Positions 1 through 64,000 of a DNA stretch of 64,000 nucleotides are shown piece by piece. This DNA comes from Grifola frondosa (taxonomy: Eukaryota > Basidiomycota > Agaricomycetes > Polyporales > Grifolaceae): positions 434,001 through 498,000 of the forward strand of contig LUGG01000032.1 of the NCBI GenBank assembly GCA_001683735.1, written 5' to 3'. Under the pieces are notes generated by a model. That model did not search any database. It had not been told where the DNA came from and saw only the letters and a list, made by a program, of their open reading frames with translations. The first letter of the stretch is position 1. Each line of letters begins with the position of its first letter. The position numbers were made by a program, and so were the translations under genes.

Positions 1-448
1 AGCGCCTTACTCATCCGCTCACCAATCAGTGTCATCAGTATGACACTCGCTCCTTCAACCATCACCTGATCTTGCAGGTGATCAACGCGACGCGTCCCAG
101 CGTCTACTGGGCGTCTATGTCCAAATCGGGAAATTTGTTACACCATTGTAATCCCTGTAAATACATTACCATATGTATACGTTCTATGTATTTTATTCGC
201 ACCCCCAATTAATATTTTTTGCTGTAAAGACGGTGGGCCAATTCCCTCCTATTTGTCAAATCGGGTCATAGACCTTCCGAATTCGGCGATTACCTTCTCT
301 CATCGGCGACGGTTTCTTCTGCTGTGCTTTTCCTTTGACGTCACCCCTCTTTCGATTGGTCACTCTGAGTTGAATATAAAAGGCACTCTCCTAGGATGCG
401 CATACATCGACCCATCCCCCACTCTTCTCTATCTTCTCTTTCGAGTTA

Positions 449-714
449 TACTGTACATTACAGACCAACTCGGCACGTCACAGGTCACAAGGACCCTCGA
501 CGCGCCGGATTTTGGTGTGGTCACAGGTCACAAACGGCTCCGCCGGCTGTGGCGCCGCATCCCGCTGCCAAATTCTCCGCGCCTGCGGCGCAACAATGTC
601 CTCGCCATTTTTCGCCGGCGGTCACACGTCCAAAGCAGTCGCGCTGCGGCGCCGGATTGGGTGCCATGGGTCACAGGTCACAACCCGCGCCGAGTTGGTC
701 TGTAATGTACAGTA
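449..714. mobile_element. MITE-like element with 25-bp terminal inverted repeats
   Basis: The ends begin TACTGTACATTACAGACC (from 449) and are repeated as the exact reverse complement ending at 714, giving inverted repeats of about 25 bp. A TA dinucleotide lies outside both ends, as for a Tc1/mariner-type target duplication. No transposase reading frame fits in 266 bp, so the element would be non-autonomous. Inside, the 13-mer TCACAGGTCACAA occurs three times (near 479, 522 and 671). Confidence 0.7.
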
Positions 715-716
715 TA

Positions 717-2740
717 TACTTGATACTGGACTCAGTCCCGCATACGCCCCTTCGTTCCTCGCTGTTCATACGTGCTGTCAGAAGCCTGGAGAGTAGAGAC
801 TTCGGTGCTGTCGCGAGCAGTCGGCGGACGGCTACGCAGATGCGAACAGCCAGCTGCTCGGGCTCGTCATTCTGGCCGACTCGCCGGCTGCCCGGACTCG
901 TCCCTGTGCCATGCGAACGGACACTACCACACGGGCGATCTTCGTGAAAATCGCGCCGGGCGCATACATGAACCGCAGGTATGACGATGACTAGATCAAG
1001 AGCGAGAACTGATTGTGCTGCGACACGCACGCGATCGAGGACAACGCGCACGCGGTGTGCGACGTGCTCGTCGCGGACTGCATCGTCGTTGGGAACGGCA
1101 CTCGGGCAGGGTGCAGATGGCCGGATTCCAAGTGGACTGGTAGGTGTTTGGTGCGTGGTCTTTTCGTTCACATCGGGGATGCTAAATTCGCTGTTGATGG
1201 TATTCCAGCTGGCGCGGTACATCGACGACGCGAACACGAAGACTTTTGTAAACCCTTAAGTCTCGGGCAACCCCCTGCTGTGTATTGAATTTTCAAGTGC
1301 TACGATATGACGACTCCGGACGCTCCCAACGTCGAAACGAACGTTCTCAATGTGACCTTTCTCCAGTGGATGCGGCGGCGAAGGCGGACGAACAGGCGGT
1401 CATGCTCGCTCTTCATTCTGGGGCCCAAGTAACACTACAGGAGGGAGTGTTGTAACATGTACCATAGCAGGAGACAGGTGCGAGTATTCAACATATCCAT
1501 CTGCGGTACAGATCTTGCTAATATGTGGTCTGTAGTAGTAATTTGGAGGACATCGACGTGTCTGACGCGTCTTTCTTGTTGCCGAAGCGCGTGAAGCGGT
1601 AAGAACACTGCTCGGTGATGACTCGATATTGCTGTTTGCATTGAACGTGCCGATACGGGGCGTGACTCCTCTAGGACTTGCTACATGGTTGACCCTGCCC
1701 GAAATTGTCCAGATCCTTCTCGAGGATAGCTCGGGTTTGGTGACTGTTGATGGTATGGACTCGCACGGCGTTACGGCACTCATATGTAAGTCAAATCATG
1801 CTTCATGCTGGAATATATACGTTTCTAATCTGCTTGAGCCTTGCGTAGATGCCGCGCGAGATGGCAGAGCGTAGGTCATTTGTCACTTGGTAAGTCGTGT
1901 TTGGCCGTACCGCTATCAAACGATTTTTTGCGCGGCCTCTAGCTGAATGCAGGCGCAAGGCTTGATCTCAGAGATTCAAATTCTCGCACATCCATGCAAC
2001 ATTCACTCATTCATCCTCGGATATTGTGGCTATGCGAACGCGCCCTTCAGAGACACATGATTAGACAATACATGGTATGTCCTATCTGTTGCTATATAAT
2101 TGTTCATTCACAGGCTGTGGTAGGCCGGCAGCGTGAGCACCCCACACTCCAACACATGCACCCTCCCACTCACTTTCTCTTCGCCCAGACCCCCGTGGAT
2201 CGTCGCCACGTTCGTCTGCAGTCTGAACGCCTGGCACGCAGGTACGCCCTCCGTGCTCTCCACTCGCCCGCCGCTCATGATCTGGCGACAGACAAGACTG
2301 GCGAGCACTACTTCCTGAAGCCGCTGCCCGTGGACTGGACGAGGGAGCATAGCCTGATGGTGTGTAGTACTTCGGACCATTCAACCCGAGGAGCAGACGG
2401 CATCAGGGACGAGGGGGAGATGGGGGGGGGCCAGAATGTATTTAAATTATGTGTGTAATACAATATTAATGTTTTAAAAGTTGAATTCAAAATTGGTAAC
2501 CTAGATAAGATGAGACAAGAGATTATCAGTGGTGCCATCTTGTCATCTTGTCAGAGATTGTATGCACTTGTAATCTCTGGCCAGGAGTACACCTAACCCT
2601 GACATGCTCCGGTAGGATTGGCATTCTGGCCAATGCTCAAGGGTCCCGTATATTTCCTGGCAGGTAAGATAAATCTGGTATTATCTTATTTTACATTATA
2701 TTATATTTTAATCTCTGGTACGCTAGGGGGGATTTTGCTG
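717..2740. other. Gene-poor stretch, no recognised gene
   Basis: Open frames here are short or overlap antisense and none resembles a known family. On + around 1020-1250 a frame rich in C, D and G residues, preceded by AG acceptor-like sites, could be a decayed exon. Around 2100-2400 several frames are open on both strands because of high G+C. I see no start-to-stop spliced gene that I can defend. Confidence 0.4.
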
Positions 2741-2749
2741 ATGGCATGG

Positions 2750-3714
2750 TGTATTCACAGCCGTTGGATGCGTCCTTCACAGCGAACCCGACATTATATC
2801 AGAAGATTACAGAATACTTTGCTGCACTCCTCACCGAGCCTACCATGGTCAGTGGTGCCTTGCAATAATGTGATGTATGTTTTCAGAGTCTGATGAATTT
2901 ATTTCTGTGATGCAGCAATGCGATGGACTGCTGGACGACGCACTTCTGCGTCACTATGCAGTTGCATGGGATAAGTACAAGACATGCGCAAGGATTATCG
3001 ATAGGCAGTTTGAATATTTCAATCGACACTGCGTGAAGTTTGTGCGTAATAAGGGGAAGAAGGTGTACCCAGTATACACGGTGCGTATCTCGTCGCTAGT
3101 GCCTCAGTGAGCAAGCCATTCATGCTCGATGACAGGTCGCCCTCATCCAGTGGCGGCTGCACTTTCTGTTACATATTCAGGGAGATGACATGAAATTAAC
3201 CTCTGCCATCCTGCATCTCATTGAGAAGCAACGCGCTGGGGCGACAATCGATGAAGACGTTATCAAGACCGTCGTAGACTCATTCGTCTCATTGGGCATT
3301 GACGAGCACGATCTCAAGAACACCTCCTACGATGTTTATCAGAAACACTTTGAGACACCCTTCCTTGACATGATGGAGCAATCTTATCGACGTGAATCTG
3401 AGGCGTTCCTCGCAGCGAACGATGTCATGAAGTCCGTTGAAGGGGCCACACAGCGTCTAGACGAAGAAGATATCCGTGTCGAACGCTATCTCCAGCCTTC
3501 GACGTGCAAGTTGCTCATAACTCGATGCGAGGAGGTGTTCATCCGCGAGCATGAGAAGCTTCTCCAGGAGTATCTTCAGCATCTGATCGCCCAGGATGAC
3601 AAGGATAACAGCGACATAGACCGCATACGTGCTTTGCTCGGGAGGATCTCAGATGTTACGGAGTCTGTGAAGCAGGACGCTGAAAGTTCGGATGCAGGTG
3701 TCGAATCTATGTAA
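2750..3714 (+). pseudogene. Cullin N-terminal fragment, 5'-truncated (left copy)
   Basis: Spliced reading gives cullin-repeat sequence matching the fungal/animal CUL1 N-terminus. The first piece contains LYQKITEYFAALL. After a short intron comes a piece with CDGLLDDALLRHYAVAWDKY and FEYFNRHCVKF. After another intron comes LIQWRLHFLL, followed by a 174-residue frame with LHLIEKQRAGATIDE. Full cullins are about 750-800 residues. This one stops at 3714 in the second or third cullin repeat and lacks the cullin homology domain, RING-binding region and neddylation site. The first exon found in the right copy is missing because the duplication boundary falls in the preceding intron, so this copy is a broken derivative of the 39445-40675 gene. 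Confidence 0.8.
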
Positions 3715-4429
3715 CGCTGAAACCTGCCAATCTTCAGCAAGTAGAAGGTTCGTGCTTCAAAGCTAAGCAGTATGAAGTTGACTGATGTGACCTTTTTCTC
3801 ATGACAGGCAATTTGTAGGCAGTGTGCAGTCTGTGCCGAGTATTGAATGACGAGCTTCATCGCAGCTCCCAACTTGTCCTTACATTCATCCTCCTAACTT
3901 GGATGGACTCTTCTCGTATTCCAGCATATCGCCTTGTATTGTTTTAGTGTACCATAATGTGGAGTGAATTTCTCGTCGGGAGCTGTATAATTTCGTATTC
4001 TAATTGAATCGCGATGTAACAATAGGTGGCATCGGATGTTCTGAGTTCCTTTTAAATTAACAAAAATAATAAATATTGAAAAATGAGTCAGAACTTACGA
4101 GGTGCTTATCGCGCTTTACCGTGTGCTTTACCGCGACTTTGTCGACTGACTATCATCATATAACCTTCTCGCCGTCCTGTCATGATTTGAGGTCAATTCA
4201 GTGGAAGCCATATGCACGCTCCACGACTCCTATTGATTCATCCATCAACTATGCGCAATACAACCTTCGAAGTTGCTTCGAAGCGCTTCTTGTTCAAGCT
4301 CACAGGTTTCTCTCCTACAAGATCCCCGGATAGGTTATGCTACATGGCTTGAGACATAAATTGCATCTATAAGTGGTCAAATAGGTTATATCCGAGACAT
4401 CAAACTGCAGTCATCCGATACACAGCCGA

Positions 4430-5000
4430 TGCCGTGTCGTGGGGACCCGCCGAGCTCTCAGCGAACCCAAATAAGTGTCCATGGTATGTCTTTTGCTATT
4501 CAACATCACGTTTGGTCCAGAATGAATATCCCTCTATATGCCTTTGCTCGTTTCTAATCTTGCTGCATTTTTTGCCTGTTACGTGTTGCGGTGCAGCATT
4601 TGTATCCCTAGGATCTTTTGCTGCGCCAAGGGTGTTCCGTTCTCACTATGGACAAATCTAAAACCAGAGTTGGATCAAGATCAGTTCCTATGTGGCTTCT
4701 CTTATGAAAGATTGACGTGGAATTGTGATGCTGTCGTCGACGTTGCCTGTGGTACAGCTCCTCATTCAGTACAGCACGTTAATATTACTGTCTATATTTT
4801 GCACCCTACTATCTTTCCTCTCTTGCAGAGGAAATATCGTAGTGGACGAAGTATGTTCTGGCATCTGTGAAGACACACTCTTGATATTCAAGTATATGCT
4901 CCGTCACTGTTCTTCTAAACTAGTCACTGATATTGTCACCCGAGCTCGTTTCAAGAGAAGGGCAGATGTTGAGGGCTTGATCCGAGAAGCGGGTTCCTGA
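4430..5000 (+). pseudogene. Unrecognised small spliced gene or remnant (left copy)
   Basis: A last-exon-like segment (about 4893-5000) follows a probable 43-nt intron (GTATGT...TTCAAG). It encodes a basic segment with KLVTDIVTRARFKRRADVE and ends in TGA. The right arm repeats this exon and intron at 38190-38350 with mainly conservative changes, which suggests coding constraint. The upstream part is interrupted by stop codons here (for example in the W-I-K-I-S-S-Y-V segment near 4670-4720) but is more open in the right copy. I do not recognise the family. The segment lies between the cullin fragment and the peroxidase gene. Confidence 0.4.
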
Positions 5001-5414
5001 TTATGTGCGTTATAGTACCTTTTGCCACTGCTTCATCGCAAATTTAGACGTCTGAAGTCCATGCTGTGCTCGATGCTTTCATTTGTGGAGTTATTCAGGG
5101 ATGATTTCGTGAAGGCGTGTCAGGATATGTGCAGGTTGTAAACCGCTCCGGTTTAGCCGGCGATGTAGCAATAAGGTACGCCGGAAGCTGTTGTACCGAA
5201 TTTCGCTCACGCTGGATGTTTTTCATGTGGACCTCTCACACAGCACCTCTAGATCACAACTAATAGCGTCTACTATAGTGCGAAAACGAAATCATAAGAG
5301 CTACACTGGGAAATCGATCGCATAGGTCAGGAAATTTCGGGTACGTTAGGAATGCATTTTAACGGTTCGTTTCAAGTTTGGTGGGCATTGCCTTAGAGAT
5401 ATAGCTGGCTAATT

Positions 5415-5570
5415 TCCATGTTGCAGCTTCTCCATGATCTGGGTCTCGTTCATCGTGCTGATCCGCTTCTCCTTCTCCTTCGGCTTCTCCAACGCCGCGG
5501 CTGCAGCTGCCACTCCGCCACCGCTCTTCTCATCATCAGGTGCCGCAATAGTGAAGTTGGGGAAGGTGGT
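5415..5570 (-). pseudogene. Fragment of a PAK/STE20-type kinase linker
   Basis: On the minus strand an open segment reads DDEKSGGGVAAAAAALEKPK, then a lysine/glutamate stretch, then KRISTMNETQIMEKL. The last motif resembles the conserved segment just before the kinase domain of fungal STE20/p21-activated kinases (R-I/V-S-T-M-x-E-x-Q-I-M-E-K-L). It breaks off there: no glycine-rich loop, VAIK or HRD motif follows. The right arm has matching flanks (near 37780-37800) but lacks this piece. It is therefore a gained gene fragment or a deletion in the other arm, not a working kinase. Confidence 0.55.
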
Positions 5571-7263
5571 GGTTCAGTGATGATTAATAGCGGAGGAAGC
5601 TGTGGAAGACGGCTGCAGTGGGTGCCTTAAATTGATCGATCGAATTGACAACGACAAGGTTGACGGCATCGGTGTCGTTATACTCATCTCACAGTCCTTA
5701 AAGAGCTCACCGGCAACAAAAAATATAACGGTCCGAACTCGAACGGTCAGGTCAAAATCAAGCTGTTGACGCTCGCTCGCTGGTCGGCGGGGTCCACTGG
5801 CGCTCGGCTTGTGTCACAGTGACACGGCTTGATAGGGATATGCACATCGCGCGCCATCGCAGTTGCCAGCGCTGGCGTTGGGATTACTGGTAATTCTAGT
5901 TTCTCACGGTGGCTTGGTCACAATGTTGGCATCACGGAGTGCCACACGTCGCAACGACCACATAACCGCTACCATATTTGACCTGACGCTGCTCGGCAGC
6001 CATAGGTGTCTCTTCACCACTTTTACCCCATTGTCAGTGGCAATTCTATACTTACATTATATGAATTCCAGGAACGTCACTAGTGGGTGCGGAATGCGTG
6101 AGACTGGGTGCTGGGGAATCAGAACCTTGGAGGTCAGACTCGCCTGGATGGGGGAAAGTGCTTGGCAACCATCCGAATGTCAAACCTTGCGAAGAAGAGC
6201 AGCTGCCGCAGGATATTCTGACATGGGGTGAACTGGATGCCCCATCGCAATACGGTGGGAAGCATTAATGTTGCGGCTAGACTGTGGGGCTACATACTAC
6301 CATTAGTACCTTACCATGGTCAGCAGCGCCACCGTGTTTGACAAACAGAAAAGGAGATGCAATCCGCCAATTCCAGCGGACACGAGATGACAGATCTCAG
6401 GACTTAGAACTGTTCACAAATGCGCCCGTCGGGCCCGCGAAGAGCAGCCAATGAAAGCAAGCAAATTACCAGAAATCTTTCAGCTCTAGCATTCGAGGCC
6501 ATCGTGTGCTTTGCCTGACGTTAGCGCGCGTGAGTGTGAGATTGTGTCCGGATCTGGATTGTCGCAGTGGAAGTGTCTTCCCACCGGCTTCGGTCCTCGT
6601 AACCCCATTGCGATGGTTTCAGATAATTGCGCATCTCATCAAGGCATTTTCTTCAATCAACGGTCTATCATATCCGTTTGTTGATACCAATGAATGCTTG
6701 AAGACATGTACTAATTAGGTACACGTTACGTCCTGTGTCACTTGTTCAAAGAGTTTCCAACACTGACTTACCAGCGGCTTGGGTTGTAGTAATCCACTGG
6801 ATGGGTGTTCATGCATCTCATCGTCTCACCACCGCACTTGCGTGTATCCTGAGACACGGAACCGGAACCGTGTAGGTTTCAAGAAGTAGCTACTAGCTAC
6901 GAGCATTAGTCAAATATTGGGGTCCATAATATGAAAGCGCTAGGGACTCTGGCAGTACGTTCACATTCATTTGATTTGTCATTTGATTTTTCCTGCATTA
7001 ATGTGCTCTTTCGTAGATGTAGGGTGTAGTGCAAAAGTCGAAACCGGCTAACCGCTATTTTGTCCGCATCCATTGTTTTATTGCCTGACTTGCGCCGGAG
7101 TTGTTGTCCCATGCGCTGTCTTTCATTTTGAATGAAAAGTGGCACGGCGGGAGTCATATTATGAGGTGGGCGATTATCTGATCCAGGCATATGGAGGCGT
7201 TTATTCCGCACAGCTTGGGTGAGCACGACTTCATCCATGCCACTTTTGTAGCATACCAGTTGA

Positions 7264-7463
7264 CATTTCCGTGAGCACAGGGATACCGACCGACTGGCAT
7301 GCTAGCATTTCCGTGAGCACAGCTATACCTACCTTACGGTTCATTCCCTTACTCGTGGAGTGTGGTGTCGGGATTGATGCACCTCCTCATTCCGTGCTAC
7401 CGCGATCGGATCCTTCCGCTTTTGCAGGGAGAGTTATTTTCGGAGTCTCTTGAATGGTATAAA
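7264..7463 (+). promoter_or_regulatory. Peroxidase promoter: 17-bp direct repeat and TATA box (left)
   Basis: CATTTCCGTGAGCACAG occurs at 7264-7280 and again at 7306-7322, 42 bp apart. A TATAAA box lies at 7458-7463, about 87 bp before the start codon at 7550. The same pair and TATA box are kept in the right arm. Conservation of exact copies and spacing suggests transcription-factor sites; which factor is unknown. Confidence 0.55.
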
Positions 7464-7549
7464 GGTGTTGCATGTTTGCCAGTGATCTACAGTACTCAAC
7501 GAGTATCCTCGTAGTCTCTCAGCTGCTCCAAAGCTGATTTTCGATAGCC

Positions 7550-9388
<1,839 letters not shown>

Positions 9389-9622
9389 ACGGTTCATGCA
9401 TCAAATATAGACATGGAGCATATTTGGTTCATACTGGGAATATAAATGGAGATTTCAGTCTCATATAATTGTAAATATACACTGGCAATCCAGCGTTTTT
9501 GTCGTGAAATAGTCCACGAATTGGCGGTCATTAACCAATGCATCCATCTTGGTAAGTGCGCATACGCGTTCCTCTCGGAAGCCATATATAAAATAAAGGG
9601 TGTCTTACTGCCTCTGTGCGAG
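9389..9622. other. Convergent intergenic region
   Basis: This is the 3' flank shared by the peroxidase gene (+) and the small cysteine gene (-). No reading frame here resembles a gene. The mirror region (33920-34156) is similar, with small indels. Confidence 0.5.
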
Positions 9623-10052
9623 CTAGGCAGAGTTCTTACGGCTGACATAGAGCTTCTTGAAGTCAACCACGGTGTTCTTGAAGAATTGGCACATCCGGCG
9701 TGCAGGTCCACACTTGCGGCGGACATGAATGACGCGCGGCAGGAGCGTCAGTTCATATCCACCTATGCAGATGTTGTCGAAGAACAGCCACAAGGAGTGA
9801 GTATGAAGAGATGTGCGACGTGTTCGGTACTCACCGTCAAAAGTCGGGTGACGCGTGGCCGTCCTCTTGAGCTCCAAAGCGTTCCCGGAACGAGCAGGCC
9901 TCGTAGTGGAAGAATACGCGCATCCTTCTGTGCCACATGAATGGAAGGCTACCACACGCGCATTGGTCACAATCCAGAGTACAAGTCAGTACAGTAGAAC
10001 ACTCACAGTAATTTCGGGTATATTGAGGCCACTGGATGCTGTTCCGGTCCAT
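9623..10052 (-). CDS. Small cysteine-containing protein, unrecognised (left copy)
   Basis: Two introns give a protein of about 114 residues. It starts MDRNSIQWPQYTRNY, then after an intron (GTGAGT...GGTAG) reads FHSCGTEGCAYSS and later TATRHPTFD. After a second intron (GTGAGT...GCATAG) it reads GGYELTLLPRVIHVRRKC and FFKNTVVDFKKLY. The same splice sites and frames are kept in the right arm (33503-33919) with mostly conservative changes, which argues for a real protein. A TATAAAA box lies about 85 nt upstream of the chosen start; an upstream in-frame ATG at 10121 is very close to that TATA box and is less likely. There is no signal peptide or membrane segment. I do not recognise the family. 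Confidence 0.6.
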
Positions 10053-10129
10053 AACGATCTCTAGAGGGTATATGAGAAGAAAAGGGTATTCGAGGAAAAA
10101 TGAGGGTATAGCGTTAAACATCGGATACG

Positions 10130-11390
10130 TCTCCTTTTATACTGGAGGTACGCGCGAGTCACACGAGGCGCTGCATGCGCCGCCACGAGGGTGGCCACTC
10201 GAAATTTGCCGCTGGCAGCGAGTGAGACAGCATTGTCGTGTTGAAGGCAGACCAGATATCGAGGGAAATGAGATCAGATAAGGCGCGCCACGTAATGAAG
10301 TCTCAAGGCCGCTGTGGCCCGCATCCGTCACCCCAATCTGCAACTTTCTTACTCCTGGATGAATTGTCTAGAGTTCCTACAAAGCAATTGCGTCAGCGCC
10401 ATCGATTTCGTAACGTCATTGTCAATATCCTTGCAATGACGACGCGCACGAACGTCCACTGAGATGGGGCGCCATGCATGTGGCACGAGAAGGATACCGG
10501 TCTGCTTTGTCGTGCTTGACGTATCTTCTAGATACTTTTAACCTATTACTTTCAGATCACAGCCAATTTTTTCCGTTGTTTAGAATCTCACGCTCGCAGG
10601 TTGGATCTATGGAAACGTACGTCAGAGCTTCCATGCTAAGTCAACGTGATATTTAGGTCTGGTTCGAACAGTATCCGCACCTAAGCTTTGAGGCTGCGCC
10701 GCTCGACTAGCAATCAAGGGCACTACGCTGTGCAGCAGATTACGGGTTGTATTAAGATATTCAAAATGCCGCTTCTACATACAGATGTTGGGGCGCTTAA
10801 CTCTTATTGTCCGGAGCTCGAACTCTATTTCCTCGTTATGCACGACTTGATCCTGTAACTTAGCCGACGGAATCCTGCTGGTCCGAACACCTTACTATCA
10901 CCGCCGACTACATGAAACAGTGGCTGGTATTCGCATTCATGTCCATATCTAACTGTTGGATTGACGATTCAGTGCTGCAACACTTCTCAGTGTGACCACG
11001 CACATACTAGTATGGTAATCTAACAAAACTGAAACCTCGCGTTATGTAGTCTCGGTGAGTCGCGTGAACTTGGAAATGAATGGACAGCTGATTATGCAAG
11101 CGATCCAACTGAAGAAGGCTGATGGATATCAGAAATAGACCACGACAAATCCTCGCACGGGAACACACTATCCACGGATATCTTCTCTTGGGGATCCGGG
11201 GAAATGCGATCCGCAGGATCACATTACTGCTGCTCATCCGCTCAATATGGCATGAGACATTCGAGCACGAGCACTGCGTTCTCCCGGCATGATCCTTGCT
11301 CTATTTGCCGTATAAGTATCGTGTTCTTAACCTTGATCTCCCGCTGTAACTGCCTTCCTCCTCTCCTGGCCCTACTACATTCGCTAAAGT
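10130..11390. other. Intergenic DNA between small gene and monooxygenase
   Basis: No convincing gene. The region is mirrored at about 32345-33430 in the right arm with larger indels than the coding parts. Short open frames are not conserved between the arms. Confidence 0.5.
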
Positions 11391-11397
11391 GCACCAT

Positions 11398-13965
11398 GTC
11401 AACTCGTTCTATAGGCAGCGAATTCTCATTGCCTACTCTCGATAAATTGCATGCCTCTGTACCAACAGACATATCTCCCAGTGATATTGCCGCTAAGTGG
11501 TTACGCCAGCTCTCAGATACTCTCAAAGCTAGTGATAGCAATTCCTTCACCGAGATGTTCCTCGAAGATGCCTTCTGGAGGGATATTCTCGCACTCAGCT
11601 GGGACTACAGGTCGATCCGCGGTACCACCGCCATCCGATCTTTCTTCGATGCTCGTGCCATGCCCAGTGGTCTTTCCATTTTGAACGTCGCCGAGGATCA
11701 ATTCCGTGCTCCTATCTTAAGCAGCCCTTTTCCCGATGTCTCCTGGATCCAGTTTGGCTTTGATTTACAGACTTCGGCAGGGAAAGGGCTTGGGTATGCG
11801 CGCCTCGTTCCGACAGAAAATGGCAAGTGGAAGGCTTTCACTCTGCTAACCACCCTGGAATCTCTCAATGGCGTCATCGAGAAGGTCAGTGCACTCTTCA
11901 TTATCTTGTTATGTTGCTTGAGTTCACTTCCATATCTTGCAGGGTCCTAATCCGGATTCCTCTTGGCTATCGCAAGATCGCCATGCCGACAAGGTAGAAT
12001 CCTCTACTGCAGATCCTATAGTCCTCGTAGTGGGAGCAGGGCATAGCGGATTAGAAGTCGCTGCTCGTCTCGAAAGATTTAATATTCCGACCTTGGTCGT
12101 GGAGAAGTTTCCTCGGGTAGGAGATAACGTACGTATGTCCATAGTTAAATACGGTCATCTCATATGCGATGGCCTAGTGGCGAAATCGCTACAAGTCTCT
12201 ATACTTACACGACCCCCGCTGTGAGTTCGCAAATTCTGTTATTGTCCGCTCCATCACTTACCATTAGATAGGGTACAATCGACTCCCGCTCATTCCGTGA
12301 GTGCTTTCCGACACACTTCCTCGGTCCATGTATATAATACACACTGACAATGCATCAGACATCCTCCAGAGTGGCCTATGTACGCACCAAGTGCGAAGGT
12401 GCGTGAAAATAATCTGTCGAAGGAGTGTCTAACTCATCATTGAGTAAAGGTAGCAGACTGGCTGGAGGCCTATGCCCAGTCTTTGCAGCTGAACGTTTGG
12501 CCGTCATCCAACATCACTAGAGCGCAATGGGATGATACAGATAAGAAATGGACAGTTTCGATCGCTTGTGATGACGGCACAGATCGTTCCCTCCGAGTGA
12601 AGTATATCGTGTTCGCGAACGGTTTTGGCGGAGGCGTGCCAAGCGTACCGGACGTACCCGGTCAGGTGGGGTTTTATATGCCTCATAGCCGACATAGCTC
12701 TGATGTACTGCAAAGGACTCGTTTCTTGGAGAGATTGTGCACTCGTCCGCTTTCCGCTCTGCGGAAGATTATCTCGGCAAAAGAGTTCTAGTCGTAGGGT
12801 CTGGCAACTCCGGTAAGCGATTCCATGACGCTTATAACACCCTTGACGAGTACCGTCTTTTATAGGCCATGATATTGCTCAGGATCTTGCAATGCATGAC
12901 ATTGATGTTACCATGTATGTACCCGCTCAGAATCCACTCGACAAGACCTGACTCCCGAGATTTAGGTATCAACGATCCTCTACGTACGTTATCTCAATCA
13001 AGGCAATCTCAGTTATGCTTTCAAGTACGTATCGCTCTCATGTTTTCCCCACAAACTGAAGTTCGTCATACGTAACATGCAGGCTTGTACTACGAGGGAG
13101 GTCCGCCCATCGACGTGGCGGACCATCTCAGTGCGGCCTCTCCTTTCCCCATGGCAGAGATGATCTACCAGCGTCTCATCCCACATTTTGCGTCAACCAT
13201 CGATAAGTACGTTTCCTCTCCGACATTCGCCCATTACATGCTGACACTGCAATGACGTAGAGAATTGCTCCAAAAGCTCAAGTCTGCGGGCTTTGGCCTG
13301 AATATGGGCCTGAACGGCGCGGGAGCTTTATCGTGCTACCTTCGGAAGGGCGGCGGGTACTACATTGGTGTGCTACACACACTATGTATTTTGTGTCGTA
13401 TTTATGCTTTGCAGATGTGGGCGCAAGCACACTCATTTCGGAAGGGAAAATACGCTTGAAGACCGGCGCGGAGATCAAGGAAATCATACCTCGGGGCGTT
13501 CGATTTACGGACGGCGCGGAGGTTGAAGCAGATACGATCGTCTTCGCTACCGGGTAATATCACATTGTTATGCCGACGAGCGGAACGAACGATGCTAATA
13601 TGGTGTATAGGTTTGGAGATTCGCGCGATCTTGCGAGGAGAGTATGTGGCGCCGACGTCGCGGCCAAGTTGTCTCCCGTGTGGGGTCTTGATGATGAAGG
13701 CGAGCTGCAGAGTGTCTGGCGAGACTCGGGACATCCAGGACTGTTCTTCGCAACCGGTGAGTCTGCTGCACGATGCAAACGACCATACTTAATGATCACC
13801 GGGCATAGGCAATTTCGCGATATCTCGACAATTCTCCAAGTATTTGGCCCTTCGTGAGTAATAAATTATCTTCTTGTTGGTGCCACCTTAAACGCATAAT
13901 CAGAAATCAAAGCTCAGGAGGAGGGTGTCTTTGGACCGCTCTATAGCCTTCATAAACATGCCTAG
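11398..13965 (+). CDS. FAD-dependent monooxygenase (FMO-like) with N-terminal NTF2-like domain
   Basis: Predicted flavoprotein oxidising a small substrate with NAD(P)H and O2; the substrate is unknown. The start is at 11398 (MSTRSIGSEFSLPTLDKLHA). Residues 1 to about 160 resemble the SnoaL/NTF2-like domain found in fungal FMO-like enzymes. After the first intron the FAD-binding motif is VVGAGHSGLEVAARL. Later come PPEWPMYAPSAK, FLGEIVHSSAF (FMO-type F-x-G-x-x-x-H) and the NAD(P)H-binding motif VVGSGNSGHDIAQDL. Then follow YEGGPPIDVADH, GASTLISEGKI and VFATG. The last exon ends HKHA-stop at 13963-13965. About a dozen short introns all splice in frame, so the gene looks intact. The first exon and part of the first intron are duplicated at 31795-32336. 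It sits next to the peroxidase gene in the same orientation; a shared pathway is only a guess. Confidence 0.85.
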
Positions 13966-14489
13966 TTCGGTTCCTATGTTGCTATAATCAATCATATGGT
14001 CGCGCCCAAGTCCTGCGTACCTTGTATACTGCAATTGTGACTGCTCGAAGTGCCGCAGGCTGACACGCTTTGCATGGCTCAGCGTGATCCACACCTATAT
14101 ATGTTGAGTTTTACCTATATCTATGGAATTACGTGGGCATCATCAGCATTCATTGCTGATGCAGCAGCCCCATGATCGTGCACTCTATGGGCGCTATAAA
14201 CCAAAAACCACTGCGCTTTTCAAGCATCGAAGTCAATCTAGCATTTGATTGACGACACGCTGCCACGCCACTTTAATATGCACTCACTGAAGCTGATAAT
14301 ATCTCTCGTTCAACATAAATGTGCGTCTTGCTCCAGTCGCTGGCGAATCTCCTAGTCGCGTAGCGGAGGCTCAGTGTCCTATCCTGTCCAATTATTGTCG
14401 CTGACTTCGCGTCGTTCAACAGCGTTCAACAGGTTGGTCAAAGCATGTACAATCTTCTCTCTCGATCAACAATTGTTTTCTCGGAGTGA

Positions 14490-15850
14490 TCGTCAATGAA
14501 CGGCGGCAACCGATCATTTGACATGCTGCGGTTCCCATTGTGAAGTTTACCTAAAACATTTCCCGCCACATAGGGTGGCCGTGGCCTTGCCACTGGCGGT
14601 ATAAATTTCCAGCGTTGTCTCGTAAGTCACTATTCTCCGCAACCACTCTTCTCACTGCATCGCAAGCCCTTCTCACAATTTGCTCCACTTTCCGAGCTCT
14701 GCGATAATGAACACATGCGGCCCCTCTCCTCTGACTACCTGTGCGCCACTCTACCCCGCTCATGGCACTGGACCTCAGTACCTCCGCATCCTGTGCTCAT
14801 TCCCTATGAGAGCACAAGTGACATGGATCACCAGTGACCGACAAGCTGAAGGATCCGCAGCCTAGCGATCGCTTCGTCTTCTTCTGTAAATTTCCTTCCG
14901 TGACATACGTTTAGGCTTCAAACTCATTTTTCGCAATTCAGACTCTGGGCATTCGGACCGGGTCCCCACTAAATCCATCAGCGAGGACGACGGTATGAAC
15001 GAAGGTAAGTACCGCGGTCAACTCGATGCCTTTGAACTCCCTGACGTTACCTCCGTAGCCATCCTTTGGATGATGATGGACTGGTCCGGAAAAGCATCAC
15101 AAGTTAATCGTAGACAATGCAAAGCCCTGTAGTCGGCCTTCCCTTACCGAGTAAGCTGTATGTTGCCTTCCATTTATGATCGCACACGCCACTAACGTGC
15201 ATGTCGTAGATGGCTCTCATCCCGAGCCTCATTGGACTCAAGCGACTCGAGCGCCTTCGAGTATCAGAGCCTCCCTTCGCGTGCCCGTGGTGCCTACCGA
15301 AACTTCCGCTGAAATTTAGGTGGCTGTATGTGGGTGGCCCTCCGCGTAGTTCAGATTCAGAGCTCCGCAATGCCCCAAAGCATCCTTGTATCAGCATATC
15401 CTTCACGCTTTCCGATACACCTATGTCTACTAGTCGTGGCGTCCGCTGTCGCCACCGACAACCCTACTCGACTCATCCCACTCCCCGATCCACTTCCATA
15501 CTACACCCCCACATGCTTTTCCACTCCCATGGTTGCCATATATTCCACATCCTAATCCAACTCCATATAATGTGGAGGTTGGAGGGCCTTCGGCGGGCTC
15601 GATATTCAATGGTTGACCAACATTCTCAATTTGGGCAGCTGTCCCACATTCCTACATCTCTGCCGCGATGTGGATGGGGTCGGACCTTCGGATGAAGTAC
15701 CCGAATTCGGATTCTTGATGATTTGGAGAAGTGACCGCACTGGAATTCGTAGCCCGTACTGACGCGTCCTCGCCTGCTACCCCCACGCGTCCGCAGTATT
15801 TTATAAGCGAAAATATGTTGTGTAAATAGTTTAAATAGATGTACATTCAT
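14490..15850 (+). pseudogene. SADYLCA-leader module A, degenerate
   Basis: Upstream box GGCAACCGATCATTTG (about 14505-14520), TATA box TATAAA at 14600-14605, and an ATG at 14715 opening MRPLSSDYLCATLPRS, the diverged form of the leader in modules B-F. Downstream there are several acceptor/donor-like sites (for example GAAG|GTAAGT near 15005) and proline-rich frames such as NPTRLIPLPDPLPYYTP around 15460-15510. No single frame stays open through the splice sites I can see. The shared 3' motif occurs as GTGTAAATAGTTTAAATAG at 15820-15838. I see no HMG box. It is probably a decayed paralogue. Confidence 0.5.
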
Positions 15851-15974
15851 GGAATGGACATATAACTTGGAATAATTGTTTGAGATATGTTCCACGTTGA
15901 GTCAGGCTCTATGACAACCGGTTAGTCAGTGGTTCCTTGACGAATCCGGTAAGTCAAACATCTCCAAACGTCCC

Positions 15975-16140
15975 TCGATGCGTGCCATGTGTAAGCCCAT
16001 CCTTCCCTCATCCTCGATGCCCCGAACTAATCCTCCCTTGTCTCCCTTTGCCACCTCTCAGAGCTGCATGAAGTGCGCGTCGGTCTTGGCGGTATTCGTC
16101 GTGGAATGAAGTTTCGCGTCGGTGCTCCATACGACTGCGA
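15975..16140 (+). pseudogene. Exon-intron fragment related to module E
   Basis: This piece, starting CGTCCCTCGATGCGTGCC, closely matches the end of exon 1, the intron (GTAAGC...CTCAG, with CTAAT before the acceptor) and exon 2 of module E at about 30560-30755 on the other strand. Exon 2 reads LHEVRVGLGGIRRGMKFRVG here and LHEVCVSLGGICCGMEFRTG in E. It has no leader of its own, so it is a broken duplicate. Confidence 0.5.
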
Positions 16141-16479
16141 CGGAGATGTATGATCGTCCGAAGCGCTCATCTAAAATCCAACCCATCTCGCGATCATGTC
16201 CGCGACCGACAATGCTCGAATTATGTACCCCCCATGTAGCGATCTGAACATAGCACAACTCGCCGAATTGTTTATTCAAACCTCTTTCGCACACACTTAT
16301 AATGTACGCCAACGTCCGCCTCGCACAAAGCAAAATGAGCTCTAGATGAGCTCCTCCTATATGCACCGTGAACAGTGCAGGCTCACGAACGCTTCCCGAC
16401 AGCATCTATGGGCAAATTCCCTCTCGAAAAACATACGCATTTCGAGAGTAAAAGGTGTAGACTCGCTGCCTCCAGACAT

Positions 16480-17910
16480 CTCTCGCCGACGCTAACGATC
16501 GGCCGCAATCATTCTCTATGGTGAGTTTGCAGTCGTCACTTGTGCACGAAGGCTAAAACATATATCACATGCATCCCGCAATTGGGATTGGCGATACTGA
16601 CATACCACAGAATCCGTGCGCGTGAATTATCGCAACGTTGAGACACGCGCAAAGAAATTTGCATTGCAGCGTTCGATCACGCGTGGCCACCTTGTTCATG
16701 GGCTTTGCATCTTTGCCCGTCTCCTTTGCATTATCCGCGCTTTGTGGCTCACATTCGATCGCGTGTGGTGACTTACCTATATAAATCCCGGCTCTCATCC
16801 TGATCCCTCCCCATCCCTCCTCATATTCTCCTTCATACAACCGCACCGAAAACAGATCCATTCCACAACATGACACACATACTCATTCCTACCCTGCATC
16901 CTGCTGACTACCTGTGTGCCATCTCTTTCCATCTCTGCCCACTCGTGAGTGTCACCCCGCCTACATCTCATTATCACTCACGTCCCCGTGTCACAGCGAC
17001 GTGTGTGCATTTTCCGGTGCTGATACCATCCACACGGATTCGCGCGCACACGTACTTCCCGAGTCTGCGCACGAAGCGGGTGGGCCGTCATATAGCGCAA
17101 AATTGGATGCGTACCGAACAACTTGGGCTTCCGGGATGCACGCCGGACTCGGAATGTACGTCTCTCCCCTCATTCCCATCCTCCTCCTCCTCCCTCACCT
17201 TACACCTCCCAGTCCATCTTCCTCCACATCCTCGAGTGATCAGCGGGGCCGGTCATCCACTGTGCGCGTTCTCCCCAAACACGACGCTGCACACGCGCGC
17301 ACATCGCGGAAGCTGGCTAGTTAGCCACCGGCCACGCGTTTGGGCATGCGGTTGGCGGAAGCAAGCTACCGGAATAACGTTCTCACCTGCTAAATTTTTC
17401 GTTCGAAGGCTGTGGCCTCCCCTCTGATGTTTCTCACCGTGATGTCCTTTTTCCGGCCTTCCAACCGGGCACAATTGACATCACACAAACGGTGCCGCCA
17501 AACGATCCGACTCCCAACGCAACAGCCCACCCGCTCTATCCTCCGCTCCCGCGCATTCCGGTACTGCAGACGTCCTATCGCCCCAAGCTGCGCATCCGGT
17601 GCCGCTGAATAGCTTCATCTTATTTCGACACCACTTCGACCCGATGGCGGGGGAGAGAAGCAAGGGCAGGTGTGGGCAGTCCAATATCAAGAACACAATA
17701 GCACACACCCATCTCTATGCCAATTCGCAACCCCCTCCGCGCCGAGTCTCATCTCACATCCAGTCATGGGCCCGGTGTGACCGGTGCGCGTGCCGACAGG
17801 ACTCCCGAATTCGGGCAATATCCAGCAGCCACATAAGCATATTCTTATCTTCGTGTTCCGTGTGCGCGACCTGTATTCATGTGTAGCATACATAGTTAAA
17901 AAGATGTATG
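16480..17910 (+). CDS. SADYLCA-leader module B with HMG-box segment
   Basis: TATATAAA at 16778-16785 lies 85-92 nt before the ATG at 16870, which opens MTHILIPTLHPADYLCAIS. A 52-nt intron (GTGAGT...TCACAG) follows, then exon-like frames. From about 17492 an S/P-rich segment leads into HPVPLNSFILFRHHF and later NIKNTIA. This matches the first half of a fungal MATA-type HMG box (consensus R-P-P/L-N-S-F-I-L-F/Y-R). The second half of the box is not recognisable and may lie across an intron or be lost. The shared 3' motif is at 17881-17905. If expressed it would be a nuclear DNA-binding protein, but frame continuity between leader and box is not proven. Confidence 0.5.
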
Positions 17911-17959
17911 CGCACGAAACTGCAGACGTACCTTTCCATAAATAAATTATCTGTCCGAC

Positions 17960-19130
17960 ATCATCCTTATTGAATGCCACTTGTACAAACAAACGTTCGA
18001 GCCTGCATATTGAAGGATCCATGAATAGCCCACACCTCTGTGCAAGATACGGAGTGCTCTCCAACGTAAGATGCCTTACGCCCGAGCTCTATTCGTCCGC
18101 AACACATGGCAGCCTTTCGCCGCGCAAAGTATAGAGAATGGCCGCGAACGAAAGTGCAGCGTAGAGCGGGCCACCAGGAGTGCAGCGACGGAGGACATAA
18201 TGGTCGAGGTTCCAAGCTTCAAGGCGCAGACCCGGGGCGAGCCAACCATGAGCATATCCGCACGTATGGCCGACTTGGCGATTGACTTGGACGATTGACT
18301 TACGCATGCATCTTGCGCTCTACTAGTTGGTACTCCGCCAGCAACGACTCTAAGAGCGACTCGTCCCAGAGAGCGGTCCCCCAAGGTAGGTCAATGTAGA
18401 TTGACATGCTGCACAGGTCCATCTTGTCCAAGTCCACCTCCAAGGCCCGGCCGTCCGCGGACCTACCTCGCCCCTTTGACAAGCACCCTTAGCAGCCCAG
18501 CTTGCACAAAGGCCGAGGACGCGCCGTTGTCATACACACCCATTTTTAAGGGATTTCCGGAATCAATGAGAAGAGCACAGTACTAGTAAGATAGACTTAG
18601 CACAATCGCTGCCCATGGTGGACGAGGACAAGTCGGAAGTCAAACGGTCAGCCAAATACACGGTCATGTGATCACAACGCGACTCAGACGCGTCCTATGT
18701 TTGTCGTTCGACTTACGCGTCATTCCCGTTCTTGCATTTTGTCCTTCAAATCTACTTCAACTACCGATATTGGGCGAACACCAATGCAGCTTACGGTGTA
18801 CAATGAGGCAGAAATCCGAGATTCTTTGGCGAATCAAGTAAGCCGCACCTTTCCAAATCATGCTATAACTCTGGTTAAACCGGACCTCCGACTGTCTTTG
18901 CAAACATTACGGACTAGTCATAAATTGCATGGAGGTGAATATACATAATATAATTTTTATGATCCTTAGGCGTTAGGTAATGGTTAACAGCCAGTTCGAT
19001 TCGAACGCATGCTCCCAGCCTTTCGCTCCGCTCGGTGTCCGATTTCATGGCATAGAACGACCGTAATTGTCCACCGTTTCTGCGGTACACAAAGCTCTTA
19101 ATTAGAGTGGGTCTCGAATGTCTGAATTGA
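17960..19130. other. Region between modules B and C, unresolved frames
   Basis: Two short overlapping frames run on opposite strands: + near 18071-18298, ending MSISARMADLAIDLDD, and - near 18300-18482, with DLDKMDLCSMSIYIDLPWG. Both are acidic at the end, and neither has a recognised domain or clear splice partners. I cannot say whether either is expressed. Confidence 0.3.
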
Positions 19131-19154
19131 CATAATCTTCTTTATACAGAAATA

Positions 19155-19980
19155 ATGGCAACCGATCATTCATTGTACGTGGCACATTTTTGCTTTTCTT
19201 CATTCTTTGTCGCGTTTTGCGTGGCCAACGTGGTAACTCCCGGGGCACATTATGGACGCATCACAATGGCATTCAAGGTATATAAACCCCGCAAGTCCTC
19301 TATCTCCCAACTCTCCAGCCCGCCTCCCATCTCACACTTCAGCACTAAACCAAAGAATCCCCCCAAACACATTTTCTGACCGCTCTCTCCGCGCCATGAC
19401 TCACATACACATTTATACACCCCATTCTGCTGACCACCTGTGTGCCATAGGTCGCACGCACCTGAGTACGTCGCGCCCTCTATTCACTATGCTGACCCGA
19501 AATGACCATACTCGAACATCCAGGGTAGCCGTATTATCCTCCCATTTGCCGGCCTACCGCGCACACCTAGGAAGGCCACGACTAAGAACGCCGCTTCCTG
19601 GCGCTTCTAAATTCCTCGGTCACCAAACCCGTTCTTCATTTACCGAAGCGCGGTCCTACCGGACTTGGCGGCCGTCGAGCCAGACAACCGCATAAAGTCA
19701 AAAATTGTCGGACAACTATGGAAGAAGATGTCTGCCCATGAGATGGAGTCGTGGAACAAGAAGGGCGATACCAGCCTGCGCAGAGCGGCGAAAGTCGAAG
19801 AGGAATGGCCCGGAAGGAGCGGCGCTGCGACTACACATTGTCGAGCCCCCCTCCCCCCCCCCCCATTCAGGGCTACAAGGGAGAAGACCTTGTTGTACGT
19901 GAGGGAATTCCACGGGAGCGTGATGCAACTGAATTCTTCTTTCTGATTTGATATGTACATGTACGTAGTTAAAAGAGCGT
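19155..19980 (+). pseudogene. SADYLCA-leader module C with HMG-box segment, interrupted
   Basis: Upstream box GGCAACCGATCATTCA (about 19156-19171), TATATAAA at 19279-19286, and ATG at 19396 opening MTHIHIYTPHSADHLCAIG. Near 19612-19790 one frame reads IPRSPNPFFIYRSAVLPD, then DNRIKSKIVGQLWKKMS and HEMESWNKK. These are the start, middle helix and C-terminal helix of a MATA-type HMG box. A TAA lies in that frame just before I-P-R, and the leader frame differs, so at least one splice or frameshift is required. A C9-C10 run at about 19852-19863 follows. The shared 3' motif lies at 19951-19977. Confidence 0.55.
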
Positions 19981-20409
19981 CCATGTACGAAAGAGGGCAT
20001 ACGTATCCTCAAAATGACATAAATTGTACACACGGTGCGAACTCGGGGTGGCGACATAGACGGCGCACATCATGATCTACGTCCGCGGTTCAGGCCGAGG
20101 GACCATGGTCACGTTGGAGTGTGCAATGCGACATTGTGCAGGATAGTCTACACACGAGCGTACAGTGTGCTCGACGTGCTGGGGGATTTGAATCGATGCG
20201 CTTGATGAGTGGCACTTCGCCATACACATGGGATCTACGTGAGTGTCCTCTACGATCCTCAAAAAAAATATTCGATTTGTGGTAACCATATCGATATTCT
20301 TCCGCGTCCATCGTCTTGGAGAAACTGTCGTCCGAGTAGCTGTTTCCAGTCAATTTTGCATCCTTGCGCCCGAAGGAATAGCGATCTGTGCGTGAATGTT
20401 GTTTGTGCG

Positions 20410-21260
20410 CGGTGAATTTTAACTACGTACACGACATCATAACAAAAACTAAAACGAATGGTATATCTGTTCTGCAGAAAAACGCGTCAAATCTATGGGG
20501 TTGATTGGGTGGGGGTAAGGTATGTGGTTGAGAATGTGCCCAGAGCGCGTGACGGTATACTATCCGGGCGCAAAATGCTTCGTGGACAACAGTAACATAT
20601 TCTTCAACAAAATCCTTGCCTCAGGCCACCAGGTGAGTATCCAGCTTGCATAGATCAAGCGAAAGATGCACCGACGGCATATGAAAGTCGCCGTGCGAGG
20701 CATACGCGCTCGCCGTCCCCGCATGCAGCTCGCTATTTTTCTTCTCGTTCTTGCATTCCGTCAGCTGCATGCGACGGAGGGGACACCTGCATGATGGTCG
20801 ATGAGCGTGCCGTGTCTCTTGCATACATATCGGAAAAAAGGAAAGTACGCACGCACTGTACCGCGCTAGATGAGCGGATATAAGGATGTTCGTCTTTCCG
20901 CATGCGGGAATTCCTACGAACACGCGCCGCTCGGAAGAAAACACTCAACATGGGATGGGGTGGCACACAGGTAGTCAGCGGAATGGAGTGGCGAGAAGGC
21001 CGGGTGTGGCATGGTTGGAAACGCAGATGCTTGTGCGAGCGAGTGAACCTCGGGGTTTGGGGTGTGGGCGTGTGCGGAAAGGAGAAAAGAGGGTTGGATG
21101 GTTTTCATCGGTGTTGGGGGTTTATATACGTCGGCTGTGGACTGAGCCATTTGTTTCGCAGCTTTGATTGCCCACGTGATGCAAAACAATGACACACCAA
21201 AGCACGAGAACCTGCGTCTTTGTTTATGGTGCCACGGCTCTTCACACGAATAAACGAATG
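20410..21260 (-). pseudogene. SADYLCA-leader module F
   Basis: Read on minus: TATATAAA (complement of 21121-21128), and ATG at 21012 opening MPHPAFSPLHSADYLCATP, with a stop 17 codons after that motif. A possible 36-nt intron (GTTGAG...TCGTAG) would join the leader to a frame running to 20621, but no HMG box is visible there. The shared 3' motif is the complement of 20417-20438. The module is convergent with C and its promoter faces the unrecognised + gene at 21398. Confidence 0.45.
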
Positions 21261-21397
21261 ACTTGCCCACAATATACAGTTGCCATATGCCATTGTCTGG
21301 CGCTTCCCTATATGCACAACCCTTATCGTGCGCTGAGAACCATCCGCGCTCCTGAAGTGTATCCATGTCTGTGCAACATATGTCCTCGAGCACATGA

Positions 21398-22138
21398 ATG
21401 AATTTGACGAACATGTCCAATGAGGTTAGTATAAGCGAAGATAGACAGAAAAGTAATGCTGACTTGCAAAAACCACCTAGAACCGCTCAAAAGAGTCGCC
21501 TAGAATACCGAAGCCTTATCAAAGTAGATGACAGGCCTGTAGAATCTTGGAATACTGGATCTCCAAAGGGAAAGCGACGGGCAACCGACTCACAATTTGC
21601 ACCTGCTGCTCTCCCGGTAGCCCACCATGAGACCAGGGATGCGGTTCTCTCCAATATAGGACACCAGATTGCACAGTGTGAGGGCTTCTGTTGGAGGACA
21701 CCGCGTACAAGATCGTGGAGGATGTGGGTGGGAACGAGCGCAAGGCCTTCCTCATCATCGAGGCACTCAACATGCAAAATGCTGCGAAATGTTGTAGAGA
21801 CTCGTACCTATGTGCCACATGGCTGACGTTTTGACCACATCTATAACACAGGCCGGAGTTGAGCGCGCTGATGATCACAAAGGCTACAAGGTTGTGGACG
21901 CGATCGTATGCGTGCAGATCCCCGCAAGTACCATGCCAGACGTATGCGCCAAGTTCTACGAGCACTTCACTCGCTGTTGGACTGCATGGATCGTAATCAA
22001 GGTGAATCGCGCGCATGCTTCTGCATAAGCATCGCCTGCGGCTCCCACTAACTGACCGTGCATGTGCAGAGCGTGGCATTCACTCCCGAAGAGCACGTTA
22101 TAAGAATCAGACCATCAGATGAGCTGGACGACGACACA
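21398..22138 (+). CDS. Unrecognised spliced gene with one frameshift
   Basis: The first exon starts at 21398 or 21413 (MSNEVSISEDRQKSNADLQK) and runs to NIGHQIAQCEG. At 21681-21692 the frame moves by one base into LLLEDTAYKIVEDVGG and KAFLIIEALNMQNAAK. After a probable intron ending ACACAG (about 21851), an exon reads AGVERADDHKGYKVVDAIVC and later FYEHFTRCWTAWIVIK. A further intron (GTGAAT...GTGCAG) leads to FTPEEHVIRIRPSDELDDD. Codon usage and splice sites look genuine, but I know no matching family. The single-base jump lies beside a GGG run and may be a consensus error. The gene is transcribed divergently from module F. Confidence 0.5.
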
Positions 22139-22619
22139 CGCCAGATATCGAAAAGGTAAGGATCCACATCTCCGAGGACAGAATGTGTACGAACACATCG
22201 AGCTTAGCGCGGCATTTCAGATGCAGAAATCGAACGAAAGCATAAAGTTTTGAAGTTGTTTTTGGAGAGCGCACTGAGCTGAATTTACAAGTTAAACTCT
22301 GTGTAATCTTGCATAACAAGAGAAGTACCATGCAATCGAGGCCAACCGTCCCGCTGAGCAGAAAATAAGTAAGAAAGTGGTCAGAAGCAAGTCGCAACTG
22401 AACTGAACCGCTTCCCGATCGTCTACCGAACTAGTTCGGATAGCCCTTCCAAATCGGGCAGCTTCTGTCGTTCAGCAGCTGCGCCTCGATGATTGGACTC
22501 GCTCTCCACGTCTCAATTTCTTTCCTATTATGAGTCCACTGGCAATATTTTGCGTATGCGGAATAGCCATCTGGATATGTGCATAATTTTCTTAATTTAT
22601 ATAGCTTTCTGTTTGCGTA

Positions 22620-24170
22620 TGTCTAAGTATTTTAACCACGTACACGACATGTTCATATATTTACATTGTATAGCGGATATCTCTTGCTCCTCATATCTAC
22701 ATCTAAGACACGCAATGCGCCCCAGCGGTCTTCACATCCTAAATTTCATCCATGCCGTTGCCGGTGTCTTCTGGATATCCGCACAGCGTATACTATCCTA
22801 GCGGAGAATTGCTGCACCGAGTTTAACTACTCTAGTTCGAGATATGGCATGGACGCAGACGGTCGGTGCCAGTTCGGGCTCGAACCAACTTGTGGAGTCG
22901 AGTTAAAAATACTGGCCGATAACCATTGCGCTCTGTCAGCCACCACCTCAGACGGAGTTGATCGAGACCGTGCACCGGTTTTTGCGCGCTGTTCTAGAGA
23001 GCAGCACGTGCATGCCAGTGCGAGAGATATCAGACGGTGAATGTATGGTTAATGCTGGAGTATAGAGGTAGTTGTCGAGCCCTGGGTTGAGGCATCGAGG
23101 CTGAAGGTTCGGAGAACGCGTTTTGTCAGGTGTTACTTTCCCTGGTCGAAAATCGGATATACTCCGGGAGACGTTGTCCAACTGAGGTGATGGGCGAGGG
23201 CCAAGGAAAATTGTGCATCATGTCGGCTGCGACCTGAATGGCGGGCCTCGGAGCCAAGTGGCTTCGCTAGGACAAGGGAAGTTCGAGTAAGGCGACTGGA
23301 AGATGAAGAGGCGGCGCCCGAATCCCTGCTCTATACAATTCTTGTATAGTTGGATGACGGGTGATAAATTGTCACGCTTCCTCCACTTGTGAGCTTCTAT
23401 CGGAGAACTGTAGAAGAGCTGCCGTGACCCTTGAATGATATTTCAGCTCGAACTGATGATATGGTATTATTGGAATCGCTTACAAAAGGAGGCTACCGCA
23501 ATGGGCTGTCAATATTTTCCCTTGCTTCACGAGCCATGACAAAACACATGCTATCTGTCCTGAAATAGCAGAAAGCGTGGAAGGAGGATACCATACAAAT
23601 CTAAAGACCATGAATTAGCACGAGAAAACGCCTTCGACCTGAATATGATAGATCGCCTTGCAGCGCAGAATTCGGATACAGCCATCGATAATAAGCACGA
23701 GGTAATGACTCTCACTTACCCATTATCAGCACCTTGTCGGCCGGTAGTGAGCTGTAAGCTCTGTGGAATAACGGGAGGTAAGTGATGGGTGAGATAGACG
23801 GCGAGATGCGAGGGGAGACTTACATGGACAATGCATCCGCTGATCTGGGGAGGTGTTGGCGCACAGGTAGTCAGCAGAGTGTGGTATGGACACGTATATG
23901 TGCGTCATGTATGGAGATGTAGACAAGACATAGTCTGTTTACGATGTGGTGGTGCGAAGGCGAAGATATGGCGAGATTGGGTGAGATGTAGAGCATGAAG
24001 AGCAGACGCTGGGATTTATATAGGGCGAGTCTTCCAACGTAGCGGGGATGAGCTACCGCAGCTACGCGAAAAGTGACAAAGCGCGGAGAATGTAAATCAC
24101 GCACAAAGGTGCCGAACGCACAGACAACAGTGGCCATGTATGATTGACAATCGGTTGCCACGGTCAGACT
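22620..24170 (-). pseudogene. SADYLCA-leader module D
   Basis: Read on minus: GGCAACCGATTGTCAATC near 24140-24160, CGCGCTTTGTCAC near 24073-24085, TATATAAA (complement of 24015-24022), and ATG at 23908 opening MTHIYVSIPHSADYLCANT. A GTAAGT donor follows HCPC, an exon lies between ...CACAG and GTAAGTGAG (about 23720-23762), and a later frame has NPGLDNYLYTPALTIHSPSD near 23020-23100. The shared 3' motif is the complement of 22628-22650. No HMG box is clear, and continuity of one frame is unproven. Confidence 0.45.
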
Positions 24171-24628
24171 GCAATGCAAATTTTCAACGGACATCTCTGG
24201 AGGTGATACACATATAGATGTCTGCGTTGTCTTTTTGTCTGTGCATAAGCGGTACTTGTGGTGACACATTCGAGAACCCCTTTCTTTCCTCGAGACATGG
24301 ATGGCTCACCTTATGCCGTTGCGAGGGACGGCGGCTAATATTTGTATAACAGCACTGCAGAAAATGAATGCCTACAGAGCAAGAGGGTTGGATGAATGGA
24401 TTACTTAGTAATCTTGAAGTTGAACTTAAGGATGCTAAATTTAAACTCAATTCCGATTTGAATCGCGGACCTGATCGCGATCGTCGTATTGGGTTAGGGT
24501 CATGCATTTTTCCTCTGCTTTATTTTTTATGTTGATACGCATTCTTTAAGAGCACACTAATTAATACCTATAGTCTCTACTCGAGGTATGTGAGGATTGG
24601 TATCTGAGAGATACATGTGGCTACTTTT

Positions 24629-25020
24629 GTCACTCGTGTTCTGAACAATTGGTACGAGCCTGTCCTTGTCTTACTGCTGGATACTCATTTGTGAGGCAGA
24701 ATGCAAACGCACACGTTGTTCGCTTCAGATGGTCTAATTCTGACAGGAAACCATTCGATGCAGAATTCCCATATGTTCAGGTCCGACCCACATCTGCGTC
24801 GCCTTCATATCGAGAACTAGACAAGGAAAAGATGGTAGAGCTGGATGTGTTCAGAGAACAAACCAGGTTCATGCACGCCGAAGTCGTCGGCATGGAGAAC
24901 GCGGGCCGGCGCGCATTATCAGGTCCTGCGGCAATATCTGATTCGTAGGTGAACTCAGAGACTGCTGGAGCTGGGACGAGGCAGATGGACGGAGCCTGAG
25001 TGGGAAAACGGGAACGGTAA
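24629..25020. pseudogene. Remnants of module E and gene H homologues
   Basis: On minus, about 24800-24960 matches the 3' coding end of module E: FSMP, then DDFGVHEPGLFS, against DDFGVQDPTLFS in E, with a one-base frame difference. On +, 24629-24735 (GAACAATTGGTACGAGCCT and following) matches 29266-29360 around an intron of gene H. The two remnants therefore come from different family members lying in opposite orientations. Confidence 0.45.
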
Positions 25021-25881
25021 GTCAATATGAGTGCATTACTCGCTTGGTGCTGATGTGCCTATCTCTTCGCTTGGATGGTGCGCGCTACCATCTCTCACCA
25101 TGACATTTTGGGAGCAACGACCCTCTGAGAGGGTTCTTAGACATTGGCTATGCAGAGACTGACAACCGTACTATAGCGTACCACTTGAGACTAGCGCTAT
25201 TGAGTACTACCTTCATTGTATGCTGATCCAGTAGCCTCGCTGTCTATGAGAACCTGGCCCTTTTCTTTGGACATGGCGATTCATTCACAACAGCTGCTCG
25301 ACATGCAATGGATTAAATGGTGAGTCCCCATCCTATATCTTCCACACAGCATCGTTCGGGTTCGTGCAACGCTTCCATCATTCCATTCTCTACTTATTTA
25401 TGCGTCATGAGGTATAACGGCTAGCGATTATATGCGTTGCTTCGATGGACGGGTATTTCGACAGTTGACTTATTGCCTCATGTTACAGGTTACTGCTTAT
25501 TATAGTTACCAACCAAATCCGGACCTATCTTGGCCGCACTAGCTGTCCTTGTTCGAAATTCTGAAGATACGGGCCCGTATGAGACTCGTGATGTCTTTCA
25601 CAGTAGCGGCACAATCTCTCCAAAATGGTATCCCCTTGCCTGCTTGGAGCGAGGCAGGGAAGAAAAGTAGATGCAGGCGCAGGTGTTCGACATGCGATGC
25701 GAGACTCACGCATAAAATGCATAAACGGGGTGATTTATGCACTATGAAATTTCCAAATAGCGATTGATCAATTCCGACACGAAGACAACACATAAGAGGC
25801 GGTACATGTAAAGCGGCGTTTAGAGAAACATTCGATACAGACTTCTACAACGATGCGACAATTTCTCATTGCGTCAACTGT

Positions 25882-26993
25882 TCACCAGTGGCCCATTGTG
25901 ACCTTCGAGGGATCGAAGCCGAACTCAAGCCAAGAGTCAACCCCTTGGACCCCTTGGTCATCGTTCGAGAGACCGACGAAGCCCACGTGTTCGTACACTT
26001 TGGCTGCCGCGGGATTGTTGTGAGCCACGTAGAGGATAACCTTGCTCTTCGTTCTTAGAAGGCTGTAAAAAGACACTATCCAGTCAGACATCAATTAGGG
26101 CATGTAACGGCGAGACATACTACTGGCAAACGTATCGCGTGAGTCGCTCAGCGCACCCTTGCCTCCTCCAATTCGGGTTCGTGAAGACTTTCGTGATGGC
26201 AGCAACGGTCTCAGTCGTCCTCGTGACAGCTACAATTGAAGCTATGTCAGATTGCCCCTCAGGAGTGACTACTTCAAGAACCCAAAGTTGTCCTGCACGT
26301 ATTAAATGAGTAGCTTCCCGGGTAGCTTGGTCCTCAGTTAGAGTGAAGGGTTTCTGTGTGTGACATCAACACAAAATTGGACATGATCCGGTAAGTTTTA
26401 CTCACGGCACTGGCAGCAAACATACAGCACAACGTGGCAGCCGCGGAAATATCTGCACTACCCGCGAGACGCAGGCCACGGGTATCCGGGTGTCCGGTTT
26501 CGGGCTTCAAAGACTGCATGGTGCAGTATGTGAGCTTGGCATGGTAGTACACGTGAGTACGCTTGATTCCGGTGATAAGAGTCCACGTGTTTGCAAACGT
26601 CTCTGTTACAAGATCCACTGCAAAAACCGAGAAGACGCGGTTCTGCGGAACGCAGTCTTTGAGCGCATTGACCAAGCCATTGATCCTAGGCGTACAAAAT
26701 TCTAGATCCAGCCGGTGCGGAGCATGGGGCGTGAATATGAAAATGGGATATGTACCAAGGTGGCCGTTGGTGCACGACAACACAAAGTCGACAGAGAGAG
26801 GAAGCTCGAGCGACTCGCGTGAAAAACATGCGATCCAAAATTGTTGGGAGGAAGCGGTTTGATCAACATTATTCAACGCTTTCATTGCATGCGGGTACAT
26901 TATGTTCGACTTATCAGGATGCGCGCAGAATGCGTCCCACACGAGGCGAGGTATATCCTTGGCAGACGAGTAAGTCTCGATGGAGTATAACAT
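25882..26993 (-). CDS. GNAT-family N-acetyltransferase
   Basis: Predicted acetyl-CoA-dependent acyltransferase; the substrate is unknown. The start at 26993 (MLYSIETYSSAKDIPRLVWD) lies 80-90 nt after a TATATA box near 27075. The first exon runs to about 26407 (FAVDLVTETFANTWTLITGI is internal). Intron 1 is GTGAGT...CACACAG. Exon 2 has KPFTLTEDQATREATHLIRA, then WVLEV and VFTNPNWRRQGCAERLTRYV. The latter is GNAT motif A with R-R-x-G-x-A, the pyrophosphate-binding loop. Intron 2 is GTATGT...TTACAG. The last exon has LYVAHNNPAAAKVYEHVGF, the motif-B region, and ends TMGHW-stop. All junctions splice in frame, so the gene looks intact, unlike most neighbours in the spacer. It is not duplicated in the arms. 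An upstream in-frame ATG at 27068 lies too near the TATA box. Confidence 0.75.
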
Positions 26994-27293
26994 GATGGAT
27001 ATGTGAGAGGCTGCTTGAGGAAGAGTGAAATATGCAATGAGCTGTTGGCATGTCCGGAAGTCTTCCAACCAAGCCTATATATGCATGGAGGATTGTTTGC
27101 CGCAATGAATTCCCAACACTGTTTGGCAGGAAAGTGTGGCGAGGCTTACCGAAAGAAAATTTGGCCTCGTTAAATGACATCTTCCAGTAGAATCGCCACC
27201 TGCACAAGAGCAACTGACAAGGAACAGATGTTGGTTGCCACAAGCGGAAGTCGACTGTACTGAGAGGCATTAGCCTCCAATACAAAATGTCAC

Positions 27294-27835
27294 TTAGCGG
27301 CTTAAACCATTATCAAATGGTGCATATCCAGCTGACGCCTCAAGCCGACCATTGAAAGCCCATGCATAAGCTTCGGGGCGTAGATCGCCGAGCGTTAATT
27401 TAGTCGCCCACTCGACAGTACCTGTAAGGTCCTTTCCACATACAAAATCGGCGGTTATGGTATGATTTAATGATAAAAATACGGCAGGGTGAGCACGGAT
27501 TTGGTGAACCACCATCTTATGGACTGAACGAACCATATGGTCCATGCGGGAGTAACGTTGTTCTGAAACACGATTATAATGCCAGTCGAACGCAATGCAT
27601 GAGCAAATCATCGTTCTCACTTCTGCACTAGAAACATCCGATGGCTGCAGCCGTATCTTGTGCAGCTTGTGTAAGTTGAAGACATTGTTCCGCACCTGTG
27701 TCGTTCAATGAACATGCTAAGAATGTGACTAGCATACAGCTGATATTGGACCGTCATAACCAATTCTATTCTGGTGAAGCGCAAATAGATCAGTACTTTG
27801 TGACAGTGGCAATGGACAAAAGAATACATAACTTT
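27294..27835 (-). CDS. Unrecognised gene fragment upstream of GNAT gene
   Basis: An exon-like frame (27294 to about 27695) follows a CACAG acceptor and contains HKIRLQPSDVSSAEVR, FDWHYNRVSEQRYSRMDHMV and TVEWATKLTLGDLRPEAYAW, then a stop. A possible earlier exon lies at 27710-27829. It has no recognised domain, signal or membrane segment. It is on the same strand as the GNAT gene about 300 bp upstream and may be a separate gene or an old relic. Confidence 0.35.
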
Positions 27836-28244
27836 CTGGATCCCGGCATCGCAGTCGGTGCTCCTTCAACGTGAAAGCCGATGAAGCTCTCTGTTCAAAT
27901 TTAGCCCAAACGAAGCTTCACGTAGTAGAACATTGTTTTTGGAAGCACTTTCAACCACGGATCGCCTCGACACTTACCATGTCAGCTACGGCGTTCGCGT
28001 TGACGCAGGCTCCTACCCCCTGCGACTCGCGCTAGCGACATAGTAGCGCCAACCAACCGATATTCAAATTTCAAACCCCAACTCTATTTTGCCCCGAGGG
28101 CACAAAATATGTGTAAACAAACGCCACCTCGGCCGGAGGCCTCCTACCTTTTTCGACAATATTCATTCTCGGTCATTGAGGCAAAATAAGAATCTGGAGT
28201 TCGAAACGGTTCAGGATTCGAATAAACTAGTCTCGGAACCAGCC

Positions 28245-28876
28245 GTTCTCTCCCTTCGGACCCCAATCGGACATCGAAAAACACCAGCACAGAGAGGGAG
28301 AGAACGTCTGGTGAATTTGGTATAGGCGGGGGGGGATGGTCACATTCACGTGCCTTAAGACGCGCTCTACGCGTCGCGTCGCGCACGGCCGCATGTCATT
28401 TTGATGCGTGTACTCTCCGAATTGGCTCTTAATATTAATGAAAAAAAATTTCCTAACCATATTTTTGTCATGTATATTGGTCTGAGACAGATTCTGCCTC
28501 ATCTCGTCATAATTTGTTATCATCCCAGTACTTACTCTCATACATTGGTAGATGCTGACTAAGCATTGGTAGTACGGAGACCGGGGCACTTTTGATATGT
28601 TTAACAGCGTCGGACAGACCTCTTGGCTCTTTCAACTCATAGGGTGATCACTCGGTTGAGTTTTGTGGTATTTGGCCGTGCATACATAGCCTATCTCGAG
28701 CGTCGTTGAGAGCGATCTGACGCGGTCGGTCACAAAGCGTGACCATCCCCCCCCGCCTATACCAAAGTCACCAGACGTTATAGGTGGTAGTTGTGCTGGG
28801 GTTTTTTCGATGTCCGATTGGTTCTGCGCCGGACTCTTCCGGTGGCGCAGCCGCCGTGCACAACTACCACTATAAC
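28245..28876. repeat. Inverted pair of fold-back elements
   Basis: Unit 1 has arms GTTCTCTCCCTT (28245-28256) and AGAGGGAGAGAAC (28293-28305). Unit 2 has arms GTTATAGGTGGTAGTTGTGC (28777-28796) and GCACAACTACCACTATAAC (28858-28876). Both contain AATCGGACATCGAAAA (in opposite orientation) and abut the same flank, ACGTCTGGTGA..TTTGGTATAGGC, followed by an 8-9 base G run. The whole is thus an inverted repeat of about 90 bp around a 375-bp loop. Confidence 0.6.
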
Positions 28877-29057
28877 GGCTGGTTACGAGACTACGAATAA
28901 ACGTTCGCGGCGCTACGGTGGCGCTAGGCCATTCGTGAATCGGGGCGCTCGTCATGGTGGGTGAGGGTCTGCGTATCTTAGTTCTAACGTCTGCGTCTCT
29001 TCAGCTGACGCTTACATATATCAGCCGCAAACTCTGCACTCTTGCTATGCCTCCATC

Positions 29058-29390
29058 ATGCTCTCCTCTACCTCCTCCGCTCGACGTTGTGAGCTACTGC
29101 TGGTTATCCCCGTGTTTGCGGCGGTCACCTCTATCGTGTGGCTCTTTGCGACCACTTTCCTTCATACTCAAGAAGCTCCTATCCGCGATAGCCGCAATCT
29201 ACGCCGGTCGGTAGGGCATGCATTCCATTTAACTCCGAGAGGTTCCAGTTCTGCACATCACTCATTTTCCGAACGATCGGTACGAGCCTAATCTTCCTTA
29301 CAACTAGATATACATATGCGATGCAGGATGTGAAGGTGTTCGCTATTCGCTTCAGAGCACATGCAGTCCGGTTCTGATCACTTGCGAGGT
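29058..29390 (+). CDS. Unrecognised short membrane-anchored protein (gene H)
   Basis: A TATATCA box precedes the ATG at 29058 by about 45 nt. The frame opens MLSSTSSARRCELLLVIPVF and continues with one hydrophobic segment of about 23 residues (L-L-L-V-I-P-V-F to A-T-T-F-L), then a basic S/R/H-rich tail. A donor (GTACGA, 29280) and acceptor (GATGCAG, about 29329) give a last exon DVKVFAIRFRAHAVRF-stop. The intron and its flanks are repeated at 24629-24735. It may be a signal-anchored peptide or a relic of a larger gene; the family is unknown. Confidence 0.4.
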
Positions 29391-29759
29391 TACCTTCGGT
29401 GCCGAGGCCGTCTCCGGCGTGCTTGATCGATTGTTCACTATGCATGGAGGTCCACGAGGCGCGGGCCTTCAAAGTCAGGTTCGGTGCCCCACAGGAAATT
29501 GGCTGTTGGTTCTCGCTCTCGACGGGGCTGTTTCATTAGAATGTCGGTGCCGTGCTTGGCCTGGTTCCTCGTGGGTTCGAACATATCGGCCTTGTGGATT
29601 CATTGGACGTGCATATTCGATATCTGAGCACCACTGTTCCTACCGTGCAGTTGGGCCTGATCCGTACAGCTGTTACCAAAATGACAATCGGCAGGTGGCA
29701 GTACGCTGGTCAGAACTAATTAATGAGTTTATCTATAAGAATTTCTGCCAATTTTATGT

Positions 29760-31080
29760 ATGCACATCTTTTTAACTATGTACACTACACATTCGTTGTA
29801 TAATACTGCAGCACTCGATGCCGTGATATCCCTCGTTTGTATAAACTCTAATGCTTGTCTATTCCCGCCCGTGCGCGTGACCTTCCATGGTGCCGAGCAT
29901 AAGTGCGTGTTGGCCGACTAGGGAGCGCCACTCTATACCGAGTGACTGGATAAGGAAAAGACAATAGGACTGGATATGTCTATAGAGAACAAAGTAGGGT
30001 CCTGCACGCCGAAGTCGTCGTCACAAGGCATGGAGAAAGTGAGATGCTGACGCGTCGGGATCGTGAACGCGTATCCGCCTGCTGAAGTCCACGAACTCTC
30101 CGCCGCGCTCGCATCTTCATCGGAGTTGAATGGAGGTGGGAGTGAATTGCCGGGGCTGTGCGTTGTGGGTCTGTGCTTGGACACCGGTTCGGATGGACTC
30201 GCATAATCTATGAGGGTATCACTAGGGGAGCCATCGAAAGGACCAAGCTTGAAAGGGTGCCAGACAACATCCTCGCGCTCGGAGATCGCGAAGGGCTCAG
30301 ATAACGAACGCAGGTTGGGGCGGGTACGCCAGTACCCGCGTACCGCTATAAGGTGGTCAATTCGAGTCCATGACGAAGAAGCACGATGTAGATGGCCCGG
30401 CACCCACGATGGATTGGGCCGCACCTCGCGCGGAATATGGTGGCCTATGGTGTGGCGTAAAATGAGCATACTCTCGTAGGCAGGAAGCAGAGACGACGCA
30501 CCATCATAAACGAGTGAGATTGGTACTCAGTTCGGATGCTGGCCGAATTCATCCTATTTTGCACTGCATGTGAGAGATAAAGTGCGGGAAGAGACAAGAG
30601 GAGACGTACCGGCTGCCCGGTGCGAAACTCCATTCCACAACAAATACCGCCCAGACTAACGCACACTTCATGCAGCTCTGAGAAGTGGCAAGGGGAGGGA
30701 CAAAGGAGGATTAGTTTGGGGCATCGAGGACAAGGGAAGGATGGGCTTACACATGGGACGTGTCGAGGGACGTGGGGGATGGATGGCACACAGGTAGTCA
30801 GCAGAACGGAGCGGGTAGGGGAGGATGTGCATCATGATGTGCAGCGAGCAATCAGAAATTGTGCGTGCATGTGGTGGTGTGAGATAGAAGAGCGGATGGA
30901 GAATTGGGGATAAGGAATTGAAGGCTTTATATACGTCGACTGGAGGTGCCATTGTGACGTGGCCATAAAGCACGTCGAGAGCCACTATACCGACCACGCG
31001 TATAATGTGACAAAGCGCAAAGGGTAAAAAAACACAAACGTTCTATGGAGACTAACGATCGGTTGAGCTGACATGAATTT
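29760..31080 (-). CDS. SADYLCA-leader module E
   Basis: Read on minus: CAACCGATCGTTAG near 31060, GCGCTTTGTCACATT near 31010, TATATAAAG (complement of 30925-30933), and ATG at 30835 opening MMHILPYPLRSADYLCAIHP. Introns with GTAAGC..CTCAG, GTACGT..ATGCAG and GTGCGT..ACGAG bound further exons. The last frame (to the stop at 29933) starts MLILRHTIGHHIPREVR and ends DDDFGVQDPTLFS...SSHSV. The S-M-L-I-L-R-H start faintly resembles the beginning of the HMG box in module B, but the rest is too diverged to call. The first splice junction gives a stop in the obvious phase, so the exact model is uncertain. The shared 3' motif is the complement of 29767-29790. This is the longest-open copy. Confidence 0.5.
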
Positions 31081-31089
31081 CTGGATAAG

Positions 31090-31790
31090 GAAAATCAGGT
31101 CAAGCTAGGCACCACAAAGATCCACTCACCGATAACTGTGTTCGCCGCAGTAGACAATTCATGGCATATTTCAGAATATTTCGAGACAAAAGAAGAGCAT
31201 TTCATTACAAGCTGAATGGGGTGTGTTACCGCTGGCGTCAACAAATAAGGTGAATTATATAGCCTATAGCGTCAGAAATGCGAAGGTACCAGGGGAAGAC
31301 TCAAGTCTGGCCGCTCGAGATCGACGGCGTCGGCGGTGGCGAGTAATCTGCTGGCGATGCAGCGCGAGTCTTGGCATATTTTAGGCGTAAAAGAGAATCT
31401 CAAAATACGAGAAACAGTACAAATAACCCACATCAGCTTGACGACACAGACGGTCATGCCAGTGTGCCATGGGACCAGGTCGACCTAAGACCATGTGTCG
31501 AGTCGAGTCATTCGTTATTCACTGCCAACGCCTCTAAGAACCACCATGGACATATGCTGTAGATATTTTCTATATGCAGTCGACGATTAGTATGCGATAC
31601 ATAAAAGAGTTGGAGGTCGGCTTCAACCAGTATTACAAGGGCAGGAGTTGGAGATGTATGGCATATCGGATTCACCAAGGAACCTCGCTTGCTGACCGGT
31701 TGTCGCAAAGTCTGATCTGTCATATTCATTCTATTAACATTGATGGAGGAAGTGCAAGGCCTAACGAAGTGCAAGGTTGGGAACGACGCG
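31090..31790. other. Spacer edge without recognised gene
   Basis: Only short frames lie between module E's promoter and the right-arm breakpoint, none with a recognised domain or conserved partner. Confidence 0.4.
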
Positions 31791-31794
31791 TAAG

Positions 31795-32336
31795 TCGAAC
31801 AATGTGGAAGTGAACTAACATAACAAGATGATAGAGAACGCACTGACCTTCTCGATGACGCCATTGAGAGACTCCAGGGTCGTTAGCAAAGTGAAAGCCT
31901 TCCACTTGCCATTTTCTGTCGGAACCAGGCGCGCATACCCGAGACCTTTCGCTGCGGAAATCTGTAAATCAAAGCCAAACTGGATCCAGGAGACATCGGG
32001 GAAAGGGCTGCTCAAGATAGGAGCACGAAATTGATCCCCGGCGACGTTCAAGACGGAGAGACCACTGATTATAGCCCGAGCATCGAAGAAAGATCGGATG
32101 GCGGTGGTACCGCGGATCGACCTGTAGTCCCAGCTGAATGCGAGAATATCCCTCCAGAAGGCATCTTCGAAGAACATCTCGATGAAGGAGTTGCTGTCAC
32201 CAGCTTTGAGAGCATCTGAGAGCTGGCGTAACTACTTAGCGGCAACATCACTGGGAGATATGTTTGTCGGTACAGAGGCATGCAATTTATCGAGAGTAGG
32301 CAATGAGAATTCGCTGCCTATAGAACGAGTGGACAT
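31795..32336 (-). pseudogene. Monooxygenase 5' fragment with nonsense codon (right copy)
   Basis: This matches exon 1 of the left monooxygenase from the start MSTRSIGSEFSLPTLDKLHA. In the segment A-A-K-W-L-R-Q-L the tryptophan codon TGG has become TAG (about 32228-32233). Matching sequence ends a few dozen bases into the first intron. The FAD and NAD(P)H domains are absent, so this copy cannot make the enzyme. Confidence 0.85.
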
Positions 32337-33502
32337 GGTGCACTTTAGCAAACGAAATGGGGCCAGGAGAGGACGAAGGCAGTTAGAGCAGGAGAGATTA
32401 AGGTTGAGAACGATAGATACGATAGATAGAATAAGGATTACGCCGGGAATAGTGATCATTTTCGAATGTCTCATGCCATATTGAGAACGCACTTCCCCGG
32501 GCCCAAAAGAAGATAGCAGAAGATAGTCAGCTGCCCATTCATTTCCAAGTTCATGCGACTCACCGAGACTACACAACGTAAAGCTTCAGTTTTGTTAGAT
32601 TACCGTGCTATGTGTGTGATCATAAAGAGAAGCATTCCGGCACGTCAACCCAACTGTTAAACCTGAACGTGAATACGAATACCAACCACTGTTTCATGTA
32701 GTCGGTGGTGATAGTAAGGTGTTCGGACCAGCAGGATTCCGTCGGTCAAGTTACACGATCAAGTCGTGCAAAAAAATAGAGTTCGAGCTCCGGCCAATAA
32801 AAGTTAAGCGCCCCAACCTCCGCAGAAGCGGACGCGTCGGGCAACTTATGAAGATTAGAATACGTCCCGTAATCTGCTGCGCAGCGTAGTAATGCCGTTA
32901 ACTGTGAGTCGAGTGGTGCAGCCTCCAAACTTAGGGAAGAGGTGCGTATATCTATTTGAACGAGACCTAAAGTTAAAGTTAAATTTAGCAGTCTCAATAC
33001 TAGATCCACTACGAGCGTGCGCTTCTAAAAGACGGAACATTGGCTGTGATCTGAAAGTAAAGAGACGCAAGTATATCGAAGACAGGTCAAGCACGACAAA
33101 GCAGACCGGTATCCTTCTCGTGCCGCACGCATGGCGCTCTCCATCTCATATTCGTACGTGTCGTATGCTGACACATTTGCTTTGTAGGAAGATCTTGGAT
33201 GATTCATCCCGGAGTAAGAGTTTGCGTGACGGGCTACAGCGGCCTTGAAACTTTTCATTACATGTGGCGCGCCTTATCTGATCTCATTTCCCTCGATATC
33301 TGGTCTGCCTTCAACACGACAATGCTGTCTCACTTGCTGCCAGCGGCAAATTTGGAGTGGCGACCCTCGTGGTGGCGCATGCAGCGCCTCGTGTGATTCA
33401 CGCGTACTTCCAGTATAAAAAGAGGCGTATCCGATGTTTAACGCTATACCCTCATTTCTCCTTGAATACGCTTTTCTTTTCATATACCCTCTAGAGATAG
33501 TT

Positions 33503-33919
33503 ATGGACCGGAACAGCATTCAGTGGCCTCAATATACCCGGAATTATTGTGAGTGTTCTACTGTACTGACTTGTACTCTGGATTGTGACGAATGCGCGAG
33601 CGGTAGCCTTCCATTCATGTGGCACAGAAGGATGCGCGTATTCTTCGACTACGAGGCCTGCTCGTTCCGGGAATGCTTTGGAGCTCAAGAGGACGGCCAC
33701 GCGTCACCCGACTTTCGATGGTGAGTACCGAACGCGTCGCACACCTCTTTAAACTCACTTCTTGTGGCTGTTCTTCTAGGTGGATACGAGTTGACGCTCC
33801 TGCCGCGCGTCATTCACGTCCGCCGTAAGTGTAAACCGGCACACCGGATGTACCAATTCTTCAAGAACACTGTGGTCGACTTCAAGAAGCTCTATTCTAA
33901 CCCTAAGAACATTGCCTAG
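33503..33919 (+). CDS. Small cysteine-containing protein, unrecognised (right copy)
   Basis: Same structure as the left copy: start MDRNSIQWPQYTRNY, first intron GTGAGT...GGTAG, FHSCGTEGCAYSS, TRHPTFD, second intron GTGAGT...TTCTAG, GGYELTLLPRVIHVRRKC, and end in A-stop at 33917-33919. The terminus differs (Y-S-N-P-K-N-I-A here, Y-V-S-R-K-N-S-A on the left). Both frames stay open after splicing. A TATAAAA box lies near 33414. Function unknown. Confidence 0.6.
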
Positions 33920-34156
33920 CTCGCAGTCAGAGGCGGTATAGATGTCTTCGATCTTGTGTGGCTTCCGAGAGGAACGCTATGCCCACTTACCAAGATGGAT
34001 ATATAGGTTACTGACCCCCCAATTCGCGGATCGTTTCACGACAAAAACGCTGGATTGCCAGTATATATTTACAATCATATGAGACTGAAATCTCTCCATT
34101 TATACTCCCAGTATGAACTAAATATGCTCCATGTCTATATTTGATGCATGAACCGT

Positions 34157-36002
34157 TTACGAGGGGGGGCTACACAATAAGGCATCAGCGCTATGTCCTT
34201 GCTGCCAAATATCATTGAAGATACATACACGGGGGCGACGGTGGTAGCCGGACCGGGGGCAGCGCTGAGCCTGGGGAATGGCGTCGCGGCGCACTGGAGC
34301 ACAAGCTGTGAGTTTTTTGTAACCAATTGTACTGCAATGGACATACCGCAGCCTGGACATCAGCACGGGACTTGCCAGCGGGGAGGGTGACCGCGGCGAT
34401 CTTGACGGCGGCAGGAACAGGGATAACTTCCGAGCAGTCGATAAGGTCGGCCGGGTTGTGGCCGAGAACGGCGAGCTTGGACATGACTTTCTCGAACTTG
34501 GAGACCATTGAAGCGTGGTCGGCTTAATGAAAGCAATATTCTTAATCCATGGGAAGGATCGATGTAAATGTTAGAAACTTACTGATGAACGATTGCCATT
34601 CACAAGCGGTGCTGGAAATTGTTGAGGCAATAATTCATGGACGTGCACGATAAAGAAACTTACCGAGGGTCGCGGGCAATCTCAGCATCAGATTGGAGAC
34701 GGAATTCACCGCCAAGAGGCGACAATTCCTCGCCGACATTGGAGCCGTTACCGGGGAATAAGGTGCCCACGCAGAGTCTAATAACATAAACGTCGTGAGA
34801 TGCACTAGACGAGCTGATCGACGAAATTTCTGACCTCGACAAAGAACTGTGCATCAAACTTGGACGGAGTCGAATCAAATGGAGTGCCCTGTTTAAGATA
34901 CATATGAGCCCTTTGTCAGAGAAGGAAAAGGCTAAGGACTGACCGGAATGGTGGGGTCAACGTGATCCTGAGCAGCGACGGTGTGCGAGATCAGAAGGTC
35001 GACAATCTCATTGGGGGTGAACCCAGCATCTCCCATGCGGGCGAAGATAGTGTCGGTTGCGTCTGAGGGCTCGGGAACCAAGAGATCAGGAGAGGGCTGG
35101 GAAATATTGGAGCGTCCCGCAAGGAACTCGAGGCGCGGGCCACCCGCGCAGTTGGAGACACCAACGGCACCGGCGAATTGGATACTGTCGACGATATGAG
35201 TAGTGTGATGTTTGATGGGATATTTCAGACTCACAAGTCACCGAAAGACACCTCGTGTTTGAGCGCGAAGGGACGCTGAGTCTCAACGATCTCGTCGACA
35301 CCGATGTTAGCATCTGTCATAACAAAAATCAGTGCCTCTCATTTTCCCGGATTGGTTGACGCACGGAAATTGGTCTCAATCTGGGCAAAGGCCATAATGG
35401 AGCCGTCTGTAATAAACTAAATGAGCCTTTCTAACAGAATTCAGGAACTAAATATCATTTACCAGCACCTCCACCACTGTATGAATTTGTGAGTTACGCC
35501 TCCCTGAGTAATGTAGTGCGGGACACATACCCGAATTTCCCTTCCCTGAAAAGCTGAGGCGAGAAACCGATGGCATCGTGGAAAGTAAGCTAAAAAAACT
35601 ATGGTTGGTCGCTTGCTCGATAATTGGACCAGAACAAATCTTACGCGCAGGGACTATTATAGATTGGGGTTAGTAGGAATCACAGACTCTAAAACTAATA
35701 AACATCTACCTCGTGCGTCTCCTCACCGCACTCGCCACCATCGAACCTGTAAACAATTTTAGTGACGAAGAGTTACGCAGGAGCTCGATGTCGTACAAAT
35801 TCGCCTGGAGGTCGTCCAAGACGTCAAACCACTTGCAGCACTGCGAATGGAACCGCGTCAGGATTAGGACATATTTGAGACAGTTGGTGCATACCGCAGC
35901 ATTGCTGACGACGCGATCCGCACCGCAAGAGACGAGACGCGATGGCGCGGCGTAGGTAGCAACAGCGAGAGTGACGAGGGCGAAGATAGCTTTGAAAGAC
36001 AT
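34157..36002 (-). CDS. Class II manganese peroxidase (right copy), 2-bp lesion
   Basis: Paralogue of the 7550-9388 gene with the same signal peptide type (MSFKAIFALVTLAVATYA), distal R-L-T-F-H-D, proximal H in [14 protein letters not shown], calcium-site GADGS, Mn ligands and A-P-V-P-P-S end. Here the C-run broken in the left copy is intact (CCCCCAATGAG, complement of about 35014-35024). However, the exon after the G|GTCAG intron reads ACTCTGCGTGGGCACC, two bases shorter than ACTCTACTGGTGGGCATC on the left (near 34776-34790). That shifts the frame before L-F-P-G-N-G-S-N. Either both copies are inactive or one lesion is a consensus error. The mature N-terminus differs by a few residues (R-L-V-S-C-G). 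Confidence 0.9.
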
Positions 36003-36098
36003 GGTTATCGAAAGTCGGCTTTTTGAGCAGCTGATTCAGATTGAGACTACGAGGATACTCGTTGAGTACTGCAGACCACTGGCAAACATGCAACACCT

Positions 36099-36306
36099 TT
36101 TATACCATCCAACAGACCCGCCAAATTACTCTCCGTGCAAACGTGCAAAAGCGGACGGATCCTATCGAGGCATTACGGAATGAAGAGGTGCGTCAATCCC
36201 GACAACAGACTCCACGGGTAAGGGAAGGAACCGTTCGGTCGGTATAGCTGTGCTCACGGAAATGCTAGCATGCCAGTCGGTCGGTATCCCTGTGCTCACG
36301 GAAATG
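36099..36306 (-). promoter_or_regulatory. Peroxidase promoter: 17-bp direct repeat and TATA box (right)
   Basis: Complement of CATTTCCGTGAGCACAG at 36248-36264 and 36290-36306, again 42 bp apart. The TATAAA complement is at 36099-36104, about 97 bp before the start codon at 36002. It matches the left promoter in motif, number and spacing. Confidence 0.55.
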
Positions 36307-38189
36307 TCAATTGGTATGCTACAAAAGTGGCATGGATGAAATCGTGCTCACCCAAGCTATGTGGAATAAACGCCTCCGTATGCATGGACCAGGTAATCAC
36401 CCATCCCACAATAAGTGACCCGCCCGTACCACTGTTTCGTCGAATGAAGGGCGATGAAAGCGCATGAGACAACAACTCCGGCGCAAGTCGGGTAATAAAG
36501 AATGAATGTGGACAAAATAGCGGTTAGCCGGTTTCGACTTTCGCACTACACCCTACATCTACGAAAGAGCATATTAATGCAGGAAAAACAACATGACAAA
36601 TTAAATGAATGTGAGCGTACTGCCAGAGCCTCCAGCGCCGTTACATTATAGGCCCCAATATTTGACTAATGCTCGTAGCTTCTTCTTGCAACCCACACGG
36701 TTCCGGTTCCGTGTCTCAGGATACACGCGAGTGCGGTCATGAGACGATGAGATTCATGGGCACCCATCCACTGGATTAGTACAACCCAAGCCGCTGGTAA
36801 AACGGTGTTGGAATGCTCAAAATCCTTGACCAAGCAACACAGGACGTGCCGTGTACCTTCATGTCTTCAAGCCTTCATTGGTCTCAACAAACGGATATGA
36901 CAGACCGTTGATTGGAAGAAATGCCTTGATGAGACGCCCAATTACTTGAAACCGTCGTAATGGGTAATTGGACGGTATGCCAGGTTACGAGGACCGAAGA
37001 GTGCCGGTGGGAAGACACTTCACCGGGACAATCCAGATCCGGACACAATCTCACACTTATGCGCGCTAACGTCAGGCGAGTTCTTGTTCTCTCGCAAAGC
37101 ACACGATGGCCTCGAATGCTACAGCTGAAAGATTTCTGGTAATTTGCTTGCTTTCATTGGCTGCTCTTCGCGGGCCCGAAGGGCGCATTTGTGAGATCTG
37201 TCATCTCGTGTCCGCTTAAGTTGGCGAATTGCTTCTCCTTTTCTGCTTGTCAAACACGGTGGCGCTGCAGACCATGGTAAGGTACTACTAGTAGTATGTA
37301 GCTCCATAGTCTAACCGCGACGACGCTTCCACCATATGGCGATGGGGCATCCAGTTCACCGCATGTCAGAATATCCTGCGACAGCTGCTCTTCTTCGCAA
37401 GGTTTGACATTGGGATGGTTGCCAAGCACTTTCCCTCATCCATGCGAGTCTCGATGTGCTTCTGTTACCTGATTCCCCAGCACACGGCCTCACGCATTGC
37501 GCGCCCACTAGTGACGTTCCTGGAATTTATATGATGTAAGTATAGAATTTCCACTCCAATTTCTACTGACAATGGACAAAGTAGTGAAGAGACGATACCC
37601 GTGTTCAAAGTTCACGTTCGGATCGTTATATTTTTTGTTGCCGGTGAGCTTTGTAAAGGACTGTGGGATGGAGTATAGCGACACTGATGCCGTCAACCTC
37701 GTCGTTAATTTCGATCGATCAATTTAAGGTACCCACGGTCGTCTGCCGCAACTTCTTCCACTATTAATCATCACCGAACCACTACCTTCTAACACGAGAA
37801 TTAGCCAACCATATCGCAGGCAATCCACGCCAAGCCTGAAACGAACCGTTAAAATGCGTTCCTGACGCGCCCCAAATTCCAGATATATTCGATCGATTTC
37901 CCAGTGTAGCTCTTATGGTTTCATTTTCGCACTATAGTAGACACTATTAGTTGTGATGCAGAGGTGCTGTGTGAGAGGTCCACATGAAAAACATCCAGCG
38001 TGAGCAAAGTTCCGTACAAGAGCTTCCGACGTACCTTACATTGCGGGCTAAACCGGGCGGTTAACAACTTGCACATATCCTGAAACGTCTCCACGAAATC
38101 ATCCCTGAATGACTCCACAAATGAAAGCATTGAGCACAGCATAGGACTTCAGACGTCTGAATTTGGGTTGAAGCAGTAGCAAAACGTAC

Positions 38190-38700
38190 TATGACTCATA
38201 TAATCAGGAACTCGCTTCTCCGCTCAAGCCTTCAATATCTGCCCTTTTCACGAAACAAGCTCGGGTGATAACATCAATGATTAGTTTCGCAGGACAGCGA
38301 TGAAGCATATACTTGAATGTCAAGAATGTGTTTTATCAGATGCCAGCACGTACCTCGTCCACTACGATATTTCGAGACGAAACATGGGGTGTGAAATAAG
38401 ACAATGATATTAACGTGCTATATTAAATGAGGATGCTGTACCACAGGCGACGTCGACGAAAGCACCACAATTCCACGTCGTTCTTTCATAAGAAGAGCCA
38501 CATAGTAACTGATCTTGATCCAACTCGGTTCTAGATTTGCCAATGGTGAGAATGGAACACTCTTGGGGCAGCAGAGGATCCTACAAACGCTGCACCGCAA
38601 CACGCAACAGGCGCAGGCATGTGGAGGGACATTCACTCTGGCCAAATACCATCTAGCAACACTGAATAACGAAAGACATACATGACAATTGTTTGGGTTC
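38190..38700 (-). pseudogene. Unrecognised small spliced gene (right copy)
   Basis: Counterpart of 4430-5000. The frame with HACACCVLRCSVCRILCC and LEPSWIKISYYVALLMKERR is open over 75 residues. It is followed by a 43-nt intron (GTACGT...TTCAAG) and a last exon with KLIIDVITRACFVKRADIE ending in TGA. A Cys-rich segment and a basic tail are visible; the family is unknown. The segment between 36310 and 38190 holds no other gene I can support. Confidence 0.4.
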
Positions 38701-39444
38701 GCTGCGAGCTCGGCGGGTCCCTTGACATGATATCAACTTTGTATCGGATGATTGCAGTTGCATGCCTCGGATACAGCCTATTTGACCACCATTGTAGATG
38801 CGATTTGTGTCTCAAGCCGTGTAGCATAAAATATCCGGGGATCTTGTAGGAGAGAAAACTGCGAGATTGAATAAGGAGCACCTCGAAGCAACTTCGAAGG
38901 TTGTATTGCGCACAGCTGACGAATGAATCAATAGGCATCGTGGAGCGTGCATATGGTCTTCCAATTAATTGACCTCAGGCCATGGCAGGACGGCGAGAAG
39001 GCTATATGATGATAGTAAGTCGCGGTAAAGCGCGTAAAGCGCGGTAAGCACTCGTATACTTACTTTAAGTTCTGACTTATTTTTTGATATTTATTATTGT
39101 TGTTAATTTAAGAGAAACTCAAAACATCCGCCGCCTATTGTTACGTCGCGATTCAATTAGAATATGAAATTCCACAGCCGACGAGAAATTCACTCCACAT
39201 TATGGTACACTAAAACAATACAAGGCAATATGCTGGAATACGAAAAGAGTCCGTCCAAGTTAAGAGAATGAATGTGAGGACAAGTTGGGAGCTGCGATGA
39301 AGCTGGTCGTTCAACTTATTCCGCACAGACCGCACACTGCCTACGAATTGCCTGTCATGAGAAAAAAGCCATGTCAATAAAGCTGATTCTGCTTAGCTTT
39401 GAAGCGCGAACCTTCTACTTGCTGAAGATTGGCAGGTTTCAGCG

Positions 39445-40675
39445 TTACATAGATTCAACAGCTGCCTCCGAACTTTCAGCGTCTTGCTTCACAGACCCCG
39501 TACCATCTAAGATCCTCCCGAGCAAAGCATGTATGCGGTCTATGTCGCTGTTGTCCTTGTCATCCTGGGCGATCAGACGCTGAAGATACGCCTGGAGAAG
39601 CTTCTCATGCTCGCGGACGAACACCTCCTCACACCGAGCTATGAGCAACTTGCACGTGGGAGGTTGGAGATAGCGTTCGACACGGACATCTTCTTCATCT
39701 AGACGCCGTGTGGCCTCTTCGACGTACTTCATGACATCGTTCGCTGCGAGGGACACCTCAGATCCGCGTCTGTAAGATTGCTCCATCATGTCAAGGAAGG
39801 GCATCTCAAAGTGCTTCTGATAAACATCGTAGAAGGTGTTCTTGAGGTCGCGCTCGTCAATGCCCAATGAGACGAATGAGACGACGACGGTCTTGATTAA
39901 GTCTTCATCGATCGTCGCCCCAGCGCGTTGCTTCTCAATGAGATGCAGGATGGCAGAGGTTAATTTCATGTCATCGCCCTGAATAGGTAACAAAAAGTGC
40001 AGCCGCCACTGGACGAGGGCGATCTATTATCAAGCATCAGTGACTTGCTCACTGAGGCACTAGCGACGAGATACGCACCGTGTATACTGGGTACACCTTA
40101 TTCCCCTCATCACGTAGAAATTTCACGTGGTGTCGATTGAAATACTCAAACTCCCTATCGATGATCCGTGCGCATGTCTTGTACTTATCCCACGCAACTG
40201 CATAATGACGCAGAAGTGCGTCGTCCAGCAGTCCATCGCATTGCTGCGTCACAGAAATAAATTCATCAGACTCTGAAAATATACATCACATTGTGGAAAA
40301 GCACCACTGACCGTGGTAGGCTCGGTGAGGAGTGCAGCAAAGTATTCTGTAATCTTCTGATATAGTGTCGGCTTCGCTGTAGAGGATGTATTTAACGGCT
40401 CTTACTACATCATGCTAATTGAACTTACTGCTATCTGAGTTTATAGCTCCTCTACGGCGTGATTTACCGTCAATGGTTCGATTCAGGAGGTGTGACGAAG
40501 TGCAAAAGTTGAAAGAGGCGTGATAGAGCGCCATGTATTTAGCGTACGAAATGTCGGATCCTCGATTGACATCCGAGACGATATCGTCCATAATGCTCCG
40601 CATATAATTCCACATGATATCAAAATCAGCATTTGCTGGGGGTGTAGGAGGCGCCGCGACAGTTGTGGCGAGCAT
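39445..40675 (-). CDS. Short cullin-like protein (N-terminal cullin repeats only)
   Basis: Start at 40675 (MLATTVAAPPTPPANADFDI, then WNYMRSIMDDIVSDV). After an intron (GTAAGT...CTACAG): KPTLYQKITEYFAALLTEPT. Then CDGLLDDALLRHYAVAWDKY and FEYFNRHHVKFLRDEG, then IALVQWRLHFLL, and a long last exon with LHLIEKQRAGATIDE, VERYLQPPTCKLL and DIDRIHALLGRI before the stop. All junctions splice in frame, giving about 350 residues. In CUL1-type proteins this N-terminal region binds the SKP1/F-box adaptor. The missing C-terminal half binds RBX1 and carries the NEDD8 lysine. If made, the protein could bind adaptors but not assemble an active ligase (inference). Confidence 0.75.
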
Positions 40676-40679
40676 ACTA

Positions 40680-41350
40680 GCAGCAGATTAGGTGCGGTGG
40701 GAGAATGGGGTTATCGGTGGTGGTATGTTATGAGGAAAGCGTCCTGTGTTCAATGTCTGGATGCTGGATGGGATCGTTGCTACAATTCTTGCGTGTCGGT
40801 GAATTGAATGGTGGACTAGACAGGAAGGTCTGAGAGCGCTAATATGATTCTTGACTTGATCGAATTCGGAAAGATCCGATAATAATCGAGTTGTTGCGTC
40901 GTGACTTACAACTTCACTTTTCATCTTTGCATTTGCTTATTACTGTCAAGCTCCAAAATATAATGGGCTGTGTTGAGATTCTTGGTAGCAAACCAGCTGG
41001 GACTTCTCTCAATGGTCAGCTGCTGCTTTCGAAGCTTCGTTCTTCGCACTGTTCTACTGCTAGGCTCACATGTCTTCATCACAGAACTTATAAAGTCCGT
41101 TCTATATTGTCCCATGACAATTCCTCTCACGGAGAAGCAATTTCGCTTCGGATTACAGGTATAAGTGCAAGGCTAGCATGGTCACTGTTCACATTACTCC
41201 CCTCCGATACGGTTACGGGTCTGTCGGGACATCATACCCTCTACTCAGTGGACAGGCATGCAAACATCGTTTCTCCGTCGTGGCGCAAGATGTGGGGGCA
41301 TGCTCCAAATGAAGCGCACATGCTCAATTAGTGCATCATTCGTTCTGCGA
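40680..41350. other. Intergenic region upstream of dehydrogenase
   Basis: A 146-codon frame on + (40891-41331) and small frames on - show no recognised domain. It is probably the divergent promoter region of the cullin-like gene (-) and the dehydrogenase gene (+). Confidence 0.4.
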
Positions 41351-41353
41351 ACT

Positions 41354-42700
41354 ATGTCCTCGATGACAAGCGCCTTTATCGTCATACGGCCCTATCGGTG
41401 TTACAGCTGCACTGCACGCTTCCCCCGCCACCCGTACGTGTTCTGTCTAGAGCTACTGGTCGAACTTATCGCTGATGATGATTTGCAATAATCTATTGAT
41501 AGCGTCTGTTCCTACGCTCTTCTCGCACGAGTTCTCCCTGGCTGACCGCGTTGCCCTCGTTTCCGGCGGAAACCGAGGAATCGGGCTCGAGATGGCGATG
41601 ACGCTCGTAGAAGCCGGCGCTCGGGCAGTGTATTGCATTGACCTTCCAAAGCAACCCGGAGAAGAGTGGAACAAAGTTAAAGAATATCTCGAGAGGATGG
41701 AGGGAAAAGCCGGCCAGGGAAGACTGGAATATCTGAGCGCTGATGTACGAGATCAGGTGCGTGCGCATCGCTTTCGATTGTTAGCGCGTTGACATAGACC
41801 TCCTTCTGGACAGGGCTCGATGTGGAAGTTAGGAGAGGCGATTGGGGACAGAGAAGGACGTATGGATGTGTGTTGGCCGCTGCGGGGATTCTGAAACCTG
41901 CAGTGGACTGCTTGGAATACCAGGCGACGCTATTTCAAGAGGCAAGTGTCCGGATTGCTATGAGATACCTAGGGTCCAGACTAAAACTAGTGCACAGGTG
42001 ATGGAGGTTAATGTGAATGGTGTTCTATATACTGCTCAGGCAGCCGGAAGACAAATGGCACGCTTTGGGAACGGTGGGAGTATCATTTTAATTGCAAGCA
42101 TCAGCGGACATGGCACGAAATATGGTGGGTAGCAGCATTTCTCGCCTAGGATCATGTTGCAATGGATCGTCTCTCGTTGCTAAAACCACGCATGGGTGTC
42201 CTACAATACTTCGAAATCAGCCGTTCTCCAAATGACTCGCAGCATGGCCTGTGAGCTCGGTATCAAACGGATCAGAGTGAACTCCATTAGTCCAGGGTAT
42301 ATCTCCACGAAGTGCGTCCCCCTTCCATGCGCTTGAGCGACTCTTATTGACTCCTACGTTTCTGATTATTTTTCATCCTCCCTTGGCGTGCTTTCGTATC
42401 GAATCGTATACCAATCGCATATTACTCACAATTCTACCACACTCACTGGTATGAAATAGGATGACTGGAGCGTTTCTTGATACGCAGCCTCATTTTCTGG
42501 AGATGTGGGCCAGCCAGAACCCTCTGGGACGCATCGGCAGGCCGGATGAGCTGAGGGGGGTCGTAGCATTGCTAGCGAGTGATGCAAGTACATTCTGTAC
42601 AGGAAGCGAGTAAGTATACTTATATCATGTAGCTATCGAACAGCACCACTGATCTAGCTGTTGTAGCATCGTTGTGAGCGGTGGACACCATTCGTGGTGA
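41354..42700 (+). CDS. Short-chain dehydrogenase/reductase (sorbose reductase / arabinitol dehydrogenase type), damaged
   Basis: NAD(P)-dependent SDR. The start at 41354 gives a basic, hydroxyl-rich N-terminus (MSSMTSAFIVIRPYRCYS) like a mitochondrial presequence. After an intron: HEFSLADRVALVSGGNRGIG (cofactor loop), then YLSADVRDQ. Further exons give EAIGDREGRMDV, LAAAGILKP (the N-A-G region), NVNGVLYTAQAAGRQMA, SIILIASISG (catalytic Ser), VSYNTSKSAV (catalytic Y-x-x-x-K), RVNSISPGYIST and VVSGGHHSW-stop. Two defects: one base is missing near 41869-41876, between R-M-D-V and A-A-A-G, and no AG acceptor precedes the V-S-Y-N exon (about 42180-42195). Either a recent pseudogene or consensus error. 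The exact phase of the first intron is uncertain. Confidence 0.8.
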
Positions 42701-43339
42701 TGGACCACTTTTAATCACCACCGAGAGCAAGAAAACCATGTACGATTCGTTACGTATGCCGAGTCCGCTCGTGTCAAGAACTGCAGGTGTTCCAGCCGAA
42801 AATCCTCTTGCGGGGGGGGCTATTTTATGGTTCGTATTCGGCAGATTGTCCCCAGGTACTTCGCACCGGAATATGGTGCTCGGTTGACCCTTCAGTGCGT
42901 TGTCCAACCTCTCCGTTCATATCAAAGCTTCATCTAAGAAGCTACGATGCTGCGAACGCCCGCCCTGTTTCGAACGATCATGAACGCTATCTCTTGTGGA
43001 TGCTACTTCTTTCAAAGATGCGCGAATGCAGGAAATCACGTAGATATCCTCAGAGTCGGGAAACCGGAAGTTTTTTTCCCTCCGAGCAGACGCCGTCCTT
43101 CCGCACTCCCAATGTGGCGGGCCATAGTTTATGCCTCCTGAGTGATTTCATTGGACCACTTGCAGCTCCATAGAGCTTGTGTTAAAATGCCTGATCGACA
43201 AGCATTGTTTTGATTGGACCCGCTTCACTGGTTTTTCTTCAGATTTGCACGAGTCACAGACTCTAGCTCACTGCCTCAGATTTCAGATTTTTATTAGCCT
43301 CAAGGGGTGCTGAATATGCGCTGCCGGTGAAGGCCTGAA

Positions 43340-43860
43340 TGCCGTTCTGCCGGCTCGTGGATTGCTTTTCAGAGTCGTACTCGATGGTTCGATTCAAGGT
43401 AAGAGATTTCCGACATTATTAAACAATTATGCAAGGCAGGTTCTCGAGGGCCATATACCTTCACATACGTTTAATATCTATTGTGGATACGCAGACGTCA
43501 TAAATCAACTGTTGGAATGCCTTGAGAAATGCTGCTGGCTGCTCGGTGGCCACGAAATTCCTCAATCAGTCTACCTCCTGAGTGGTTGTACTAATAAGCA
43601 AATGTGCTTTGATGACTTTCTGCAGGTGTAGGAAACCTCCAGAGGGCTTGGAGCATTGACTATGTATCAGTGACTATCGCCGAAGATTTCAACTGTGCAA
43701 GAAAGTCGATACAGGGCATTTCTGAAGTTCTCTGTAAGTTGTTCGCTTTGTTTGAAAGTACTGCATTGTCCTACAATATTCCCGCGAGCATTCTACGCCA
43801 CATTCTGAGCCTGACCTTATTGTTGAGCAGCCAAGGAATAGCTATCGGCTGAATCGGGCG
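43340..43860 (+). CDS. Unrecognised exons
   Basis: A donor (GTAAGAGAT, 43399) and acceptor (AAGGCAG, about 43440) lead into an open exon with HIPSHTFNIYCGYADVINQL, CLEKCCWLLGG and YLLSGCTNKQMCFDDFLQ. That exon is followed by another donor-like site and a frame with IAEDFNCARKSIQGISEVLC. Composition looks coding, with several cysteines and no membrane segment. I cannot assign a start, an end or a family. Confidence 0.35.
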
Positions 43861-43973
43861 GCGCCGCTTAGATGAGTGGCTCCAACTACTTTCGCACATA
43901 AGAGGGCAGTTGCGTGAGATATGGCATTATTACTCTCTTCCCCGACAACCATCTCACATACATGCCACAGACC

Positions 43974-44841
43974 GCCGATATGAATCTCATCGATTCTAAT
44001 ACGATCCCCGAGGCACATAGCATGAGTAAGTACCAGACGTTTTAATGAAACGTTGTGACAAATGTTGATCGCACTGAACAGAATATGAAGTCCCATCGGA
44101 CCGGAACCAGACCAGCTACCGACTGGTATCGCTCCCAGCGATTCCTGGGGAAATTACCGTACCTCCAGATATCTCAGGTGATGAGAACGCGTCTTCTTGA
44201 CGGTTGTGTCCAATTTTTCTAACCATTCTTCTCCGCGCGATAAAATAGACTCCTTACCAAACTTAATGTCGAGACATCGGTTACCTACCAGTCCTCTTCG
44301 ATCTCTGCTTTCAAGTCGAGTTTGCTTCTTGGTTGCTTTTACCTTCTGCTACTATGCGCTGCCGTCGGTATTGGTGCACTGATGATGCTTCTCGGCCTCA
44401 CGCTCGGGCACGCAGTTCTGCACCGCACGCGCCCCAACGACGCAAGTTACGCTGCCCACCTCGTATGGTCCATTCGTGCTGGGCACTAGGAGGTTGCGTG
44501 GTGTCTTGGTTCCGGCGCTGTGATTGGATTTATATTGGATTTTTTCGGCTTCAGCGTTGTTGGCGGCAGGAAATGCAGATACTTGGCAGTTTGGCAGCAT
44601 CGGCGGCTTTCGGCGCGTCTGGTGGCGCTGTGGGGTCGCGATCTTACGTGCCACCGACGTTGGCGGTAGCTCTGGGATGCTCAACGTGGTCCATGCGGCA
44701 CGAGCAGGCGCTCTCGGGATGGTGATATTGGCAGCTGCATCTGCTGCTGTGGTCTTCATTCTGGCGGGCCTTGTCTTTGGACTCGCGGTGTCGATCGGAT
44801 GCACAAAGAAGCGGAATTCTTTGTCTGTGAATCCTGTTTAG
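43974..44841 (+). CDS. Predicted multi-pass membrane protein, frame uncertain
   Basis: Start MPQTADMNLIDSNTIPEAHS at 43974, then intron GTAAGT...GAACAG, then an exon with YEVPSDRNQTSYRLVSLPAI and TVPPDIS, then intron GTGATG...AAATAG. Downstream frames encode hydrophobic segments: LLLGCFYLLLLCAAVGIGAL, GAVIGFILDFFGFSVVGG, and ALGMVILAAASAAVVFILAG followed by CTKKRNSLSVNPV-stop. These lie in different frames, so either further introns or small indels intervene. A 150-codon antisense frame here is a shadow. The family is not recognised. Confidence 0.4.
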
Positions 44842-45204
44842 TGATCACTGTATATATGCTTGGAACAAGGACACAGATCTATTGATTACGGAAAGTTATA
44901 TGCCAACATCAAGCGTAATATGGCTCCATTCCCAGCCTGTGGGCGGGCATGTTGTGACTTTGTACCTTCACTTATACCTCAACGCATGCGACTGACACGG
45001 GGCTGAACCCGTTCGAAAACTACACTGTAGCACAAATACATACGGATTTGACACATTATGGGAGGTATTAGCGTACACAACAGAATAAATTTATGTATGC
45101 GGGATTGTGTATCAAATGCAATGATATATACGGGCGGAAAGAAGCCCATGCCGTACGGAATGTTCACACACGGCACCTCTAAGACTTGGCAAAAGAAGTA
45201 CAAC

Positions 45205-48200
45205 TTACTGGTTAGCGTCGTGAACTGGCTTACGACGGCTGCGGCCGATACCCATACCCACTCGGACCAGTGTCTCCAGACAAGCGCGACCATTGATAAG
45301 AAGGTCTTCGTCAAACTCGACAGCTCCCTTCTCAAATAGCACGACAATTGTGGAGCCACCTAGGAGAAATATTCAATGCTTCCATTCACCTGGCAATATT
45401 GCCACGACCTACCGAACGCAAAATATCCAAACTCCTGTCCTCGTTTGACCTGTTCGCCTTCTTGCACGGTAGTGTGGATGCTACCAACCATCATCGCGCC
45501 AATGCACACAGCCATAACACGACCAAACTGCGGACTGTCAATCGGAACGATCTTGCGAACGTTCTCCCCATACACATCTAACGCAGTTCGAATGGCTTGT
45601 GGCTGGGAAGAGAGATTGATGAACATCCTACGAGATATTACTTGCATGTACATGACACTCACGTTGACTGTGTAATACTCTCCTGTAATATATGTCATAG
45701 GACCGATGGTACCATCGACGGGAGAATGGAAACGATGATAGTCTTGAGGGGCCAGGCGGAATATGCACAATGCTCCGCCAGAATAGCGCTCAGCTTCAAA
45801 TCGATATGCTTCTCCAAGTAGTCGAGATACCGTAAATTCGCGACCTTTGATCCACAGGCGAGTCGCTTCGTTCACCGTTTCAAATGCCATTAAACGACAG
45901 TCAGCACCACTAACCAGTCGATATGGGTCGTCGAGACATTCGATCGGTCGAGCAGTTGGCTTAAGCTTTCTGAATATATCACCACTAATAAGCACAGATT
46001 AAATGGACGAAGGAATCTATTTACCTATAGAAGAATTCGTTGAATGTTTCTGTCAACGCAAGGACATGTCAGTGAGGAACGAGTTTGAAGCTGACAGAAC
46101 TTACTGAAGGAGCTCAACGGCTCCAGAATTTCGTCAACCTTCAAGTTATGGAAAGCGATGAAAGCGGGAATGTCCCCAGCGGATTCAGGAGAATCATACT
46201 TTGCACCTTGCTTGATCGACAAGGACTTGAGAAGCCGACGGGCTATGAGAGGGTCAACCTGAATATATAGTTCAAAGTCACAATCGTAGAGACTTACCTC
46301 GTCCACCTTCCATACGGCTCTTCCATCCCTGAATGGAATGTGAAGCGAACTACGCATGGAAAGTAGAGCAAGAAACTCACTTTGTACAGCAAGCGAATAC
46401 CGAGCCGCACATATACTTGCATCTTCTCTTCCTCCAACTGTCCGGTCAGCCGATGTTGTACAATGATGTTTGCTGAGTTCTGTAGCAACGATCGAAAAAT
46501 GAGCGAAAATCAAGTAATAGTCATAGGAAAGAACGTACTGCTCCAAGCTTGTAATTACCCGCGGAAACCTTAGAGATCATCTTCGTGTACCACTTCCTCT
46601 GCGCCTGACTAGCCGTCACGAAGTTGCCCACGACGATCTTATCCACGCTCGCCCAGTCCTGACTAGCGCAAACCGCGAGATGCGTCACGATATCAACCTC
46701 CGCTTTCGAATTCAACCGCGGACGATGGCACAGCGGGCAATTTTTCACGTTAATAACACGTTCGAATGAATCCGCAGATGAATTTGATGCTGAAGACGAG
46801 CCATTTGACCCCGACGAGTCCTCCGCATCGGAGGAGGAGCCAGATATTTGGCGGTTGATAGCTGATTGACTCGAATAAATGGTAACGTCGGAAAGGAGCT
46901 GCTGCGACATTTCAGTAGGGTGCGGTGGTAGTGCAGTGAACTTTCGCAACGTGTCTTCAGAAACAGGAACACGAGCAAAAGCAACAGCACTTGACGGCGC
47001 CCCAGAGAAGTCCAGCTTGTCAAAGTTCAAGCTTTGGTGAATCTCGAAACTGCTATTGATGGCAGGCGTAACCGGTGCGCTGGTATCGACAGCACTGTCA
47101 TCATAGTTAATACGCTTCTTCTCGCTTGCAGGACGGCAGAGTTCGGTCTCCAGACACTGGATAGCTTCATTGACAGTCAGAAGTCCATCGTGTGGTTTCT
47201 TCCCAAACCGAGTGAAGAACGAATTGACAGTCGCGGAAGACAGAGTCGAACCGAGCGAGTCGAGCATTGATGTGAGTTCCAGGTGGGAGATTGTGCCTGC
47301 ATCGTCGGTATCATACTGCTTCAGATATTGTCTCCAGAATTTTTGACGGAGGGCATCATACGGCTGGTATTTTGCTCTAATGGACGACAGTCGCCATTAG
47401 CAAAGAATCGAGACATCCGTCCCGAGCTTAACGCACCGGAATGATATTTTAGGATTATGCTTCGCCTCCCACGGCATCTCCTTCGCAGTTGACAGCGGCA
47501 GAGAAAAGTCGCGCATGGATTGGCTGCCATCCTCGTCATCCGGATACAATTGCGTCCTCTCGTCCTTCTGCGGTGCATTGGCAACAAGTTCAGCGACGTC
47601 AAATGACGCATCACCGACGTGGTCATTCGACGACAGCTTATCCCAATCAAGCACAGTGAGCTGCACCTTGAAGGCAGTCTCATAGCGGCGAACGTGGAAG
47701 AGCATCTTTTCGTCCCAGTTTGGATTGAGTGAGTGTCGGATGACGCGTGTGCGGAACACTTTCTTGCCAAAAGATATGACAACGAATGGATCCATGTCCC
47801 ATCCTGTGCGCGTCACTGCAACAAAGAGATCAGCGTGGCACAAAGGTGGTCAGGGAAATGTGAGGCGCACTATTTTTTAACTTCGGAAGATCTGTAGCAC
47901 CACGAATCTCCAACATGACGATCCCTACGATATCGTTGGCTGCAGAGAAGTTGAAGTCCTTCGCTTTCGTACCCCATGACTTCCTGAACTTGGATTTTTG
48001 CGCAGACATGGGTCGTGGAATAGGCGTCGACGTGGTGGTTGGGGAGACGACACAGGATGACTCGCTAACGCACTAGCCGGCGTGCTAGAAGCCGCCAGCA
48101 TCGAGTCGACTGACAACGATCTGGCGGTAGATGATCGTTTCGGAAAGATCTTCGGGATGTTGAAGGATGGTGAAGGTGGTTTGTGTGCGACGGGCGTCTT

Positions 48201-49267
48201 ATTGACAGTGGAAGGTGTCGGTGTAGAAGGCGTTTCTACGGCTTGTTGAGGATGAGGCTGGACGATGACGGCTTGAACTTCTAGATCAGAAATCTCCGGT
48301 GGAGAAGCTGAAGGAGCGGGAGGAGTATAGAGTTGAAGGAGAGAATGACCCTGCGGAGACTCTTCTTCCTCTTCTTCGCTATTGGTCTCCCCTTCATCGG
48401 AGCTCAGACCATCATCTTCATATGCAGGTCCATTCAGGTTGGAACGAATGGTACCAATACCTTCCGTCTGCGAAACCATTTATAAATGAACGCGAAAGAT
48501 GCGAGGAAGGACTCACTGGCGGTGCGGAGACCAAACTTGGGCGAGTACGCTTGACAAGGTCAGAGTAGACCTCGCCAAAGTCCATGAGGGTGGTGGTCTT
48601 TGCCGGAGCCACAAATCCTAGCTTGACGTGAATAGTCCCGGTTGCGTGCGTAGAATTCCGAGTCGAAACAACATTAGCATATATAGCCTAAAAGAGTATG
48701 TACGTTGAGCATAAGGCAGACCCCTGAGGTGCGGCGAGAACTCACTTTGTTATTTAGGTCGTCAAAAGGAAACGCGTTTCCGTCCCGAAACCAATCCTCC
48801 AAGGGTATTGACACCTCTCCAAGGTAATCCTTCTTGAGCACATCTTTGTCCCAGATGACAAGCTCCACTACACCAAGCTTATCCGCGAGCGAGAGATAAA
48901 TAGGAAAATCGAACGTAGCATCTTTCGCAGAGTAGTCGGGGTTAATGGTGCGCTTTGAGACGGGTGTCTGCTGCCGATTCCCCAGCAAGGACACGACGAC
49001 GAAGCTGTGGTATGTATCATGATGGAACTTTAGGAGCGACGCACGGGGAAAGCAATACCACGGCTTACGGGTCACTGAAACCACACCGGTCTTTTGCAAG
49101 CAAGTTCTTACACCCTAACACCTGCACGCGAAGAATAACGACGGGGAGTTCGCCGGGAAAGGGGAGAAGGTGTTCCTGCCGCTCCCTCTGCCACCGGAAA
49201 CGCGTGCTGGAAGACGCTTCAGCGCGTGGCCAATCTTGAGAGCCTTCTTCTTTGGCACGGGAACCAT
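45205..49267 (-). CDS. PSD2: Phosphatidylserine decarboxylase with C2 domains (PSD2-type)
   Basis: Converts phosphatidylserine to phosphatidylethanolamine; the C2 domains target membranes in the Golgi/endosome-type fungal PSDs. Order from the N-terminus: [21 protein letters not shown]2 domain 1 ([32 protein letters not shown]); a serine/acidic linker; C2 domain 2 ([39 protein letters not shown]); an EF-hand-like [21 protein letters not shown]; then the decarboxylase with [26 protein letters not shown] and [11 protein letters not shown] (catalytic His). The self-cleavage motif G-G-S-T is split by a 52-nt intron whose donor follows FGYFAFG. The stop is at 45205-45207. Two one-base losses at C-runs (near 49143-49147 and 48039-48045) must be assumed to keep the frame; an alternative start at 49367 avoids the first. 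Confidence 0.85.
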
Positions 49268-49429
49268 TAATCACGAAATACAAAAGGGAGCGTTGGGAAG
49301 GGCGGAAGGAAGGAGGACAAGGAACGGGAAGGGATGATTGCGAATATTTAGAGCGCGGGTTGAGCACCGGCGCGCTGTGTCTAACTACGTTATCCTTCCA
49401 AATTGGGCAACTCAGAAGCTTCTTGTTTC

Positions 49430-50055
49430 AGCATCCGGTGTACACTGCCTGATTCCTCCTAAATATTTTACCACCTCTGATGCTCTCAGAATTTATGTCT
49501 TCTGCAGAGATGCAGCCAGCTGCTTCAGAGTGTCGCCGCTTCAGTGTGTCGCTGCTTCAGGCATGTCGATTTTGCGGTTTTGTAAATCTGCGCAGTGCGC
49601 AGCGAAGCCGACATTAGCATGCGTACGTCAGCGCGCCGATATGATAAACCCTTCCGCGCGCCCTGCAACATTGCAACTTGCACAGCACCAGTGTTCAACA
49701 CGCCACTGCATTGCCAGCCATCACGGGACCACCGCGCCACAAAAGAACAAGACCGAACACACGCACGAATACATCGACACGAGGGACAATGCTTTTGACG
49801 AACCGCGACATTGGTATTAAAATGTAGCAACGGGTATGTGCCTCAGCTTACTGTGCAGCCAAGGCAGAAAATGCACATGCGTAGTCCGTCCGCCGCCGCC
49901 CTGAATATGATGTCGTAGAATTATAGAAGAAAGGACCGCAGCCCATACCCGGGGAACGACTGCAAGATCTAACTAGTCCGGAGTGTATCAACTATCCAAC
50001 ACCCCTCTCCACATTTGAGCCGCCACATCAAATCGTAATAGTCGTAAGTCCGAAC
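49430..50055. other. Intergenic region between PSD2 and glycoprotein gene
   Basis: No gene recognised. A local imperfect repeat (GTGTCGCCGCTTCA / GTGTCGCTGCTTCA) lies at 49527-49560. It holds the PSD2 promoter and the 3' flank of the glycoprotein gene; both are on the minus strand. Confidence 0.4.
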
Positions 50056-50059
50056 TCCA

Positions 50060-51398
50060 TTACGAGAGGAACGCAACAGCGAACAAGACGCCAGCCGCTG
50101 TGGCAAAGGCAGACAGACGTGTGGTACCAGCACTGTTGCTGCTGGCACCCGTCGATGAGGCACCTGCAGACGTGCCGGAGCGAGTCGCCGCAGTGCCAGA
50201 CGAACTCTTGCCAGTGCCAGTGGCAGCGGCGGCACCAGTTCCGGTCGCAGTCCCGGTGGCGGCGGCAGCGCCAGAAGTGGTGGCACTGACGAGGTCGGTG
50301 TAGAGAGCGGCGGACTGCATCACAACGCAGTTGGAGGAGGCGGGAAGACGGGCAGTGTACGGCATGCTGCTGATGACACCGAGCGACTCAGCCGGTTGAG
50401 TGTATGTTACAACCTGGCCGTTCGAGGTGTAAACACCGGGGAAGTCTTGGTCGTCACCTTCACAGTATTCGAAAGTACCGTTCTGGGCGGCATTGGGGCA
50501 GTTGTACTGCACACCAATACGGTCATAGATGTGCTGACAGAAATTGGCAGCGTTGGCACCAGCAGGGTCGCAGATCTTGAAGCAGAAGGAGTTGCTGCCC
50601 ATGAAGCTATCGAAAAGAATTGAATTGTTGCGCAATTAAACAACAACCACCAAACGTACTTGTGCCACTCAATGACCTGCTGGAAAGTGTCGTTGTTGCC
50701 GTTGTTACTGGCGAATCCGTTGGAGTACACAAGACCACCAAGCGGGTTACCACGCTGAAGGATACAATTTTAAACGCAAGCTAACAGAAAACGCAGCCAG
50801 AACACACTCACGAAATCAGCACCATGAGGGTCAAGCTCTCCTCCTCCATCGGTAGACTGAAGATTGATCTGACTCTGATCGATAAACCCGACGACTTGCA
50901 AGTAGTCTGGCGTCTTCATGAACTGGACACCGGTGAGGGCACCCGCAGGAATGAGGCGAGTGCCACGGCCCTTCTTCGTGCACCACGCGACTTCCACAGC
51001 CTCGGTGTCACCAATCGTCTCATTGGCCGTAGGAGAAGACCAGAGACAGAAGTCTAACGAACGGGTTAGAATATACGCGAGCGCATTAGAGACGACATAC
51101 ATACCGTCGAGGTGATTCAGGAAAGAGGTCTGGCAAAGGGAGTTCGGACCCTCGGTGGTGGAGTTACACAGGTTGTAACCGCTCTGACTGCCACGAACAC
51201 CCATGTCCGGGTCGGCTTGGTACGGCTGAAGAACGATCAGGCACAGCATAAAACATACTTCAAAAGACTTACGATGCCGCTGGGGTATGAGAAATGCTTA
51301 GAAGCAAGAGGTTCGATAGAGGTGGAGGTTGAGGATTGTGCGAGTGCACCGGAGGCGGCGGCGATGGCCAAGAAGGCTGAAAGAGCGACAGAGGACAT
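50060..51398 (-). CDS. GPI-anchored secreted glycoprotein ('macrofage activating glycoprotein' family)
   Basis: Cell-surface protein of unknown biochemical role, known from basidiomycetes under this name. The start at 51398 gives a signal peptide (MSSVALSAFLAIAAASGALA). Five exons splice in frame: PYQADPDMGVRGSQSGYNLC, CQTSFLNHLD, DFCLWSSPTANETIGDTE, EVAWCTKKGRGTRLIPAGAL, QVVGFIDQSQINLQ, GELDPHGAD|RGNPLGGLVYSN, NSFCFKICDPAGANAANFCQ and HIYDRIGVQYNCPNAAQNGT. The many cysteines, the N-x-S/T sites, a long S/T/A/G-rich stalk and a final hydrophobic tail (SAFATAAGVLFAVAFLS) fit a GPI anchor. No lesions seen. Confidence 0.8.
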
Positions 51399-51725
51399 GG
51401 CGACTAAGATGATGGACTAAGAAAAATGGTAGTGACAGAAAGCCGAGCACCGTAGAGGTTGCAAGGAAAACGATGAGAAGGAGGCGTTGCCAACGTAGAT
51501 CAACGTTCCACACATATATACTCCTTTCGGGTCAATTTCGCACTCCGAAAATAACCGTTGCTATCAATCTGCCAGCGTTTCCGACGTCGCTTCGTCCAGA
51601 AATAGCTATCGCACGGACCATCCCACGTGATCGCGTTTCGACACGCGTCCAGTCGCGTATACGCGTGTACTGAGATGCCTCATGGGAGAACAAATTTATA
51701 TAGCATTAATCGTCCAAGGACACAG

Positions 51726-53020
51726 TCAGATGGCAAAAAAGGGAGCACAGTAACAAAAGCCATCAAAGACATGGTAGCGATCACAGCAGTGAAAATCTTT
51801 CACGAGTACACCACCATACTCACCGTCGTCTCTTACCCAACGTGGTTGAAGAGAACACAGTGAACCTCGCTCGACAGCAATGTGTTCGGGCGTGTCAAAC
51901 TCGATGCCCAAATCCTCCGCCAACTCCGCCGCCTGTTGAGGAACGAGCGAGTCCGTCGCAAGCTGCCAAAAACTGACGAAGGAAAAGTAGTATTTACTCA
52001 GTATCATGACGGTAAAGGAACACAAATAGATGGCGACGCCAAGACGTACGTGGTAAAAATCTTCTTCCTGCGCACCCATTCGTTCCTCCACTTGGTCCAA
52101 TCCGCTTCAAGCTGAGCAATCTCCACCGCGGAAACGAGAGGGTACCAGCGCGGAGTGGTTCTAGATGTCCTCGGGCTTTCTGAACCTACGGTCGCAGATA
52201 CGTAACAGGTCAGTAGCGACAAGGCAAGAAGGGCGCGATCAGAATCGGGCAAAGAAGCGGAATTAGTCGTATATATGCGTCCTGTTTCATAAGCAAAACA
52301 TGCAAGAGACTTGATCGAGACCCGGGACCATTTTTGTATAATATTGAAGGCCCTCAGAGGTGTGGTCAAACTCACTGCAGCAGCGGCACCTTCCACCTCG
52401 ATTGCGAGTTCTGCATCAGTGGGTGTATTCTTCAATTTAGCCAACTCTGAAGCAAGCCGATAAGCATAGTCTCCGTGGACGACAAATGATACATACCGCC
52501 GGAGGCAATCTTCATATCGACACCAAGAACTTTGTTTTCCTCATCGATAGTCTTATATTGAGATTCCAGTGACGCGAGTTTCTCTGCAGGCATATCCTCA
52601 AGAATTGCTTGGTTTGCCACGAAAAATGTTGTTTTGCCTATCTCAAATGTGATAGATGGAACAAAGCTTAGTTCTATTGAACACGTACCGTAGGTCTTCT
52701 GCACAAGATCACCCTTCTCCGCAAGGGCGACCATGATCTTTTGCGTCGCTGTCTTGGGTACGGCGCCCTTCAGGTTAGCAGAGACGTCTACAGCACCGAA
52801 GGGGCGGTTCATCTAGTGTATAATAATGGATAATCTCCAGCAGATGATGTGATAAGGAGGATCGACGCGTACTCGTTTGATGTACTCGAGGATCTTGTCT
52901 TCAGCTTGATCAAACGCATGTCAGCACATACCAAGTGAGACTGCAACATAAACGAGTCGAACCTTCTTTTCCCTTTAAAACAGGAACCTTTGCTTCAGAT
53001 ACCTTTGGCTTTCCAGACAT
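51726..53020 (-). CDS. HOP2: Meiotic homologous-pairing protein Hop2 (TBPIP)
   Basis: Hop2 acts with Mnd1 to promote Dmc1/Rad51 strand exchange and correct pairing in meiosis. Start MSGKPKVSEAKVPVLKGKE at 53020, then introns and EDKILEYIKR|MNRPFGAVDV, PKTATQKIMVALAEKGDL, VQKTYG|KTTFFVANQ: the winged-helix N-terminal domain. Then comes a coiled-coil stretch (EKLASLESQYKTIDEENKVL), ELAKLKNTPTDAELAIEVEG, EIAQLEADWTKWRNEWVRRK, and FWQLATDSLVPQQAAELAED with LGIEFDTPEHIAVERG near the C-terminus. This order matches the family. The last splice and stop are uncertain: two GTAAG/GTGAG donors follow L-Q-P-R-W, and unspliced reading stops at 51726. Confidence 0.85.
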
Positions 53021-53290
53021 TTTTGATTAGACAATTGTGGAAATGTGGATGAGCGTGGTAGGGGAGGGTCGAGCAAACGCGTCGCCGTACGCGCCGAACC
53101 GGGTTATTGGCTGGAAGACCACGTGATCCAATTAGCGCGTCGGAACTGGTTCCGAGGAAAACCAATCTGCCTGGGGCCCCGCATTGCTCGCTATTTCCAA
53201 CTTTCCTACTTACCTGCTCGACGACGACACGACGACGACGACAAATTACACAGCGATCAGAAGCCCCTCCTATGAACTAGACTTACTCGA
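53021..53290. promoter_or_regulatory. Shared divergent promoter of HOP2 and LEU5
   Basis: Only 270 bp separate the two start codons. It contains a GAC-rich microsatellite (about 53219-53242) and no clear TATA box. CCACGTGATC at 53119-53128 contains a CACGTG core. Confidence 0.5.
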
Positions 53291-54498
53291 ATGAGTTCCG
53301 ATGTTTCTTCTAACAAGCAAAGCCTACACTACATCCTCCGCTCGGGCCTTGCAGGCGGGGTTGCAGGTTGTGTCGTATGTGTCAAGTTTTCATTTCATTT
53401 GTGTTCGTTACATATCCAGGATAACATACATCATAGGCGAAAACGGTCGTCGCACCATTGGACAGGGTCAAGATACTCTTCCAGGCATCCAATCAGGATT
53501 TTCGACAATATGCCGGTGCGTCCCCAGTTGGTGTCCTGCCGTGCGTACTGAGACGAATTTGGATCTATAGGTACCTGGAGTGGCGCATTTCGGGCAGGAG
53601 GCGAGATTTATCGTGAATCCGGTCTGCGCGGTCTGCTCCAGGGTCATTCTGCGACCTTACTCCGTATCTTTCCGTACGCGGCCATTAAATTTATGGCCTA
53701 TGATCAGCTTGAAAACGTGTGTATCATCTTTTGACGTTTGTTTATCTCATTAATAGTTGCGTCTAGCTGTTAATGCCGACTCGAGCAGATCAGACAAATT
53801 TCCGTCGTTTCACAGCAGGCGCCCTTTCAGGTACGTACGATACATTAATCCCTCGGAGTACACAATCACGAAAATTCCTCAGGAATGACTTCCGTATTTT
53901 TTACATATCCTCTCGAGTTAATCCGTGTACGCATGGCTTTCAGCACTCGATCTGCATCTTCAAACACATCAGCAGAACCCTATCGGCGTCCTTCATTCAA
54001 TTCTGTAATATCTCGAATTTATCATGAGGGCACGACACAACCATCCTCCGGTCCCCGCGCTACCACCCTCTTTGACCGCTTCCCCATCCTCAAATTCTAC
54101 CGCGGCTTCAGTGTCACTATTACAGGCATGATCCCATATGCGGGCACCTCCTTCCTGACATGGGGCTTCCTCCATGCGAAGCTTCTTCCCCCACCCTCTC
54201 CAGGCCAAGTCAAATCCAAACCTACGCCAATGGCTGACCTTGCCATCGGTGCTATCGCTGGTGCAATTTCGCAGACAGCCTCATATCCGTTCGAGGTCGT
54301 CCGGCGGCGGATGCAAGTGGGCGGTCTTACGCAGCCAGACCGCTGGATGCACTGGAGTGAAACCGTGCGGGGATATGGAGTACTAACGGATGGCGCGGAT
54401 TTTATGTCGGGCTGAGTGTGGGGTACCTCAAGATTGTCCCAATGACGGCGGTAAGCTACACAGTGTGGCAATGGACGAAACGCATGCTAGGGACATAA
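53291..54498 (+). CDS. LEU5: Mitochondrial carrier, coenzyme A transporter LEU5-type
   Basis: Inner-membrane mitochondrial carrier (SLC25). LEU5/SLC25A16-type members are needed for CoA accumulation in the matrix. Start [20 protein letters not shown]. The first carrier signature is PLDRVK in [20 protein letters not shown]; then [20 protein letters not shown] and [11 protein letters not shown]. The second signature is in [18 protein letters not shown]; then [20 protein letters not shown]. The third is [14 protein letters not shown], and the final repeat has [20 protein letters not shown] and WQWTKRML, with stop at 54496-54498. Four introns splice cleanly. Near 54365-54372 (GTGCGGGG) one base is missing between S-E-T-V and the [10 protein letters not shown] segment. 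As written the frame stops at about 54415; consensus error is likely because the downstream frame is well conserved. Confidence 0.85.
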
Positions 54499-54868
54499 CA
54501 TACGGGAGGTGTGAAGTATACTCCTTCAATGTGAATCTCAGAGCTGCACTAGGACCAAGGGCTGTAATCTTATTAGGGTATTACGAACATGAATACGTAC
54601 AGGCTTCGAAAGTAACGGCTGCGTCATACACTTCCCACCTAACGAGAACTTTCGAACAATGCCTACTACTGAATTCGGACAGCGTGCAACCAGATTCAGC
54701 ATCAGCGGGATGCGCACATCAACAGCTTCACTGCACACAATCCCCACATCATGTTCACCATGTCAGCTTGAACCAACAGTGCGTGCATAAACGACAAAAA
54801 ACATAATATCGCATCACCACAATACCACAACATCTCATAATATGTGACCATGAGAAGAATTCATATGT

Positions 54869-54888
54869 GATAAGATAAGATAAGATAA
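54869..54888 (+). repeat. GATAA microsatellite, four units
   Basis: Four perfect tandem GATAA units lie 32 bp before the satellite array begins. They offer four GATA-factor-like cores but may simply be a simple repeat. Confidence 0.7.
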
Positions 54889-54920
54889 AAAATGAACCAA
54901 AGATAATCTTGGACTTAGTG

Positions 54921-57900
54921 TAGTTTGAGGAAGTCAAGAAACGGTTAAACGTGGCACTTGTTGGAAGAGAAGTGTGACACGTGTGGAAAGGTTACACTGG
55001 GAGCGAATAGTCAGAAGTGACGTGACAGTCAACTTGGTCAGGTAAGCAAATGGAAACAAGTATGTGCGTCAGCAGACTTGTGACGGAAGAAGAGACACGT
55101 GGCTTGGCACGTGACTTGAGACTTGGAGCGAGGTTCAGTGATCGTCGAGTAACCGATAGCGTCGTACGAGTGAAGCATTGACGTCATGAAGGTGAGAGAC
55201 TCGAGTAGGTAAGTCAGCGTGACAGAATAGTTTGAGGAAGTCAAGAAACGGTTAAACGTGGCACTTGTTGGAAGAGAAGTGTGACACGTGTGGAAAGGTT
55301 ACACTGGGAGCGAATAGTCAGAAGTGACGTGACAGTCAACTTGGTCAGGTAAGCAAATGGAAACAAGTATGTGCGTCAGCAGACTTGTGACGGAAGAAGA
55401 GACACGTGGCTTGGCACGTGACTTGAGACTTGGAGCGAGGTTCAGTGATCGTCGAGTAACCGATAGCGTCGTACGAGTGAAGCATTGACGTCATGAAGGT
55501 GAGAGACTCGAGTAGGTAAGTCAGCGTGACAGAATAGTTTGAGGAAGTCAAGAAACGGTTAAACGTGGCACTTGTTGGAAGAGAAGTGTGACACGTGTGG
55601 AAAGGTTACACTGGGAGCGAATAGTCAGAAGTGACGTGACAGTCAACTTGGTCAGGTAAGCAAATGGAAACAAGTATGTGCGTCAGCAGACTTGTGACGG
55701 AAGAAGAGACACGTGGCTTGGCACGTGACTTGAGACTTGGAGCGAGGTTCAGTGATCGTCGAGTAACCGATAGCGTCGTACGAGTGAAGCATTGACGTCA
55801 TGAAGGTGAGAGACTCGAGTAGGTAAGTCAGCGTGACAGAATAGTTTGAGGAAGTCAAGAAACGGTTAAACGTGGCACTTGTTGGAAGAGAAGTGTGACA
55901 CGTGTGGAAAGGTTACACTGGGAGCGAATAGTCAGAAGTGACGTGACAGTCAACTTGGTCAGGTAAGCAAATGGAAACAAGTATGTGCGTCAGCAGACTT
56001 GTGACGGAAGAAGAGACACGTGGCTTGGCACGTGACTTGAGACTTGGAGCGAGGTTCAGTGATCGTCGAGTAACCGATAGCGTCGTACGAGTGAAGCATT
56101 GACGTCATGAAGGTGAGAGACTCGAGTAGGTAAGTCAGCGTGACAGAATAGTTTGAGGAAGTCAAGAAACGGTTAAACGTGGCACTTGTTGGAAGAGAAG
56201 TGTGACACGTGTGGAAAGGTTACACTGGGAGCGAATAGTCAGAAGTGACGTGACAGTCAAACTTGGTCAGGTAAGCAAATGGAAACAAGTATGTGCGTCA
56301 GCAGACTTGTGACGGAAGAAGAGACACGTGGCTTGGCACGTGACTTGAGACTTGGAGCGAGGTTCAGTGATCGTCGAGTAACCGATAGCGTCGTACGAGT
56401 GAAGCATTGACGTCATGAAGGTGAGAGACTCGAGTAGGTAAGTCAGCGTGACAGAATAGTTTGAGGAAGTCAAGAAACGGTTAAACGTGGCACTTGTTGG
56501 AAGAGAAGTGTGACACGTGTGGAAAGGTTACACTGGAGCGAATAGTCAGAAGTGACGTGACAGTCAACTTGGTCAGGTAAGCAAATGAAACAAGTATGTG
56601 CGTCAGCAGACTTGTGACGGAAGAAGAGACACGTGGCTTGGCACGTGACTTGAGACTTGGAGCGAGGTTCAGTGATCGTCGAGTAACCGATAGCGTCGTA
56701 CGAGTGAAGCATTGACGTCATGAAGGTGAGAGACTCGAGTAGGTAAGTCAGCGTGACAGAATAGTTTGAGGAAGTCAAGAAACGGTTAAACGTGCACTTG
56801 TTGGAAGAGAAGTGTGACACGTGTGGAAAGGTTACACTGGAGCGAATAGTCAGAAGTGACGTGACAGTCAACTTGGTCAGGTAAGCAAATGGAAACAAGT
56901 ATGTGCGTCAGCAGACTTGTGACGGAAGAAGAGACACGTGGCTTGGCACGTGACTTGAGACTTGGAGCGAGGTTCAGTGATCGTCGAGTAACCGATAGCG
57001 TCGTACGAGTGAAGCATTGACGTCATGAAGGTGAGAGACTCGAGTAGGTAAGTCAGCGTGACAGAATAGTTTGAGGAAGTCAAGAAACGGTTAAACGCAC
57101 TTGTTGGAAGAGAAGTGTGACACGTGTGGAAAGGTTACACTGGGAGCGAATAGTCAGAAGTGACGTGACAGTCAACTTGGTCAGGTAAGCAAATGGAAAC
57201 AAGTATGTGCGTCAGCAGACTTGTGACGGAAGAAGAGACACGTGGCTTGGCACGTGACTTGAGACTTGGAGCGAGGTTCAGTGATCGTCGAGTAACCGAT
57301 AGCGTCGTACGAGTGAAGCATTGACGTCATGAAGGTGAGAGACTCGAGTAGGTAAGTCAGCGTGACAGAATAGTTTGAGGAAGTCAAGAAACGGTTAAAC
57401 GTGGCACTTGTTGGAAGAGAAGTGTGACACGTGTGGAAAGGTTACACTGGGAGCGAATAGTCAGAAGTGACGTGACAGTCAACTTGGTCAGGTAAGCAAA
57501 TGGAAACAAGTATGTGCGTCAGCAGACTTGTGACGGAAGAAGAGACACGTGGCTTGGCACGTGACTTGAGACTTGGAGCGAGGTTCAGTGATCGTCGAGT
57601 AACCGATAGCGTCGTACGAGTGAAGCATTGACGTCATGAAGGTGAGAGACTCGAGTAGGTAAGTCAGCGTGACAGAATAGTTTGAGGAAGTCAAGAAACG
57701 GTTAAACGTGGCACTTGTTGGAAGAGAAGTGTGACACGTGTGGAAAGGTTACACTGGGAGCGAATAGTCAGAAGTGACGTGACAGTCAACTTGGTCAGGT
57801 AAGCAAATGGAAACAAGTATGTGCGTCAGCAGACTTGTGACGGAAGAAGAGACACGTGGCTTGGCACGTGACTTGAGACTTGGAGCGAGGTTCAGTGATC

Positions 57901-60900
57901 GTCGAGTAACCGATAGCGTCGTACGAGTGAAGCATTGACGTCATGAAGGTGAGAGACTCGAGTAGGTAAGTCAGCGTGACAGAATAGTTTGAGGAAGTCA
58001 AGAAACGGTTAAACGTGGCACTTGTTGGAAGAGAAGTGTGACACGTGTGGAAAGGTTACACTGGGAGCGAATAGTCAGAAGTGACGTGACAGTCAACTTG
58101 GTCAGGTAAGCAAATGGAAACAAGTATGTGCGTCAGCAGACTTGTGACGGAAGAAGAGACACGTGGCTTGGCACGTGACTTGAGACTTGGAGCGAGGTTC
58201 AGTGATCGTCGAGTAACCGATAGCGTCGTACGAGTGAAGCATTGACGTCATGAAGGTGAGAGACTCGAGTAGGTAAGTCAGCGTGACAGAATAGTTTGAG
58301 GAAGTCAAGAAACGGTTAAACGTGGCACTTGTTGGAAGAGAAGTGTGACACGTGTGGAAAGGTTACACTGGAGCGAATAGTCAGAAGTGACGTGACAGTC
58401 AACTTGGTCAGGTAAGCAAATGGAAACAAGTATGTGCGTCAGCAGACTTGTGACGGAAGAAGAGACACGTGGCTTGGCACGTGACTTGAGACTTGGAGCG
58501 AGGTTCAGTGATCGTCGAGTAACCGATAGCGTCGTACGAGTGAAGCATTGACGTCATGAAGGTGAGAGACTCGAGTAGGTAAGTCAGCGTGACAGAATAG
58601 TTTGAGGAAGTCAAGAAACGGTTAAACGTGGCACTTGTTGGAAGAGAAGTGTGACACGTGTGGAAAGGTTACACTGGAGCGAATAGTCAGAAGTGACGTG
58701 ACAGTCAACTTGGTCAGGTAAGCAAATGGAAACAAGTATGTGCGTCAGCAGACTTGTGACGGAAGAAGAGACACGTGGCTTGGCACGTGACTTGAGACTT
58801 GGAGCGAGGTTCAGTGATCGTCGAGTAACCGATAGCGTCGTACGAGTGAAGCATTGACGTCATGAAGGTGAGAGACTCGAGTAGGTAAGTCAGCGTGACA
58901 GAATAGTTTGAGGAAGTCAAGAAACGGTTAAACGTGGCACTTGTTGGAAGAGAAGTGTGACACGTGTGGAAAGGTTACACTGGGAGCGAATAGTCAGAAG
59001 TGACGTGACAGTCAACTTGGTCAGGTAAGCAAATGGAAACAAGTATGTGCGTCAGCAGACTTGTGACGGAAGAAGAGACACGTGGCTTGGCACGTGACTT
59101 GAGACTTGGAGCGAGGTTCAGTGATCGTCGAGTAACCGATAGCGTCGTACGAGTGAAGCATTGACGTCATGAAGGTGAGAGACTCGAGTAGGTAAGTCAG
59201 CGTGACAGAATAGTTTGAGGAAGTCAAGAAACGGTTAAACGTGGCACTTGTTGGAAGAGAAGTGTGACACGTGTGGAAAGGTTACACTGGGAGCGAATAG
59301 TCAGAAGTGACGTGACAGTCAACTTGGTCAGGTAAGCAAATGGAAACAAGTATGTGCGTCAGCAGACTTGTGACGGAAGAAGAGACACGTGGCTTGGCAC
59401 GTGACTTGAGACTTGGAGCGAGGTTCAGTGATCGTCGAGTAACCGATAGCGTCGTACGAGTGAAGCATTGACGTCATGAAGGTGAGAGACTCGAGTAGGT
59501 AAGTCAGCGTGACAGAATAGTTTGAGGAAGTCAAGAAACGGTTAAACGTGGCACTTGTTGGAAGAGAAGTGTGACACGTGTGGAAAGGTTACAGGGAGCG
59601 AATAGTCAGAAGTGACGTGACAGTCAACTTGGTCAGGTAAGCAAATGGAAACAAGTATGTGCGTCAGCAGACTTGTGACGGAAGAAGAGACACGTGGCTT
59701 GGCACGTGACTTGAGACTTGGAGCGAGGTTCAGTGATCGTCGAGTAACCGATAGCTCGTACGAGTGAAGCATTGACGTCATGAAGGTGAGAGACTCGAGT
59801 AGGTAAGTCAGCGTGACAGAATAGTTTGAGGAAGTCAAGAAACGGTTAAACGTGGCACTTGTTGGAAGAGAAGTGTGACACGTGTGGAAAGGTTACACTG
59901 GGAGCGAATAGTCAGAAGTGACGTGACAGTCAACTTGGTCAGGTAAGCAAATGGAAACAAGTATGTGCGTCAGCAGACTTGTGACGGAAGAAGAGACACG
60001 TGGCTTGGCACGTGACTTGAGACTTGGAGCGAGGTTCAGTGATCGTCGAGTAACCGATAGCGTCGTACGAGTGAAGCATTGACGTCATGAAGGTGAGAGA
60101 CTCGAGTAGGTAAGTCAGCGTGACAGAATAGTTTGAGGAAGTCAAGAAACGGTTAAACGTGGCACTTGTTGGAAGAGAAGTGTGACACGTGTGGAAAGGT
60201 TACACTGGGAGCGAATAGTCAGAAGTGACGTGACAGTCAACTTGGTCAGGTAAGCAAATGGAAACAAGTATGTGCGTCAGCAGACTTGTGACGGAAGAAG
60301 AGACACGTGGCTTGGCACGTGACTTGAGACTTGGAGCGAGGTTCAGTGATCGTCGAGTAACCGATAGCGTCGTACGAGTGAAGCATTGACGTCATGAAGG
60401 TGAGAGACTCGAGTAGGTAAGTCAGCGTGACAGAATAGTTTGAGGAAGTCAAGAAACGGTTAAACGTGGCACTTGTTGGAAGAGAAGTGTGACACGTGTG
60501 GAAAGGTTACACTGGAGCGAATAGTCAGAAGTGACGTGACAGTCAACTTGGTCAGGTAAGCAAATGGAAACAAGTATGTGCGTCAGCAGACTTGTGACGG
60601 AAGAAGAGACACGTGGCTTGGCACGTGACTTGAGACTTGGAGCGAGGTTCAGTGATCGTCGAGTAACCGATAGCGTCGTACGAGTGAAGCATTGACGTCA
60701 TGAAGGTGAGAGACTCGAGTAGGTAAGTCAGCGTGACAGAATAGTTTGAGGAAGTCAAGAAACGGTTAAACGTGGCACTTGTTGGAAGAGAAGTGTGACA
60801 CGTGTGGAAAGGTTACACTGGGAGCGAATAGTCAGAAGTGACGTGACAGTCAACTTGGTCAGGTAAGCAAATGGAAACAAGTATGTGCGTCAGCAGACTT

Positions 60901-63900
60901 GTGACGGAAGAAGAGACACGTGGCTTGGCACGTGACTTGAGACTTGGAGCGAGGTTCAGTGATCGTCGAGTAACCGATAGCGTCGTACGAGTGAAGCATT
61001 GACGTCATGAAGGTGAGAGACTCGAGTAGGTAAGTCAGCGTGACAGAATAGTTTGAGGAAGTCAAGAAACGGTTAAACGTGGCACTTGTTGGAAGAGAAG
61101 TGTGACACGTGTGGAAAGGTTACACTGGGAGCGAATAGTCAGAAGTGACGTGACAGTCAACTTGGTCAGGTAAGCAAATGGAAACAAGTATGTGCGTCAG
61201 CAGACTTGTGACGGAAGAAGAGACACGTGGCTTGGCACGTGACTTGAGACTTGGAGCGAGGTTCAGTGATCGTCGAGTAACCGATAGCGTCGTACGAGTG
61301 AAGCATTGACGTCATGAAGGTGAGAGACTCGAGTAGGTAAGTCAGCGTGACAGAATAGTTTGAGGAAGTCAAGAAACGGTTAAACGTGGCACTTGTTGGA
61401 AGAGAAGTGTGACACGTGTGGAAAGGTTACACTGGGAGCGAATAGTCAGAAGTGACGTGACAGTCAACTTGGTCAGGTAAGCAAATGGAAACAAGTATGT
61501 GCGTCAGCAGACTTGTGACGGAAGAAGAGACACGTGGCTTGGCACGTGACTTGAGACTTGGAGCGAGGTTCAGTGATCGTCGAGTAACCGATAGCGTCGT
61601 ACGAGTGAAGCATTGACGTCATGAAGGTGAGAGACTCGAGTAGGTAAGTCAGCGTGACAGAATAGTTTGAGGAAGTCAAGAAACGGTTAAACGTGGCACT
61701 TGTTGGAAGAGAAGTGTGACACGTGTGGAAAGGTTACACTGGGAGCGAATAGTCAGAAGTGACGTGACAGTCAACTTGGTCAGGTAAGCAAATGGAAACA
61801 AGTATGTGCGTCAGCAGACTTGTGACGGAAGAAGAGACACGTGGCTTGGCACGTGACTTGAGACTTGGAGCGAGGTTCAGTGATCGTCGAGTAACCGATA
61901 GCGTCGTACGAGTGAAGCATTGACGTCATGAAGGTGAGAGACTCGAGTAGGTAAGTCAGCGTGACAGAATAGTTTGAGGAAGTCAAGAAACGGTTAAACG
62001 TGGCACTTGTTGGAAGAGAAGTGTGACACGTGTGGAAAGGTTACACTGGGAGCGAATAGTCAGAAGTGACGTGACAGTCAACTTGGTCAGGTAAGCAAAT
62101 GGAAACAAGTATGTGCGTCAGCAGACTTGTGACGGAAGAAGAGACACGTGGCTTGGCACGTGACTTGAGACTTGGAGCGAGGTTCAGTGATCGTCGAGTA
62201 ACCGATAGCGTCGTACGAGTGAAGCATTGACGTCATGAAGGTGAGAGACTCGAGTAGGTAAGTCAGCGTGACAGAATAGTTTGAGGAAGTCAAGAAACGG
62301 TTAAACGTGGCACTTGTTGGAAGAGAAGTGTGACACGTGTGGAAAGGTTACACTGGGAGCGAATAGTCAGAAGTGACGTGACAGTCAACTTGGTCAGGTA
62401 AGCAAATGGAAACAAGTATGTGCGTCAGCAGACTTGTGACGGAAGAAGAGACACGTGGCTTGGCACGTGACTTGAGACTTGGACGAGGTTCAGTGATCGT
62501 CGAGTAACCGATAGCGTCGTACGAGTGAAGCATTGACGTCATGAAGGTGAGAGACTCGAGTAGGTAAGTCAGCGTGACAGAATAGTTTGAGGAAGTCAAG
62601 AAACGGTTAAACGTGGCACTTGTTGGAAGAGAAGTGTGACACGTGTGGAAAGGTTACACTGGGAGCGAATAGTCAGAAGTGACGTGACAGTCAACTTGGT
62701 CAGGTAAGCAAATGGAAACAAGTATGTGCGTCAGCAGACTTGTGACGGAAGAAGAGACACGTGGCTTGGCACGTGACTTGAGACTTGGAGCGAGGTTCAG
62801 TGATCGTCGAGTAACCGATAGCGTCGTACGAGTGAAGCATTGACGTCATGAAGGTGAGAGACTCGAGTAGGTAAGTCAGCGTGACAGAATAGTTTGAGGA
62901 AGTCAAGAAACGGTTAAACGTGGCACTTGTTGGAAGAGAAGTGTGACACGTGTGGAAAGGTTACACTGGGAGCGAATAGTCAGAAGTGACGTGACAGTCA
63001 ACTTGGTCAGGTAAGCAAATGGAAACAAGTATGTGCGTCAGCAGACTTGTGACGGAAGAAGAGACACGTGGCTTGGCACGTGACTTGAGACTTGGAGCGA
63101 GGTTCAGTGATCGTCGAGTAACCGATAGCGTCGTACGAGTGAAGCATTGACGTCATGAAGGTGAGAGACTCGAGTAGGTAAGTCAGCGTGACAGAATAGT
63201 TTGAGGAAGTCAAGAAACGGTTAAACGTGGCACTTGTTGGAAGAGAAGTGTGACACGTGTGGAAAGGTTACACTGGGAGCGAATAGTCAGAAGTGACGTG
63301 ACAGTCAACTTGGTCAGGTAAGCAAATGGAAACAAGTATGTGCGTCAGCAGACTTGTGACGGAAGAAGAGACACGTGGCTTGGCACGTGACTTGAGACTT
63401 GGAGCGAGGTTCAGTGATCGTCGAGTAACCGATAGCGTCGTACGAGTGAAGCATTGACGTCATGAAGGTGAGAGACTCGAGTAGGTAAGTCAGCGTGACA
63501 GAATAGTTTGAGGAAGTCAAGAAACGGTTAAACGTGGCACTTGTTGGAAGAGAAGTGTGACACGTGTGGAAAGGTTACACTGGGAGCGAATAGTCAGAAG
63601 TGACGTGACAGTCAACTTGGTCAGGTAAGCAAATGGAAACAAGTATGTGCGTCAGCAGACTTGTGACGGAAGAAGAGACACGTGGCTTGGCACGTGACTT
63701 GAGACTTGGAGCGAGGTTCAGTGATCGTCGAGTAACCGATAGCGTCGTACGAGTGAAGCATTGACGTCATGAAGGTGAGAGACTCGAGTAGGTAAGTCAG
63801 CGTGACAGAATAGTTTGAGGAAGTCAAGAAACGGTTAAACGTGGCACTTGTTGGAAGAGAAGTGTGACACGTGTGGAAAGGTTACACTGGGAGCGAATAG

Positions 63901-64000
63901 TCAGAAGTGACGTGACAGTCAACTTGGTCAGGTAAGCAAATGGAAACAAGTATGTGCGTCAGCAGACTTGTGACGGAAGAAGAGACACGTGGCTTGGCAC
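54921..64000. repeat. 307-bp tandem satellite array, about 29.6 copies, open at window end
   Basis: The unit starts TAGTTTGAGGAAGTCAAG. The anchor TCAGGTAAGCAAATGG recurs at 55038, 55345, 55652, 55959, 56267, 56573, 56877, 57181 and so on to 63928 (30 occurrences). Spacing is 307 in most steps and 304-308 in the rest. I see almost no substitutions. The length variants are small indels, mostly loss of one G (CACTGGGAGCG to CACTGGAGCG). The array begins sharply 423 bp after the LEU5 stop. Each unit has a 68-codon minus-strand frame, but 307 is not a multiple of 3 and no gene signal accompanies it. The array is probably a heterochromatic or subtelomeric satellite; its role is unknown. Confidence 0.97.

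What the first reader, a model, noticed from the sequence alone, without database searches (positions are those of the whole stretch)
14490..31080. Six-member gene module with shared promoter, SADYLCA leader and 3' motif; two members carry HMG-box segments
Seen: six loci (A 14.5, B 16.5, C 19.2 on +; F 21.2, D 24.1, E 31.0 on -) each have a TATA box 90-115 nt before an ATG and a first exon with the pattern M-x-H..P..S-A-D-Y-L-C-A. Each also has a 3' motif like GTGTACATAGTTAAAAAGA 0.6-1.3 kb downstream. Several also share GGCAACCGATCATT and CGCGCTTTGTCAC upstream. B and C contain recognisable MATA-type HMG-box pieces, from NSFILFRHH to KIVGQLWKKMS. Inference: a lineage-specific cluster of co-regulated HMG-type regulators, or a self-copying gene unit, partly decayed. 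I know of no described family with this leader.
Basis: partly seen in the sequence, partly recalled or inferred. Interest (0 to 1): 0.78.

Follow-up and report, generated by a model that had tools for sequence, protein, structure and literature searches.

The report
Fungal gene family with hairpin-RNA match
Six odd genes on a mushroom chromosome belong to a larger family sharing one kind of on-switch and one 19-letter block, and elsewhere in the same genome a row of four RNA hairpins carries the complement of that block, so the family may be controlled by a small RNA.

Summary
The genome is taken to be Grifola frondosa. The six loci share a TATA box, a leader and (A only weakly) a 3' motif. 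Searches extend the family to 17 loci on contigs C27, C14 and C2, under promoters rich in CTTTGT, the core of HMG-box sites (recalled).

The 'SADYLCA leader' is not mainly a peptide signal. It is a 19-nt block, GCTGACTACCTGTGNGCCA, with little synonymous variation (12 of 141 same-residue codon pairs, against 49 of 106 in flanking codons), and in two loci no in-frame ATG reads it.

On contig C25, under the same kind of promoter, four tandem RNA hairpins (z -10.4) carry the complement of the block in their 5' arms. The genome has Argonaute-like and Dicer-like domains. I favour regulation by a hairpin-derived, miRNA-like RNA (confidence 0.5). No RNA data and no second species were available.

HMG content: only locus C holds a clear, truncated HMG box (87% identical to an intact gene on C1); B is unsupported; A carries a metacaspase-gene fragment. 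'Cluster of HMG regulators' is only partly right. Main rival: a DNA-level cis-element (0.22).

The parts
14600..14748 (+). Locus A: TATA box to block (block 14730-14748)
   Evidence: ATGs in two frames
14847..15117 (+). Locus A body: fragment 78% identical to a metacaspase gene on C36
   Evidence: C36 exon matches metacaspase-1 7qp0 E 1.1e-7; no Pfam hit on three exon pieces
15968..16117 (+). Orphan relic, 88% identical to locus E just after its block (30622-30773); block absent
16778..16921 (+). Locus B: TATA, ATG 16870, block 16903-16921
17888..17901 (+). Locus B 3' motif
19279..19447 (+). Locus C: TATA, ATG 19396, block 19429-19447
19611..19763 (+). Locus C truncated HMG box, near copy of the C1 HMG gene
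19961..19974 (+). Locus C 3' motif
20417..20430 (-). Locus F 3' motif
20961..20979 (-). Locus F block
22630..22643 (-). Locus D 3' motif
23857..23875 (-). Locus D block
24807..24892 (-). Orphan relic, 77% identical to the 3' part of locus E (strand inferred from E)
29770..29783 (-). Locus E 3' motif
29936..30526 (-). Locus E open frame; overlaps public model A0H81_13903; holds a 64-bp match to the 3' part of the C1 HMG gene (29982-30045)
30784..30802 (-). Locus E block

Best explanation
A dispersed, fast-diverging gene family (17 loci here: 10 on C27, 5 on C14, 2 on C2) is transcribed from TATA promoters with CTTTGT sites that an HMG-box factor could bind. Each carries, just after its presumed start, a 19-nt block GCTGACTACCTGTGNGCCA. 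I propose that the block is a base-pairing target. The C25 locus (C25:51845-52445), under the same kind of promoter, would be transcribed into an RNA with four tandem hairpins; Dicer would cut them and the 5' arms (UAUGGCNCACAGGUAGUCAGCA) would guide Argonaute to the family's mRNAs and silence them. Shown by sequence: promoter words, block, hairpins, complementarity, Argonaute-like and Dicer-like domains. Inferred: transcription, dicing, loading, silencing, and its purpose.
For: Block columns 1-18 are 13-14 of 14 except one free column (5 of 14), column 0 is 11 of 14, while flanking columns reach at most 11 and mostly 4-9. Synonymous pairs 12 of 141 in the block, 49 of 106 in flanks. Searches open to any synonymous codons: 7 hits with other codons (4 of 17, 3 of 16); none of the 7 has TATA or CTTTGT upstream. 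c14a and c14b have no in-frame ATG within 80 nt. Hairpins: -241 kcal/mol, z -10.4; 98.1% of 108 cells paired; of 6 varying pairs 2 are compensatory and 2 keep G-U. 5' arms of units 1, 2, 4 match the block's complement exactly, unit 3 with one change mirrored in its other arm; 3' arms carry 2-3 differences. Duplexes with 14 members -27.9 to -44.8 kcal/mol, shuffled means -9.6 to -14.5. Only these units reach 26 of 31 pairs in 132 kb. C25 has the TATATAAACCCCG box and CTTTGT. Piwi-domain matches at 6 places, tandem RNase III domains at 2.
Against: No small-RNA or RNA data; no second species. Members were found by the block, so block conservation is partly ascertained. The compensation test is weak (28 of 500 shuffles reach it; 4 units). 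A 12-15 nt palindrome alone would also fold. 15 of 17 loci keep an in-frame ATG, so a coding constraint exists besides. Coding bodies look decayed, so why the target site persists is not explained by simple silencing. Some Piwi matches contain stops.
Confidence: 0.5

Rival explanations
1. The block is a DNA element downstream of the start site, the binding site of a transcription factor; C25 is an array of palindromic sites and N is an uncontacted base.
For: Sharp 19-bp block with one free base; it stands at a similar distance after TATA in most members; inverted pairs in C25.
Against: Unequal arms in C25 (3' arms carry 2-3 differences), stem pairing extended beyond the block and two G-U-keeping changes; block inside a short reading frame in most members.
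Confidence: 0.22
2. The block encodes part of a conserved short peptide (or regulatory upstream ORF) M..H....SADYLCA in exon 1.
For: 15 of 17 loci have an in-frame ATG within 80 nt, 8 at exactly -33; flanking codons for T, H, S vary synonymously; GTAAG donor at +52 in D, E and m420.
Against: Near absence of synonymous change inside the block; no in-frame ATG in c14a, c14b; complement in C25 hairpins.
Confidence: 0.15
3. Promoter, leader and 3' motif belong to a mobile or gene-capturing unit spreading different gene pieces.
For: Foreign pieces inside members (HMG in C, metacaspase in A) and orphan relics.
Against: DNA searches with A, B, C and m414, m416, start of m420 found no multicopy unit; (F, D, E) found none but did not list even the query's own place, so it is weak; 3' motif absent from c14a, c14b, c2a, c2b, C25. 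Target-site duplications not tested.
Confidence: 0.07

Closest known systems
Fungal microRNA-like (milRNA) hairpin loci (PMC9757828: abstract, section 11 and found passages seen)
   Same: Short stems with a minimal loop, a Dicer/Argonaute-bearing genome, separate transcript-like locus.
   Different: Four tandem units sharing one target block, and a multigene family carrying that block; expression unknown here. The passages I saw say three top-tier milRNAs have strong confirmed targeting.
Nmy/Tmy hpRNA and Dox family of Drosophila simulans (PMC10292708: passages seen)
   Same: A fast-evolving gene family with HMG-box ancestry and a hairpin locus complementary to it.
   Different: Stems here are about 31 positions, matching 19 nt only; HMG box is clear in one locus only; no evidence of drive.
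HMG-box factor regulons with PRE sites (Prf1, ACAAAGGGA; PMC3248468: passages seen)
   Same: Promoters with CTTTGT cores.
   Different: Full element tested on one strand only, 0 of 8 loci.
Intact HMG gene on C1 (P0001, named by its source Silenced mating-type M-specific polypeptide Mc)
   Same: 87% identical over 172 bp to locus C.
   Different: Has a full HMG box; neither the public model nor mine contains the leader.

Membership tests
fungal milRNA locus (C25) | stem-loop precursor | tested here: met
fungal milRNA locus (C25) | small-RNA reads supporting the hairpin | not testable with these tools
   no RNA data held
fungal milRNA locus (C25) | not a known structural RNA | tested here: met
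   one Rfam match at E<=1, mir-214, 21.1 bits against gathering 66.7, opposite strand
fungal milRNA locus (C25) | outside coding sequence and transposons | tested here: inconclusive
   the frame through the units has stops; no annotation seen
fungal milRNA locus (C25) | conserved in other genomes | not testable with these tools
   no other fungal genome held
Dox/Nmy-like hpRNA conflict system | hairpin and target share homology along the gene, not only 19 nt | tested here: not met
   stem flanks do not match member sequence; the 'long homology' criterion is partly recalled
HMG-box (PF00505) gene family | complete HMG box | tested here: not met
   C has profile positions 1-53 of 69; B and E frames none; A, D, F bodies not scanned as whole genes
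transposable element | multicopy unit | tested here: inconclusive
   none; incomplete
transposable element | target-site duplications or terminal repeats | not tested
   -
Prf1/PRE regulon | full ACAAAGGGA element | tested here: inconclusive
   TCCCTTTGT on the sense strand: 0 of 8 loci outside C27; C27 promoters and the other strand not tested

The most novel reading that the evidence does not exclude
A fungal counterpart of plant trans-acting siRNA loci: a hairpin-derived small RNA from C25 triggers on the constant 5' block; the bodies, free to diverge and to hold sense fragments of host genes (an HMG regulator in C, a metacaspase gene in A), give secondary siRNAs that act on those host genes. 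This would explain why coding content decays while the block stays.
Probability: 0.1. Interest if true: 0.92.

Novelty: new variant of a known kind. Interest (0 to 1): 0.7.

Why it matters
Strong proof of targeting exists for few fungal miRNA-like RNAs (passage of PMC9757828). Here one mushroom genome itself predicts guide, target block, a co-regulated target family and machinery, so one small-RNA library, or deletion of one array of about 0.5 kb, would test it. If true, it is a miRNA-like regulon with a multigene target family in a mushroom, and may tie HMG-box regulators to RNA silencing.

Tried and rejected
Peptide-only leader: rejected as sole explanation. A SQVVS..ADYL likeness between c14b and the C25 units: spacing differs by one codon, judged chance. 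The C3:1732971-1733377 tandem array (194-bp unit) as a second hairpin array: z -1.1, 3 of 20 shuffles fold as well. Transposon: no multicopy unit; one search is a weak negative because only 39 of 75 candidates were scored and the query's own place is not listed. Metacaspase reading of the C36 gene: Pfam gave nothing on three exon pieces, PDB sequences gave none for one piece and metacaspases for another. A conserved protein beyond Grifola: P0001's model (E<=1e-6) and the E frame (E<=1) returned one Grifola record each, the B frame nothing at E<=10; the database's fungal coverage is unknown to me. Literature: 7 searches; no listed title concerned this block, family or array; several gave hundreds of papers of which only the top rows were seen.

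Full report
Where it lies. The window is C27:434001-498000 of a 39-Mb genome in 64 contigs. A protein on C1 is recorded as Grifola frondosa on a contig of exactly C1's length, and a model over locus E as Grifola frondosa A0H81_13903 on a contig of C27's length. I take the genome to be that mushroom.

Observation. The six loci align. The 22-mer CTGCTGACTACCTGTGTGCCAT has 5 window hits with <=3 mismatches, 0.00 expected, and 16 genome hits, 0 in the reversed control; 5 of the 16 are in the C25 array. The 3' core GTACRTRGTTAAAA has 6 window hits, 0.06 expected: five after B, C, F, D, E and one (52046) in no member. Of the ten C27 members, eight have it at <=1 mismatch, A at 2, m414 not; c14a, c14b, c2a, c2b and C25 do not.

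The family. Fetched stretches hold ten members on C27 at 414-465 kb (m414, m416, m420, m422, A, B, C, F, D, E), two on C14 (c14a, c14b) and two on C2 (c2a, c2b). A search with <=3 mismatches gave 58 hits, control 16. Of nine further places fetched, three on C14 (540066, 548283, 550887) have ATATAA 139-164 nt before the block and an in-frame ATG, making 17; the other six (C3 x4, C2:172826, C8:673281) are not counted. The other new hits were not fetched.

Promoter. TATA[AT]A stands 76-179 nt before the block in 12 of 14 members (not m414, c2a). In 20 block loci (14 members, three from C14, C25, two C3 loci) CTTTGT occurs 30 times within 400 nt upstream, in 16 of 20, shuffled mean 3.2. On 8 loci outside C27 (7 members and C25; the two C3 loci left out) it occurs 17 times in 8 of 8, shuffled mean 1.6; 8 control loci have none. 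That CTTTGT is the core of HMG-box sites is recalled; the Ustilago PRE ACAAAGGGA (PMC3248468, passages) contains it reversed; the full PRE was not found on the sense strand of those 8.

The block. In 14 members columns 1-18 are 13-14 of 14 except one free column (G5 T5 C4 A0); column 0 is 11 of 14; flanks are mostly 4-9 and at most 11. In the 8 members with the ATG exactly 33 nt before it, 12 of 141 same-residue codon pairs are synonymous in the block (7 from one GAT, 5 at the free column), 49 of 106 outside (Fisher p 9e-12, but pairs are not independent). Members were found by the block, so I also ran two searches open to all synonymous codons: 13 of 17 and 13 of 16 hits are known block loci, all with the family's codons but one GAT and first-codon TCT or ACT; the 4 and 3 others have no TATA or CTTTGT upstream. 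15 of 17 loci have an in-frame ATG within 80 nt; c14a and c14b do not; A has ATGs in two frames. So nucleotides are constrained, with a coding constraint besides.

The hairpins. At C25:51845-52445 the block occurs four times as an inverted repeat, the first 96 nt after TATATAAACCCCG. The stretch folds at -241 kcal/mol, 20 shuffles -179 +/- 6. Each unit is a stem of up to 27 pairs over 31 positions with a 4-nt loop. Among four units 98.1% of 108 cells pair; 21 of 27 pairs never vary; of six that vary two are compensatory, two keep a G-U pair, two break in one unit; 28 of 500 shuffles reach the compensation count, so this control is weak. In 132 kb of fetched sequence only these units reach 26 of 31 pairs; at 25 one window place (44734) does too, and shuffles give 7 hits in 610 kb. 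The 5' arms of units 1, 2 and 4 are exact complements of the block (N read U, C, U); unit 3 (N read G) has one change, mirrored in its other arm; 3' arms differ from the block by 2-3. Counting G-U, each base found at N in the family (G, T, C) pairs with at least one unit. Duplexes with the 14 members run from -27.9 to -44.8 kcal/mol; best of 200 shuffles per member -18.4 to -26.2.

Machinery. Piwi matches lie at six places (C24, C7, C4 twice, C3, C13; some with stops, perhaps introns), and two places (C17, C4) have two RNase III domains in tandem. These are exon-wise domain matches, not gene models.

Bodies. C has a truncated HMG box, 87% identical over 172 bp to the intact C1 HMG gene. E has an open frame with a 64-bp match to the 3' part of that gene; its public model starts after the leader exon by my reading. 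A holds a 78% identical sense fragment of a C36 gene of which one exon matches metacaspases. The B frame gives no Pfam match. For F, D and E the genome DNA search listed no further host gene inside the members, but it scored 39 of 75 candidates and missed its own place. The relic at 15968-16117, 88% identical to E from just after its block, lacks the block: a dead copy has lost what the others keep.

Judgement. Nucleotide constraint on the block and shared promoters are well supported. The link to the C25 hairpins is strong by sequence and untested by experiment. A small-RNA mechanism explains the block's length, the unequal arms and the extended stems; a DNA-binding site explains the block and its free base but not the arms. 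What weighs most against me is the lack of RNA data and of a second species.

Noticed in passing
window 2744-11935 and 31802-40415: Large inverted repeat, pieces 85-89% identical, flanking the module; each arm holds a cullin-like or paralogous frame (Pfam Cullin tested on the left arm only).
   Followed up: partly
window 54921-64000: Tandem array of about 307-bp units, 99.6-100% identical at each shift, running to the window's end.
   Followed up: no
window about 28228-28894: Dispersed repeat of about 670 bp with inverted inner repeats; 29 other copies of at least 530 bp at 90-97% identity listed.
   Followed up: no
window 25775-27885: 2.1-kb stretch between D and E, 76% identical to C1:1881773-1883916.
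   Followed up: no
C8:673281-673299 (L062): Block with one mismatch, carrying the same change as hairpin unit 3, about 16 nt after the stop of an open frame, sense by that frame: a possible 3' UTR target; the gene itself was not identified.
   Followed up: partly
C3:1732971-1733377 (L058): Three tandem copies (194-bp unit) of a block variant GCTGACAACCTGTGGACCA after a TATA box; no hairpin signal.
   Followed up: partly
loci D, E and m420, end of exon 1: GTAAG donor exactly 52 nt after the block start in all three; by eye the splice would make a UAG at the junction, so the leader would be a 28-codon ORF.
   Followed up: no
window 45363-45998 and 53849-54415: Ordinary neighbours: phosphatidylserine decarboxylase and mitochondrial carrier.
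   Followed up: no
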